A DNA stretch of 64,000 nucleotides from Xestospongia bergquistia (Eukaryota; Porifera; Demospongiae; Haplosclerida; Petrosiidae): assembly GCA_963965975.1 (NCBI GenBank), contig OZ014423.1, positions 2,542,001 to 2,606,000 of the forward strand. The letters are read 5' to 3'. The notes beneath the pieces are model-generated. The model did no database searches. It was not told the DNA's origin and saw only the letters and a program-made list of their open reading frames with translations. Positions 1-64,000 of this stretch are shown here, one piece after another. The translations under genes were made by a program, and so were the position numbers. Position 1 is the stretch's first letter, and each line of letters opens with the position of its first letter.

Positions 1-221
1 ATACACATCGGCAGTTAAAGGATGCACAGTTTAATTTCATTTGTCTCTCTCAAAAGGCACATAGAACAATGCATTAAAATTATGAAGTGGACAAAATTAT
101 ATATATACATTATAGATACTATGTGGTCCTAAATAATTATAAGAATTTCCTGGCATCACAGCATGCCAGACAGTAATAATTAGTGGGTGTGGTTAGTGTA
201 GCTATATAAGCATAAACATAC

Positions 222-3200
222 CAACAACAATTCTGTCAATTCTATCCAGTGGTATCCGAATACAACAAGCTACTTGTTCAAAGTCTCCATTATAACTAAA
301 TAAATAGAGACCATCCATAACTAATATATATAAATTAACTACCTTACTTAGCTATACAAATATGTCTTCTCTCTTGACATAACAACAAAACAGTTTCTTC
401 TTCTTTATCTGAAGTAGGTACAAAACTGTGTGTGGAGAAGGAGAGACAGAAAGAGAAAAAGAGAAAGACAAAGAGAGAGGAGAGAGAGAACATAAAAATA
501 TATACTCTGTTATTGGTTACCCACCTATAACCAGCTGGTTCTATTAATGCCCAACCTTTAATAGGAACAGTGACATTTGCATAAAGGTCATTTCTACAGA
601 TAGTGATCATGTCTGCAATAGCCTTATAGGAAAAAAAACTAATCTTATTTGCTAAAGAAGGAGTACAGCTGTACCTGCTCTCGCTCTGATGACCATGAAG
701 GTAAATCAGAGAAAACAGGAGGTCGGAGGGATTGTTCATCTTCCTCCCAACCTCGTTGAGACTGAGGGAGGGAGGCTAATGCTTCTTGAGGTGGAACACC
801 TTGTTGTAGATCTGTATATTAGAGTAGTGACAATAGAAATTAACAATATATACAGTAACATACCAATGACAACTTGTCTATAAGCATCTCTAAATAGACT
901 TTGAATATATCTACAAAGAAATGACAGTATATTCAGTTGAACAGTACTAGTGGTCAGATACTTCTTACCTGTGAGCAGAATTGTATCCATCTCTCATAAC
1001 TCCATATAACCTTCGGTGGCCATAGCGAGTGAGGTCACCCTGTGTAGTAGGAGAGTGTCACTGTATCAACTACTACAGGCTACTATTACATCATAATGTA
1101 AATTTGTAATTGATATGGTTGTTGTCAAATAAATACAACCTATAACCCTTTGCACACCAAAGATGCATATATATGTATTGATGTTGACCACATTCAACAT
1201 TTCTGGTTGTGTCTTTATTATGCTTCCTCAAAATCAAGTTAAGTTTTACAGTACATGTTTGTTTAGTTGTAGAGGAAAGATGATGGATAATTGATCCCAA
1301 CTTATGTGAATAGAAAAAGTTAGATGATAGAGAAAGATTACACATGACTAATCAAGCTTTTTTCAAATTGTTAAGTCTGAGGGAGTCATGTGTATCAGCT
1401 GCTGTTAAAATTTGTTCATTTACTAGTGTTTGCTAATATTAATTTAGTTTAATTTTTAATTAATTTTTGGGCTGTTAAAAAGATTTAGTTTTTTTTAAGA
1501 AAAGGGTTTGTTGTAGTTAAATATTAAGATTTATAAATATTCCCTTAATTATCATTTCATAAGCATAAATTACATAAAAAGGAGTTGGTTAAAAACCTTT
1601 CAATCTTTGACCTCAAGATCATCTATTTGATTAATTTGTAGTTTAGACGGACTATTATGAAATCTATAATTCATATGAATTAATTAATTTATAATTTATT
1701 GGCATGTTTATTATTACAAAACAACAAAATTATTTATATAGTGAGTAGTTCATACAAATTCTAGATTCCACATTAATCAACTGCGTAAGCTACAAATTAA
1801 TTGTTAAAATAACTTATTATATTTATAGTGTAAGTTCCAGAATGATTTAGTTTTAGTTTTGATTTAGTTAACATTTCAAATAATGTTTTAGTTCTAGATT
1901 TAGTTTTAATTACTAAAGTCAAAAGGACCTAATAAAAGTATTGTTGTTTTAGTATTACCTTCATAGCTACAGTACCAGTATACTGCTTGCTAATAATATC
2001 TCCATTATTAGCCCATATCTCTTGATAATGACGTAAAAATTGACCAGTGATAGCTTCAAATGGAATCAACAATCCTAGTTTTTGAAGCTAGAGATTACAA
2101 TAAAAGTGAATCATTTTGAATTAGCATGCAAATACTGATGATAAACTACAAATACTTACAGATGTCTGAATGACTTCTTTACAAAGAACTGACTGAACAA
2201 CATTAGTTCTATCAAGGCAGTCCATACAATTTACTCTAAATACTCCATGTTGTACACAGAGAGGACCTTTCTGATAGTTCAAGTCCAACCTAAATACCAA
2301 CAGAAGACATGACACATTTTGATATATTAATAGATGGTACCAGAAATATTTTTGACGATTGATGTATTCTTCAATGTTATCCAATAACAGATTAATGTTG
2401 TGCCATTGGTTTAGTTTACTATATAAATAAGGAACATTATAAAAGTATATATATATATATATGTATGTTTGTAAAGAAAACTTACCAATGATGGTGGAAG
2501 TCAAAAGCTACATAAGTCAGAGAGGGGCAATCTAATGCCAATAACTGCTTTTCATAAGCTATTGTTACTACCTATCAATAGAGCAATTAGATAAATAAAC
2601 ATTTTTTAAATGTACATATACGTAAAAAAAAACATTAATTTGTTGACATTTACTTACTATATTAACCCTTCACATAAATTAAATCAAATCAAATATTTAC
2701 CCTTTCTCGGCCACTCTGGTTGACTAAGTTAACTAAAACTTGTTCATCATACAGGTTAATCTGGTTTTCAAAATGCCTCTCAAAAGCCTGAGTTGTCTCT
2801 GCCACAGCTATAAAAACAAAATAGCATAATAACATGTAAGGGAATAAAGTTAAAGGAAATTATCATTTTTCACTTCCATCATAGCATAATCTTACATTGT
2901 TGTATAATTGGTGTGGGCCTGTATTTATTACCAGGTTGAGTCCAGTACACAGGGACTGAGCCTCGTACTATCATGAATGACACAACATGACTTTTAATTT
3001 GCATTATCTGAAGAGAGAATAGTTTGACATGAGTAAGGGAATTTCTAACAACTTACCATCTCTGTTTCAATGTAATTAGCAACATGGCCTTGGTCGTCTA
3101 CACCTCGCCTGAGATATCGAGTACCTAAGGTATTACATTAATGACTTTCAGTGGATGGATAATCATTAAAGTTGACTCACAATGTGTGGGAATGTAAGTA

Positions 3201-6086
3201 TTAACATAATCATTGCCTGGTCAATGAATGTTATGTGTATTCTAGACCTTCTAACTGATGAAGTATGATATCCAAGACACATTGCACATGAACAGATGCT
3301 TGTGTTATTATTGTTATGTATAATATGCACTCTATATGCCAGAATAAAGTCTACAAGTTATTTAAATACAATACTATCATGTAATATACAATATTAATAT
3401 TGGTTTAAAAACAATCAGAAAAAACTATGTTGATTACACAGTATTAGATATAATGCACAGAAACAGTTTATTGAATTACTATAAAGACTAAGGTTAGTAC
3501 TAACCTGCTCTATATCGACTTCTTCTAGAGACAAGTGCCATTGTAAGAGTGGGTAAGCCCTCTTCATTTAATTCATCATCATTGGGTACAAAAAGTTTTT
3601 TCCAGTGCACATTATCCTCACCACTTTTATTACCATCAATGTCTTCCATTTTCTTCTCAATGCTCTCATAGGGTAGCCCCTCAAATCGTTCATTCATTAA
3701 ATCGTCAGTATCACAGCTAGCATTACTGTCATGGGATTGGTTATCTGAACTATTTCGTGGTGATCTATGCTTCACTTGAGGAGTGGCATCATCTGATTTA
3801 ATCAAAGAATAATGAGGAATTTGCGGGGATCCTTGTGGAGTGGGAGTAGAATTACTAGAATGAGTGTGGTCAGGTTTATCTGGTAGAGGACGGACATCAT
3901 CAGAGGCCTCTGAGTCTAGTAGATTATCATGACATGACACAATATCAGACTGATTCTCCTTAATTATAGGGATATCCTCTTGTTCAATTGTCTTCATAAG
4001 AGGTTCATCATGTGAAGGAGAATATACATGATAGAAAATACTATCTCCTTCTTTCTCAATGATGTCATATGACATTATGTCAACTGTGCCTGACATAGAG
4101 CTTTCTAATGAACTAACAGTAACTTGTGTAGATAGTTGTTGTCTTGGAGGACCATCATGTTCAAATACTCCCAGATGATCAGAAGATGGTATAAGGACTT
4201 GACGTATTTCTATATACCCTTGAATAATAGGAAGGACCCACATATCAATTTCTGGTCCCTACAAAAGGAGAGGAGATAAAATGAAGAGCATGATGTGTCA
4301 GAGGAGATGGAATCTTCATTATGTACAATAGACTGAGACAATGCTGTAAGTTTTCCTTTACTCAAAATATGAGACTACATTACTAGGTTATGACTTGTAC
4401 AGAAAATGTCACATGATAAATCATATACATTATAATTTATAAATAATCTTCTATGATTGTATGAAACAACGTACAAAATTTTCTATGAGTTCTGACAGCA
4501 TTACTTTATTCCAAAAGAATCTCTCGTCAACCTAATGATGATACCAAATAAATTGATTAACAGAAATAACTGTCTTTACATAACAAGTCATGAGTGTCAT
4601 TACTATTACAATAATAGTGTATAGTTCTTACTCTCTGCCAATGTCTTAATTTGTTTGCATCACCACAATTATGTTGTCTTTGAACTGATTGAGTCAGATC
4701 AGAGTTGTAACTGAAATAGAATGACTGTGAACCATTGAACATTTGTTGTAGAGCCTAATGAGAGAGAGTTATGTAATAAAATATCACCTACTATAGAATG
4801 TAGAGTGGCAGATTTGCGAAATTTTTGCTGACAACTATTGCATTCATCTTAATTCTAATGTCATGGCTCATAAATTGTAATCCACCAAACACTATCTTTG
4901 AAGGAATTCACATATTACGTACTAAACAATATACATTTAATCAGATAATATGACATGTAACTCTTCGATTCTCAAACAAATAAACAATCTATTCTTATAA
5001 TTTGAAAGTCATCAAAACAATTTACATTACATTATTACTTTTTAGAATTATACTACTCATAATGTTTCTTAGTACCAGTAAACATCAGTGGCCAGAAAAT
5101 AACACTAGTTTCTAATGTAATCACAAAGACTAACCTCTTGAAGCCTCTTCTCTAATTTGCCTTTATCTTTGATGTCTTTCTCTCTACGATCTTGAGCATA
5201 TGTCTAAAGAGAAGATGAACCAGTCATAACAGAGTGTATAACAACAACTTACCTCTATTTTAATTTCATCGATAGATTTCTCTACAGATAATGGTATCAG
5301 TAACACTCTCTCAATACAATAGACAGCACCACCCAAAGGAGGAAGATAACCTATCATCTTAGCTTCCTTGATAATTAACAGATACCAGTCTGAGTCTAAA
5401 TGGAGAGGCTTTCAGTTGACATTTTTTATAAATATCTCTACAATATTATTACTGTTTCCTCCACATCTGTGGACTTTATAAGATGATAATATTAAAATAT
5501 GTGTGCCTGCCCTTAACTATGATGTATATTCTTATACTCCATTGTAATGGTCAATGGATACCTGTTTATTAATTAATTTTGATGAAGATAAATAAATGAT
5601 TAATGTTAGGGCAGATTAAAATTTGCAATTCAATAAAATCTAATAGTATTCATAAAAATTGAAATTTAAATTTTTCAAAAAAATCTGTTTAAATAAAACT
5701 CTTATTGTAATTTCTCCCAATACATTTTATATATTTCACAGTCACTCTCTTAACTGTGTATCTATAAACACAACCACATTGTATTAAAATACAATAGACT
5801 ATACTATACTTATTAGTACTACTCAGTGAACTACTATGAGGATATATTATAGACTGTTTACTAACCTTGGAAGAATCTAATTTTCCCAATAAGTCCATAA
5901 GATGTACAAAGCTTGTTAGGAAGACTGTGTAATTGATTATCAAAATCTGTATGGATTGATACATACAGTAATAACTATTATTAACTAACCATTGCCTGGC
6001 AGCAAGGAGCCATTCTCTCGTGAATACAAAAGAGACTGGCCATTTTTTCGAAGCATTACATGAGATTTCGAGAGCAATACTTCCAT
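222..6086 (-). CDS. INPP5F: INPP5F/SAC2-like phosphoinositide phosphatase, 3' part outside window
   Basis: SAC-domain phosphatase of the INPP5F (Sac2) family, which dephosphorylates phosphoinositides (chiefly PI4P) on endosomes. Eighteen exons can be followed on the minus strand: 6086-5990, 5946-5866, 5395-5253, 5203-5135, 4754-4632, 4531-4475, 4258-3505, 3124-3057, 3007-2896, 2807-2701, 2571-2486, 2289-2160, 2087-1959, 1039-969, 910-864, 811-675, 622-532, 320-222. All junctions are GT-AG and keep frame, giving about 800 residues. The exon at 2289-2160 holds the CX5RT catalytic motif CMDCLDRT. Other family landmarks are SRRSRYRAG, HVANYIETE, RGSVPVYWTQPG, YTGTVAMK, FRDAYRQVVI and KGWALIEP. 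The start at 6086 matches the family N-terminus (MEVLLSKSHVML); an upstream in-frame ATG at 6212 is possible. The C-terminus lies beyond base 1. Exon 7 carries a long acidic, Ser-rich insert. Family assignment is strong. Confidence 0.92.
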
Positions 6087-6649
6087 TTGAGAGGCTTTTG
6101 ACGAAGAGGAGACACGTCGATTCTTACCTAGCTCCTCCATTTGAAGTGAGTGTGGCGGCTTTCCTTGTTGTGTCTTGGTTGGTTTGTTCAAAAAAGGCGA
6201 CACAGGAAGCATACTATTGAAATAAAAGGTAGTGGAGAATTTAACTCACTCTAAATTGTTGAGTTGACTACTACATGTATCCCCTCCTCTTTTCTCCTCC
6301 CTGTGGCTTAGTGATACATGCTGTACCGTAAACTATGCATTGATATCTTAATTAAAAGACACATTCTTCTAATAATAATTTGGAAATCAACTTTGAAGTT
6401 GTCAAGATCTCAAGATACCTGTACTTTAATAGTACTTGCAGTAGAGGAACTTCATCTACTTAACTCAAAATAACTATATAATCTTTAAATAACTCTGTGA
6501 GTATGATAATTCTAAATAACTATATAATCTTTAAATAACTCTGTGAGTATGATAATTCTATGTAATCTTGTCCTATATAAAGCACACAAGTGATAATAGT
6601 ATTCTCTATTAGATCTCCCTTAACAAGTAAGTCATAGTTAACATTAACT
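6087..6649. promoter_or_regulatory. Divergent promoter region between INPP5F and GOLGA7
   Basis: The two genes are transcribed away from each other, with 563 bp between their ATGs, so both promoters must lie here. No TATA box is obvious. A 46-bp direct duplication lies at 6468-6559. An in-frame upstream extension of INPP5F exon 1 reaches 6212. The regulatory role is inferred from position only. Confidence 0.5.
6468..6559. repeat. 46-bp perfect direct tandem duplication
   Basis: Two adjacent identical 46-bp copies (6468-6513 and 6514-6559) begin AAATAACTATATAATC and end GATAATTCT. They lie about 90 bp upstream of the GOLGA7 start. They contain no coding sequence. Confidence 0.9.
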
Positions 6650-7215
6650 ATGGATCGACGATTTCAAAATAAGAAGATATTTATTCAAAGAGATTACAGT
6701 ATGGGTACAGCAGTGAGATTCTCAGAAGAGTTTCCATCAGAACTTAGAGGAAAGGTATATACATATTGTTTATTGGTCATCACTGAATTGATGAATGAGA
6801 CATTCTCATATAATTATTCTATTTTTATTTTATTTTAGATTGATGAAAGTACCTTTCAGCAAACTATTCGTCGTATTAATATTATCTTTGATGAGGCTGA
6901 AGCTTATAATTGTAGAGTTTACTCAGAAGGCTGTCTGGCCTGCTTAACTGGATACACAATTCATTTTTGTTTCAAAACACATTATGAGAGAGTAAGTGCT
7001 TATACAAATATAGCCTTCCTTTAATGACTTATTCTTTATGGGATTATGTATGATGTATCTTCTAGTGTGCGGAGAATGTGTCTCGCTATATTCAAGAACA
7101 AAACTATCATGTGTATGAACCTCGTGGTGTCCTTTTGGGGGATCCTATGGATAGAGGACTACGTTGTGTATCCTTAATAATGTGTAAAGGGAGGGGTATA
7201 GTTGTGTTCCTATAA
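6650..7215 (+). CDS. GOLGA7: Golgin subfamily A member 7 (GOLGA7/ERF4-like)
   Basis: GOLGA7 is the accessory subunit of the DHHC9 palmitoyltransferase that acylates Ras at the Golgi; yeast Erf4 is its counterpart. Three exons, 6650-6754, 6839-6991 and 7066-7215, join with GT-AG borders and perfect frame into 135 residues, against 137 in human. Diagnostic stretches are KIFIQRDYSMGT near the N-terminus, SEGCLACLTGYTIHFCFKTHYE in the middle (the conserved Cys pair used for palmitoylation in the family) and SRYIQEQNYHVYEPRGVLLGDP with DRGLR near the C-terminus. Introns are 84 and 74 bp. The start is the first ATG and matches the family length. Nothing is missing. It stands head-to-head with INPP5F. 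Confidence 0.95.
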
Positions 7216-8154
7216 TCCAACTATTGTGGTGATTTTTAGGATGTTTCTGAAACTAGTCAATAATTATTACATTTTCAATTATTGTATATATCTATACTGG
7301 TAGGTAAAACTGTTTTTATTAACTCAGCTTTTGTGATAATGAATTTCCAGGAGCAAGGTTATTATTAACTATTGTTTGTAAAAGCTATGCCTTCGTACAC
7401 TCACTAGTCACTAGTCATTAACCACTATGGTGATTGAATATATAGCTTGTTAGATTCAGTGTTATAAGCACATGTGATATAGATGTCTAGTGTATATCTT
7501 TGGTTCTTCTAACAGTTTTTCCTTAACTAGCTTTTACAGATTGAGGTTAACATCAATTATGAACTGAACACAGTGGAAGCATGAAGATATAACTTAACTT
7601 TATCATTTCTTTCTTTACAATCTTTTTTAACTTCTGTTCTGTTTTGTTAAGTATGCTATTCAATTCTTCTATGTTTGTTCTAATAATTATTATGAATTAT
7701 ATATAATTCAATTAAATACAATTTAACTTAACTTTATCATTTCTTTCTTTACAATCTTTTTTAACTTCTGTTCACGTTATTATATGATTCTTCTTATTAA
7801 ATATGTTATTAAGCTGTTTTAAATTCTGTTTGTTCTAATAATTATCACAAATTATACATAATTCAATTAAACATAATTACAGCCATCATGTCTATCAATC
7901 TACTCTCCTGCTGTACACACTAAACACACTGATTGTGCCTACATATATATTATATATATGTATATATTAAATTATATTATATGTATTTATGTATGTATGT
8001 ATGTATACATACACACACATATACATTATATATTGTGCTAATGAATGAAAGTTTATTTATTCATGCATTGATGTATAAACTAGATAAACTAGATAAAGCT
8101 ATTTGTTTGTTGAATAACAATATTATAATAAAGATGCCCTATCATTTGGCAGGG
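7216..8154. other. Intergenic: GOLGA7 3' flank and 5' edge of the EGF array
   Basis: No gene is supported here. A stretch of about 50 bp (ACTTTATCATTTCTTTC...) occurs at about 7591-7640 and again at about 7725-7775. The second copy begins the sequence that recurs 5' of every intact EGF gene, so it marks the left edge of the duplicated unit. Bases 7940-8035 are a palindromic (TA)n/(GTAT)n/(CA)n microsatellite, also repeated before each intact copy. Confidence 0.6.
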
Positions 8155-8162
8155 TATAAAAG
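8155..8162 (+). promoter_or_regulatory. TATA box of EGF gene 1
   Basis: TATAAAAG lies in the conserved core CATTTGGCAGGGTATAAAAG, 74 bp before the ATG. The same core at the same distance precedes the other three intact genes, which supports function. Transcription start is expected about 30 bp downstream. Confidence 0.75.
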
Positions 8163-8228
8163 GAGCTCTGCCAATGAGCTTCAGTCATCCCAAGATTTAA
8201 CTGTCTTTCACTCATTTAGAGAAACAAG

Positions 8229-10608
8229 ATGGTATCTCTACCAAGATGTATCCTACTCTCTGCAGTGGTCTGGATTCTCTTCAGTCATGTTCGTTCTCAA
8301 GGTTATGTTTCTCCACCACCTACTGCTCCTAGGCCTAGGCCTACCCATCCACCCACTCCTGGTTACACCTCTTGTCCTCCAGGCTACCAGCAAGCATATG
8401 GCAAAAAATGCAAAGATATCAATGAATGTAATGTCAATAATGGTGGCTGCAATCATACCTGTATTAACTATGATGGTAGTTATTACTGTACATGTAACCC
8501 TGGTTATCGTTTATCTAACAATTACCACACCTGTATGGATATCAATGAATGTGCCTGGGATAATGGGGGCTGTGATCAAAAGTGTATCAACGAACCAGGA
8601 TCTTTCTCCTGTGCATGCTATGAGGGTTTCCGACTTGATCACTACCGCTGTAAGGACATAGATGAATGCAGCAAAGACCTTGACAATTGTGATCAGAGGT
8701 GTTTTAACACTAAAGGCAGTTTTCTGTGCTACTGTTATCCTGGCTATGAGCTTGGAGTTAATGGCGCTTCATGTATTGATAAGAATGAATGTTGGGTCAG
8801 TAATGGAGGATGCTCTGATATCTGTGTCAACTCTCAAGGAAACTACTCCTGTGAGTGTCCTCCTGGTTATACTCTTGATTCCAACCTGAGAACATGTATT
8901 GATGATGATGAATGTAATCCTCGCTCCCCTTGTGAACAAAGGTTAGCAAACAAATACATAATATACAACATACAATACTGTATCTATCTAACTTTTGCTT
9001 GTTCCTTTCCACAGGTGTGTCAACACTCCAGGCAGTTTTGAGTGTTATTGTTACCATGGATATGTACTTAACTCCACTGATGGTGTATCGTGTGACAATA
9101 TAAATGAGTGTTTGTGGGCTAATGGAGGCTGTGATCAGATCTGCATTGACCAGGAACCTTCCTTTGAATGCAGATGCAGAAGTGGCTATACCCTGATCAA
9201 TACTAAAGAATGCGAAGACATCAACGAATGCTTGACTAATAATGGCGGTTGTAATCAAATCTGTGTTAATACACCTGGTAGTTTTGTCTGCCAGTGTTGG
9301 GATGGCTATGAGCTACAAGCGGATAATAAAACATGTCGGGATACTAATGAATGTATGGATGATACAGATGACTGCGATCAGATATGTCAGAATGTTGATG
9401 GAGGTTATGTGTGTTCTTGCATTAATGGTTATAGATTAGTGACCATCTACCGTCCTGCTTTGAATCAAATATCACATCGTTTCCAGGCTACCATATGTGT
9501 AGATATCAATGAATGCACTGAAGGAATAGCTCGATGTAATCATATATGCTGGAACACAATAGGTTCTTTTAATTGTAGTTGCTATCCTGGGTACATTCTT
9601 GATAGTGACGGTATCACATGCATTGATTTTAATGAGTGTAACCAAACCCGTTTCTGTGACCAAAAGTGTTTTAACCTCCCTGGAAGCTTTGAATGTGGGT
9701 GTGCTAAAGGTTACATCCTGGGTCCTGACCAACGTACATGCTGGGACATCAATGAATGTTTAGTTTCTAATGGAGGCTGTCAACATATTTGCTATAATTA
9801 CGATGGTTCATACAAGTGCAGTTGCTGGGAAGGATACACTCTCAGTTCTGATGGTTTTAGTTGCCAAGATATAAATGAATGTTACCTTCAACTGGATTCA
9901 TGTCAACAAAGTTGTGTCAATACTCATGGCTCATTTGTTTGCGATTGTTATCCAGGTTTTACATTAAATGGAGATGGAAAAACCTGTAGAGATGTTGATG
10001 AATGTGCTACCAAATGGCACAACTGTGATCCAAAGAAAGAGAGATGTGTCAACAACAATGGAAGCTTCATTTGTGAATGTGTACCACCATTCCGACAAAG
10101 TCCATTGGGCTGCAGTAAGTTTCTTTTTTTGTTGGCATTTGTAAGTTGTAATTACATATTATCTTTTCTTACAGCAAGGCCACCAAAGGACCCTCCTACA
10201 CCCACAAAGCCACCAAAGCACCCTCCTACACCCACAAGGCCACCAAAGCACCCTCCTACATCCACAAGGCCACCAAAGCACCCTCCTACACCCACATTAT
10301 GTGGTAGAGCTCGTTGTGATCACAAATGTTCTCTGGTCCATGGCAGTCCTGTCTGTTCTTGCCGATATGGATATATCCTCTGTAGTGATGGACGCACCTG
10401 TAAAGATCTAGATGAATGTCAAGTAATGAATGGAGGCTGTTATCATATATGTGTCAACACTCCTGGAGGGTACCATTGCTCATGTAATTCTGGTTACTGG
10501 TTGGACAGAGATGGACACACTTGTCACTCCTACTTTCCAATACCTTTACCTTATCCATTAAACAGGCCACGAAATCATGGACCTAGTAATAATCCTCATT
10601 ATGGATAG
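8229..10608 (+). CDS. Secreted multi-EGF protein, copy 1
   Basis: Three exons (8229-8941, 9015-10114, 10175-10608) join with GT-AG borders into 748 residues. A signal peptide covers residues 1 to about 24 (ends VRSQ), followed by a short Pro-rich stretch. Then come 13 consecutive calcium-binding EGF modules, each opening D-I-N/D-E-C with six cysteines. Module 5 is split by intron 1, and module 8 has a long loop before its last cysteine. Exon 3 starts with four 10-residue repeats (PPKHPPTPTR type), then two more EGF modules and a Pro/Asn-rich tail. There is no transmembrane segment, so it is probably an extracellular matrix or secreted adhesive protein, fibrillin/fibulin-like in domain type only. 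Intron 2 is 60 bp and open, so it could be read through. A polyadenylation signal AATAAA lies at 10636. No orthologue is named. Confidence 0.9.
10180..10299 (+). repeat. Coding minisatellite, 4 x 30 bp, EGF gene 1
   Basis: Four 30-bp units encode PPKxPPTPT(R/K) decapeptides between EGF modules 13 and 14. Unit number differs between copies (4, 4, 6 and 5 in genes 1 to 4). Confidence 0.92.
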
Positions 10609-10837
10609 TCTTAAATGGATCTCAAACATTGTAATAATAAAATTACCTCCTTAATTCATCTTTTTTATGATATATGTAAATTGTGATGTTTGATTTAAAA
10701 ATTGTTGTTGTTAATGACCACTTTTCTGAGAGCTAATTTGAATTAGTACAGTATGTCAATTCAATGTGTTGGCTTGGTTCCTTAGCTGAGTAGGAGTTGG
10801 TTCTTTGGCCACACAACAGTGTAGTCCAATGTTCTAG

Positions 10838-11310
10838 AAAAGTCAGGGTAGATAAGCTTCTGATGTTACTGGTTGGACAAAGATGGACACACTTGTCATT
10901 CCTACTTTCCAATCCCTTTTTCTTATCTATTACACAAGCCACGAAATCACGGACCTAGTAATAATCTTCATTATGGATAGTCTCAATATAGAAAAGTCAG
11001 GGTAGATAAGCTAATTCTGGTTACTGGTTGGACAGAGATGGGCACACTTGTCACTCCTACTTTCCAATACCTTTACCTTATCCATTAAACAGGCCACGAA
11101 ATCACGGACCTAGTAATAATCCTCATTATGGATAGTCTCAATATAGAAAAGTCAGGGTAGATAAGCTAATTCTGGTTACTGGTTGGACAGAGATGGGCAC
11201 ACTTGTCACTCCTACTTTCCAATACCTTTACCTTATCCATTAAACAGGCCACGAAATCATGGACCTAGTAATAATCCTCATAATGGATAGTCTCATAATC
11301 CTCATAATGG
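10838..11310 (+). repeat. Satellite of EGF 3'-exon fragments, unit 1
   Basis: Three tandem copies of about 155 bp, each holding the last coding part of the EGF gene (from GGTTACTGGTTGGACA to the terminal ATGGATAG) plus the linker AAAAGTCAGGGTAGATAAGC. The last copy ends in short extra repeats of the CCTCATAATGGATAGTCT tail. No open gene is kept. It is derived from exon 3 of the gene just upstream. Confidence 0.88.
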
Positions 11311-11662
11311 ATAGTCTCAAACTTGTAATCAAACTTAGTAATAATACCTAACTCATCTTTATTTGTTTAATGATGTATGTGATTTTAATGTGATTTAAAA
11401 TTGTCATGTTACAATTTGATGTATCAAACTTTTTTGTTTAATGATATATTTGATATTAATTTGTGTATTTGTGTAGTTAAGGATCACTTTGTGGAGAGCT
11501 AATTAGAATTATTAGTATAGTATGATGCCCTACATTTGGCAGGGTATAAAAGGAGCTCTGGCAATGAGCTTCAGTCATCCCTACATTTGGCAGGGTATAA
11601 AAGGAGCTCTGGCAATGAGCATCCCAAGATTTTACTGTCTTTCACTCATTTAGAGAAACAAG

Positions 11663-12954
11663 GTGGTATCTCTACCAAGATGTATCCTACTCTCTGCAGT
11701 GGTCTGCATTTTCTCTAGTCCATGTTCATTCTCAGGGTTATGTTTCTTCACCCCCTACTGCTCCTAGGCCTAGGTCCTGGCCTACCCATCCACCCACACC
11801 TGGTTACACCTCTTGTCCTCCAGGCTACCAGCAAGTCTGGAGTAAAAAATGCAAAGATGGTGGCTGCAATCATACCTGTATTAACTTATGATGGTAGTTA
11901 CTACTGTACATGTAACCCTGGTTATCATTTATCTAACAATTACCACACCTGTATGGATATCAATGAGTGTGCCTTGGATAATGGGGGCTGTGATCAAAAG
12001 TGTATCAACGAACCAGGATCTTTCTCCTGTGCATGCTATGAGGGTTTCCGACTTGATCACTACCGCTGTCAGGACATAGACAAATGTAGTGAAGACAATT
12101 GTGATTAGAAGAGTTTTAATATGAAAGGCAGTTTTCTGTGCTACTGTTACCGTGGCTATGAGCTTGAAGTTAATGGTGCTTCGTATATTGATAAGAATGA
12201 ATGTTGGGTCAGTAATGGAGGATGCTCTGATATTTGTGTCAACTCTCAAGGAAACTACTCCTATGACTGTCCTCCTGGTTATACTCTTGATTCCAACCTG
12301 AGAACATGTATTGATGTTGATGAATGTAATCCTCGCTCCCCTTGTGAACAAAGGTTAGCAAACAAATACAACACATAGATATGTATATGAATCCATATCC
12401 TCATAGATCATACATATCATATCTAAAAACCCATATTCTCATTCATATGCTTGTTCTTTTCCACAGGTGTGTCAACATCCCAGGCAGTTTTGAGTGTTGT
12501 TGTTACCATGGATATTTACTTAACTCCACTGATGGTGTATTGTGTAACAATATAAATGAGTGTTTATAGGCTAATGGAGGCTGTAACTAGATCAACAGTT
12601 CTCACATCCACAGCAACACCCACACCTATTCCAACTACAGATTTATGCGACAGAGCTCATAGTGATCACAAGTATTCTCTGGTCTATGGCAGTCCTGTCT
12701 GTTTTTGCTGATATGGATATATCGTCTGTAGTGATGGATGGACCTGTAAAGATCTAGATGAATGTCAAGTAATGAATGGAGGCTGTTATCATATATGTGT
12801 CAACACTCCTGGAGGGTACCATTGCTCATGTAATTCTGGTTACTGGTTGGACAGAGATGGGCACACTTGTCACTCCTACTTTCCAATCCCTTTGCCTTAT
12901 CCATTAAACAGACCACAAAATCATGGACCTTGTAATAATCCTCATTATGGATAG
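11663..12954 (+). pseudogene. Truncated EGF pseudogene 1
   Basis: The copy keeps the promoter, with two TATA boxes (11545 and 11596) because about 50 bp is duplicated. It also keeps the 5' half of the gene and the intron-1 splice sites. The start codon is GTG instead of ATG (11663). There are frameshifts in the signal-peptide region and near 11880, a stop at 12106-12108, a stop at 12567-12569 and another at about 12590. EGF modules 7 to 13 are deleted: the reading jumps from module 6 to a short Pro/Thr linker and modules 14-15. The last module and the tail remain readable up to 12954. It cannot make the parental protein. Confidence 0.9.
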
Positions 12955-13531
12955 TATGTCAACTCAACGCATTGTATTACCAAATGTGTATTTAGTGCAT
13001 TCTTTTAATCTTAGCTTAGTTCCTTAGCTAACTGAATACAACAATTTAATTGGTGTATTCTGATTTTCACAAAAACTTGTAGTCTTGACTAGCCAAATTT
13101 GGTTAAATGAAACTCATCATTCCTTTCTTTATCATTTCTCTCTTTAGAATTTTTAACTTCTGTTCACATTATTATATGGTTCTTTTTATTAAATATGTTA
13201 TTATGCTGTTTTAAATTCTATGTTTCTTCTAATAATTATCACAAATTATACATAATTCAATTAAACATAATTACAGACATCATGTCTATCAATCTACTCT
13301 CCTGCTGTACACATTAAACACACTGAATATATGTATTATATATATAATGTATATATTAAATTATATTATAGGTATGTATGTATACATACACACACATATA
13401 TATTATATATTGTGCTAATGAATGAAAGTTTATTTATTCATGCATTGATGTATAAACTAGATAAACTAGATAAAGCTATTTGTTTGTTGAATAACAATAT
13501 TATAATAAAGATGCCCTATCATTTGGCAGGG
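12955..13531. other. Spacer between pseudogene 1 and EGF gene 2
   Basis: AT-rich, no gene seen. It contains the shared 5' flank of the intact genes (from about 13110) and the palindromic (TA)n/(GTAT)n/(CA)n microsatellite at about 13325-13415. Confidence 0.6.
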
Positions 13532-13539
13532 TATAAAAG
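13532..13539 (+). promoter_or_regulatory. TATA box of EGF gene 2
   Basis: TATAAAAG in the same GGCAGGG context as copy 1, again 74 bp before the ATG. Confidence 0.75.
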
Positions 13540-13605
13540 GAGCTCTGCCAATGAGCTTCAGTCATTCCAAGACTTAACTGTCTTTCACTCATTTAGAGAA
13601 ACAAA

Positions 13606-16016
13606 ATGGTATCTCTACCAAGATGTATCCTACTCTCTGCAGTGGTCTGCATTCTCTTCAGTCATGTTCGTTCTCAGGGTTATGTTTCTCCACCACCTAC
13701 TGCTCCTAGGCCTAGGCCTACCCATCCACCCACTCCTGGTTACACCTCTTGTCCTCCAGGCTACCAGCAAGCCTATGACAAGAAATGCAAAGATATCAAT
13801 GAATGTAATGTCAATAATGGTGGCTGCAATCATACCTGTATTAACTATGATGGTAGTTACTACTGTACATGTAACCCTGGTTATCGTTTATCTAACAATT
13901 ACCACACCTGTATGGATATCAATGAATGTGCCTGGGATAATGGGGGCTGTGATCAAAAGTGTATCAACAAACCAGGATCTTTCTCCTGTGCATGCTATGA
14001 GGGTTTCAGGTTTCATCACTACCACTGTCTGGACATAGACGAATGCACCAAAGACCTTGACAATTGTGATCAGAGGTGTTTTAATACTAAAGGCAGTTTT
14101 CTGTGCTACTGTTATCCTGGCTATGAGCTTGGAGTTAATGGCGCTTCATGTATTGATAAGAATGAATGTTGGGTCAGTAATGGAGGATGCTCTGATATCT
14201 GTGTCAACTCTCAAGGAAACTACTCCTGTGAGTGTCCTCCTGGTTATACTCTTGATTCCAACCTGAGAACATGTATTGATGTTGATGAATGTAATCCTCG
14301 CTCCCCTTGTGAACAAAGGTTAGCAAGCAAATACATAATATTATACAACAAAATACATAGATATGTAAATGAACCCATATCCCCCATATCCTCACACAAT
14401 CCAATCTTGTTCATTTCCACAGGTGTGTCAACACTCCAGGCAGTTTTGAGTGTTATTGTTACCATGGATATGTACTTAACTCCACTGATGGTGTATCGTG
14501 TGACAATATAAATGAGTGTTTGTGGGCTAATGGAGGCTGTGATCAGATCTGCATTGACCAGGAACCTTCCTTTGAATGCAGATGCAGAAGTGGCTATACC
14601 CTGATCAATACTAAAGAATGTGAAGACATCAACGAATGCTTGACTAATAATGGTGGTTGTAATCAAATCTGTGTTAATACACCTGGTAGTTTTGTCTGCC
14701 AGTGTTGGGATGGCTATGAGCTACAAGCGGATAATAAAACATGTCGGGATACTAATGAATGTATGGATGATACAGATGACTGCGATCAGATATGTCAGAA
14801 TGTTGATGGAGGTTATGTGTGTTCTTGCATTAATGGTTATAGATTAGTGACCATCTACCGTCCTGCTTTGAATCAAATATCACATCGTTTCCAGGCTACC
14901 ATATGTGTAGATATCAATGAATGCACTGAAGGAATAGCTCGATGTAATCATATATGCTGGAACACAATAGGTTCTTTTAATTGTAGTTGCTATCCTGGGT
15001 ACATTCTTGATAGTGACGGTATCACATGCATTGATTTTAATGAGTGTAACCAAACCCGTTTCTGTGACCAAAAGTGTTTTAACCTCCCTGGAAGCTTTGA
15101 ATGTGGGTGTGCTAAAGGTTACATCCTGGGTCCTGACCAACGTACATGCTGGGACATCAATGAATGTTTAGTTTCTAATGGAGGCTGTCAACATATTTGC
15201 TATAATTACGATGGTTCATACAAGTGCAGTTGCTGGGAAGGATACACTCTCAGTTCTGATGGTTTTAGTTGCCAAGATATAAATGAATGTTACCTTCAAC
15301 TGGATTCATGTCAACAAAGTTGTGTCAATACTCATGGCTCATTTGTTTGCGATTGTTATCCAGGTTTTACATTAAATGGAGATGGAAAAACCTGTAGAGA
15401 TGTTGATGAATGTGCTACCAAATGGCACAACTGTGATCCAAAGAAAGAGAGATGTGTCAACAACAATGGAAGCTTCATTTGTGAATGTGTACCACCATTC
15501 CGACAAAGTCCATTGGGCTGCAGTAAGTTTCTTTTTTTGTTGGCATTTGTAAGTTGTAATTACATATTATCTTTTCTTACAGCAAGGCCACCAAAGGACC
15601 CTCCTACACCCACAAAGCCACCAAAGCACCCTCCTACACCCACAAGGCCACCAAAGCACCCTCCTATACCCACAAGGCCACCAAAGCACCCTCCTACACC
15701 CACATTATGTGGTAGAGCTCGTTGTGATCACAAATGTTCTCTGGTCCATGGCAGTCCTGTCTGTTCTTGCCGATATGGATATATCCTCTGTAGTGATGGA
15801 CGCACCTGTAAAGATCTAGATGAATGTCAAGTAATGAATGGAGGCTGTTATCATATATGTGTCAACACTCCTGGAGGGTACCATTGCTCATGTAATTCTG
15901 GTTACTGGTTGGACAGAGATGGACACACTTGTCACTCCTACTTTCCAATACCTTTACCTTATCCATTAAACAGGCCACGAAATCATGGACCTAGTAATAA
16001 TCCTCATTATGGATAG
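13606..16016 (+). CDS. Secreted multi-EGF protein, copy 2
   Basis: Exons 13606-14318, 14423-15522 and 15583-16016 have exactly the sizes of copy 1 (713, 1100 and 434 bp) and encode 748 residues: signal peptide, 13 calcium-binding EGF modules, four Pro-rich decapeptides, two EGF modules, tail. Exons 2 and 3 are almost identical to copy 1. Most changes are in module 2-3 of exon 1 (for example GFRFHHYHCLDIDEC instead of [15 protein letters not shown]) and in intron 1. AATAAA lies at 16044. Function is as copy 1: secreted, probably matrix or adhesive. Confidence 0.9.
15588..15707 (+). repeat. Coding minisatellite, 4 x 30 bp, EGF gene 2
   Basis: Four 30-bp units as in gene 1; unit 3 differs by a Thr/Ser to Ile change (PPIPTR). 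Confidence 0.92.
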
Positions 16017-16245
16017 TCTTAAATGGATCTCAAACATTGTAATAATAAAATTACCTCCTTAATTCATCTTTTTTATGATATATGTAAATTGTGATGTTTG
16101 ATTTAAAAATTGTTGTTGTTAATGACCACTTTGCTGAGAGCTAATTTGAATTAGTACAGTATGTCAATTCAATGTGTTGGCTTGGTTCCTTAGCTGAGTA
16201 GGAGTTGGTTCTTTGGCCACACAACAGTGTAGTCCAATGTTCTAG

Positions 16246-16718
16246 AAAAGTCAGGGTAGATAAGCTTCTGATGTTACTGGTTGGACAAAGATGGACACAC
16301 TTGTCATTCCTACTTTCCAATCCCTTTTCCTTATCTATTACACAAGCCACGAAATCACGGACCTAGTAATAATCTTCATTATGGATAGTCTCAATATAGA
16401 AAAGTCAGGGTAGATAAGCTAATTCTGGTTACTGGTTGGACAGAGATGGGCACACTTGTCACTCCTACTTTCCAATACCTTTACCTTATCCATTAAACAG
16501 GCCACGAAATCACGGACCTAGTAATAATCCTCATTATGGATAGTCTCAATATAGAAAAGTCAGGGTAGATAAGCTAATTCTGGTTACTGGTTGGACAGAG
16601 ATGGGCACACTTGTCACTCCTACTTTCCAATACCTTTACCTTATCCATTAAACAGGCCACGAAATCATGGACCTAGTAATAATCCTCATAATGGATAGTC
16701 TCATAATCCTCATAATGG
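16246..16718 (+). repeat. Satellite of EGF 3'-exon fragments, unit 2
   Basis: Near-identical counterpart, 5,408 bp downstream, of the satellite at 10838: three tandem copies of about 155 bp of the gene's last coding segment plus linker. Confidence 0.88.
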
Positions 16719-17070
16719 ATAGTCTCAAACTTGTAATCAAACTTAGTAATAATACCTAACTCATCTTTATTTGTTTAATGATGTATGTGATTTTAATGTG
16801 ATTTAAAATTGTCATGTTACAATTTGATGTATCAAACTTTTTTGTTTAATGATATATTTGATATTAATTTGTGTATTTGTGTAGTTAAGGATCACTTTGT
16901 GGAGAGCTAATTAGAATTATTAGTATAGTATGATGCCCTACATTTGGCAGGGTATAAAAGGAGCTCTGGCAATGAGCTTCAGTCATCCCTACATTTGGCA
17001 GGGTATAAAAGGAGCTCTGGCAATGAGCATCCCAAGATTTTACTGTCTTTCACTCATTTAGAGAAACAAG

Positions 17071-18362
17071 GTGGTATCTCTACCAAGATGTATCCTACTC
17101 TCTGCAGTGGTCTGCATTTTCTCTAGTCCATGTTCATTCTCAGGGTTATGTTTCTTCACCCCCTACTGCTCCTAGGCCTAGATCCTGGCCTACCCATCCA
17201 CCCACACCTGGTTACACCTCTTGTCCTCCAGGCTACCAGCAAGTCTGGAGTAAAAAATGCAAAGATGGTGGCTGCAATCATACCTGTATTAACTTATGAT
17301 GGTAGTTACTACTGTACATGTAACCCTGGTTATCATTTATCTAACAATTACCACACCTGTATGGATATCAATGAGTGTGCCTTGGATAATGGGGGCTGTG
17401 ATCAAAAGTGTATCAACGAACCAGGATCTTTCTCCTGTGCATGCTATGAGGGTTTCCGACTTGATCACTACCGCTGTCAGGACATAGACAAATGTAGTGA
17501 AGACAATTGTGATTAGAAGAGTTTTAATATGAAAGGCAGTTTTCTGTGCTACTGTTACCGTGGCTATGAGCTTGAAGTTAATGGTGCTTCATGTATTGAT
17601 AAGAATGAATGTTGGGTCAGTAATGGAGGATGCTCTGATATTTGTGTCAACTCTCAAGGAAACTACTCCTATGACTGTCCTCCTGGTTATACTCTTGATT
17701 CCAACCTGAGAACATGTATTGATGTTGATGAATGTAATCCTCGCTCCCCTTGTGAACAAAGGTTAGCAAACAAATACAACACATAGATATGTATATGAAT
17801 CCATATCCTCATAGATCATACATATCATATCTAAAAACCCATATTCTCATACATATGCTTGTTCTTTTCCACAGGTGTGTCAACATCCCAGGCAGTTTTG
17901 AGTGTTGTTGTTACCATGGATATTTACTTAACTCCACTGATGGTGTATTGTGTAACAATATAAATGAGTGTTTATAGGCTAATGGAGGCTGTAACTAGAT
18001 CAACAGTTCTCACATCCACAGCAACACCCACACCTATTCCAACTACAGATTTATGCGACAGAGCTCATAGTGATCACAAGTATTCTCTGGTCTATGGCAG
18101 TCCTGTCTGTTTTTGCTGATATGGATATATCGTCTGTAGTGATGGATGGACCTGTAAAGATCTAGATGAATGTCAAGTAATGAATGGAGGCTGTTATCAT
18201 ATATGTGTCAACACTCCTGGAGGGTACCATTGCTCATGTAATTCTGGTTACTGGTTGGACAGAGATGGGCACACTTGTCACTCCTACTTTCCAATCCCTT
18301 TGCCTTATCCATTAAACAGACCACAAAATCATGGACCTAGTAATAATCCTCATTATGGATAG
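17071..18362 (+). pseudogene. Truncated EGF pseudogene 2
   Basis: Near-identical to pseudogene 1, 5,408 bp downstream. It has the same GTG in place of the start codon, the same double TATA boxes (16953 and 17004), the same frameshifts, the same stops at 17514-17516 and 17975-17977, and the same deletion of modules 7-13. It therefore multiplied as a pseudogene together with the intact gene rather than decaying separately. Confidence 0.9.
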
Positions 18363-18939
18363 TATGTCAACTCAACGCATTGTATTACCAAATGTGTATT
18401 TAGTGCATTCTTTTAATCTTAGCTTAGTTCCTTAGCTAACTGAATACAACAATTTAATTGGTGTATTCTGATTTTCACAAAAACTTGTAGTCTTGACTAG
18501 CCAAATTTGGTTAAATGAAACTCATCATTCCTTTCTTTATCATTTCTCTCTTTAGAATTTTTAACTTCTGTTCACATTATTATATGGTTCTTTTTATTAA
18601 ATATGTTATTATGCTGTTTTAAATTCTATGTTTCTTCTAATAATTATCACAAATTATACATAATTCAATTAAACATAATTACAGACATCATGTCTATCAA
18701 TCTACTCTCCTGCTGTACACATTAAACACACTGAATATATGTATTATATATATAATGTATATATTAAATTATATTATAGGTATGTATGTATACATACACA
18801 CACATATATATTATATATTGTGCTAATGAATGAAAGTTTATTTATTCATGCATTGATGTATAAACTAGATAAACTAGATAAAGCTATTTGTTTGTTGAAT
18901 AACAATATTATAATAAAGATGCCCTATCATTTGGCAGGG
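18363..18939. other. Spacer between pseudogene 2 and EGF gene 3
   Basis: No gene seen. Same composition as the spacer at 12955, with the shared 5' flank and the palindromic microsatellite at about 18735-18825. Confidence 0.6.
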
Positions 18940-18947
18940 TATAAAAG
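18940..18947 (+). promoter_or_regulatory. TATA box of EGF gene 3
   Basis: TATAAAAG in the conserved core, 74 bp before the ATG. Confidence 0.75.
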
Positions 18948-19013
18948 GAGCTCTGCCAATGAGCTTCAGTCATTCCAAGACTTAACTGTCTTTCACTCAT
19001 TTAGAGAAACAAG

Positions 19014-21456
19014 ATGGTATCTCTACCAAGATGTATCCTACTCTCTGCGGTGGTCTGCATTCTCTTCAGTCATGTTCATTCTCAGGGTTATGTTTCTCCA
19101 CCACCTATTGCTCCTAGGCCTAGGCCTACCCATCCACCCACTCCTGGTTACACCTCTTGTCCTCCAGGCTACCAGCAAGCCTATGACAAGAAATGCAAAG
19201 ATATCAATGAATGTAATGTCAATAATGGTGGCTGCAATCATACCTGTATTAACTATGATGGTAGTTACTACTGTACATGTAACCCTGGTTATCGTTTATC
19301 TAACAATTACCACACCTGTATGGATATCAATGAATGTGCCTGGGATAATGGGGGCTGTGATCAAAAGTGTATCAACAAACCAGGATCTTTCTCCTGTGCA
19401 TGCTATGAGGGTTTCAGGTTTCATCACTACCACTGTCTGGACATAGACGAATGCACCAAAGACCTTGACAATTGTGATCAGAGGTGTTTTAATACTAAAG
19501 GCAGTTTTCTGTGCTACTGTTATCCTGGCTATGAGCTTGGAGTTAATGGCGCTTCATGTATTGATAAGAATGAATGTTGGGTCAGTAATGGAGGATGCTC
19601 TGATATCTGTGTCAACTCTCAAGGAAACTACTCCTGTGAGTGTCCTCCTGGTTATACTCTTGATTCCAACCTGAGAACATGTATTGATGTTGATGAATGT
19701 AATCCTCGCTCCCCTTGTGAACAAAGGTTAGCAAACAAATACATAATATAAACATACAATACATATGTAAAACCCATATCCTCATACAATCTAATCTTGT
19801 TCATTTCCACAGGTGTGTCAACACTCCAGGCAGTTTTGAGTGTTATTGTTACCATGGATATGTACTTAACTCCACTGATGGTGTATCGTGTGACAATATA
19901 AATGAGTGTTTGTGGGCTAATGGAGGCTGTGATCAGATCTGCATTGACCAGGAACCTTCCTTTGAATGCAGATGCAGAAGTGGCTATACCCTGATCAATA
20001 CTAAAGAATGCGAAGACATCAACGAATGCTTGACTAATAATGGTGGTTGTAATCAAATCTGTGTTAATACACCTGGTAGTTTTGTCTGCCAGTGTTGGGA
20101 TGGCTATGAGCTACAAGCGGATAATAAAACATGTCGGGATACTAATGAATGTATGGATGATACAGATGACTGCGATCAAATATGTCAGAATGTTGATGGA
20201 GGTTATGTGTGTTCTTGCATTAATGGTTATAGATTAGTGACCATCTACCGTCCTGCTTTGAATCAAATATCACATCGTTTCCAGGCTACCATATGTATAG
20301 ATATCAATGAATGCACTGAAGGAATAGCTCGATGTAATCATATATGCTGGAACACAATAGGTTCTTTTAATTGTAGTTGCTATCCTGGGTACATTCTTGA
20401 TAGTGACGGTATCACATGCATTGATTTTAATGAGTGTAACCAAACCCGTTTCTGTGACCAAAAGTGTTTTAACCTCCCTGGAAGCTTTGAATGTGGGTGT
20501 GCTAAAGGTTACATCCTGGGTCCTGACCAACGTACATGCTGGGACATCAATGAATGTTTAGTTTCTAATGGAGGCTGTCAACATATTTGCTATAATTACA
20601 ATGGTTCATACAAGTGCAGTTGCTGGGAAGGATACACTCTCAGTTCTGATGGTTTTAGTTGCCAAGATATAAATGAATGTTACCTTCAACTGGATTCATG
20701 TCAACAAAGTTGTGTCAATACTCATGGCTCATTTGTTTGCGATTGTTATCCAGGTTTTACATTAAATGGAGATGGAAAAACCTGTAGAGATGTTGATGAG
20801 TGTGCTGCCAAATGGCACAACTGTGATCCAAAGAGAGAGAGATGTGTCAACAACAATGGAAGCTTCATTTGTGAATGTGTACCACCATTCCGACAAAGTC
20901 CATTGGGCTGCAGTAAGTTTCTTTTTTTGGTGACATTTGTAATTACATATTATCTTTTCTTACAGCAAGGCCACCAAAGTACCCTCCTACATCCACAAGG
21001 CCACCAAAGCACCCTCCTACATCCACAAGGCCACCAAAGCACCCTCCTACATCCACAAGGCCACCAAAGCACCCTCCTACACCCACAAGGCCACCAAAGC
21101 ACCCTCCTATACCCACAAGGCCACCAAAGCACCCTCCTACACCCACATTATGTGGCAGAGCTCGTTGTGATCACAAATGTTCTCTGGTCCATGGCAGTCC
21201 TGTCTGTTCTTGCCGATATGGATATATCCTCTGTAGTGATGGACGCACCTGTAAAGATCTAGATGAATGTCAAGTAATGAATGGGGGCTGTTATCATGTA
21301 TGTGTCAACACTCCTGGAGGGTACCATTGCTCATGTAATTCTGGTTACTGGTTGGACAGAGATGGACACACTTGTCACTCCTACTTTCTCCCTTTGCCTT
21401 ATCCATTAAACAGGCCACGAAATCATGGACCTAGTAATAATCCTCATAATGGATAG
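19014..21456 (+). CDS. Secreted multi-EGF protein, copy 3 (longest repeat linker)
   Basis: Exons 19014-19726 (713 bp), 19813-20912 (1100 bp) and 20966-21456 (491 bp) encode 767 residues with the same layout as copy 1. Intron 2 is 53 bp, not a multiple of three, so unlike the other copies it cannot be read through in frame; splicing is required to reach the last two EGF modules. The Pro-rich linker has six decapeptides instead of four. One codon is lost in the tail (YFLPLPYPL for YFPIPLPYPL). AATAAA lies at 21484. Signal peptide ends VHSQ. Confidence 0.9.
20971..21150 (+). repeat. Coding minisatellite, 6 x 30 bp, EGF gene 3
   Basis: Six 30-bp units encoding PPKHPPT(S/P)TR decapeptides (the first has Tyr for His). 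This is the longest of the four alleles in the window. Confidence 0.93.
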
Positions 21457-21694
21457 TCTTAAATGGATCTCAAACATTGTAATAATAAAATTACCTCCTT
21501 AATTCATCTTTTTTATGATATATGTAAATTGTGATGTTTGATTTAAAAATTGTTATTTCATGTTGTTAATGACCACTTTGCTGAGAGCTAATTTGAATTA
21601 GTACAGTATGTCAATTCAATAGTGTTGGCTTGGTTCCTTAGCTGAGTAGGAGTTGGTTCTTTGGCCACACAACAGTGTAGTCCAATGTTCTAGA

Positions 21695-22085
21695 AAAGTC
21701 AGGGTAGATAAGCTTCTGATGTTACTGGTTGGACAAAGATGGACACACTTGTCACTCCTACTTTCCAATCCCTTTTCCTTATCTATTACACAAGCCACGA
21801 AATCACGGACCTAGTAATAATCCTCATTATGGATAGTCTCAATATAGAAAAGTCAGGGTAGATAAGCTAATTCTGGTTACTGGTTGGACAGAGATGGACA
21901 CACTTGTCACTCCTACTTTCCAATACCTTTACCTTATCCATTAAACAGCCCACGAAATCATGGACCTAGTAATAATCCTCATAATGGATAGTCTCATAAT
22001 CCTTATCCATTAAACAGGCCACGAAATCATGGACCTAGTAATAATCCTCATAATGGATAGTCTCATAATCCTCATAATGGATAGT
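21695..22085 (+). repeat. Satellite of EGF 3'-exon fragments, unit 3
   Basis: Two longer copies plus shortened tail copies of the terminal exon segment. This is a rearranged version of the satellites at 10838 and 16246, with one internal copy lost and the ATGGATAGTCTCATAATCC tail repeated. Confidence 0.85.
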
Positions 22086-22373
22086 CTCAAACTTAGTAAT
22101 CAAACTTGTAATAATACCTAATTCATCTTTATTTGTTTAATGATGTATGTGATTTTAATGTGATTTAAAGTCATGTTAGTCAATTTGATGTATCAAACTT
22201 TTTTGTTTAATGATATATTTGATATTTAATTAGTGTAGTTAAGGATCACTTCGTGGAGAGCTAATTAGAATTATTAGTATAGTATGATGCCGTATCATTT
22301 GGCAGGGTATAAAAAAAAAGAGCTTCAGTCATCACAAGATTTTACTGTCTTTTCACTCATTTAGAGAAACAAG

Positions 22374-23646
22374 AAGGCATCTCTACTAAGATGTATCCTA
22401 CTCTCTGCAGTGGTCTGCATTCTCTCTAGTTCAATCTCAGGGTTATGTTTCTCCACCCCCTACTGCTCCTAGGCCTAGGCCTACCCATCCACCCACTCCT
22501 GGTTACACCTCTTGTCCTCCAGGCTACCAGCAAGTCTGGGGCAAAAAATGCAAAGATGGTGGCTGCAGTCATACCTGTATTAACTATGATGGTAGTTATT
22601 CTGTACATGTAACCCTGGTTATCATTTATCCAAGAACTACCACACCTATATGGATATCAATGAGTGTGCTTTGGATAATTGGGGCTGTGATCAAAAGTGT
22701 ATCAACGAACCAGGATCTTTCTCCTGTGCATGCTATGAGGGTTTCCAACTTGATCACTACCGCTGTCAGGACATAGACAAATGTAGTGAAGACCTTGACA
22801 ATTGTGATCAGAAGCGTTTTAATATGAAAGGCAGTTTTCTGTGCTACTGTTACCCTGGCTATGAGCTTGGAGTTAATGGTGCTTCGTATATTGATAAGAA
22901 TGAATGTTGGGTCAGTAATGGAGGATGCTCTGATATTTGTGTCAACTCTCAAGGAAACTACTCCTATGAGTGTCCTCTTGGTTATACTCTTGATTCCAAC
23001 CTGAGAACATATAATGATGTTGATGAATGTAATCCTCGCTCCCCTTGTGAACAAAGGTTAGCAAACAAATACAACACATAGATATGTACATGAATCCATA
23101 TCCTCATAGATCATACATATCATATCTAACAACCCATATTCTCATACATATGCTTGTTCTTTTCCACAGATGTGTCAACATCCCAGGCAGTTTTGAGTGT
23201 TGTTGTTACCATGGATATTTACTTAACTCCACTGATGGTGTATTGTGTAACAATATAAATGAGTGTTTATAGGCTAATGGAGGCTGTAACTAGATCAACA
23301 GTTCTCACATCTACAGCAACACCCACACCTATTCCAATTACAGATTTATGCAACAGAGCTCATAGTGATCACAAGTATTCTCTGGTCCATGGCAGTCCTG
23401 TCTGTTTTTGCCGATATGGATATATCCTCTGTAGTGATGGACACTAGACACACCTGTAAAGATCTAGATGAATGTCAAGTAATGAATGGGGGCTGTTATC
23501 ATATATGTGTCAACACTCCTGGAGGGTACCATTGCTCATGTAATTCTAATTACTGGTTGGACAAAGATGGACACACTTGTCACTCCTACTTTCCAATCCC
23601 TTTGCCTTATCCATTGAACAGGCCACGAAGTCATGGACCTACCTAG
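22374..23646 (+). pseudogene. Truncated EGF pseudogene 3 (divergent)
   Basis: Same truncated layout as pseudogenes 1 and 2 but more different. It has a single TATA-like box with an A-run (22308), AAG in place of the start ATG (22374), and a one-base deletion near 22600 in module 1. The GATTAG stop of the other pseudogenes is absent (GATCAG is kept). Stops lie at 23270-23272 and about 23445. Modules 7-13 are deleted. The tail ends at 23646 with the same four-base insertion (CCTACCTAG) as gene 4, which suggests sequence exchange between them. Confidence 0.88.
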
Positions 23647-24434
23647 TAATAATCCTCATTATGGATAGTCTCAATACTTAATGTTATTTCATCTCATTAT
23701 GGATAGTCTCAAACTTTGTAATAATACCTAATTGATCTTTTTTGTTTAATGATATATTTGATATTTGATTTAAAGATTGTCTTTTTAGTTAATTTGTGTA
23801 ATTAACGGACTACTTTGCTGAGAGCTAATTAGAATTATTAGTACAGTATGTCAACTCAATGCATTGTATTACCAAGTGTGTATTTAGTGCATTCTTTTAA
23901 TCTTAGCTTAGTTCCTTAGCTAACTGAATACAACAATTTAATTGGTGTACTCCGATATTCACAAAAACTTGTAGTCTTGACTGGCCAAATTTGGTTAAAT
24001 GAAACTCATCATTCTTTTCTTTATCATTTCTCTCTTTAGAATTTTTTAACTTCTGTTCACATTATTATATGGTTCTATTTTATTAAATATGTTATTAAGC
24101 TGTTTTAAATTCTATGTTTCTTCTAATAATTATCACAAATTATACATAATTCAATTAAACACAATTATAGACATCATGTCTATCAATCTACTCTCCTGCT
24201 GTACACATTAAACACACTGAATTGTGTCTACATATGTATTATACATATAATGTATATATTAAATTATATTATAGGTATGTATGTATACATACACACACAT
24301 ATATATTATATATTGTGCTAATGAATGAAAGTTTATTTATTCATGCATTGAGGTATAAACTAGATAAACTAGATAAAGCTATTTGTTTGTTGAATAACAA
24401 TATTATAATAAAGATGCCCTATCATTTGGCAGGG
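23647..24434. other. Spacer between pseudogene 3 and EGF gene 4
   Basis: AT-rich spacer without a gene. It carries the shared 5' flank (from about 23990) and the palindromic microsatellite at about 24230-24315. Confidence 0.6.
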
Positions 24435-24442
24435 TATAAAAG
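24435..24442 (+). promoter_or_regulatory. TATA box of EGF gene 4
   Basis: TATAAAAG in the conserved core, 74 bp before the ATG. Confidence 0.75.
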
Positions 24443-24508
24443 GAGCTCTGGCAAGGAGCTTCAGTCATTCCAAGACTTAACTGTCTTTCACTCATTTAGA
24501 GAAACAAG

Positions 24509-26929
24509 ATGGTATCTCTACCAAGATGTATCCTACTCTCTGCAGTGGTCTGCATTCTCTCTAGTCATGTTCATTCTCAGGGTTATGTTTCTCCACCACC
24601 TATTGCTCCTAGGCCTAGGCCTACCCATCCACCAACTCCTGGTTACACCTCTTGTCCTCCAGGCTACCAGCAAGCATATGACAAAAAATGCAAAGATATC
24701 AATGAATGTAATGTCAATAATGGTGGCTGCAATCATACCTGTATTAACTATGATGGTAGTTACTACTGTACATGTAACCCTGGTTATCGTTTATCTAACA
24801 ATTACCACACCTGTATGGATATCAATGAGTGTGCCTGGGATAATGGGGGCTGTGATCAAAAGTGTATCAACAAACCAGGATCTTTCTCCTGTGCATGCTA
24901 TGAGGGTTTCAGGCTTCATCACTACCGCTGTAAGGACATAGATGAATGCAGCAAAGACCTTGACAATTGTGATCAGAGGTGTTTTAATACTAAAGGCAGT
25001 TTTCTGTGCTACTGTTACCCTGGCTATGAGCTTGGAGTTAATGGTGCTTCGTGTATTGATAAGAATGAATGTTGGGTTAGTAATGGAGGATGCTCTGATA
25101 TCTGTGTCAACTCTCAAGGAAACTACTCCTGTGAGTGTCCTCCTGGTTATACTCTTGATTTCAACCTGAGAACATGTATTGATGTTGATGAATGTAATCC
25201 TCGCTCCCCTTGTGAACAAAGGTTAGCAAGCAAATACATAATATACAACAAAATACATATGTAAATGAACCCATATCCTCATACAATCCAATCTATCCTC
25301 ATACAATCCAATTTTGTTCCTTTCCACAGGTGTGTCAACACTCCAGGCAGTTTTGAGTGTTATTGTTACCATGGATATGTACTTAACTCCACTGATGGTG
25401 TATCGTGTGACAATATAAATGAGTGTTTGTGGGTTAATGGAGGCTGTGATCAGATCTGCATTGACCAGGAACCTTCCTTTGAATGCAGATGCAGAAGTGG
25501 CTATACCCTGATCAATACTAAAGAATGCGAAGACATCAACGAATGCTTGACTAATAATGGCGGTTGTGATCAAATCTGTGTTAATACACCTGGTAGTTTT
25601 GTCTGCCAGTGTTGGGATGGCTATGAGGTACAAGCAGATAATAAAACATGTCGGGATACTAATGAATGTATGGATGATACAGATGACTGCGATCAAATAT
25701 GTCAGAATGTTGATGGAGGTTATGTGTGTTCTTGCATTAATGGTTACAGATTAGTGACCATCTACCGTCCTGCTTTGAATCATTTATCACATCGTTTCCA
25801 GGCTACCATATGTGTAGATATCAATGAATGCACTGAAGGAATAGCTCGCTGTAATCAACTATGCTGGAACACAATAGGTTCTTTTAATTGTAGTTGCTAT
25901 CCTGGTTACATTCTTGATAGTGACGGTATCACATGCATTGATTTTAATGAGTGTAACCAAACCCATTTCTGTGACCAAAAGTGTTTTAACCTCCCTGGAA
26001 GCTTTGAATGTGGGTGTGCTAAAGGTTACATCCTGGGTCCTGACCAACGTACATGCTGGGACATCAATGAATGTTTAGTTTCTAATGGAGGCTGTCAACA
26101 TATTTGCTATAATTACAATGGTTCATACAAGTGCAGTTGCTGGGAAGGATACACTCTCAGTTCTGATGGTTTTAGTTGCCAAGATATAAATGAATGTTAC
26201 CTTCAACTGGATTCGTGTCAACAAATTTGTGTCAATACTCGTGGCTCATTTGTTTGTGATTGTTATCCAGGTTTTACATTAAATGGAGATGGAAAAACCT
26301 GTAGAGATGTTGATGAATGTGCTACCAAATGGCACAACTGTGATCCAAAGAGAGAGAGATGTGTCAACAACAATGGAAGCTTCATTTGTGAATGTGTACC
26401 ACCATTCCGACAAAGTCCATTGGGATGCAGTAAGTTTCTTTTTTTTGTTGGCATTTGTAATTACATATTATCTTTTCTTACAGCAAAGCCACCAAAGGAC
26501 CCTCCTACACTCACAAGGCCACCAAAGCACCCTCCTACACCCACAAGGCCACCAAAGCACCCTCCTACACCCACAAGGCCACCAAAGCACCCTCCTACAT
26601 CCACAAGGCCACCAAAGCACCCTCCTACACCCACATTATGTGGCAGAGCTCGTTGTGATCACAAATGTTCTCTGGTCCATGGCAGTCCTGTCTGTTCTTG
26701 CCGATATGGATATATCCTCTGTAGTGATGGACGCACCTGTAAAGATCTAGATGAATGTCAAGTAATGAATGGGGGCTGTTATCATATATGTGTCAACACT
26801 CCTGGAGGGTACCATTGCTCATGTAATTCTGGTTACTGGTTGGACAGAGATGGACACACTTGTCACTCCTACTTTCCAATCCCTTTGCCTTATCCATTAA
26901 ACAGGCCACGAAATCATGGACCTACCTAG
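24509..26929 (+). CDS. Secreted multi-EGF protein, copy 4 (shortened tail)
   Basis: Exons 24509-25221 (713 bp), 25330-26429 (1100 bp) and 26484-26929 (446 bp) encode 752 residues with the layout of copy 1 and five Pro-rich decapeptides. A four-base insertion after the GGACCT codons gives ACC TAG, so the protein ends in GPT and lacks the last six residues (SNNPHYG-type tail) of copies 1 to 3. It is the most divergent intact copy (for example EVQADNK for ELQADNK and HLSHRF for QISHRF). AATAAA lies at 26979. Signal peptide ends VHSQ. Confidence 0.9.
26489..26638 (+). repeat. Coding minisatellite, 5 x 30 bp, EGF gene 4
   Basis: Five 30-bp units encoding PPKxPPT(L/P/S)TR decapeptides. Confidence 0.92.
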
Positions 26930-27195
26930 TAATAATCCTCATAATGGATAGTCTTAAATGGATCTCAAACATTGTAATAATAAAATTATCTCCTTAATTT
27001 ATCTTTTATGATATATGTAAATTGTGATGTTTTGATGTTTGATCAAAAATTTATTTCATGTTGTTAATGACCACTTTGTTGAGAGCTAGTTTGAATTAGT
27101 ACAGTATGTCAATTCAATAGTTTAATGTTGGCTTGGTTCCTTAGCTGAGTAGGAGTTGGTTCTTTAGCCACACAACAGTGTAGTCCAATGTTCTA

Positions 27196-27480
27196 GAAAA
27201 GTCAGGGTAGATAAGCTTCTGATGTTACTGGTTGGACAAAGATGGACACACTTGTCACTCCTACTTTCCAATCCCTTTGCCTTATCTATTACACAAGCCA
27301 CGAAATCATGGACCTAGTAATAATCCTCATTATGGATAGTCTCAATATAGAAAAGTCAGGGTAGATAAGCTTCTGGCATTACTGGTTGGAAGATGGAGAC
27401 ACTTGTCACTCCCTTTGCCTTATCCATTACACAAGCCACAAAATCATGGACCTAGTAATAATCCTCAATTATGGATAGTC
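27196..27480 (+). repeat. Satellite of EGF 3'-exon fragments, right end of array
   Basis: Two diverged copies of the terminal exon segment with the AAAAGTCAGGGTAGATAAGC linker. No pseudogene follows, so the array ends here. Confidence 0.8.
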
Positions 27481-27490
27481 TCAATACTCA

Positions 27491-28135
27491 TTTGTTACTT
27501 CATCTCATAAATTGATCTCAAACATTGTAATAATAAAATTACCTCCTTAATTCATCTTTTTATGATAGTAAATTGTGATATTTGATTAAAAATTGTGATG
27601 TTTGATCTGTTAATGACCACTTTGCTGAGAGCTGGTTTGAATTAGTACAATATGTCAATTTAGCCACATAACAATAAGTGTAATACCATTTTGGTACACA
27701 TTGACATGTTGATATGCAGACATTTTAGGAGTTGACATGAGAATGGACATTATGGGAGTGTCAGTGTGAAATGAAAAGACAAATTTACTGATAAGTATCT
27801 ACTAGTAAAAGTTAGAGATAAACTAAAATCAATATACTTGTAAGGAACAACTTATTTCAGAAATAGCATCTTGATTATCTTCCTTGATGTCACAGCATAG
27901 ATATAGTGGTTTTATGATAGGAATGTGTGTAGGTATATTAATATCCCTCCTTCATAATTAATAACAGATATGCTAATTATTTTATAAAATTAACATAACA
28001 ATTCAATCAACAAAGTACAATAAGACAACATCTATTTATAATAACAGAAGATAGAAGATTATGAGATATATATCAAGACTAGTATTGCAATGTATTAAAG
28101 AGTTAATAAGTTTGTTTAATAAAGGAGTGTCCTCT
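27491..28135. other. Intergenic between EGF array and rhotekin-like 3' end
   Basis: No gene seen. The first 170 bp still resemble the 3' flank of the EGF genes (CATTGTAATAATAAAATTACC). The rest is unique AT-rich sequence and must hold the 3' UTR of the minus-strand gene. Confidence 0.5.
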
Positions 28136-31100
28136 TTACAACACTGTCTCGGTAGGTGGCGTGTACTGTGAAAATGCATTGTTTCTCTTGTAAGGTGATT
28201 CAAAATTGTTGTCATTGCTGTAAAATTTACTGGATTGCTTAGGCATGATAAAATTGCTGGAATCCTTCCAAATTTTGAGGTCCAAGATGGCTTGTCTTAG
28301 TAAAGTGGCCCATTGATCTCTCTCTTCTTTACTTTCAAAGGACAAATAAAGTTCTTGATCAGTTTCATGATCTTTGATCAGGAGGGTATTTGGTCTTCGC
28401 ATTGTCAGCCGAGGAGCATTCTCTACAGTCATTTCCTATAGATAAAGAATCATGACAATGAAAAGGCCTCATTTATACATATAATGTACATATCAGTGTT
28501 GTTTGTCATCATTCCAGTATAAACACAGGTCACTAACAAAAGCACATAATGTCAATTAAAAAAATACTTTTGAAAGCATTTGACTACACAGATCAACAGC
28601 CTAGTCAAATTCCTATTATTGTCTAAGACTTAGTTGGCTGACAAGGTGTAAACAATACAACAATAACATTTCTATGTGTTACTAGTCTCACCTAGCAATA
28701 AATAGAGGAGTATCAGACATAGTTTAGTAAGATGTAATTATTCAGTAACGAAATGTAACCTTGGCATGGATGATGTATAGGTTACATGTACATGACAGGC
28801 ACTATCACCATAGTAACACATTGCCTAGCTACTTATGAATAATTCATACCCTGTGAACTGTGTAGCTTCTGACAACATCACAAACTATGCTAACAATTAT
28901 AGATGATGTCATATCATTTAATCATTTTGTCTATATGACTAATGAGTATGTAGGTGGAGTAGGGTGGTCTACATGCCATAAACTGTGATCATAGATTCCA
29001 TATTGCCTCACCTAGTGACATAACTTACTTTAGTAAGGTCAATTGTATTAACAGGCATCTTTCTTCCTACATCTTCTGGATATGTCCAACATCGTAAATG
29101 GTGTTGTCTTAGAATACACCATTGTCTCAGCCAGGCTGGATAACCAGACACCATTTGCTGCAGAGAGTGAGAGAAAAAAGTTAGACAATCATTACCAGTT
29201 ACCATGGTAACAACAGCATTCCTAGTATTTGATGAAGTAGTACAGTATACATACTTCAAAAGGGAGTGTAGTAGTGCGTAGGTAGTGACCTTATATATTA
29301 TAATAATAGTATGGTTTTACCTACTCTTCTAAAATAACACAGCACATGCTAAACACATTGATACTATCCTGATAGTGACTAATAGGAATTCTTTTGGGAA
29401 GCAAAAAATAACAGAACAGAAAAACAAGGGTCAATTCTTGAAGACTCTTACATCAAGTTTATGCCAACAGCAATAGCTATTAATCTTTTATTATTACCTG
29501 AACATTGATGAATCCAGTAGAGCGAGGTTGTGTAGCACTAGTTGGTTCAGCCATGAGTGTACAACAAATTTGACCCCAAAGTGGAAGAAGTGGTTGATCA
29601 CCTGAATAAACGAGAGACATTTAAGCATCTAGTAAGGATCTTTACTCCCATGATAATTTCACAGAGGGCTCTGATGCCATGATGTAACTGATGATATTTA
29701 CCAGTCCTACAAACTATTAAATTACTGCTCTGCATCAGATCACAAAATGGATATATCACACTTTATTTATGATCAAACTAACTTACCAAATCAAATATCT
29801 CCTGAAGCAAAACTATTATAAGCCACAAACACTATATATGTATGATACACACACAAGAAGTAGCAACTGTCTTCAAGCTACAAGGCACTAACAAAATAGA
29901 CTGAAGCCAGCACAAGGAAATCAGTATTTATAGTCCTCCCAAAACAGGAAGTAGTAAATAGTAATAACTACTAATATCCTTCATGTATGTTTTGTGCTAA
30001 GACTGTTAATTGGCAGTAATACACTTATATATTGCTTTAATATAAACAGCACAAGTCACAACATAGCTGGAATAGTTATCATATCACTATTCAAACTTTA
30101 CTTAAGAGTTTGCACACAAACATTCAACACTCTATTCAAAAGTGTGTCCTCATCAAATCTTTCACAACCTATTTAACAAGCTTTAGCCATTAACCACAAG
30201 GTGATCTAATGCTACAATTATAACAGCAATAGAGTATATACATATTTAAAACTTGAATAATTACTCATTTTATTTGTATATAAATTGATTAAAAGATCAC
30301 ATATTGCTTTTGTAGTATAATATTCTATTTTTAAGCTGAAGCTCTATCTCAGTGTGATGGTATGCAGTTGGAACTATAAACAACTTGTTTAATGAGACAA
30401 GAATGATAGGTATGTCTCTGGTGCATTATACAACCAATATACATAAATAGTCATATATGTAATCAATGTTCAACACTATTCCCATGATAAAGGATATTCC
30501 TGGTAAATAGTCAATATACAAACACATTTTTATGTAATGTGTCAACATTTCCTTTAGAGACTAACAGCAGTCTCCTGTGTAAAAGGATAAATCTGACAAG
30601 TACCAGTTGGTAGGTCAACTAATAATTTAACTAATACACTAACCAGCAGATGATGATAGAGCTGTACCACTTGAACCAATAGCTCCTTTAGTAAGACAAT
30701 ATGTACGACATGTACCTAGAGAAAATGACATGATTACATGGTTTGTCATTAAGTTTAATAACAATGACACTTTATCTATTTATTATAAAATAAGCTCATT
30801 ATACAAAATACAACTATATTTTCTTTTAAATTTTGTACAGCTAGTTAAGTAGACCATTTTGTACAATTTTTTTATTATCTAATTATCTTTAGAGTAAGTG
30901 CAAGGACATGATAACTAACAGATGTCTAGTTTCACGAGTACATAACTGTCAGTTAGTGGTGTGTGTTATCAGATTATAGTGATCTAATCGATGTATAGTT
31001 ATTTTAAGTTTATATTAGCCACTAGCTTCTATAAGGTTAGTCTAGTGGGAAAAAAGTGGGATGACAGTTTGGTGAGTAATAAGGCAAGCAATGGTATGCT

Positions 31101-34100
31101 GTTCATTTAACAATTAACTTGGTGCTATACATAACTGGTCCATCCCACAACGCAGAATGGAAGAGATTTGATATAATTTTAAGATTAGAAATTGATTACT
31201 TAAAGTATACAACATTACTTACTACAGATACTATCTGGTGTTTGGTACTTGTCTATTAGCATGTATTAAGTGCTGTTTTATTGTGTTATCAATAGAAAAG
31301 TGAAGCACTATGTTGTCGACAACCTCTGCACTTGAATCACTACATTCACACTACATACCGGGAGCATTGCTGTGACCTAATATAACATCAGCAAGCAGCC
31401 ATATCACATTCCATGGTGACATAGAACAGAGTGTTGGGCACAATGCACTACTGTAGATGGTCATTAATTGGTCTCAGTTTGGTAAAAGGGGATGTCACAA
31501 GACTCATTAGTGGTTATAGTGATTCTATCAATTGGTCTTATCAAATCTATGATTTCCCTATCGCTAGAAGTTGTATAGTAAGGGAATATTTGTTTGTTAA
31601 GCAGACAATAGTGCGACACATTATGCTGTACTAAAAAAACAAGTAGTACAGGCAATATATACATAACAACGTTATCTATTGCGGATCAAATTACCCAGCA
31701 ATAGAAACTGCTAACAATAACAGAATAAGACTATGATCTACACATGTGGAATGTTTACTGTTTTCAACTCATGAAGTCACAGCATCAGTTCTAGATTAAA
31801 GCTAAATAACCACCAAACCTAAACAAGGCGTCTACCAGCTATGGTCCACCCACTATTGAGACAATGTAACACATCAAGTTGGACTCAGAACAACACCTTG
31901 TGACCTGGTGGGCCAGATCTAAGCACACAATATAAGTCTTTTACCATATATGGACTGCTCCAGGATACAACACTTTATGATTTAAGCTATAGACACACTA
32001 TAATAGTCATTTCTGCTCCAATGAGCCATCTTAGAGATAAAATGACTATATATGTGTATCATAGGTACCCACTGGTTGTAACCACTATATACACATGATC
32101 ACAAATAAGGACAACATACAAAGCATACATGAGTACATTTCCTTTACCCATGACATCTTTGAATGTGAGCTGTGTATGGCCAGCTAATGCAAAATTATAA
32201 GTTGGATTGGCAGTTGGCATTGGAGCCACATAAGGTGACAATGACAGAGTTGAGGAAGAGGACGAGAGAGGAGAACCAACGAGATGGTCATGTGATAACT
32301 CCTGTGAAGAAATGGTAAAAAGTACATAGTATTAATTGGGCATCTTACCTTCTTAATTTTCCTAAACATTTTCATTGGAGTGGATTCTTTGCCAGCAGGA
32401 GTTGACGAGGTGACAGTTGAAGAGATAGAACTGTCACTAGCTGGCACAGAGCAATAAACTTCAACTATTAGAGTAAAATCTGCATCAATTTTGTCTGGAC
32501 TATAAGAAAATAGAAATTGTAAATGAGAAGTATGTGAATAGTAATATAATGACATCATATAGTATTACATAGAGTGATACCAATGGACCATGAAATAGGG
32601 AGACCACATGTCGTGGCGTTACTAAGAGCTGTATAAGGTAAATGAACTAGAACAACAGCCAAATAAAGAATTAAATGAATGCAATCTCAGGAAAGAACTT
32701 TAATAGGATAATAATGTTAAATGAATCATCAATTATTAGTGGGAAGACCTATAAACTTGACTGCTATTTCATTAGTTACATAATATAAATCTATTCATTT
32801 ATCTTTTTGCTTACAATAGTATCATATCTGGAAATGATACATCAACCATAGAGCGATCTACCTCAACCAAAGTAGGTGTGTCCATGACTTGGTTACCGAG
32901 ACGAAAGAGACAAAACACACCCACTTTAAAACTAGAATCTGTACAATGGAAGTATTAAATAAAATATTTGACATTATTGACTGGCACATGTTCACATAAC
33001 TTCATCATTCAAGACTATTACTGTCATTACAAAATCAAAGCCTATTAAGGTAGTATGCTGATCAGAACCAGGTGGGCATAAATTTACAGGAATGCAAGAC
33101 ATTGTCCAAAATAATTGAAAGACTTATGTGAGGAATGTATAAATGATACATGAACAGATGGATCAGGAAGAGACTTATAACATTAGTTGAGCTTGAAAGT
33201 TACGTCATTTTAATTCTTTCTAGTACACAAAGCCAGTGATCCTCCTATAAGTGTGTTTACATAACATTATATGGTTATTGTTATGTCTAAATGCTGAAGG
33301 TGACTACCACACACATATGAACTCTGTTTCCTCTACTGCAAGCTAGCTGTTTGGCCATGATCAATTAAACTTCACATTTCCTATGACTTCTGTCAACTCT
33401 TAAGTCAATATTAGCATCATTAATATGTTTGTGTGTATAAAACATATTTATATTGCAACTTAAAGTCTTGTTTACTTTCTATCCCATTATTTATCCACAT
33501 TATAGTTTAGCAGTAACCATGACAACAAGTCAATAACAAAATGATCAGGTCATGTAAACATAATAAAAATATATTCCATGATGGACATTAGAGGATTAGA
33601 AAACTATGTCAACTATTTGAACAGTAAAGGGAAACAGACTGTATGAAAACATAAACAGAGCACACTATCCATGAACTCTATAATCAAATTTTTGTACAAA
33701 ATCAATTAAGTATTATAAGTACATATTGATATACATAACATATAGCCAGAACCAATAATGAAATCTAGTTAAAGCAAAAAGTACAACACTGATCATATTA
33801 CTGGTAGAAACTGCTTTTCTATAAAGTTCTACTACTCAAAATTTTAATCAATATTGAACCATGTTTCTTTTTTTTAATGAAAATTTAATATATGTGGTAT
33901 AATTAATTAAAGATACCAAGTACAAATTTAGAACAGTTTAGTGCAATCCTAGTCACGAAGTAATAACTATGAAATAGTACAAAAGTACATTGTATTGTCT
34001 AATGTCTAGAGATATTATTTGTTAATCATTAAACAATTTACATATACAATAATTTTCATTACCAATTTTCCCTTTAATTTGCTCAAATTCTTTCCATTCC

Positions 34101-34962
34101 AGAGGGATCCGAATATCTACAAAGATAAACTTGTACAATAAAGATAGAATCTGACAGTCAGAAATCATTTTAAGATAATGTTTATATTATTGTATAGTGT
34201 CTAAACTAATAGTATGTAAATGGACTTTTATTGCAATAATATAAAATCACAATAACTATGACCAAAACTAACCTGATATCGCAAATTTAGCTTTACAGGG
34301 CAACAGAACTTCAGTATCTTCATAACTAACAATGATATAATATCATATATTAGTATCTACAATATCGTCATAGAAACATGATAAGTGACAATTAATAATA
34401 GTGAAAATCATAATAAAATAGCAATAGTAATTGTATTAATAATAGACTAATAGTAATATAATGTATAATGACATTGGTATATACAGAGTCAATAAGAAAG
34501 GCAAAGAATTTTTTAAAGTCATTCAAAAAAGAGTAAAAATGACTAATTAATAACCTCTGTGCTGTTTGCTTTGATTTTAAGAAATCAAATGTGTTAAAAG
34601 GTCAACTTTTCAACTTATCTCAGTTACTCTAACATAGGACAACAAGCTTAGAATGTTAGTAATAGTACAATAGCTTTAACTAGTTATTACTAAGTCCTGA
34701 AAAGTTATTTTACTTATAAACCAAATTACAAAGTGTCTTACTTTATTTTAATGGGTATGCTTTCTTTTTGTTCTTGTTGAATATGCTGCAGTTTCTTCAT
34801 GAGCTCTAAGATCTTCATGTTGGAAACAAAAAGACTTTTAGAAGCCTCCATATGTTGACGAGTAGTTTTGGCTAAATGAAGGAGTTTGCTAGCTCCATCA
34901 CGTATCATACATTCTTTGTCAATAATTTCTTGTAGTTTTCTGATCTCAGGATTATCAGGCAT
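28136..34962 (-). CDS. RTKN: Rhotekin-like RhoA effector (HR1 + anillin-homology + PH)
   Basis: Ten exons are visible: 34962-34742, 34325-34273, 34116-34063, 32938-32815, 32499-32349, 32301-32148, 30715-30644, 29601-29498, 29157-29029, 28435-28136. All have GT-AG borders and join in frame to 453 residues. The order matches rhotekin. An HR1 Rho-binding coiled coil lies at residues about 5-65 (RKLQEIIDKE, DGASKLLHLA). The anillin-homology region follows (DIRIPLEWKEFE, FRLGNQVMDTPTLVEVDRSM, QICCTLMAEPTSATQP). A PH domain begins PAWLRQWCILRQ and CWTYPEDVGRK and ends KEERDQWATLLRQAILD. The PH domain is as close to anillin as to rhotekin. Expected role: effector of GTP-RhoA in septin/actin organisation. 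The exon begins at 34965 right after an AG acceptor, so a 5' exon exists; see 35852-36007. Confidence 0.88.
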
Positions 34963-35851
34963 GATCTAGTATATGAAAATATTAATTTATGATCATACTC
35001 ATCATTATCTAGTATCTATTGAGGGTCATTATCTGTTGTTCACAAGTTAAAATTGTTTTCTCAAATGACTAGCCATTTTTTGCCATTAACAAGTTTTATT
35101 ATATCTATACCAAATAATGTTACAAAGTCCAAAAATGGCACTAGTAATAACCTAAGAGGACGTCCATATTTAATAAACATTGGCTACTTTACATCTAATA
35201 AGTATTGTACTTTAGTCTACCCTAAACTCTACATACACAATGAAAGGAAAGAATCCAATAGATAACATATCCTTATAGTACGATAATAGAACAAAGGAGC
35301 AGTCATCTTGGTTAATTAAGTGGGTTCAGTCAATAATATTAACTCCTAAAATGTATATCAAAATGTTATATTGGGAATCAATTTTTTACTTGGACCAAAC
35401 ACTGTTGGTTATGTAACATTTAATGAATGTACATTATAGAGGAAGGGTTTGTGTAGACTGAGTCTAGTAATAGGTCACTGAATTCTTTATAACAGAAACT
35501 ACTTGAAAGATAGATCATTAGTCTTGAGTGCATATTGTGGTGATTATGCTATAATATATATAATATATATTATTATTATTACAAATTTCATTAAAAGATT
35601 ACTAGACTATAACTAGCACTCAGTTGGCTGAGGAAACAAGATTGGTCAGCCAAGACAACAATTTAGACATACTCTTTCATTGGAGTATGGCGATTTACAT
35701 GTAAATGTTGTACTCAATTGGCTAGTTTGGTCAATCAAGACTACAAATTATTTTAGTTTACATAAAATGGTCTAAACATATACTTGGTAACATCTTGATG
35801 CATTAACATAATGGGAGTTGATATCATGGGAATTGACATGCTGGTACTCAA

Positions 35852-36007
35852 TTATATGACCTTTTGTTTCTTTTTTGTTGCTAATGAACTATTTTCTTTG
35901 CCTTCTGACACAAATACACCACTCCCTGCTTTACGTTTTAGTCCAGCCAGAGGACTGGGAGCTGGAAGCTCTGGATAAAGTTTAGTGGTTTTGAGCGGAG
36001 TTGCCAT
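35852..36007 (-). CDS. 51-residue ORF with KEN motif: possible first exon of the rhotekin-like gene or a small separate gene
   Basis: The ORF begins MATPLKTTKLYPELPAPSP at the edge of a bidirectional promoter and is rich in Pro, Lys and Ser. It contains the KEN tripeptide in SEGKENSS. It ends either at its own stop (35852) or by splicing at AAAAG|GTCATA near 35863 to the exon at 34965, which would read KKKQK-IMPDN in frame. That donor is not consensus beyond GT. I do not recognise the product. If spliced, it would add a basic, disordered N-terminus with a possible APC/C degron to the rhotekin-like protein. Confidence 0.45.
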   Translation of the reverse strand: MATPLKTTKLYPELPAPSPLAGLKRKAGSGVFVSEGKENSSLATKKKQKVI

Positions 36008-36119
36008 TGAGTCAGTACAGAGAGAGACGCTCGAAGAGCATTGGCGCACTTTTACAAATTTTCACGTGATGCATCACATGACTAGCGTAAAAGAATCAAG
36101 ATAAACATCATTATGATCA
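36008..36119. promoter_or_regulatory. Bidirectional promoter with E-box quasi-palindrome
   Basis: Only 112 bp separate the ATGs of the minus-strand ORF and the CCDC186 gene. At 36062-36081 a 20-bp imperfect palindrome joins a perfect E-box octamer TCACGTGA, a central ATGCAT and a second site TCACATGA. TCACGTGA is the core bound by bHLH-Zip factors of the MITF/TFE/USF type. Use of the site is inference. Confidence 0.6.
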
Positions 36120-40205
<4,086 letters not shown>

Positions 40206-40440
40206 GCAATAAATAATAAATAATATATTACATTATCATAATGATTATAATTCTTATCTGTTCTAGTCACAGAGAAATCATTGAATTGTTATTATTATCT
40301 CGTTTTCATCTGTTTATTAATATCCTTTTTAACATTAATTTATATTATGCTAGCCAAGCTAGGGTGGAGCTCATCTAATTAATTAACTTGCGATGAATAA
40401 TTAATGAGTGTGTCCACGGTAACAAGTCCTAGATGCGAAA
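40206..40440. promoter_or_regulatory. Short intergenic region upstream of the ankyrin gene
   Basis: 235 bp hold the CCDC186 3' end (AATAAATAATAAAT just after the stop serves as polyadenylation signal) and the promoter of the next gene. No TATA box is clear. Confidence 0.5.
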
Positions 40441-42672
40441 ATGAACGGAGAACAAGACATTCTGATAGCTTGCAACGTAGGAGATCTATTTTGGTTGAAA
40501 AGATCTTTATCTGGAAGAGAGAAATTAATAAATAAAATTGTCGATAACGAGGTAAATGGTTCTGAGAAGGATAATCATGTTGAATCGTTTTGTGATAGGG
40601 TCTGACACCACTTCATGTAGCAGCTCGTCAAAAAAACCTCCAAGTTCTAGACTACCTCATTGCACATTGTAAAGGACTTGATGTCAATATATCAACATAT
40701 AATACTGGAGAGTGTCCATTACATTTAGCATTATGTAATGTAGAAGGGAGATCAATAGAGAGTGTCTCAGAATGTGTTCAATTACTATTACAGAATGGAG
40801 CTCATTGTAATAAGTATGTTTGTTATATCTCTTTGACATCGAATTGATTCCATTAACAGGCAAAATTCTAAAGGACAGAGCTCACTTCATTTAGCAGCTC
40901 AAATTGGTTATACTCCTATTGTTAAAACACTATTATCTTATGGAGCTGATATCACTATTATAGTAAGTGTAAACAGTTTGACATGGTGCTAAAAAATAAT
41001 TATGTAACAAAGGCAAACAATTTTCAATTGGTGACTACATAAATATAGAGTCTTAAGATGTTTGTTCATTTCTCTGTAGGACCAAATGAAAAAAACACCA
41101 TATGATGTAGCCTGTCTCCATGGTAATCATGAATGTGCTCGCCTCCTTCGAGCTCTCAACTGGGCTAAAAATAAAGATCATACCTCACAGAGCCAATTAC
41201 AACAAGAGAGAGCAAGACAGAACCAAAAAATACTTTATAAAACAATACAGACTAAACTAAGACAAGAAAAAGCTCAAGAAGCTTATGATGAGTGGCTATA
41301 TCAGAATCACTTCTCCCCTCCACCCTGTCTCCACAAGTCAGCTCAAACTAACTCATCATGTCAAACATGTTCTAGAAGTCGTGTCAGTTCCAGAACTACA
41401 TTGACCAGTCAAACCAATTTATCCAGAGGTCATGATGACAATCCCAAAATAGCTAAGATTCAAATTTCATTAGCTCAAGCTCAGCATAACATAGAGTCTG
41501 TTGGTAAACCTCACAAATTATATCCATACAATAATTATCCACCCACTCATTATCGCCAGCATTCACCTCAGAAAAGTCACATAACTTCGAAGAGACGTCC
41601 TAGCAGTTCTATGTCAAGTCGGAGGTCACATAAACGTTCCTTTTCTCAAGTTAGTGTGAAAAGTGCTCCAACCCCACGAACAACTATCACACCTGATCTC
41701 AAATTATCTCAAAATTTGCAGATTTCCAAATTCAGGTCACCACTGATCAATATACCTCACATAGCATCAAACAATGAGATTTATGATCCAACTGTTAATG
41801 ATAGTCATATTCAGCCAGTTCAGACTGAAAGTCCTATGAATATTGTTAATAAGTTAAATGGTGAAGATAGTTGCAATGGCGATATTAAAAATGACACGGA
41901 GGATGTTGTTAACCATGACAACATTGAGGCACAAGAGTTGGAGGACGAAGGTAGTACAAGTTCCATTGATGGTCTGACATTTCATGAAGTTGGTCCTGAA
42001 AATGACCTTCGATCTTTAGTTAGTCCTACCTCAGCTATGTCCCCTGTGTTTACTCCAGTTGATTTATTACAAGTACTAGGCTTGACTACTAATACTAATC
42101 CAAAGAAACAATTCCATCATTCCTTTTCTAATTCTCGTATGCCAAAGCGACAGTTCAGTTTGGGATCCATCCCAGAGGGGGAAATTGTCACTAATTATGT
42201 TGATAATGATTCACAAGTTTTTGATGAGGAATTCCTTTATAATTTGATGCCATTTGCATTTCAAGATCAATTCCAGGGAGTGAAAGAACAGAGAGATGAT
42301 CAGCCCCTCCCACGTGCTAGTGCAATTACTAGTCAGAAACAAAAACCAACTTCACTCTTCCCTTTACCTACCACATCCATTCCTACTAACCACAATCACC
42401 ATGACACACCCACTGGCACTTTAAATGTAGTGACGGTTGCATGGGATTCTGAAGGTATTCACCAGAATGTAATACATCAACAGTTATCACCACGATCTAA
42501 AGGAGCATTGACTACACCCACAACTGGTGTTACATCACAGTCACCCACCAAACAATCACCATCAACAAAGTCAAAATCCATTCCCATATGGGTCAAGTCA
42601 TCAACTCCACCTTTAGCCACACCTGTGAAAACATCAATATTTGAATTTGGTGGCAAATTGAGATACACATAA
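40441..42672 (+). CDS. Ankyrin-repeat protein with long disordered C-terminus
   Basis: Four exons (40441-40551, 40599-40813, 40860-40962, 41080-42672) join in frame to 673 residues. Residues about 5-140 are ankyrin repeats: GLTPLHVAARQKNLQVLDYL, GECPLHLALCNVEG, GQSSLHLAAQIGYTPIVKTLL and KTPYDVACLHGNHECARLL. A basic helix follows (TKLRQEKAQEAYDEWLYQN), resembling the AYEEWL-type helices of some ciliary or microtubule coiled-coil proteins. The last 450 residues are Ser/Thr/Pro-rich without a known domain, but with hydrophobic islands (FDEEFLYNLMPFAFQDQF). No orthologue is recognised; a scaffold role is the most one can say. The stop is 115 bp from the convergent gene's stop; AATAAA lies at 42741. 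Confidence 0.85.
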
Positions 42673-42787
42673 GTGATGTCATAAATTAATTTAGTTCATA
42701 TTTTACATTTGTAATTTATTTATGAATGAATTTTTCAGAAAATAAACACTAAATCTTCAAATATATAATTATAATAAATTTACAACA
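42673..42787. terminator. Shared 3' region of two convergent genes
   Basis: 115 bp between the stops hold a plus-strand AATAAA at 42741-42746 and a minus-strand AATAAA (TTTATT at 42715-42720), so the two transcripts probably overlap at their 3' ends. Confidence 0.6.
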
Positions 42788-44697
42788 TTAGTACAAATTG
42801 TATTTATTTGCAATATAATTAACATAACTAGAAAACAAGCCTTCATCAAAATTTGATCTATCATCTTGAATTACAATTCTAATATCTTTAAGACTCCAAT
42901 CATATTCAGAAGCTCCATCCCTTAAATTCTGTTGTTCACATTCTAGCATCAATTTCTTTGCAGACTCAATTACAGATGGCACTACATAAATTGATTTCAT
43001 ATTCTGTCCACTTCCTGAACTTTCAGCTGGTATAGCAATGTGCTTTGCACGGAGTTTACATGCTTCTTGTAAAGCTCTGTTTATAGACAAGGCTAATAAA
43101 TCAAAATGTTCCTTCTCAAAATAGCCATGAGCTGTGCTGACAGCATAACTAGGAATATAAATAATTTTCTTTGATTTGTATTTACCTTGAGCACCAGCTA
43201 TTACAATTTGACCTGGCTCAAAAGATTGCAACTCTGTTGTATCATCTGATTTGGAAGAATCATGAAGAGGTAATGCTTTTAAGATTGATGAAAATAGACT
43301 AACGTTACTTGTAACACTCTCCTTTTCCATGGGAACTACAACAGCATCAACTATTTCATCTGTTATTGATCCGATCTTTAAGGTAAGTAGGCATTGAAAA
43401 TTGCCAGGGAACTTTAGTTCTTGAATTCTTTCTGCTAATTTGTCAGAAATGGTTTTCTTAGCAAGTTGAAATTGGGAGGCATTAGTTGATATTAATTCTA
43501 TACTACTGTCTGGCTCACAGCATGCCACCACATAGCAGGCACTGAAGTTTTTATTGCATAAATTTATTAAGGACTGTATAGCTTGTTCTGGGTAATGTGG
43601 ACGAACTTCAAACTTCTCCTTTTGAAGATGAGGTAAGAGATTTTGATACTCAGCTAGAAATTGTTGTGTCCGAGCTTCCATTTCTTCCTTTGAATTTCCA
43701 CTAATCTTGACAAATTGATCAGATGGGTAATAGCTAACTCCTGGTATGTTACCTCTAGAAAGTTTTGGCATAATTCGAAGAACGCTGGGACTGAATACTG
43801 GTATAGTTGTGGAAAACGGTTCCTTAATTCTACGAAGATCACAAACTTCTTTCTTTAAGTCTGCAATCTCTTTCTCTTGTTCTGCTATTTTGTTCTTTAA
43901 CAATTCAATTTCTGTTTTATATTGAAGGTTTAACTCCTCCCACATTCTCTCCATCCTCTCTTGAAGATTTTGGAATTGAACTTCCATTGGTAATTTAAGA
44001 CATGCTTTTTCTTCGTGTTCCTTCATAATCCCTCTTGTCATCTTTTGACCACACCCATGACGACAATATACCTCCACATAGAGACATTCTCCCTCCTCTT
44101 TAACACTTATATGTCTCTCAAGATGACGTAGTTCACCGGTCCAGTCACACCCACAAGTTATTAGAGGACAATTAACTTGTAGATCAAAAATAAGCCTTTC
44201 TAATTCTTTATCTTAAAGAGTAATAAAACCTTCTTTACGACATTTGGGACAGGGTCGTCCTTTCTCTTGAATCTAAAAGCAAAACAATTATTAATCGCAT
44301 CTACACAATTTAGCAATTTTAAATGTTCAGATTAATGAGCAATATGGATGAGTTTCCTTATAGTATAAATTGTATAGGTTAAATGACACATATGTCAATT
44401 TAACACATATTAATATAGCAATCTATCCAAATCATATAGTACTATGACAAAGTAAAAATTTATTATGAAAATTATTAGACACAATTAATAGTAGATGTAA
44501 GGTACTTCAAATATAATATAATTATATAATAGACTTACTTCTTTAATGCAACTATGACATATTTTAACTCCACAACAAGAGACGAGATGAGGTGCTCTAA
44601 GTGTTAACAGACAAATTGGACATTCCAATGTTTTTGGTGGTGGTGTCACGAATGGACAGTCATAACCACCTATTGGAAGAGGAGAACAGGAGTCCAT
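42788..44697 (-). pseudogene. RING/TRAF-zf/coiled-coil/macro gene with in-frame stop
   Basis: Exon 1 (44697-44539) encodes the first part of a RING finger (CPICLLTLR, SCCGVKICHSC). Exon 2 (44272-42788) continues CPKCRKEGFITL and then has TAA at 44215-44213, where the sister gene at 44745 has Leu (TTG). Beyond the stop the frame stays open for 475 codons: TRAF-type zinc fingers, a coiled coil (QEKEIADLKKEVCDLR), a middle region and a degenerate macro-like domain (LTLKIGSITDEIVDAVVVP, KHIAIPAESSGSG) that lacks the asparagine and glycine loops. It may be a young pseudogene, an allele with a null mutation, or a gene that now starts at the ATG at 44077 and makes a RING-less protein of 429 residues. 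Sequence quality at the stop cannot be judged here. Confidence 0.75.
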
Positions 44698-44744
44698 TTT
44701 AGAGGCGTGACTGACGGATGTAATATTACCTAATTACAAGTTTT
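44698..44744. promoter_or_regulatory. 47-bp head-to-head gap between two RING-macro genes
   Basis: Only 47 bp lie between the ATGs of the two divergent sister genes. Both 5' UTRs and any core promoter must overlap here or within the coding exons. There is no TATA box; a 10-bp palindrome GTAATATTAC is present. Confidence 0.55.
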
Positions 44745-46418
44745 ATGGCTACGTCTCAACAGCAAGCAGTTCTTGAAGATACCTGTTCTTCTCTACCTTT
44801 AGGCGGTTTTGACTGTTTGTTTGTCGAAACTCCCCCTAAACTCTGGGAATGTCCAATCTGTCTGTTAACACTTAGATCACCTCATCTCCTCTCTTGTTGT
44901 GGAGTTAAAATATGTCAAAGTTGCATTCAAGGGGTAAGTCAGTTACAAATAAAGAAGTAATTGAATGTATCAAAGTAATTTGAAGTAATTGTTTTTCATT
45001 TTTAGATCGAAGAGAAAGGACGACCCTGTCCCAAATGTCGTAAAGAAGGTTTTATTACTCTTTTGGATAAAGAATTAGAAAGACTTATTTTTGATCTACA
45101 AGTTAATTGTCCTCTAATGACTTGTGGGTGTGATTGGACTGGTGAACTACGTCATCTTGAGAAACATCTAAGTGCTACAGAGGAGGGAGAATGTCTCTAT
45201 GTGGAGGTATATTGTCGTCATGGGTGTGGTCAAAAGATGACAAGGGGGATTATGAAGGAACACGAAGAAAAAGCATGTCTTAAATTACCAATGGAAGTTC
45301 AATTCCAAAATCTTCAAGAGAGGATGGAGAGAATGTGGGTGGAGCTACATCAAGAACACCAAAAAGAAATCGAATCATTAAAAAATAAGATTACAGAACA
45401 AGAGAAAGAGATTACCATCTTGAAAGATAAATTACATGCCAGCCAACCACAGGGTGAAAAGGTATGTATAACATATGATTCTCTCAAAGTTAGTGCATTA
45501 CAACTCATGCCAAAGTTACCAGGAGGTAATATTCCTGGTGTACATTATCATGCTACTAGAGGACGTGTTGAAATATATGGATGTTGTGAAAATGAAGTAC
45601 ATGCTCGTGGGTTTCGGTTTCAACTCGAATACCAGAAAGTCATCTTTGCTTACCAAGTCAAAGTCATTGATCTTATGCCACATAGTGATGATAAAGAACT
45701 TGCGTCTTTACTTAGCGAATTCAATCAGAAGTATGAATCAACTTATTTATTCAAAGTTAACAATAATGAAAAAGTGTGTATTAAAGTAATATCAATCGTC
45801 GCATCGCAATTTAATGAAGTTATAAAATCAATTCAGTTGAAGTTGACTGAGTTACAAGTTTGTAAAATGAAACTAAGTCCAAATTGCAAGCTAACACTGA
45901 AAATAGGTGATATTACTAAAGAAGATGTTGATGTAATACTCAGTTCAGCAAATATGCAGCTGCTTCATGATAACCATGGTGTGGCTGGAGCATTAAATAG
46001 AGCTAGCAATGGTGAGCTTCAGAAACTTGCTGAGAAGTATATAGCACAATACGGTCGTCTAGAGGTAGGAGACATTGCTGTTACAACAAGTGGTGGAGGG
46101 AATTTAAAATGTAAATACATTATTCATGTAGTCCCTCCCAGAAGCAGTGTGACTAATAGCAGTGATGCAGGTGATGTGCTCACAAGGAGTATCACAAAGG
46201 CTTTTGTCGAGGCTGAAAAGTGCAAAGCAGCCTCGATTGCTATTCCAGCTATTGGAGCAGGCTCTGTTTTATTTAAAACTGATACTGTTGCATCTGGGAT
46301 CATGAAAGCAGTTTCAACATTTGAGTATAATATTCTGAAAGATATTCGTATTGTTGTTTTTAACTCCCCTATATATACTACTTTTGCCAAACATTTCACT
46401 ACCACATCTAACATGTAG
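44745..46418 (+). CDS. RING/TRAF-zf/coiled-coil/macro-domain protein (predicted ADP-ribose-reading E3 ligase)
   Basis: Exons 44745-44933 and 45006-46418 join in frame to 533 residues. A RING finger lies at residues about 36-75 (CPICLLTLR...SCCGVKICQSC...CPKC). TRAF-type zinc fingers follow at about 95-150 (CPLMTCGCDW, YCRHGCGQKM), then a coiled coil to about 200, an unassigned middle region, and a C-terminal macro domain (LTLKIGDITKEDVDVILSSA, HGVAGALNRAS, IAIPAIGAGSVLF). The phosphate-binding loops GVAG and GAG are kept, so ADP-ribose binding is plausible; the usual NAAN motif is changed to SSAN. RING plus TRAF zinc fingers predict ubiquitin ligase activity in the cytosol. The first 200 residues are nearly identical to the divergent minus-strand sister, the rest is not. 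Confidence 0.88.
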
Positions 46419-46690
46419 TTCAACTATTATTAATCATTTTTGGTTTTTATTACAATTAATAAGTAAATATTATTGTCAAACAACAGGCCATGCATAAGAG
46501 TTTCAAAAAGGAAGCAATTGAATAACAATACACTCAAGGACAAATAATGTCATCAAATAATACATGTGATAATTAATGAATATCTATTGTTTATGCATTA
46601 CTGCTTGTTTATTTGTATGTATTACTTTAATGAGCTTGAAAGAGAAGATTCCTCATCAAGTGAACAGTGTCTGTGTAGACATACATATCA

Positions 46691-46858
46691 TAAATAACTA
46701 ACAAGGAATGTTTTCAATGTATCTGCAAATATGACATAGCTAGTCTCACTCTTCACAATACAAATGCATTTGAGCCTGGATGTAGTAAATTTGTAATTCA
46801 ATATAGCTTCTACCATTACATTAGCAGGTATGGTAGTTTTCATTATGTAAATACTATT
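46691..46858 (-). pseudogene. Inverted C-terminal fragment of a RING-macro gene
   Basis: On the minus strand the frame reads IMKTTIPANVMVEAIL, then YKFTTSRLKCICIV and SYVIFAD, matching the last 55 or so residues of the genes at 47297, 52592 and 57887. It is closest to the third one (MNTTIAADVMLEAIL). No start, RING or zinc finger remains. It is a relic of a copy in the opposite orientation. Confidence 0.82.
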
Positions 46859-47100
46859 ATATTCTTGTGCAAATAAATAATAAGTTAAGTTAATTTTGGT
46901 TATAGAAGTTTCAAGGAGCAAAATTATTTCATTCAAAATGAAAGTAAACACAATATTGTAATTGATTGTTATAGTCCTATGGAATTGACTGTTTATCAAA
47001 ATTTGTTTGAACAAGTAATGAATATTTTATTCTTAGACAAAGTAAGATTCTATAAACAGTTAATTTCACAGTACTTAGTAATCAAACAGTATTGTTTACT
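46840..47100. repeat. Dispersed block shared with 49580-49805 and 54875-55100
   Basis: Same-strand similarity over about 230 bp, including AACACAATATTGTAATTGAT, TATTTTATTCTTAGACAAAG and AGTAATCAAACAGTAT, with substitutions and small indels. Non-coding. It shows that the flank of the array was duplicated before the 5,295-bp units formed. Confidence 0.75.
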
Positions 47101-47217
47101 GTATCAACCGCAAGCCGCAAGGCCGATAGCATAGACTACGTAAGGTTACGTATCTATGCCGCGCCGATAGTCACAGCTCAATGCACAGTCACGGCCGCTC
47201 TTTTAATGAAGATCAAG

Positions 47218-47264
47218 GCGTAGCCAGCCCCTCCCTTAATTAAACGGGAGGGGCTGGCTTACGC
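47218..47264. repeat. GC-rich inverted repeat 33 bp upstream of RING-macro copy 1
   Basis: The arms GCGTAGCCAGCCCCTCCC (47218-47235) and its complement with one extra T (47246-47264) flank a 10-base loop. This strong hairpin sits between the GC-rich promoter stretch and the ATG. It could be a small foldback or MITE-type element, or a regulatory stem in the 5' UTR. Confidence 0.8.
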
Positions 47265-47296
47265 AATTCTTAAATAAACCGTTAACGACCTGGAGA

Positions 47297-48481
47297 ATGG
47301 CATCTGCTCCTTTCAGTCCTTTGCCTCGTAATTTTGTTGATCCTCCTCCTTCTCATTTTGAATGTCCTGTCTGTCTTCATACTTTAATTGAACCACATAT
47401 TCTCTCATGTTGTGGAGTCAAGATCTGTTACTCTTGTCTTACCAAGGTTCAAGAGACAACAAAAGCATGTCCACTGTGCCGTGAACTTGAGTTTACAAAC
47501 ATGTTGGAGAAACAACTTCATAGAGAGATTTTAAGTTTGAAGGTTTATTGTGTGAATGCAGCATTTGGTTGCAAATGGGTGAGTGAGATACGTGATTTAG
47601 AACAGCATAATAGTGTCTGTGAGTATGCATGCTCAGTTTGTCAATATGGTTGTGGTAAATCATATCCTCATCACTTACTGTCTGAACACGAGGAAACATG
47701 TCAAAATCGTCCTATAGAGACAATACTTAAGGAACTCCAAGAAGAAATAACCCTTCTCAAAACAAAAATAAGTACTCAGCAACAAGAGATTAATGGATTA
47801 AGAGAGAAAGTACAAGTTCTAGAAGATGTTTGCTTTCAGAGTCAAAGTTCTAGTAGTACATTCAGTGACCCTCCAGTGATGATACTTCCTGGTAATCGTA
47901 CGATATCTATCAAAAAAGGTGACATTTCTGAAGAGGATGTGGATGTCATAGTTGTTGGTACTAATAGTAAACTTCAACATGGTGGAGGTATTGCTGCTGT
48001 GTTAGATGCAGCTAGTGACTACAAGTTACAAAAATTCTCAGATGAATATGTCAGAAAACATGGTTTTGTTCCTATTGGTCATACAGCTGTCACAAAAGCT
48101 GGTGGACGTTTAAAGTGTAAAAATATAGTTCAGGCCATTGGTCCAATTGGTAGTGCAAAGTGTGTTCCAAATGATAAGATGTGTTTAGAAATGATTTTCC
48201 AAGCTGTTTCACAGAGCTTAGCAGAAGCTGAAAAGCTGAAGGCAACGTCAATTGCTTTTCCTAACTTTAGTAAGACTATTTTCATGATGAAAACTGCCAT
48301 AGCTGCTGATGTAATGCTGGAAGCTATATTGAGCTACAAATTTACTACATCCAGGCTCAAACACATTTGTATTGTTTTGTATGAAGAACAAGACTATGTC
48401 ATATTTGCAGATAAAATCATCTGTAGAAAAAACTTCACTCATCATTCAGTGGATAAAGAATTTATGCTGAAAACATTGTAA
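47297..48481 (+). CDS. RING/TRAF-zf/coiled-coil/macro protein, tandem copy 1
   Basis: A single exon encodes 394 residues. RING finger at 23-61 (C23, C26, C38/C39, C44, C47, C58, C61), TRAF-type zinc fingers at about 85-135, coiled coil at 137-177, macro domain from about 196 (ISIKKGDISEEDVDVIVVGTN, HGGGIAAVLDAAS, HTAVTKAGGRLKCKNIVQAIGP). The first glycine loop HGGGIAA and the Asn before it are present. The second phosphate loop is changed (AFPNFSKTIF instead of an IPxxGxGxxxF form), so binding may be weakened. It is predicted to be a cytosolic ubiquitin ligase that senses ADP-ribose. It differs from copy 2 at only about nine residues, four of them in the first 31. No intron, unlike the pair at 44.7 kb. 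Confidence 0.88.
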   Translation: MASAPFSPLPRNFVDPPPSHFECPVCLHTLIEPHILSCCGVKICYSCLTKVQETTKACPLCRELEFTNMLEKQLHREILSLKVYCVNAAFGCKWVSEIRDLEQHNSVCEYACSVCQYGCGKSYPHHLLSEHEETCQNRPIETILKELQEEITLLKTKISTQQQEINGLREKVQVLEDVCFQSQSSSSTFSDPPVMILPGNRTISIKKGDISEEDVDVIVVGTNSKLQHGGGIAAVLDAASDYKLQKFSDEYVRKHGFVPIGHTAVTKAGGRLKCKNIVQAIGPIGSAKCVPNDKMCLEMIFQAVSQSLAEAEKLKATSIAFPNFSKTIFMMKTAIAADVMLEAILSYKFTTSRLKHICIVLYEEQDYVIFADKIICRKNFTHHSVDKEFMLKTL

Positions 48482-48840
48482 ATAATAGGATCTTTTAATC
48501 TTGGCTGGTAGATAGTTTTTATGCATAAATATTATATATTATTTAATCTTGACTGGTTAAGGTCATTCAATTGTTCTCCAAACATTTATGTGCATAACCA
48601 GAAAATTTTCATATATATATATATATTATTGATAATGGTGGCTAGTAGCTATATAGGAATAAGTAAATTAAGTCTAATATTCAGACTCAAGATATAATAG
48701 CTGATTAACAATGACCAAGTTATCACTAGTTTAATGTATAAGTTATAATTGACTTAGCCACATTTGGAGGATATAGTGATATTACACGCATGAACATATA
48801 ATTATGTTCATGAGAAAATAGAATAATGTATTACAAGGTA

Positions 48841-49535
48841 AGTTTAATAACAAAATAAAGTTGTTGCAATTCCTCCTCCAAATATGGCTGGTACTACTAC
48901 CAATAATGACATCCCTGCAAATAAACCCATCCAAGAGATACCATGGCCATTATAAAGACAGGATAACAAGAATTATCATAATGATTATATTATAGCAAAA
49001 ATCACTTTGTTGTCTGATGTTTTGTGCATATGAGAAGTCAAAAATAAAAACACCTTTGAGGCAATGTGATGTGTGATATATGTCTACAAGCTTTCATTCA
49101 TGTTCATTTGAATAGGCTACCATTCTATATGCAGTTGTTCTATATTAGTTTATGGTTATACTATTCTGTATCAATGTCATTATAGGATTATGTTTTACTA
49201 TAATTATATTAAAGGCTAAATAGGGATCATGTTTTGGTTCTCAAACTAATTTGCATGTTGTTTTCATACCTTGTGCAACCAGATGCCAATCTTGCTCCAA
49301 ACAATAAAAATACTCCTCCAATGAATGCTGTTGTATAATCAAAACCCATAACACGACCCCATGATCCTGACAAGGTAGCAAAAATAGCTCCACCTAGTAA
49401 TGTTCCACTTGCATAGAAAACCTATATGGAAAATAATCAAATATATATTTTCTTTTGTCCACTAAGTGATTTTAGCAAATCCAATTATTCATACCTGCCA
49501 CTAAGCATCCATTCTATGACAAAACATATTCAATT
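48841..49535 (-). pseudogene. 3' fragment of YeeE/YedE transporter gene, copy A
   Basis: It matches the last three exons of the gene at 59808-62279. Exon 8 is intact (FYASGTLLGG to GARLASGCT). The final exon has lost its acceptor (TTTATAA|TGGCC, where the parent has TTTATAG|TGGCC). Of exon 7 only the end remains, with TGG changed to TAG (MDA-stop-WQ). No 5' exons are present, so it is dead. Confidence 0.88.
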
Positions 49536-50084
49536 TATTTTTTTCAATTCAGACAATTAGCAGTATACTGTTGAATGCATTCTTGTGTAAATAAACAAAT
49601 AAATTAATTAATATAAGGTTATACAGGTTGCATGGAGCAAATTTATTTCATCAACACAATATTGTAATTGATTATTATTGTCCAATGGAAATGACTATTT
49701 ATAAAAATTTAATGTTTGACCAGTATTGATTATTTTATTCTTAGACAAAGTAAGATGCTATAAACAGTTAATTCATAGTACATTAATTAGTAATCAAACA
49801 GTATATATATTGTGTTACTGTCAAATTACATCACCTAATTTGCTATTTACAACCAGCCATTTATAAATGTATATATATTGATTAAATCAACAAATCAGTT
49901 TTTACAATAAATTATTCTAGATTGTAAATGAATCAATATTGATTCATTTTATATTAATTTTAACTTTATATAGAGATAATCAACATTAATGTTATATAGA
50001 GTTAAAATTAATATTTGCTTTCTAAAAGCAACTATTTAAGAAAACAGCCAATTAAAATTTGTGCTGTGTATAGAAATATTCCTA

Positions 50085-50275
50085 TACAGTACATTTATTT
50101 GAATTGAGTGTTTTCTTAAACAGTTGATCATGTTCTTAGATTGAAAGCAATTGTTTACTTGAGATAATAAAGCAACTTCATTCCTACACAGTACATTTAT
50201 TTGTTTTCTTAAACAGTAGTTCCTATGCATGCAGCACATTTATTTTAATTGAGTGTTTTCTTAAGCAGTTTTTTT
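50085..50275. repeat. Degenerate short tandem repeat, about 3 copies
   Basis: Variants of CAGTACATTTATTTGAATTGAG followed by TGTTTTCTTAAACAG recur three times in 190 bp. Non-coding. Present again at 55380-55570 in unit B. Confidence 0.65.
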
Positions 50276-50823
50276 AAAAAGGAAACTTTTTCTTTACTTC
50301 ATAATTAATTTATATATATCATGTTAACTGTAAGTAAACCCAAATACAATCATATACCAAATGAGTTCTCACAAAAAGTTTTGAAGGATCACTGCAAATT
50401 CTGAGGGTACATGATATATTTAGTCAGTGTAGCATTATTATTAATAGTTTCTCAAGCACTGTTAAAAATCAAATGAACTTGGGTAATCAAAGTGTGTGTC
50501 TGTACAAATTGATATAGAAGTGATCAAATAGTGATTTTTTCTTACCTAGATTGTCAGTAGAAAATACAAAACCTCTGGAATTTCTCAAATTTTCAATTAA
50601 ATTGTCTTAATTTAAGTTAATGCATATCGCTTTTGTTTTTTTGTCACTGAAAACCCATAACGTTACTGATAATTATTTATCATTCAATGAAAAGTACAAA
50701 TTACCTTACTGTCCTGACAAGGTCTGAGTATATACATTATGTATAGAATAAAGAGTCATGCATATATTTCACAGCAAATTTTAGCCTCTTAACAACACTG
50801 TGCCTGCCTGACTGTTTATATGC

Positions 50824-51075
50824 ACTGTAAAAACTAAAAATGGATTGGTTGATTTAACCATTATTTAGTTATATAAGTTGCAATTGCAATCTTATTTTGT
50901 TGAAAAAGTAATCATGATACTGTTTTCATTACTAATGTACTACTGCTTATTTTATAACTACATATAACCATTAATTTCATAATATATTAGTAGTCAAAAT
51001 AGTGTTATGTTTACTTTTTGCATATGCATCCTGTATAACCATGTATTAGTTAAATCAACCAATCAATTTTTACAG

Positions 51076-51076
<1 letters not shown>
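50824..51076. mobile_element. MITE-like element with inverted ends, copy A
   Basis: The left end ACTGTAAAAA...ATTGGTTGATTTAAC and the right end GTTAAATCAACCAAT...TTTTTACAGT are inverted repeats of about 30 bp around some 250 bp of non-coding AT-rich sequence. A related single end lies near 49885. It contains no transposase and is followed by a (TA)n run (51077-51105), which may be its expanded TA target site. This looks like a non-autonomous DNA transposon. Confidence 0.6.
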
Positions 51077-51109
<33 letters not shown>

Positions 51110-51907
51110 AGGTATTTCTTAATTGGTCTTTGTGTTCTACCCAAGTTCCATTGTCCTTAAAAGTAACACAATTGCAAAGTTTAAAATTTAGGACTACTCA
51201 CAGATGATCTAAACCATAGTTAAAATAATTATTTTGAGCGAAGCAAAATTTTTTACTCGTAGAACAATACAGCAAATAGTGTTGGTGATTGTGATGATGG
51301 TGGTAGTGCCAAACATTAAAAATTTCTTTTTACCTTAATAACAAGATGCATCAAGTTATGTTAAGTTCAAACAAAACACTGACTTAGTAAAGTCTCTTTG
51401 ATCAAACAAGCTGTTTTCTTAATAATGACACTGTACTTTGTTTCTAAAATATCTGTCAACTTGAGTAAGCTTAAATGAAGACAAATAGCACATACACTTG
51501 GTTGGTGGTGATTGTTACATGATCAAAGTTGAGAGGACTATGTATAGTCTAGATCTCACATAGTCATCATAGTTTCATCACTTGTGAAAAGAAGAAGGTT
51601 TAGATACAAATTACTATAATTCATTAGATTGACTAAACTACACTTAACACTAGGATGATTTATGGCCATTTTGTCTAATCCCAATTTGTCTAACATAATG
51701 TACTGTTCTCCCATTTCAGCTAAAATTGAAATAATCCAGATTTCAAAGAGTTTTTAAATTAATACAAAATACAATAACTCAGTGGCTGTATGTCCTAAAA
51801 TGTTCAGGTAATGTATAGTCTCCTGCTTTCTATTTTCTTTTGTAGTTGAAGGTATGTTCTCAATTTTCGATACTTTCTCTTTCTTCTTTTTGGAAGCCCT
51901 CAAGCAG

Positions 51908-52260
51908 CTAATTATAGTAAACTGACTTCCATTGCTGCTCGTTCAAACTTGAAAAGGGTGACTGCTTCATAAATATTATGATGAGGTTTCTGGCAAGCTT
52001 CTTTATTTTGCTGTGCCATCCTTCAGCATTATTATCAGTGCAAAGACCCTCTTGAGTATAAACATTCCACATACGAATAGAGAAGCTGCCACCTAGCCAT
52101 GTAATTTTGAAGTGCTGATTGAAGGTATCTTTGTTGTCAAATACTGGAGAAATTTCTTTTAATCTACTCCAAGTTAACGTCACAAAAGTGGGAGGAACAA
52201 AGGCAATAGCTGTGACTTGGTGGATAAATGACTTAAAGTCATCTATAACCTAAGATTCAG
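51908..52260 (-). mobile_element. MULE-like transposase C-terminal remnant, copy A
   Basis: The minus-strand frame reads FIHQVTAIAFVPPTFV, then LWNVY-like MWNVYTQEGLCTDNNAEGWHSK. The TNN(A/x)EGWH motif is characteristic of the C-terminal part of MULE-type transposase-derived proteins. No DDE core or zinc finger is left, so it is an inactive fragment carried along in the tandem unit. Confidence 0.55.
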
Positions 52261-52477
52261 ATCCTTCTCTGAGTTCTCTTGATCTTCATTATTAAACTAA
52301 ACATGGTGTACTAATAGATTGATTGTTGTGTCAATCTGTATGATAAAAGTTAAAGGAACTTAGCCCCCCACATTGATGTAAATTGGGAGAGGTTGAAGCC
52401 TCCTTATTCCCCCCCCCCCTTTCCCACCCCAGTGCTGGGCATGCAATAGCCAATAAAATTACTTTTTTAATGGAGAG

Positions 52478-52522
52478 GCGTAGTCAGCCCCTCCTTTAAT
52501 AAACCGGAGGAGATGGCTACGC
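52478..52522. repeat. Inverted repeat upstream of RING-macro copy 2
   Basis: Arms 52478-52494 and 52506-52522 match at about 14 of 17 positions. Same element as at 47218 but imperfect; it ends 69 bp before the ATG. Confidence 0.75.
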
Positions 52523-52591
52523 AAGACTAGCATTCTTAGTACTGTAGTTATAAAACTATTTGACTCAATAAACGACATCCGGTCTTGGAGA

Positions 52592-53776
52592 ATGGTATCT
52601 GCTCCTTTCGGTCCTTTGCCTCGTAATTTTGTTGACTCTCCTCCTTCTCATTTTGAATGTCCTGTCTGTCTTCATACTTTAACTGAACCACATATTCTCT
52701 CATGTTGTGGAGTCAAGATCTGTTACTCTTGTCTTACCAAGGTTCAAGAGACAACAAAAGCATGTCCACTGTGCCGTGAACTTGAGTTTACAAACATGTT
52801 GGAGAAACAACTTCATAGAGAGATTTTAAGTTTGAAGGTTTATTGTGTGAATGCAGCATTTGGTTGCAAATGGGTGAGTGAGATACGTGATTTAGAACAG
52901 CATAATAGTGTCTGTGAGTATGCATGCTCAGTTTGTCAATATGGTTGTGGTAAATCATATCCTCTTCACTTACTGTGTGAACACGAGGAAACATGTCAAA
53001 ATCGTCCTATAGAGACAATACTTAAGGAACTCCAAGAAGAAATAACCCTTCTCAAAACAAAAATAACTACTCAGCAACAAGAGATTAATGGATTAAGAGA
53101 GAAAGTACAAGTTCTAGAAGATGTTTGCTTTCAGAGTCAAAGTTCTGGTAGTACATTCAGTGACCCTCCAGTGATGATACTTCCTGGTAATCATACGATA
53201 TCTATCAAAAAAGGTGACATTTCTGAAGAGGATGTGGATGTCATAGTTGTTGGTACTAATAGTAAACTTCAACATGGTGGAGGTATTGCTGCTGTGTTAG
53301 ATGCAGCTAGTGACTACAAGTTACAAAAATTCTCAGATGAATATGTCAGAAAACATGGTTTTGTTCCTATTGGTCATACAGCTGTCACAAAAGCTGGTGG
53401 ACGTTTAAAGTGTAAAAATATAGTTCAGGCCATTGGTCCAATTGGTAGTGCAAAGTGTGTTCCAAATGATAAGATGTGTTTAGAAATGATTTTCCAAGCT
53501 GTTTCACAGAGCTTAGCAGAAGCTGAAAAGCTGAAGGCAACATCAATTGCTTTTCCTAACTTTAGTAAGACTATTTTCATGATGAAAACTGCCATAGCTG
53601 CTGATGTAATGCTGGAAGCTATATTGAGCTACAAATTTACTACATCCAGGCTCAAACACATTTGTATTGTTTTGTATGAAGAACAAGACTATGTCATATT
53701 TGCAGATAAAATCATCTGTAGAAAAAACTTCACTCATCATTCAGTGGATAAAGAATTTATGCTGAAAACATTGTAA
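52592..53776 (+). CDS. RING/TRAF-zf/coiled-coil/macro protein, tandem copy 2
   Basis: A single exon of 394 residues with the layout of copy 1. It differs from it by A2V, S7G, P16S, I31T, two changes in the zinc-finger region (LHLLCEH for HHLLSEH), two in the linker and R to H before the macro domain. From the macro domain to the stop it is the same as copy 1 at protein level. It shares its first residues (MVSAPFGPLPRNFVDS) and its upstream flank with copy 3. This mosaic fits unequal crossing-over or gene conversion. Confidence 0.88.
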   Translation: MVSAPFGPLPRNFVDSPPSHFECPVCLHTLTEPHILSCCGVKICYSCLTKVQETTKACPLCRELEFTNMLEKQLHREILSLKVYCVNAAFGCKWVSEIRDLEQHNSVCEYACSVCQYGCGKSYPLHLLCEHEETCQNRPIETILKELQEEITLLKTKITTQQQEINGLREKVQVLEDVCFQSQSSGSTFSDPPVMILPGNHTISIKKGDISEEDVDVIVVGTNSKLQHGGGIAAVLDAASDYKLQKFSDEYVRKHGFVPIGHTAVTKAGGRLKCKNIVQAIGPIGSAKCVPNDKMCLEMIFQAVSQSLAEAEKLKATSIAFPNFSKTIFMMKTAIAADVMLEAILSYKFTTSRLKHICIVLYEEQDYVIFADKIICRKNFTHHSVDKEFMLKTL

Positions 53777-54135
53777 ATAATAGGATCTTTTAATCTTGGC
53801 TGGTAGATAGTTTTTATGCATAAATATTATATATTATTTAATCTTGACTGGTTAAGGTCATTCAATTGTTCTCCAAACATTTATGTGCATAACCAGAAAA
53901 TTTTCATATATATATATATATTATTGATAATGGTGGCTAGTAGCTATATAGGAATAAGTAAATTAAGTCTAATATTCAGACTCAAGATATAATAGCTGAT
54001 TAACAATGACCAAGTTATCACTAGTTTAATGTATAAGTTATAATTGACTTAGCCACATTTGGAGGATATAGTGATATTACACGCATGAACATATAATTAT
54101 GTTCATGAGAAAATAGAATAATGTATTACAAGGTA

Positions 54136-54830
54136 AGTTTAATAACAAAATAAAGTTGTTGCAATTCCTCCTCCAAATATGGCTGGTACTACTACCAATA
54201 ATGACATCCCTGCAAATAAACCCATCCAAGAGATACCATGGCCATTATAAAGACAGGATAACAAGAATTATCATAATGATTATATTATAGCAAAAATCAC
54301 TTTGTTGTCTGATGTTTTGTGCATATGAGAAGTCAAAAATAAAAACACCTTTGAGGCAATGTGATGTGTGATATATGTCTACAAGCTTTCATTCATGTTC
54401 ATTTGAATAGGCTACCATTCTATATGCAGTTGTTCTATATTAGTTTATGGTTATACTATTCTGTATCAATGTCATTATAGGATTATGTTTTACTATAATT
54501 ATATTAAAGGCTAAATAGGGATCATGTTTTGGTTCTCAAACTAATTTGCATGTTGTTTTCATACCTTGTGCAACCAGATGCCAATCTTGCTCCAAACAAT
54601 AAAAATACTCCTCCAATGAATGCTGTTGTATAATCAAAACCCATAACACGACCCCATGATCCTGACAAGGTAGCAAAAATAGCTCCACCTAGTAATGTTC
54701 CACTTGCATAGAAAACCTATATGGAAAATAATCAAATATATATTTTCTTTTGTCCACTAAGTGATTTTAGCAAATCCAATTATTCATACCTGCCACTAAG
54801 CATCCATTCTATGACAAAACATATTCAATT
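54136..54830 (-). pseudogene. 3' fragment of YeeE/YedE transporter gene, copy B
   Basis: Identical by eye to the fragment in unit A, with the same lost acceptor and the same TAG in exon 7. The damage therefore preceded the last duplication. Confidence 0.88.
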
Positions 54831-56118
54831 TATTTTTTTCAATTCAGACAATTAGCAGTATACTGTTGAATGCATTCTTGTGTAAATAAACAAATAAATT
54901 AATTAATATAAGGTTATACAGGTTGCATGGAGCAAATTTATTTCATCAACACAATATTGTAATTGATTATTATTGTCCAATGGAAATGACTATTTATAAA
55001 AATTTAATGTTTGACCAGTATTGATTATTTTATTCTTAGACAAAGTAAGATGCTATAAACAGTTAATTCATAGTACATTAATTAGTAATCAAACAGTATA
55101 TATATTGTGTTACTGTCAAATTACATCACCTAATTTGCTATTTACAACCAGCCATTTATAAATGTATATATATTGATTAAATCAACAAATCAGTTTTTAC
55201 AATAAATTATTCTAGATTGTAAATGAATCAATATTGATTCATTTTATATTAATTTTAACTTTATATAGAGATAATCAACATTAATGTTATATAGAGTTAA
55301 AATTAATATTTGCTTTCTAAAAGCAACTATTTAAGAAAACAGCCAATTAAAATTTGTGCTGTGTATAGAAATATTCCTATACAGTACATTTATTTGAATT
55401 GAGTGTTTTCTTAAACAGTTGATCATGTTCTTAGATTGAAAGCAATTGTTTACTTGAGATAATAAAGCAACTTCATTCCTACACAGTACATTTATTTGTT
55501 TTCTTAAACAGTAGTTCCTATGCATGCAGCACATTTATTTTAATTGAGTGTTTTCTTAAGCAGTTTTTTTAAAAAGGAAACTTTTTCTTTACTTCATAAT
55601 TAATTTATATATATCATGTTAACTGTAAGTAAACCCAAATACAATCATATACCAAATGAGTTCTCACAAAAAGTTTTGAAGGATCACTGCAAATTCTGAG
55701 GGTACATGATATATTTAGTCAGTGTAGCATTATTATTAATAGTTTCTCAAGCACTGTTAAAAATCAAATGAACTTGGGTAATCAAAGTGTGTGTCTGTAC
55801 AAATTGATATAGAAGTGATCAAATAGTGATTTTTTCTTACCTAGATTGTCAGTAGAAAATACAAAACCTCTGGAATTTCTCAAATTTTCAATTAAATTGT
55901 CTTAATTTAAGTTAATGCATATCGCTTTTGTTTTTTTGTCACTGAAAACCCATAACGTTACTGATAATTATTTATCATTCAATGAAAAGTACAAATTACC
56001 TTACTGTCCTGACAAGGTCTGAGTATATACATTATGTATAGAATAAAGAGTCATGCATATATTTCACAGCAAATTTTAGCCTCTTAACAACACTGTGCCT
56101 GCCTGACTGTTTATATGC

Positions 56119-56370
56119 ACTGTAAAAACTAAAAATGGATTGGTTGATTTAACCATTATTTAGTTATATAAGTTGCAATTGCAATCTTATTTTGTTGAAA
56201 AAGTAATCATGATACTGTTTTCATTACTAATGTACTACTGCTTATTTTATAACTACATATAACCATTAATTTCATAATATATTAGTAGTCAAAATAGTGT
56301 TATGTTTACTTTTTGCATATGCATCCTGTATAACCATGTATTAGTTAAATCAACCAATCAATTTTTACAG

Positions 56371-56371
<1 letters not shown>
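56119..56371. mobile_element. MITE-like element with inverted ends, copy B
   Basis: Same element as at 50824, carried along in unit B, followed by the same (TA)n run. Confidence 0.6.
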
Positions 56372-56404
<33 letters not shown>

Positions 56405-57202
56405 AGGTATTTCTTAATTGGTCTTTGTGTTCTACCCAAGTTCCATTGTCCTTAAAAGTAACACAATTGCAAAGTTTAAAATTTAGGACTACTCACAGAT
56501 GATCTAAACCATAGTTAAAATAATTATTTGGAGCGAAGCAAAATTTTTTACTCGTAGAACAATACAGCAAATAGTGTTGGTGATTGTGATGATGGTGGTA
56601 GTGCCAAACATTAAAAATTTCTTTTTACCTTAATAACAAGATGCATCAAGTTATGTTAAGTTCAAACAAAACACTGACTTAGTAAAGTCTCTTTGATCAA
56701 ACAAGCTGTTTTCTTAATAATGACACTGTACTTTGTTTCTAAAATATCTGTCAACTTGAGTAAGCTTAAATGAAGACAAATAGCACATACACTTGGTTGG
56801 TGGTGATTGTTACATGATCAAAGTTGAGAGGACTATGTATAGTCTAGATCTCACATAGTCATCATAGTTTCATCACTTGTGAAAAGAAGAAGGTTTAGAT
56901 ACAAATTACTATAATTCATTAGATTGACTAAACTACACTTAACACTAGGATGATTTATGGCCATTTTGTCTAATCCCAATTTGTCTAACATAATGTACTG
57001 TTCTCCCATTTCAGCTAAAATTGAAATAATCCAGATTTCAAAGAGTTTTTAAATTAATACAAAATACAATAACTCAGTGGCTGTATGTCCTAAAATGTTC
57101 AGGTAATGTATAGTCTCCTGCTTTCTATTTTCTTTTGTAGTTGAAGGTATGTTCTCAATTTTCGATACTTTCTCTTTCTTCTTTTTGGAAGCCCTCAAGC
57201 AG

Positions 57203-57555
57203 CTAATTATAGTAAACTGACTTCCATTGCTGCTCGTTCAAACTTGAAAAGGGTGACTGCTTCATAAATATTATGATGAGGTTTCTGGCAAGCTTCTTTA
57301 TTTTGCTGTGCCATCCTTCAGCATTATTATCAGTGCAAAGACCCTCTTGAGTATAAACATTCCACATACGAATAGAGAAGCTGCCACCTAGCCATGTAAT
57401 TTTGAAGTGCTGATTGAAGGTATCTTTGTTGTCAAATACTGGAGAAATTTCTTTTAATCTACTCCAAGTTAACGTCACAAAAGTGGGAGGAACAAAGGCA
57501 ATAGCTGTGACTTGGTGGATAAATGACTTAAAGTCATCTATAACCTAAGATTCAG
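57203..57555 (-). mobile_element. MULE-like transposase C-terminal remnant, copy B
   Basis: Same fragment as at 51908, with the TDNNAEGWHSK motif; inactive. Confidence 0.55.
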
Positions 57556-57772
57556 ATCCTTCTCTGAGTTCTCTTGATCTTCATTATTAAACTAAACATG
57601 GTGTACTAATAGATTGATTGTTGTGTCAATCTGTATGATAAAAGTTAAAGGAACTTAGCCCCCCACATTGATGTAAATTGGGAGAGGTTGAAGCCTCCTT
57701 ATTCCCCCCCCCCCTTTCCCACCCCAGTGCTGGGCATGCAATAGCCAATAAAATTACTTTTTTAATGGAGAG

Positions 57773-57817
57773 GCGTAGTCAGCCCCTCCTTTAATAAACC
57801 GGAGGAGATGGCTACGC
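57773..57817. repeat. Inverted repeat upstream of RING-macro copy 3
   Basis: Identical to the element at 52478, ending 69 bp before the ATG of copy 3. Confidence 0.75.
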
Positions 57818-57886
57818 AAGACTAGCATTCTTAGTACTGTAGTTATAAAACTATTTGACTCAATAAACGACATCCGGTCTTGGAGA

Positions 57887-59071
57887 ATGGTATCTGCTCC
57901 TTTCGGTCCTTTGCCTCGTAATTTTGTTGACTCTCCTCCTTCTCATTTTGAATGTCCTGTCTGTCTTCATACTTTAACTGAACCACATATTCTCTCATGT
58001 TGTGGAGTCAAGATCTGTTACTCTTGTCTTACCAAGGTTCAAGAGACAACAAAAGCATGTCCACTGTGCCGTGAACTTGAGTTTACAAACATGTTGGAGA
58101 AACAACTTCATAGAGAGATTTTAAGTTTGAAGGTTTATTGTGTGAATGCAGCATTTGGTTGCAAATGGGTGAGTGAGATACGTGATTTAGAACAGCATAA
58201 TAGTGTCTGTGAGTATGCGTGCTCAGTTTGTCAATATGGTTGTGGTAAATCATATCCTCATCACTTACTGTCTGAACACGAGGAAACATGTCAAAATCGT
58301 CCTATAGAGACAATACTTAAGGAACTCCAAGAAGAAATAACCCTTCTCAAAACAAAAATAACTACTCAGCAACAAGAGATTAATGGATTAAGAAAGAAAG
58401 TACAAGTTCTAGAAGATGTTTGCTTTCAGAGTCAAAGTTCTGGTAGTACATTCAGTAACCCTCCAGTGATGATACTTCCTGGTAATCGTACGATATCTAT
58501 CAAAAAAGGTGACATTTCTGAAGAGGATGTGGATGTCATAGTTGTTGGTACTAATAGTAAACTTCAACATGGTGGAGGTATTGCTGCTGTGTTAGATGCA
58601 GCTAGTGATTACAAGCTACAAAAATTCTCAGATGAATATGTCAGAAAACATGGTTTTGTTCCTATTGGTCATACAGCTGTCACAAAAGCTGGTGGACGTT
58701 TAAAGTGTAAAAATATAGTTCAGGCCATTGGTCCAATTGGTAGTGCAAACAGTATTCCAAGTGATAAGATGTGTTTAGAAATGATTTTCCAAGCTGTTTC
58801 AAAGAGCTTAGCAGAAGCTGAAAAGCTGAAGGCAACGTCAATTGCTTTTCCTAACTTTAGTAAGAGTGTTTTCATAATGAATACTACGATAGCTGCTGAT
58901 GTAATGCTGGAAGCTATATTGAGCTACAAATTTACTACATCCAGGCTCAAACGCATTTGTATTGTTTTATGTGAAGAACAAGACTATGTCATATTTGCAG
59001 ATAAAATCATCTGTAGAAAAACCTTCACTCATCATTCAGTGGATAAAGAATTTATGCTGAAAACATTGTAA
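57887..59071 (+). CDS. RING/TRAF-zf/coiled-coil/macro protein, tandem copy 3
   Basis: A single exon of 394 residues. The first 31 residues follow copy 2 (MVSAPFG, NFVDS, HTLTEP), the zinc-finger region follows copy 1 (HHLLSEH), and the C-terminal third has private changes (SANSIPSDKM for SAKCVPNDKM, SKSVFIMNTTIAADV for SKTIFMMKTAIAADV, RLKRICIVLCEE). It is the most diverged of the three and its 3' flank departs from units A and B soon after the stop. Predicted function is as copy 1. Confidence 0.88.
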   Translation: MVSAPFGPLPRNFVDSPPSHFECPVCLHTLTEPHILSCCGVKICYSCLTKVQETTKACPLCRELEFTNMLEKQLHREILSLKVYCVNAAFGCKWVSEIRDLEQHNSVCEYACSVCQYGCGKSYPHHLLSEHEETCQNRPIETILKELQEEITLLKTKITTQQQEINGLRKKVQVLEDVCFQSQSSGSTFSNPPVMILPGNRTISIKKGDISEEDVDVIVVGTNSKLQHGGGIAAVLDAASDYKLQKFSDEYVRKHGFVPIGHTAVTKAGGRLKCKNIVQAIGPIGSANSIPSDKMCLEMIFQAVSKSLAEAEKLKATSIAFPNFSKSVFIMNTTIAADVMLEAILSYKFTTSRLKRICIVLCEEQDYVIFADKIICRKTFTHHSVDKEFMLKTL

Positions 59072-59409
59072 ATAATAGAATCTTTTAATCTTGGCTGGTA
59101 TGCATAAATATTATAATTATATTATTTAATCTTGACTTGACAAATCACACACTAGCTCACTACATATTAAATACTATTGTACTTCCTAATATTTTAATGC
59201 TGCTACAGTTTGTATGTATTTATATTATGTAAAACTGATTTTTTATTATAATGTCTTATGCATAAATGAGGGAGCTAGTGTACACTTATCATATGGCTGC
59301 AGATATATATAATAGGTAGGAACTTATAATTATTTTAAAAACAACATGCTCAAAATCAAATATTTATCATTTACTGTGGAGGAGTCATGATCAATTATTC
59401 ACAACTCAA

Positions 59410-59560
59410 AAACGAAATGTCAAAAACGACAATTACTACTCAATAACAAAAGATTAATGGACAAAGAGAGAAGGACAAGTGTTAGAAGACATTTACTTAG
59501 AATTAAAGTCTACAGTGTTACATTCAATTATCCTCCAGTGATAACATTCCTAAAACTATT
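59410..59560 (+). pseudogene. Relic of the linker/coiled-coil part of a RING-macro gene
   Basis: The bases from AACGACAATTACTACTCAA to CCTCCAGTGATAACATTCCT follow the coding sequence of the tandem genes around 'TTQQQEINGLREKVQVLEDV...PPVMILP', with many substitutions and frameshifts. It interrupts flank sequence that is continuous in units A and B. It is the remains of a fourth copy or an inserted fragment. Confidence 0.75.
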
Positions 59561-59807
59561 AAAAATAACATTTATGTCCATAACCATAAACTTTTCATAT
59601 ACCACTGATGATGGTGGCTAGGAACTATACAGAAATGTCTATAAGGAAATTAAGTCTATTCAGACTCAATATATAATAGGTGATTAACAATGACCAACTA
59701 GTTAATTAATATATAACTTATAATTGACTTATCATAATATTGTGATATTACACACATAATTATATTCATGACAAAATAGAATAATATATAGTACAATGTA
59801 TTATTAG

Positions 59808-62279
59808 TTAGTTTAATGACAGAATTAAAGCTGTTGCAATTCCTCCTCCAAACATAGCTGGTACTACCAATAGTGACATCCCTGCAAGTAAACCCATGCC
59901 AGAGATACCATGGCCACTATAAAGAGAGAATAACAAGAATTCTCATTTCATTCACATGCTAATTGAAAGTAGTTAGTATATTACAGCTCCCAACTAGTGA
60001 GATTTATGACAATTTATAATCATATAGGACGTAATGATTATACCAATATATTGGTTACCATCTATGTAAATGTATTCATATTCTATATTGTTTATGTCAT
60101 TATAGGATTATGTTTTACTAGCTATATCAAAGGCTAAAATAGGGATCATGTTTTGGTTGCCAGACTAATTTGTATGTTGTTTTCATACCTTGTGCAACCA
60201 GATGCCAATCTTGCTCCAAACAATAAAAATACTCCTCCAATGAATGCTATTGTATAATCAAAACCCATAACACGACCCCATGATCCTGACAAGGTAGCAG
60301 AAATAGCTCCACCTAGTAATGCTCCACTTGCATAGAAAACCTATATGGAAAACAATCTAATATATACATATATTCCCCACTAATACAATAATTATTCATA
60401 CCTGCCACCAGGCATCCATTCCATGACGAAATTTATTAAAATAAGAAAAAACTCCTGTTGTTGTTGACAAACCAAATATATCCAGACCTTTGGCTATCAA
60501 TGTGCAATAAAATGAGCTTCCTCCCAAAGTATCATTTAACACAAGAACTAAAGGAATCTGAAGACTGCCAAAAAGAATTCCACTGACAATTGGACTCCAT
60601 GACAGCTGAAATAAAGGTGATATGTTGTCAGGTGAAGTCTACAAGGAAATAAGTATTATGGTTTTATTAATTTGAAGAGCAATAATTTCAGATACATACC
60701 ATCACCTCTGACCTCCAAGGAATGAGAGTATCTACTAAGACAGCCACACCTCCCAAAAATAGAGAAAACGGTACTGCCAATTTGAGGTATGGTATTGAAA
60801 GGAGCTCATCCACACTACACATACAAAAAAGATAACTTTGATTATAAAATTGTATGAACGAACAATTTCTTTCCATCATTTCTTCTTGAAGGTAAGTAAC
60901 CATGAACCACACTATAGAGCAGTGCCCCTGTCAGACAACCAGCAAATGTGAACACTAAAAATAAAGAATATGAGTAATTGTATAGTATCAAAATCTGATA
61001 AATACCTGCATGTTGTGTTCCTGTACCAACTTGTATTAGAACCATGCCAGGACACTATATCATGAATGACAAGAAGTGTTTAACAAATATTATGATAAAT
61101 TGAAAGTGAACAATATCCATAGCCTATAAGTCATATAAAGCCCATGTCACTGAAAACTACATTGAAGCAGTTATCATGTGGTCAATTCTGCTGAAACTAT
61201 ATTGAGATAGGCAAGTATATCATGTGGTCAAATCTACTGAAACTACATCAAGACAGTTATCATGCTGTGGTTAACTCTAATGAAACCACACTGAGGCAGT
61301 TATGATATTGTCAACTCTTGATCTAATATATATGCTAGGTGTATAGTAATCAATACTCCAACATAGCTAACATCGCAACTTACAGAGCCTGATAGTGTCA
61401 TTCCTACTCCAATCATTGCCCCACCAAGAATGCTTCTTAAAACAGTTTGTGACGACAAACAACTAGCAAAATTGTTGCGAGCTGAATTAAAATAACCACT
61501 TGTCTGTGGTAAATAAGAGAGAAAGGAGAAAATACCAGCACCTGTTAAGAATACTGTATGATTGCAAAATAAAGAAAAAAATTAAGTTACTTGTAGCAAC
61601 CGATGTTAAGAACATTTTCAGCATTGTATATTGAGAAAATAGCATCTGATTCCAAATCACTATTGGTACATACACTACAAAAAAAAATAGACGATAGTAA
61701 CATTTCTACTAGCCTATAACTAGATGATATCATCTAGCTATAGGCTGGGAAACCTGCATATTAGATAGCTTATGTAATTAGGTCAATGTTAGTCAAGTGG
61801 CTAAGGCTACTTGAAGTTAAGCAACATTGAATAGGAACATTTAGACTGCATGCTCAGTGTACTTGTTCACAGCTCAATCAACTGGTTTTCTTATGTAAAA
61901 CTAAATTATAATCACAAAATATATACATAGGCAGATCTACTTTTAAGGATTGTAAAAGAGTCCCCAAAGCTAGCCACAAAAGATTAGTGATGCATCCTAT
62001 ATTGATCTAGTGTACATAGCAGTTTACTATATCCTAGATAGTAGAATATATATATAAACCTGAAGTATACTACTACAAACCTTTTGCTTTCTCAGCTACT
62101 ATACCAAAAACAACTCCACATGTTATACTGATGGAACAAGCTACAAAATCTGTCTTCGTAGTTGCCATTTTATTATAACCTTTTGAACATGACATTGCAT
62201 TTACTTGACTCATCAATTTTGTTGCATTGTTTGTTGATGAAGATGAAGCAACCTCCTTTATTCCAGACAAAGTGTCCAT
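59808..62279 (-). CDS. YeeE/YedE-family sulfur-transport membrane protein
   Basis: Nine exons: 62279-62081, 61674-61591, 61541-61384, 61054-61006, 60954-about 60864, 60814-60700, 60638-60402, 60340-60189, 59916-59808. They join in frame to about 397 residues; the end of exon 5 is uncertain. The protein is very hydrophobic with many Gly-rich membrane helices. It carries the two family signatures: LGGAMIGVGMTLSGSCPGMVLIQVGTG in the first half, and GGVFLLFGARLASGCTSGHGISGMGLLAG in the second. The conserved cysteines in SGSCPG and SGCTSGH match the sulfur-relay cysteines of bacterial YeeE (TsuA), a thiosulfate importer. It is therefore probably a plasma- or organelle-membrane thiosulfate/sulfur-compound transporter. 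The multiple introns show it is a resident eukaryotic gene. A longer start at 62345 is possible. Confidence 0.85.
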
Positions 62280-62662
62280 TTTGACAGTGAATTGAGCTAT
62301 ATATCTGCACCTAACAAGAGACAATAAGAATTGCAGTACAGTCAATTTACAACACTGATCACTGAATTAAGTCCCTTGAGTATGTACTATAATTCACTTT
62401 TAATTTACTAGCCGATAGTACGTTATAAAGACTTTGTAAGCTGAGTTTATATTATTCATACCAATATTCATTTGATCAGGTAGCATCACGTAGTTGTCAC
62501 ACAAACGTTATCTGTTTATGTAAAGTTCTATAATTGTATTTTGGATCAGGTACCGTCACGTAGACTCCCCCTTCCCCGTCTGGATAAAATTCGAAGTGGG
62601 CGTGGCAGTCCAATGCATAGATTATGTGGTCACGTAGTCAACACGTAGCTGTCTCTTGGCAA
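62280..62662. promoter_or_regulatory. Shared upstream region with repeated CACGTAG boxes
   Basis: GATCAGGTANCRTCACGTAG occurs at 62474-62493 and again at 62544-62563, exactly 70 bp apart. Two further CACGTAG sites lie at 62631-62637 and 62642-62648. The region lies between the transporter start and a rightward ORF and is likely a bidirectional promoter. The binding factor is unknown. Confidence 0.55.
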
Positions 62663-62905
62663 ATGCTTGCTCAATTGAAAAGGCGTCTGTATTTGGCAAT
62701 TGAACCAGATTCTGTAAGTAGACACTATACTAAACTTGCTGAGCTTTCCATACAGCAAATGTTGCTGTCTGAAGATGTTGATGAACCTTCTTCTTTATTA
62801 TATGTGAATCAAAGGTTTGGCAATATGCCTGGCTATTTGTACTGCAGTAGTCAGGCATTCTCAACCCTTAAACAGAATGGATTGATGTATTTATATCTGA
62901 ATTAA
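62663..62905 (+). CDS. Hypothetical protein or first exon
   Basis: An ORF of about 80 residues starts MLAQLKRRLYLAIEPDS. A consensus donor GTAAGT lies at 62715, right after the EPDS codons, so this may be only the first exon of a gene running to the right. A second candidate short exon (MSHILPKSKADELK followed by GTAAGT) lies at about 63171-63215. No domain is recognised and the exon chain cannot be fixed from sequence alone. An in-frame ATG at 62624 overlaps the CACGTAG boxes and is less likely. Confidence 0.35.
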   Translation: MLAQLKRRLYLAIEPDSVSRHYTKLAELSIQQMLLSEDVDEPSSLLYVNQRFGNMPGYLYCSSQAFSTLKQNGLMYLYLN

Positions 62906-64000
62906 TGAAATGTGTAATTTTTTATTTGGCAGTACTAGTGGTTATTTGACAGTGACTGGCAACTTACAAATTTGGGTATTTATCCAGGACACCATTCTGA
63001 TTGTTTAATTACTTGTTATGAGTTCAGGATTTATAAAACGGATAAGACCCTAAACACTTGAGCATATGATTTAATAATCAGTAGTCTTCCCTAGCATACT
63101 TAGTGTACATGTGTATATCTACATGCATTACTGTCGACATCATATTAAACTGGAGTGTGTCACAGTATTAAATATGTCTCATATCCTGCCAAAATCAAAG
63201 GCAGATGAGTTAAAAGTAAGTATCTTGATAATTTTGATTTCAGGTATACATGAAGTTGCTGTACATGAACTAGTATTCATTATATGGCAAATAATTTAGT
63301 CTTAACAAACACTAAAGTGTCTGTCAAGTTAATTATAGTGGACAGGCCTAGGTTCATCATGACAATAACTTATATGCAGAGATAGAGTACTCCTTTGAAT
63401 TCACTTCAACTAAAGCTAAACGATGTCAATCAAAGGCTATTTGCACATACATAGTGATACAAGACTATATATATAAAATAACATGTAGGTAATTAAGGGT
63501 ATGTACAGTCTCTTTGGTATTATGCATGAATTAACGCCTCATCTTATGTACTAGTATTTCCCAAATACACTGTTGCTTAGCTATGTAGCTACAACAAGGG
63601 CCTGTTAATATAGAAGCATTATGACATCAGTCCTCATCAGTCACTATCTTCACATCTATAACTGTCCTGACACAGCTACAGCTGACATCCAGCTCAACAA
63701 GTGTCTCAGTCCCCTCTGAAAGGGGTTCATCTTGCTAACAGCTGCATCTCTGAACTAAAACTAAAAGAAACGAATGAGCTATATGCTAAAATTAAAACTA
63801 AACTAAAAGTATTTGCATTGTATGTTTGAACCAACTACTATATACCCTATTAATAAACTAAAATAAAGCATTTTATCATGCTAAGACTAATAAATTATTT
63901 TTATTGTCTATTTTAGTGGCTACTTAGGTCACTGTGATGAGATTATACCAAAGATAGATTACTGCATATAATCCCTTCATCACAGTGATGATGATTGTCA
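62906..64000. other. Right end of window, no gene supported
   Basis: AT-rich sequence with only the candidate exon near 63171-63215. I see no conserved domain on either strand. It ends with an inverted repeat at 63929-63988. Confidence 0.5.
63929..63988. repeat. Inverted repeat at right end
   Basis: TCACTGTGATGA (63929-63940) and TCATCACAGTGA (63977-63988) are perfect complements, extended inward by GATTAT (63941-63946) and ATAATC (63968-63973). A hairpin or the end of a small element; the window stops just after it. Confidence 0.75.

What the first reader, a model, noticed from the sequence alone, without database searches (positions are those of the whole stretch)
42788..59071. A gene family fusing RING, TRAF-type zinc fingers, coiled coil and a macro domain
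Seen: five neighbouring loci read RING, CX-rich TRAF zinc fingers, coiled coil and a C-terminal macro fold in one polypeptide. Known: RING plus TRAF zinc fingers mark ubiquitin ligases, and macro domains bind ADP-ribose; vertebrates link the two activities through separate partners such as DTX3L with PARP9. Inference: these are one-chain ligases that recognise ADP-ribosylated targets, possibly in antiviral or antibacterial defence or stress. Rapid duplication and decay of the cluster fits an immune-type role. I am not aware of a described system with this exact order, but cannot search.
Basis: partly seen in the sequence, partly recalled or inferred. Interest (0 to 1): 0.82.

Follow-up and report, generated by a model that had tools for sequence, protein, structure and literature searches.

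The report
Ligase heads fused to ADP-ribose readers
In this animal genome (probably a sponge), a protein module of the kind that reads the ADP-ribose tag has been joined, gene by gene, to different signalling ends, among them ubiquitin-ligase-like ones, so that parts which vertebrates carry on separate partner proteins sit here in single proteins.

Summary
G3, G4 and G5 are single exons of 394 codons; G2 is spliced across its RING; G1 carries a stop just after the RING, and its macro part falls below Pfam's cut-off. Heads are RING plus TRAF-type zinc fingers (best solved match TRAF6), without MATH; tails are macro domains nearest PARP14/PARP9. The RING histidine ligand reads Val in all five, and G3-G5 lack the glycines of macro loop 2, so ligase activity and ADP-ribose binding are unproven.

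The larger finding lies outside the coordinates. One macro lineage (92/95 against PARP14-like macros, 17 rows) sits on RING-TRAF heads, kinases, a TRIM head, and DTX3L-like RING-DTC ends. From 10 kb left of the window lies a macro-RING-DTC gene, which would be a one-chain counterpart of human PARP9:DTX3L; a PARP14-like gene lies 51 kb right. Two gene pairs share near-identical heads on tails about 50% identical in DNA.

Best reading: modular ADP-ribose readers with interchangeable outputs. Nearest precedents: PARP9:DTX3L; a Dictyostelium U-box PARP. Immune use is inferred. Structure prediction failed, and the linker domain stays unidentified.

The parts
42788..44697 (-). G1: broken RING-TRAFzf-coil-linker-macro gene; exon 1 44697-44539, intron 44538-44273, exon 2 44272-42788 with in-frame TAA at 44213-44215
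   Evidence: Sequence and splice signals; Pfam zf-TRAF 1.4e-4, Macro 0.01 (both below cut-off); one TAA inside the match
44745..44933 (+). G2 exon 1: all RING Cys but the last pair
   Evidence: RING in spliced letters E 1.4e-4, below cut-off
45006..46418 (+). G2 exon 2: last RING Cys pair, TRAF-type Zn fingers (two by eye), coiled coil, ~125-aa linker domain, macro domain
   Evidence: Pfam Macro 2.2e-20, zf-TRAF 3.8e-4 (below cut-off); PDB PARP14 5.5e-25 and PARP9 1.2e-18
45945..46406 (+). macro domain of G2; keeps the adenine Asp, distal-ribose Asn and a Gly in loop 2 (GAGS); loop 1 altered (DNHG)
46720..46859 (-). decayed fragment of a sixth copy (3' end of a G3-type macro), 85% identical
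   Evidence: blastn
47297..48481 (+). G3: single-exon RING-TRAFzf-coil-macro, 394 aa, no linker domain
47291..52585 (.). tandem unit 1 (5295 bases)
52586..57880 (.). tandem unit 2 (5295 bases); 12 of 5295 bases differ from unit 1
52592..53776 (+). G4: single-exon RING-TRAFzf-coil-macro
   Evidence: Pfam Macro 1.9e-17
57887..59071 (+). G5: single-exon RING-TRAFzf-coil-macro; head about 57938-58306, macro about 58487-59011
   Evidence: Pfam Macro 1.4e-16; TRAF6 1.1e-14; PARP14 2.9e-21

Best explanation
G2-G5 are adaptor/ligase proteins in which a TRAF-like head (RING, TRAF Zn fingers, coiled coil) carries a C-terminal macrodomain reader from a DTX3L/PARP9-like stock. Proposed working: a PARP14-like transferase tags a target with ADP-ribose; the macro tail (with or without the linker domain) docks on the tag; the coiled coil clusters heads; the RING/Zn-finger head recruits an E2 or signalling partners and ubiquitylates the target or its surroundings. 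In the same chromosome region the same macro lineage feeds other outputs: Deltex RING-DTC (ubiquitin on or near ADP-ribose), TRIM, and kinases. Shown by sequence: architecture, kinship of tails, cluster, head/tail mosaic. Inferred: binding, ligase activity, defence role.
For: Single open frames through head and macro; macro matches; TRAF6-type head. The nearest genome relatives of the G2 linker+macro and of the G5 macro, outside the window family, are Deltex-cluster genes at C13:2525-2530 kb (E 1.1e-49 and 1.2e-47). A tree of 17 macros puts 10 reader macros on one side of a branch, 92/95, against 7 PARP14-like macros. Of 11 DTC (Deltex) matches in the genome, 9 lie at C13:2512107-2528745 and 2, probably one gene, on C7. 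Three Deltex gene models with GT-AG introns placed by eye read without internal stops; the one with macro + RING + DTC has Pfam DTC 3.8e-58 and Macro 6.7e-27, its DTC nearest DTX3L, 2.2e-48. PARP14-like macro-WWE-PARP exons 51 kb to the right. Heads near-identical while tails diverge: G1/G2 Zn-finger part dS 0.09, macro dS 1.8; kinase pair head dS 0.07, linker dS 3.0, macro saturated. Conversely, L012 and L011 share a close macro (88%, dS 0.06) under unrelated front ends.
Against: RING His ligand replaced by Val in all five heads; by eye, the Deltex RINGs of the three neighbouring genes also read Gln at that place, and the one scanned in a full model scores just under the Pfam RING cut-off (25.1 of 27.3 bits). 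G3-G5 macro loop 2 reads FSKTIF/FSKSVF in place of STGVF-like; G1 lacks nearly all ligand residues. No structure model, transcripts, binding or ligase data. The linker domain matches nothing in Pfam or PDB profiles, nor the PARP14-like genes by hhalign, and is only 16-34% identical to G2's in the other seven members. G3-G5 show no purifying selection (dN/dS 0.80-1.19 on few changes), so they could be decaying, although older macro pairs are constrained (G5/G2 0.31, G1/G2 0.43, dS near saturation), which tells against tails simply being free to diverge.
Confidence: 0.5

Rival explanations
1. The RING has lost ligase function; the proteins are TRAF-like scaffolds that cluster signalling partners on ADP-ribosylated targets, without ubiquitin transfer by themselves.
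For: His ligand replaced (V) in all five heads; 16 of the 27 distinct unsplit RINGs of this type found by a pattern in the fetched loci also lack His there. The extra Cys before the site (SCCG, DCCG) is also present in 10 of the 11 His forms, so it is not a made-to-measure replacement ligand. TRAF-type heads oligomerise (general knowledge).
Against: The non-His form recurs across a large family; all other RING Cys are kept; the extra Cys could still serve as a ligand (untested).
Confidence: 0.25
2. The macro of G3-G5 no longer binds ADP-ribose; these three are recent copies evolving neutrally or serve as decoys or protein-contact modules.
For: Loop 2 glycine lost; dN/dS near 1 among the copies; neighbouring G1 and a sixth fragment are dead.
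Against: Asp, Asn and GGG of the other ligand sites kept; frames intact over 394 codons in three copies; G5/G2 macro dN/dS 0.31.
Confidence: 0.25
3. Ordinary intracellular stress or DNA-damage readers with no immune role; expansion is drift in a duplication-prone chromosome region.
For: No expression or infection data; the tandem unit also carries transposon-like debris (by eye).
Against: Company of TRIM, Deltex and PARP14-like genes; human macro-PARPs and DTX3L form an interferon-stimulated cluster (PMC11080071, passage). In close pairs, more replacement relative to silent change in macro tails than in heads, 47:13 against 67:65, p 2.8e-4 on pooled, rounded counts from chosen pairs.
Confidence: 0.25
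4. Assembly artefact: the three near-identical units are one gene duplicated by mis-joined haplotypes.
For: Units 1 and 2 differ at only 12 of 5295 bases.
Against: The third copy carries 24-27 CDS differences; G1, G2 and the rest of the cluster do not depend on the array.
Confidence: 0.1

Closest known systems
Human PARP9:DTX3L (with PARP14), chromosome 3q21 cluster
   Same: Macrodomain reader coupled to a ubiquitin ligase; window macros nearest PARP14/PARP9; DTX3L-type DTC genes and PARP14-like exons in the same region. The 3q21 cluster, its interferon induction and the RRM/KH-like domains of DTX3L are from passages of PMC11080071.
   Different: In vertebrates reader and ligase are two proteins; here one chain. 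Window genes have no DTC or PARP match. PARP9 is reported only from jawed vertebrates (PMC10221186, passage), so direct orthology of the pair is unlikely.
Dictyostelium clade 3 PARP with N-terminal U-box
   Same: Ubiquitin-ligase-type domain on a member of the macro-PARP clade (PMC4245714, section 12 read).
   Different: U-box, not RING plus TRAF Zn fingers, and it is a PARP; that its chain also has the macrodomain is implied there, not spelled out.
TRAF6 and other TRAFs
   Same: RING plus TRAF-type Zn fingers and a coiled-coil-like stretch.
   Different: No MATH domain in the window genes; macro in its place; RING His ligand changed.
RNF114/RNF138/RNF166
   Same: RING ligases with Zn fingers that read an ADP-ribose-ubiquitin mark (PMC12687431, passages).
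   Different: Reading is by Zn fingers and UIM, not by a macrodomain.
TRIM proteins
   Same: RING-B-box-coil head on two cluster genes (L012, L069).
   Different: C-terminal macro and/or second RING-DTC. In PMC3503706 the word 'macro' occurs once, in a place not among the 12 of 19 passages shown, so this paper was not excluded as prior art.

Membership tests
Macrodomain (PF01661) | full-length domain match over the curated cut-off | tested here: met
   G2-G5, 4 of 5: 61-73 bits against 22; G1 not met, 16.2 bits
ADP-ribose-binding macrodomain | adenine Asp, distal-ribose Asn, Gly-containing loops 1 and 2 | tested here: inconclusive
   G2 keeps Asp, Asn and loop 2; G3-G5 keep Asp, Asn and loop 1 but not loop 2; G1 almost none. 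Roles of the residues are recalled
RING finger E3 | C3HC4 ligands | tested here: inconclusive
   His position is Val in all five; an extra Cys precedes it; Pfam RING below gathering score
RING finger E3 | ubiquitin transfer | not testable with these tools
   needs biochemistry
TRAF family | C-terminal MATH (TRAF-C) domain | tested here: not met
   No MATH in the Pfam scan of the window genes at E 0.1; found in L056 at E 4.2e-25 by the same library
TRAF family | RING + TRAF Zn fingers | tested here: met
   G5 to TRAF6 1.1e-14 over residues 18-133; Pfam zf-TRAF in G1 and G2 only, below cut-off
Deltex family | DTC domain after the RING | tested here: not met
   No DTC match inside the window. Met by the three neighbouring genes at C13:2518396-2531788
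macro-PARP (PARP9/14/15) | PARP catalytic domain | tested here: not met
   No PARP match inside the window
KH-like domain of DTX3L/PARP9/PARP14 | KH fold in the linker | tested here: inconclusive
   No Pfam, PDB-profile or hhalign support; no fold model could be made. 'KH-like' is a reading by eye only

The most novel reading that the evidence does not exclude
An animal lineage built a modular ADP-ribose signalling set in which one family of macrodomain tails is plugged onto interchangeable output heads (RING-TRAF, TRIM, kinase, Deltex) by recombination at the coiled coil, with heads kept uniform between neighbours while tails differ, as in sensor families under attack; and a one-chain macro-RING-DTC protein shows the PARP9-DTX3L partnership as a single polypeptide in an early animal branch.
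Probability: 0.3. Interest if true: 0.88.

Novelty: new variant of a known kind. Interest (0 to 1): 0.72.

Why it matters
ADP-ribose readers and ubiquitin ligases meet in vertebrate antiviral signalling through separate proteins. One-chain natural fusions would give direct tests of what the partnership does (does reading the tag steer ubiquitin?), and the one-chain macro-Deltex gene next door bears on how the PARP9-DTX3L pair arose. Heads shared across unlike tails would be a measurable case of domain swapping inside a signalling family.

Tried and rejected
Linker domain as KH, RRM or TRADD-N: looked for by PDB profile search, hhalign against two sets of PARP14-like proteins, Pfam on 8 members up to E 10: no sensible match; left unidentified. 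An RRM at the N-terminus of the macro-Deltex gene was guessed by eye; Pfam gave nothing, so not claimed.

Positive selection on the G4/G5 macro: 10 of the 11 changed codons at 285-340 are replacements, but overall 18:5 is about what neutral change would give, so not claimed. Two independent head acquisitions (G1/G2 against G3-G5): head tree unresolved (open fork under 97/92, 27 rows).

Pooled test heads against tails: rounded counts from three head pairs (G1/G2 Zn-finger part, L013/L015 kinase, L069/L012 TRIM) and two macro pairs (L012/L011, G4/G5), chosen as close pairs. Left out: the linker pair L069/L011 (dN/dS 0.40), the coil parts, the G3/G4 and G3/G5 pairs, and the old pairs G1/G2 and G5/G2, whose macros show constraint (0.43 and 0.31). 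Head dS in G1/G2 is from the Zn-finger part; exon 1 is 83% identical in DNA.

Macro tree: 17 macros taken by me; of the fetched ones G4, L002, L005, L007, L008 and the fragment L038 were left out, and macro matches (43, a lower bound) that were not fetched are missing.

Literature: ten searches of one open-access library (one search was for the species). Among the rows listed I saw no title or abstract start on a RING-TRAF-macro, TRIM-macro, kinase-macro or macro-DTC protein; lists were cut (20 of 29 papers, 20 of 258, 15 of 66, 10 of 30, 10 of 32). Subscription papers are not held, and the Aravind review on ADP-ribosylation (PMC6126934, recalled as relevant) is not held. Papers: PMC4245714 passages and section 12 whole; PMC12687431, PMC3503706, PMC8195603, PMC13224862, PMC10221186, PMC11080071 passages only.


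Full report
What was checked. The window is C13:2542001-2606000 of a 146.46-Mb assembly in 21 contigs.

The five loci. G3, G4 and G5 (+, 47297-48481, 52592-53776, 57887-59071) are single exons of 394 codons that run from RING through TRAF-type Zn fingers (two by eye) and a coiled-coil-like stretch into a macro domain. G2 (+, 44745-44933 and 45006-46418, 533 aa) has the same order plus a linker domain of about 125 residues; its intron leaves the last RING Cys pair in exon 2, so both exons must be joined to make the domain. G1 (minus) is its head-to-head neighbour and is broken: an in-frame TAA follows the RING, and its macro has lost nearly every ligand residue and scores below the Pfam cut-off. 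A sixth fragment lies at 46720-46859.

Domain identity. Macro: Pfam 2.2e-20 (G2) and 1.7e-17 to 1.4e-16 (G3-G5); best solved relatives are PARP14 chains (3vfq, two stretches for G2) and PARP9; NCBIfam's best names for G2 and G5 are ADP-ribose-binding protein families, well below their equivalog cut-offs. Head: TRAF6 at 1.1e-14, no MATH domain. In the alignment to TRAF6, CGHRFC reads CGVKIC: the histidine ligand is Val. Of 27 distinct unsplit RINGs of this type that a pattern found in the fetched loci (G3-G5 included; the intron-split G1 and G2, both Val, not), 11 have His there and 16 do not. So the loss is common in this genome and not a mark of these loci. An extra Cys stands before the site in 26 of the 27, His forms included, so it cannot be taken as a replacement ligand without a test. 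Macro ligand sites: G2 keeps Asp, Asn and a Gly-containing loop 2, loop 1 altered; G3-G5 keep Asp, Asn and GGG but loop 2 reads FSKTIF or FSKSVF.

Where the tail comes from. Searching the whole genome with G2 exon 2 and with G5, the nearest tails outside the window family lie at C13:2525-2530 kb, 11 to 17 kb left of the window; a linker without macro follows at 2519 kb. Reading these loci showed TRIM heads (RING, B-box in two stretches) on L012 and L069 and, 3' of each of the three tails, RING-DTC exons. With GT-AG introns placed by eye the three genes read through without stops: C13:2531788-2528211 (minus), 920 aa, unassigned N-terminus-linker-macro-RING-DTC; C13:2527034-2524242 (minus), TRIM-macro-RING-DTC; C13:2520827-2518396 (minus), TRIM-linker-RING-DTC. 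Pfam on the first: DTC 3.8e-58, Macro 6.7e-27, RING 25.1 bits against 27.3. Its DTC is nearest human DTX3L (2.2e-48) before DTX2 and DTX1. By eye these Deltex RINGs too lack the His. Of 11 DTC matches in the genome, 9 lie in this cluster (three genes and one fragment) and 2, probably one gene, on C7. PARP14-like exons (two macro stretches and WWE in one frame, a partial macro and a PARP match in others) lie at C13:2652-2655 kb, 51 kb right of G5. In human, the macro-PARPs and DTX3L also form one cluster, on 3q21 (PMC11080071, passage). Whether the likeness is inherited or repeated cannot be told from one genome.

Other outputs. At C13:1.47-1.48 Mb three genes carry a protein kinase head (Pfam about 1e-38), a coil, a linker that aligns with G2's at 16-20% identity and a macro tail. 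PDB matches of the L013 kinase include CTR1, TNNI3K, IRAK4 and B-raf, with a 678-residue EGFR entry ranking first; 'TKL-like' is a recalled label. L023 (C13:2.797 Mb) has linker-macro with no head seen in the 0.8 kb read upstream. A tree of 17 macros puts the 10 readers on one side of a branch (92/95; 88% of 200 bootstrap trees) and the 7 PARP14-like macros on the other; the G1 row is a very long branch, so its place is unsure, and the root is only a midpoint. The RING-TRAF heads belong to a large family: the head matches on C13 are the five in the window, and outside C13 no macro match lies within 100 kb of a listed head match; these lists are lower bounds. In a tree of 27 heads, G2 and G3-G5 group with C7 TRAF-like heads (97/92).

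Mosaic genes. After G1's stop, G1 and G2 share 92-100% of bases per 30-codon window from codon 21 to about 110 of exon 2, then fall to 56% by codons 126-155 and 40% by 141-170 (Zn-finger dS 0.09, macro dS 1.8); their exon 1 is 83% identical. The kinase pair L013/L015 falls from 91% to 43% around codon 395 (kinase dS 0.07, linker dS 3.0). The TRIM head of L069 and L012 is 89% identical in protein up to about codon 390, followed by linker in one and macro in the other; L011 shares its linker with L069 (85%) and its macro with L012 (88%, dS 0.06) under another front end. The breaks lie at or next to the coil (placed by eye). This fits gene conversion of heads or swapping of tails; which one is open. 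In close pairs, macro tails carry more replacement per silent change than heads (47:13 against 67:65, p 2.8e-4; pooled, rounded, pairs chosen after the fact). Older macro pairs are constrained (dN/dS 0.31 and 0.43), so recent relaxation is a fair reading and selection for change is not shown.

Mechanism proposed. PARP14-like transferase writes ADP-ribose; macro tail reads it; coil clusters heads; the head passes on a ubiquitin, scaffold or kinase signal. Shown by sequence: the parts, their order, their kinship. Inferred: every biochemical step. Against: RING His loss, loop 2 loss in G3-G5, broken G1, no expression evidence, and no fold model, since the structure service was busy, interrupted both jobs and was then switched off.

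Known or new. The nearest systems are the PARP9:DTX3L complex (two chains) and the Dictyostelium U-box PARP (PMC4245714, section 12 read; macrodomain in the same chain implied, not spelled out). PARP9 is described as limited to jawed vertebrates (PMC10221186, passage). In nine topical searches of the held open-access library no listed row described RING-TRAF-macro, TRIM-macro, kinase-macro or macro-DTC chains; lists were cut and the library lacks most subscription papers, so prior description is not excluded. I rate it a new variant of a known kind.

Noticed in passing
G000:C13:2518396-2531788 (L069, L012, L011): Three Deltex (RING-DTC) genes in a row without internal stops, one with linker-macro, one with TRIM-macro, one with TRIM-linker; remains of a fourth at C13:2512107-2514066.
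   Followed up: yes
window 47291-57880: Tandem units 1 and 2 differ at 11 of 1185 coding bases (9 of 11 changed codons are replacements) but at only 1 of 4110 other bases (p 6.5e-7): gene conversion, selection or an assembly effect.
   Followed up: partly
G000 C1, C5, C7, C12, C15: A large RING-TRAF-Zn-finger family; 16 of 27 distinct RINGs found by a pattern lack the His ligand and 26 of 27 have an extra Cys before the CG.
   Followed up: partly
G000:C5:8153790-8154299 and 8167300-8167827: Two PARP catalytic matches in frames of 731 and 898 aa lie amid the C5 array of RING-TRAF heads at about 8.06-8.18 Mb.
   Followed up: no
window 8220-27000: Tandem array of about 5.4-kb genes with EGF-like repeats (frames starting at 8220, 13597, 19005, 24500, a degenerate one at 22596); EGF_CA E 6.4e-11 on one 72-aa stretch.
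   Followed up: no
window 49227-49421 and 54522-54716 (minus): Fragment that reads like a YeeE/YedE-type transporter, by eye only; in tandem units 1 and 2.
   Followed up: no
window 51908-52249 and 57203-57544 (minus): Fragment that reads like a transposase piece (MULE-like), by eye only, in tandem units 1 and 2.
   Followed up: no
L013, L014, L015 (C13:1.47-1.48 Mb): Kinase-coil-linker-macro genes; L013 and L015 share a 96% identical head on tails about 40% identical in protein.
   Followed up: partly
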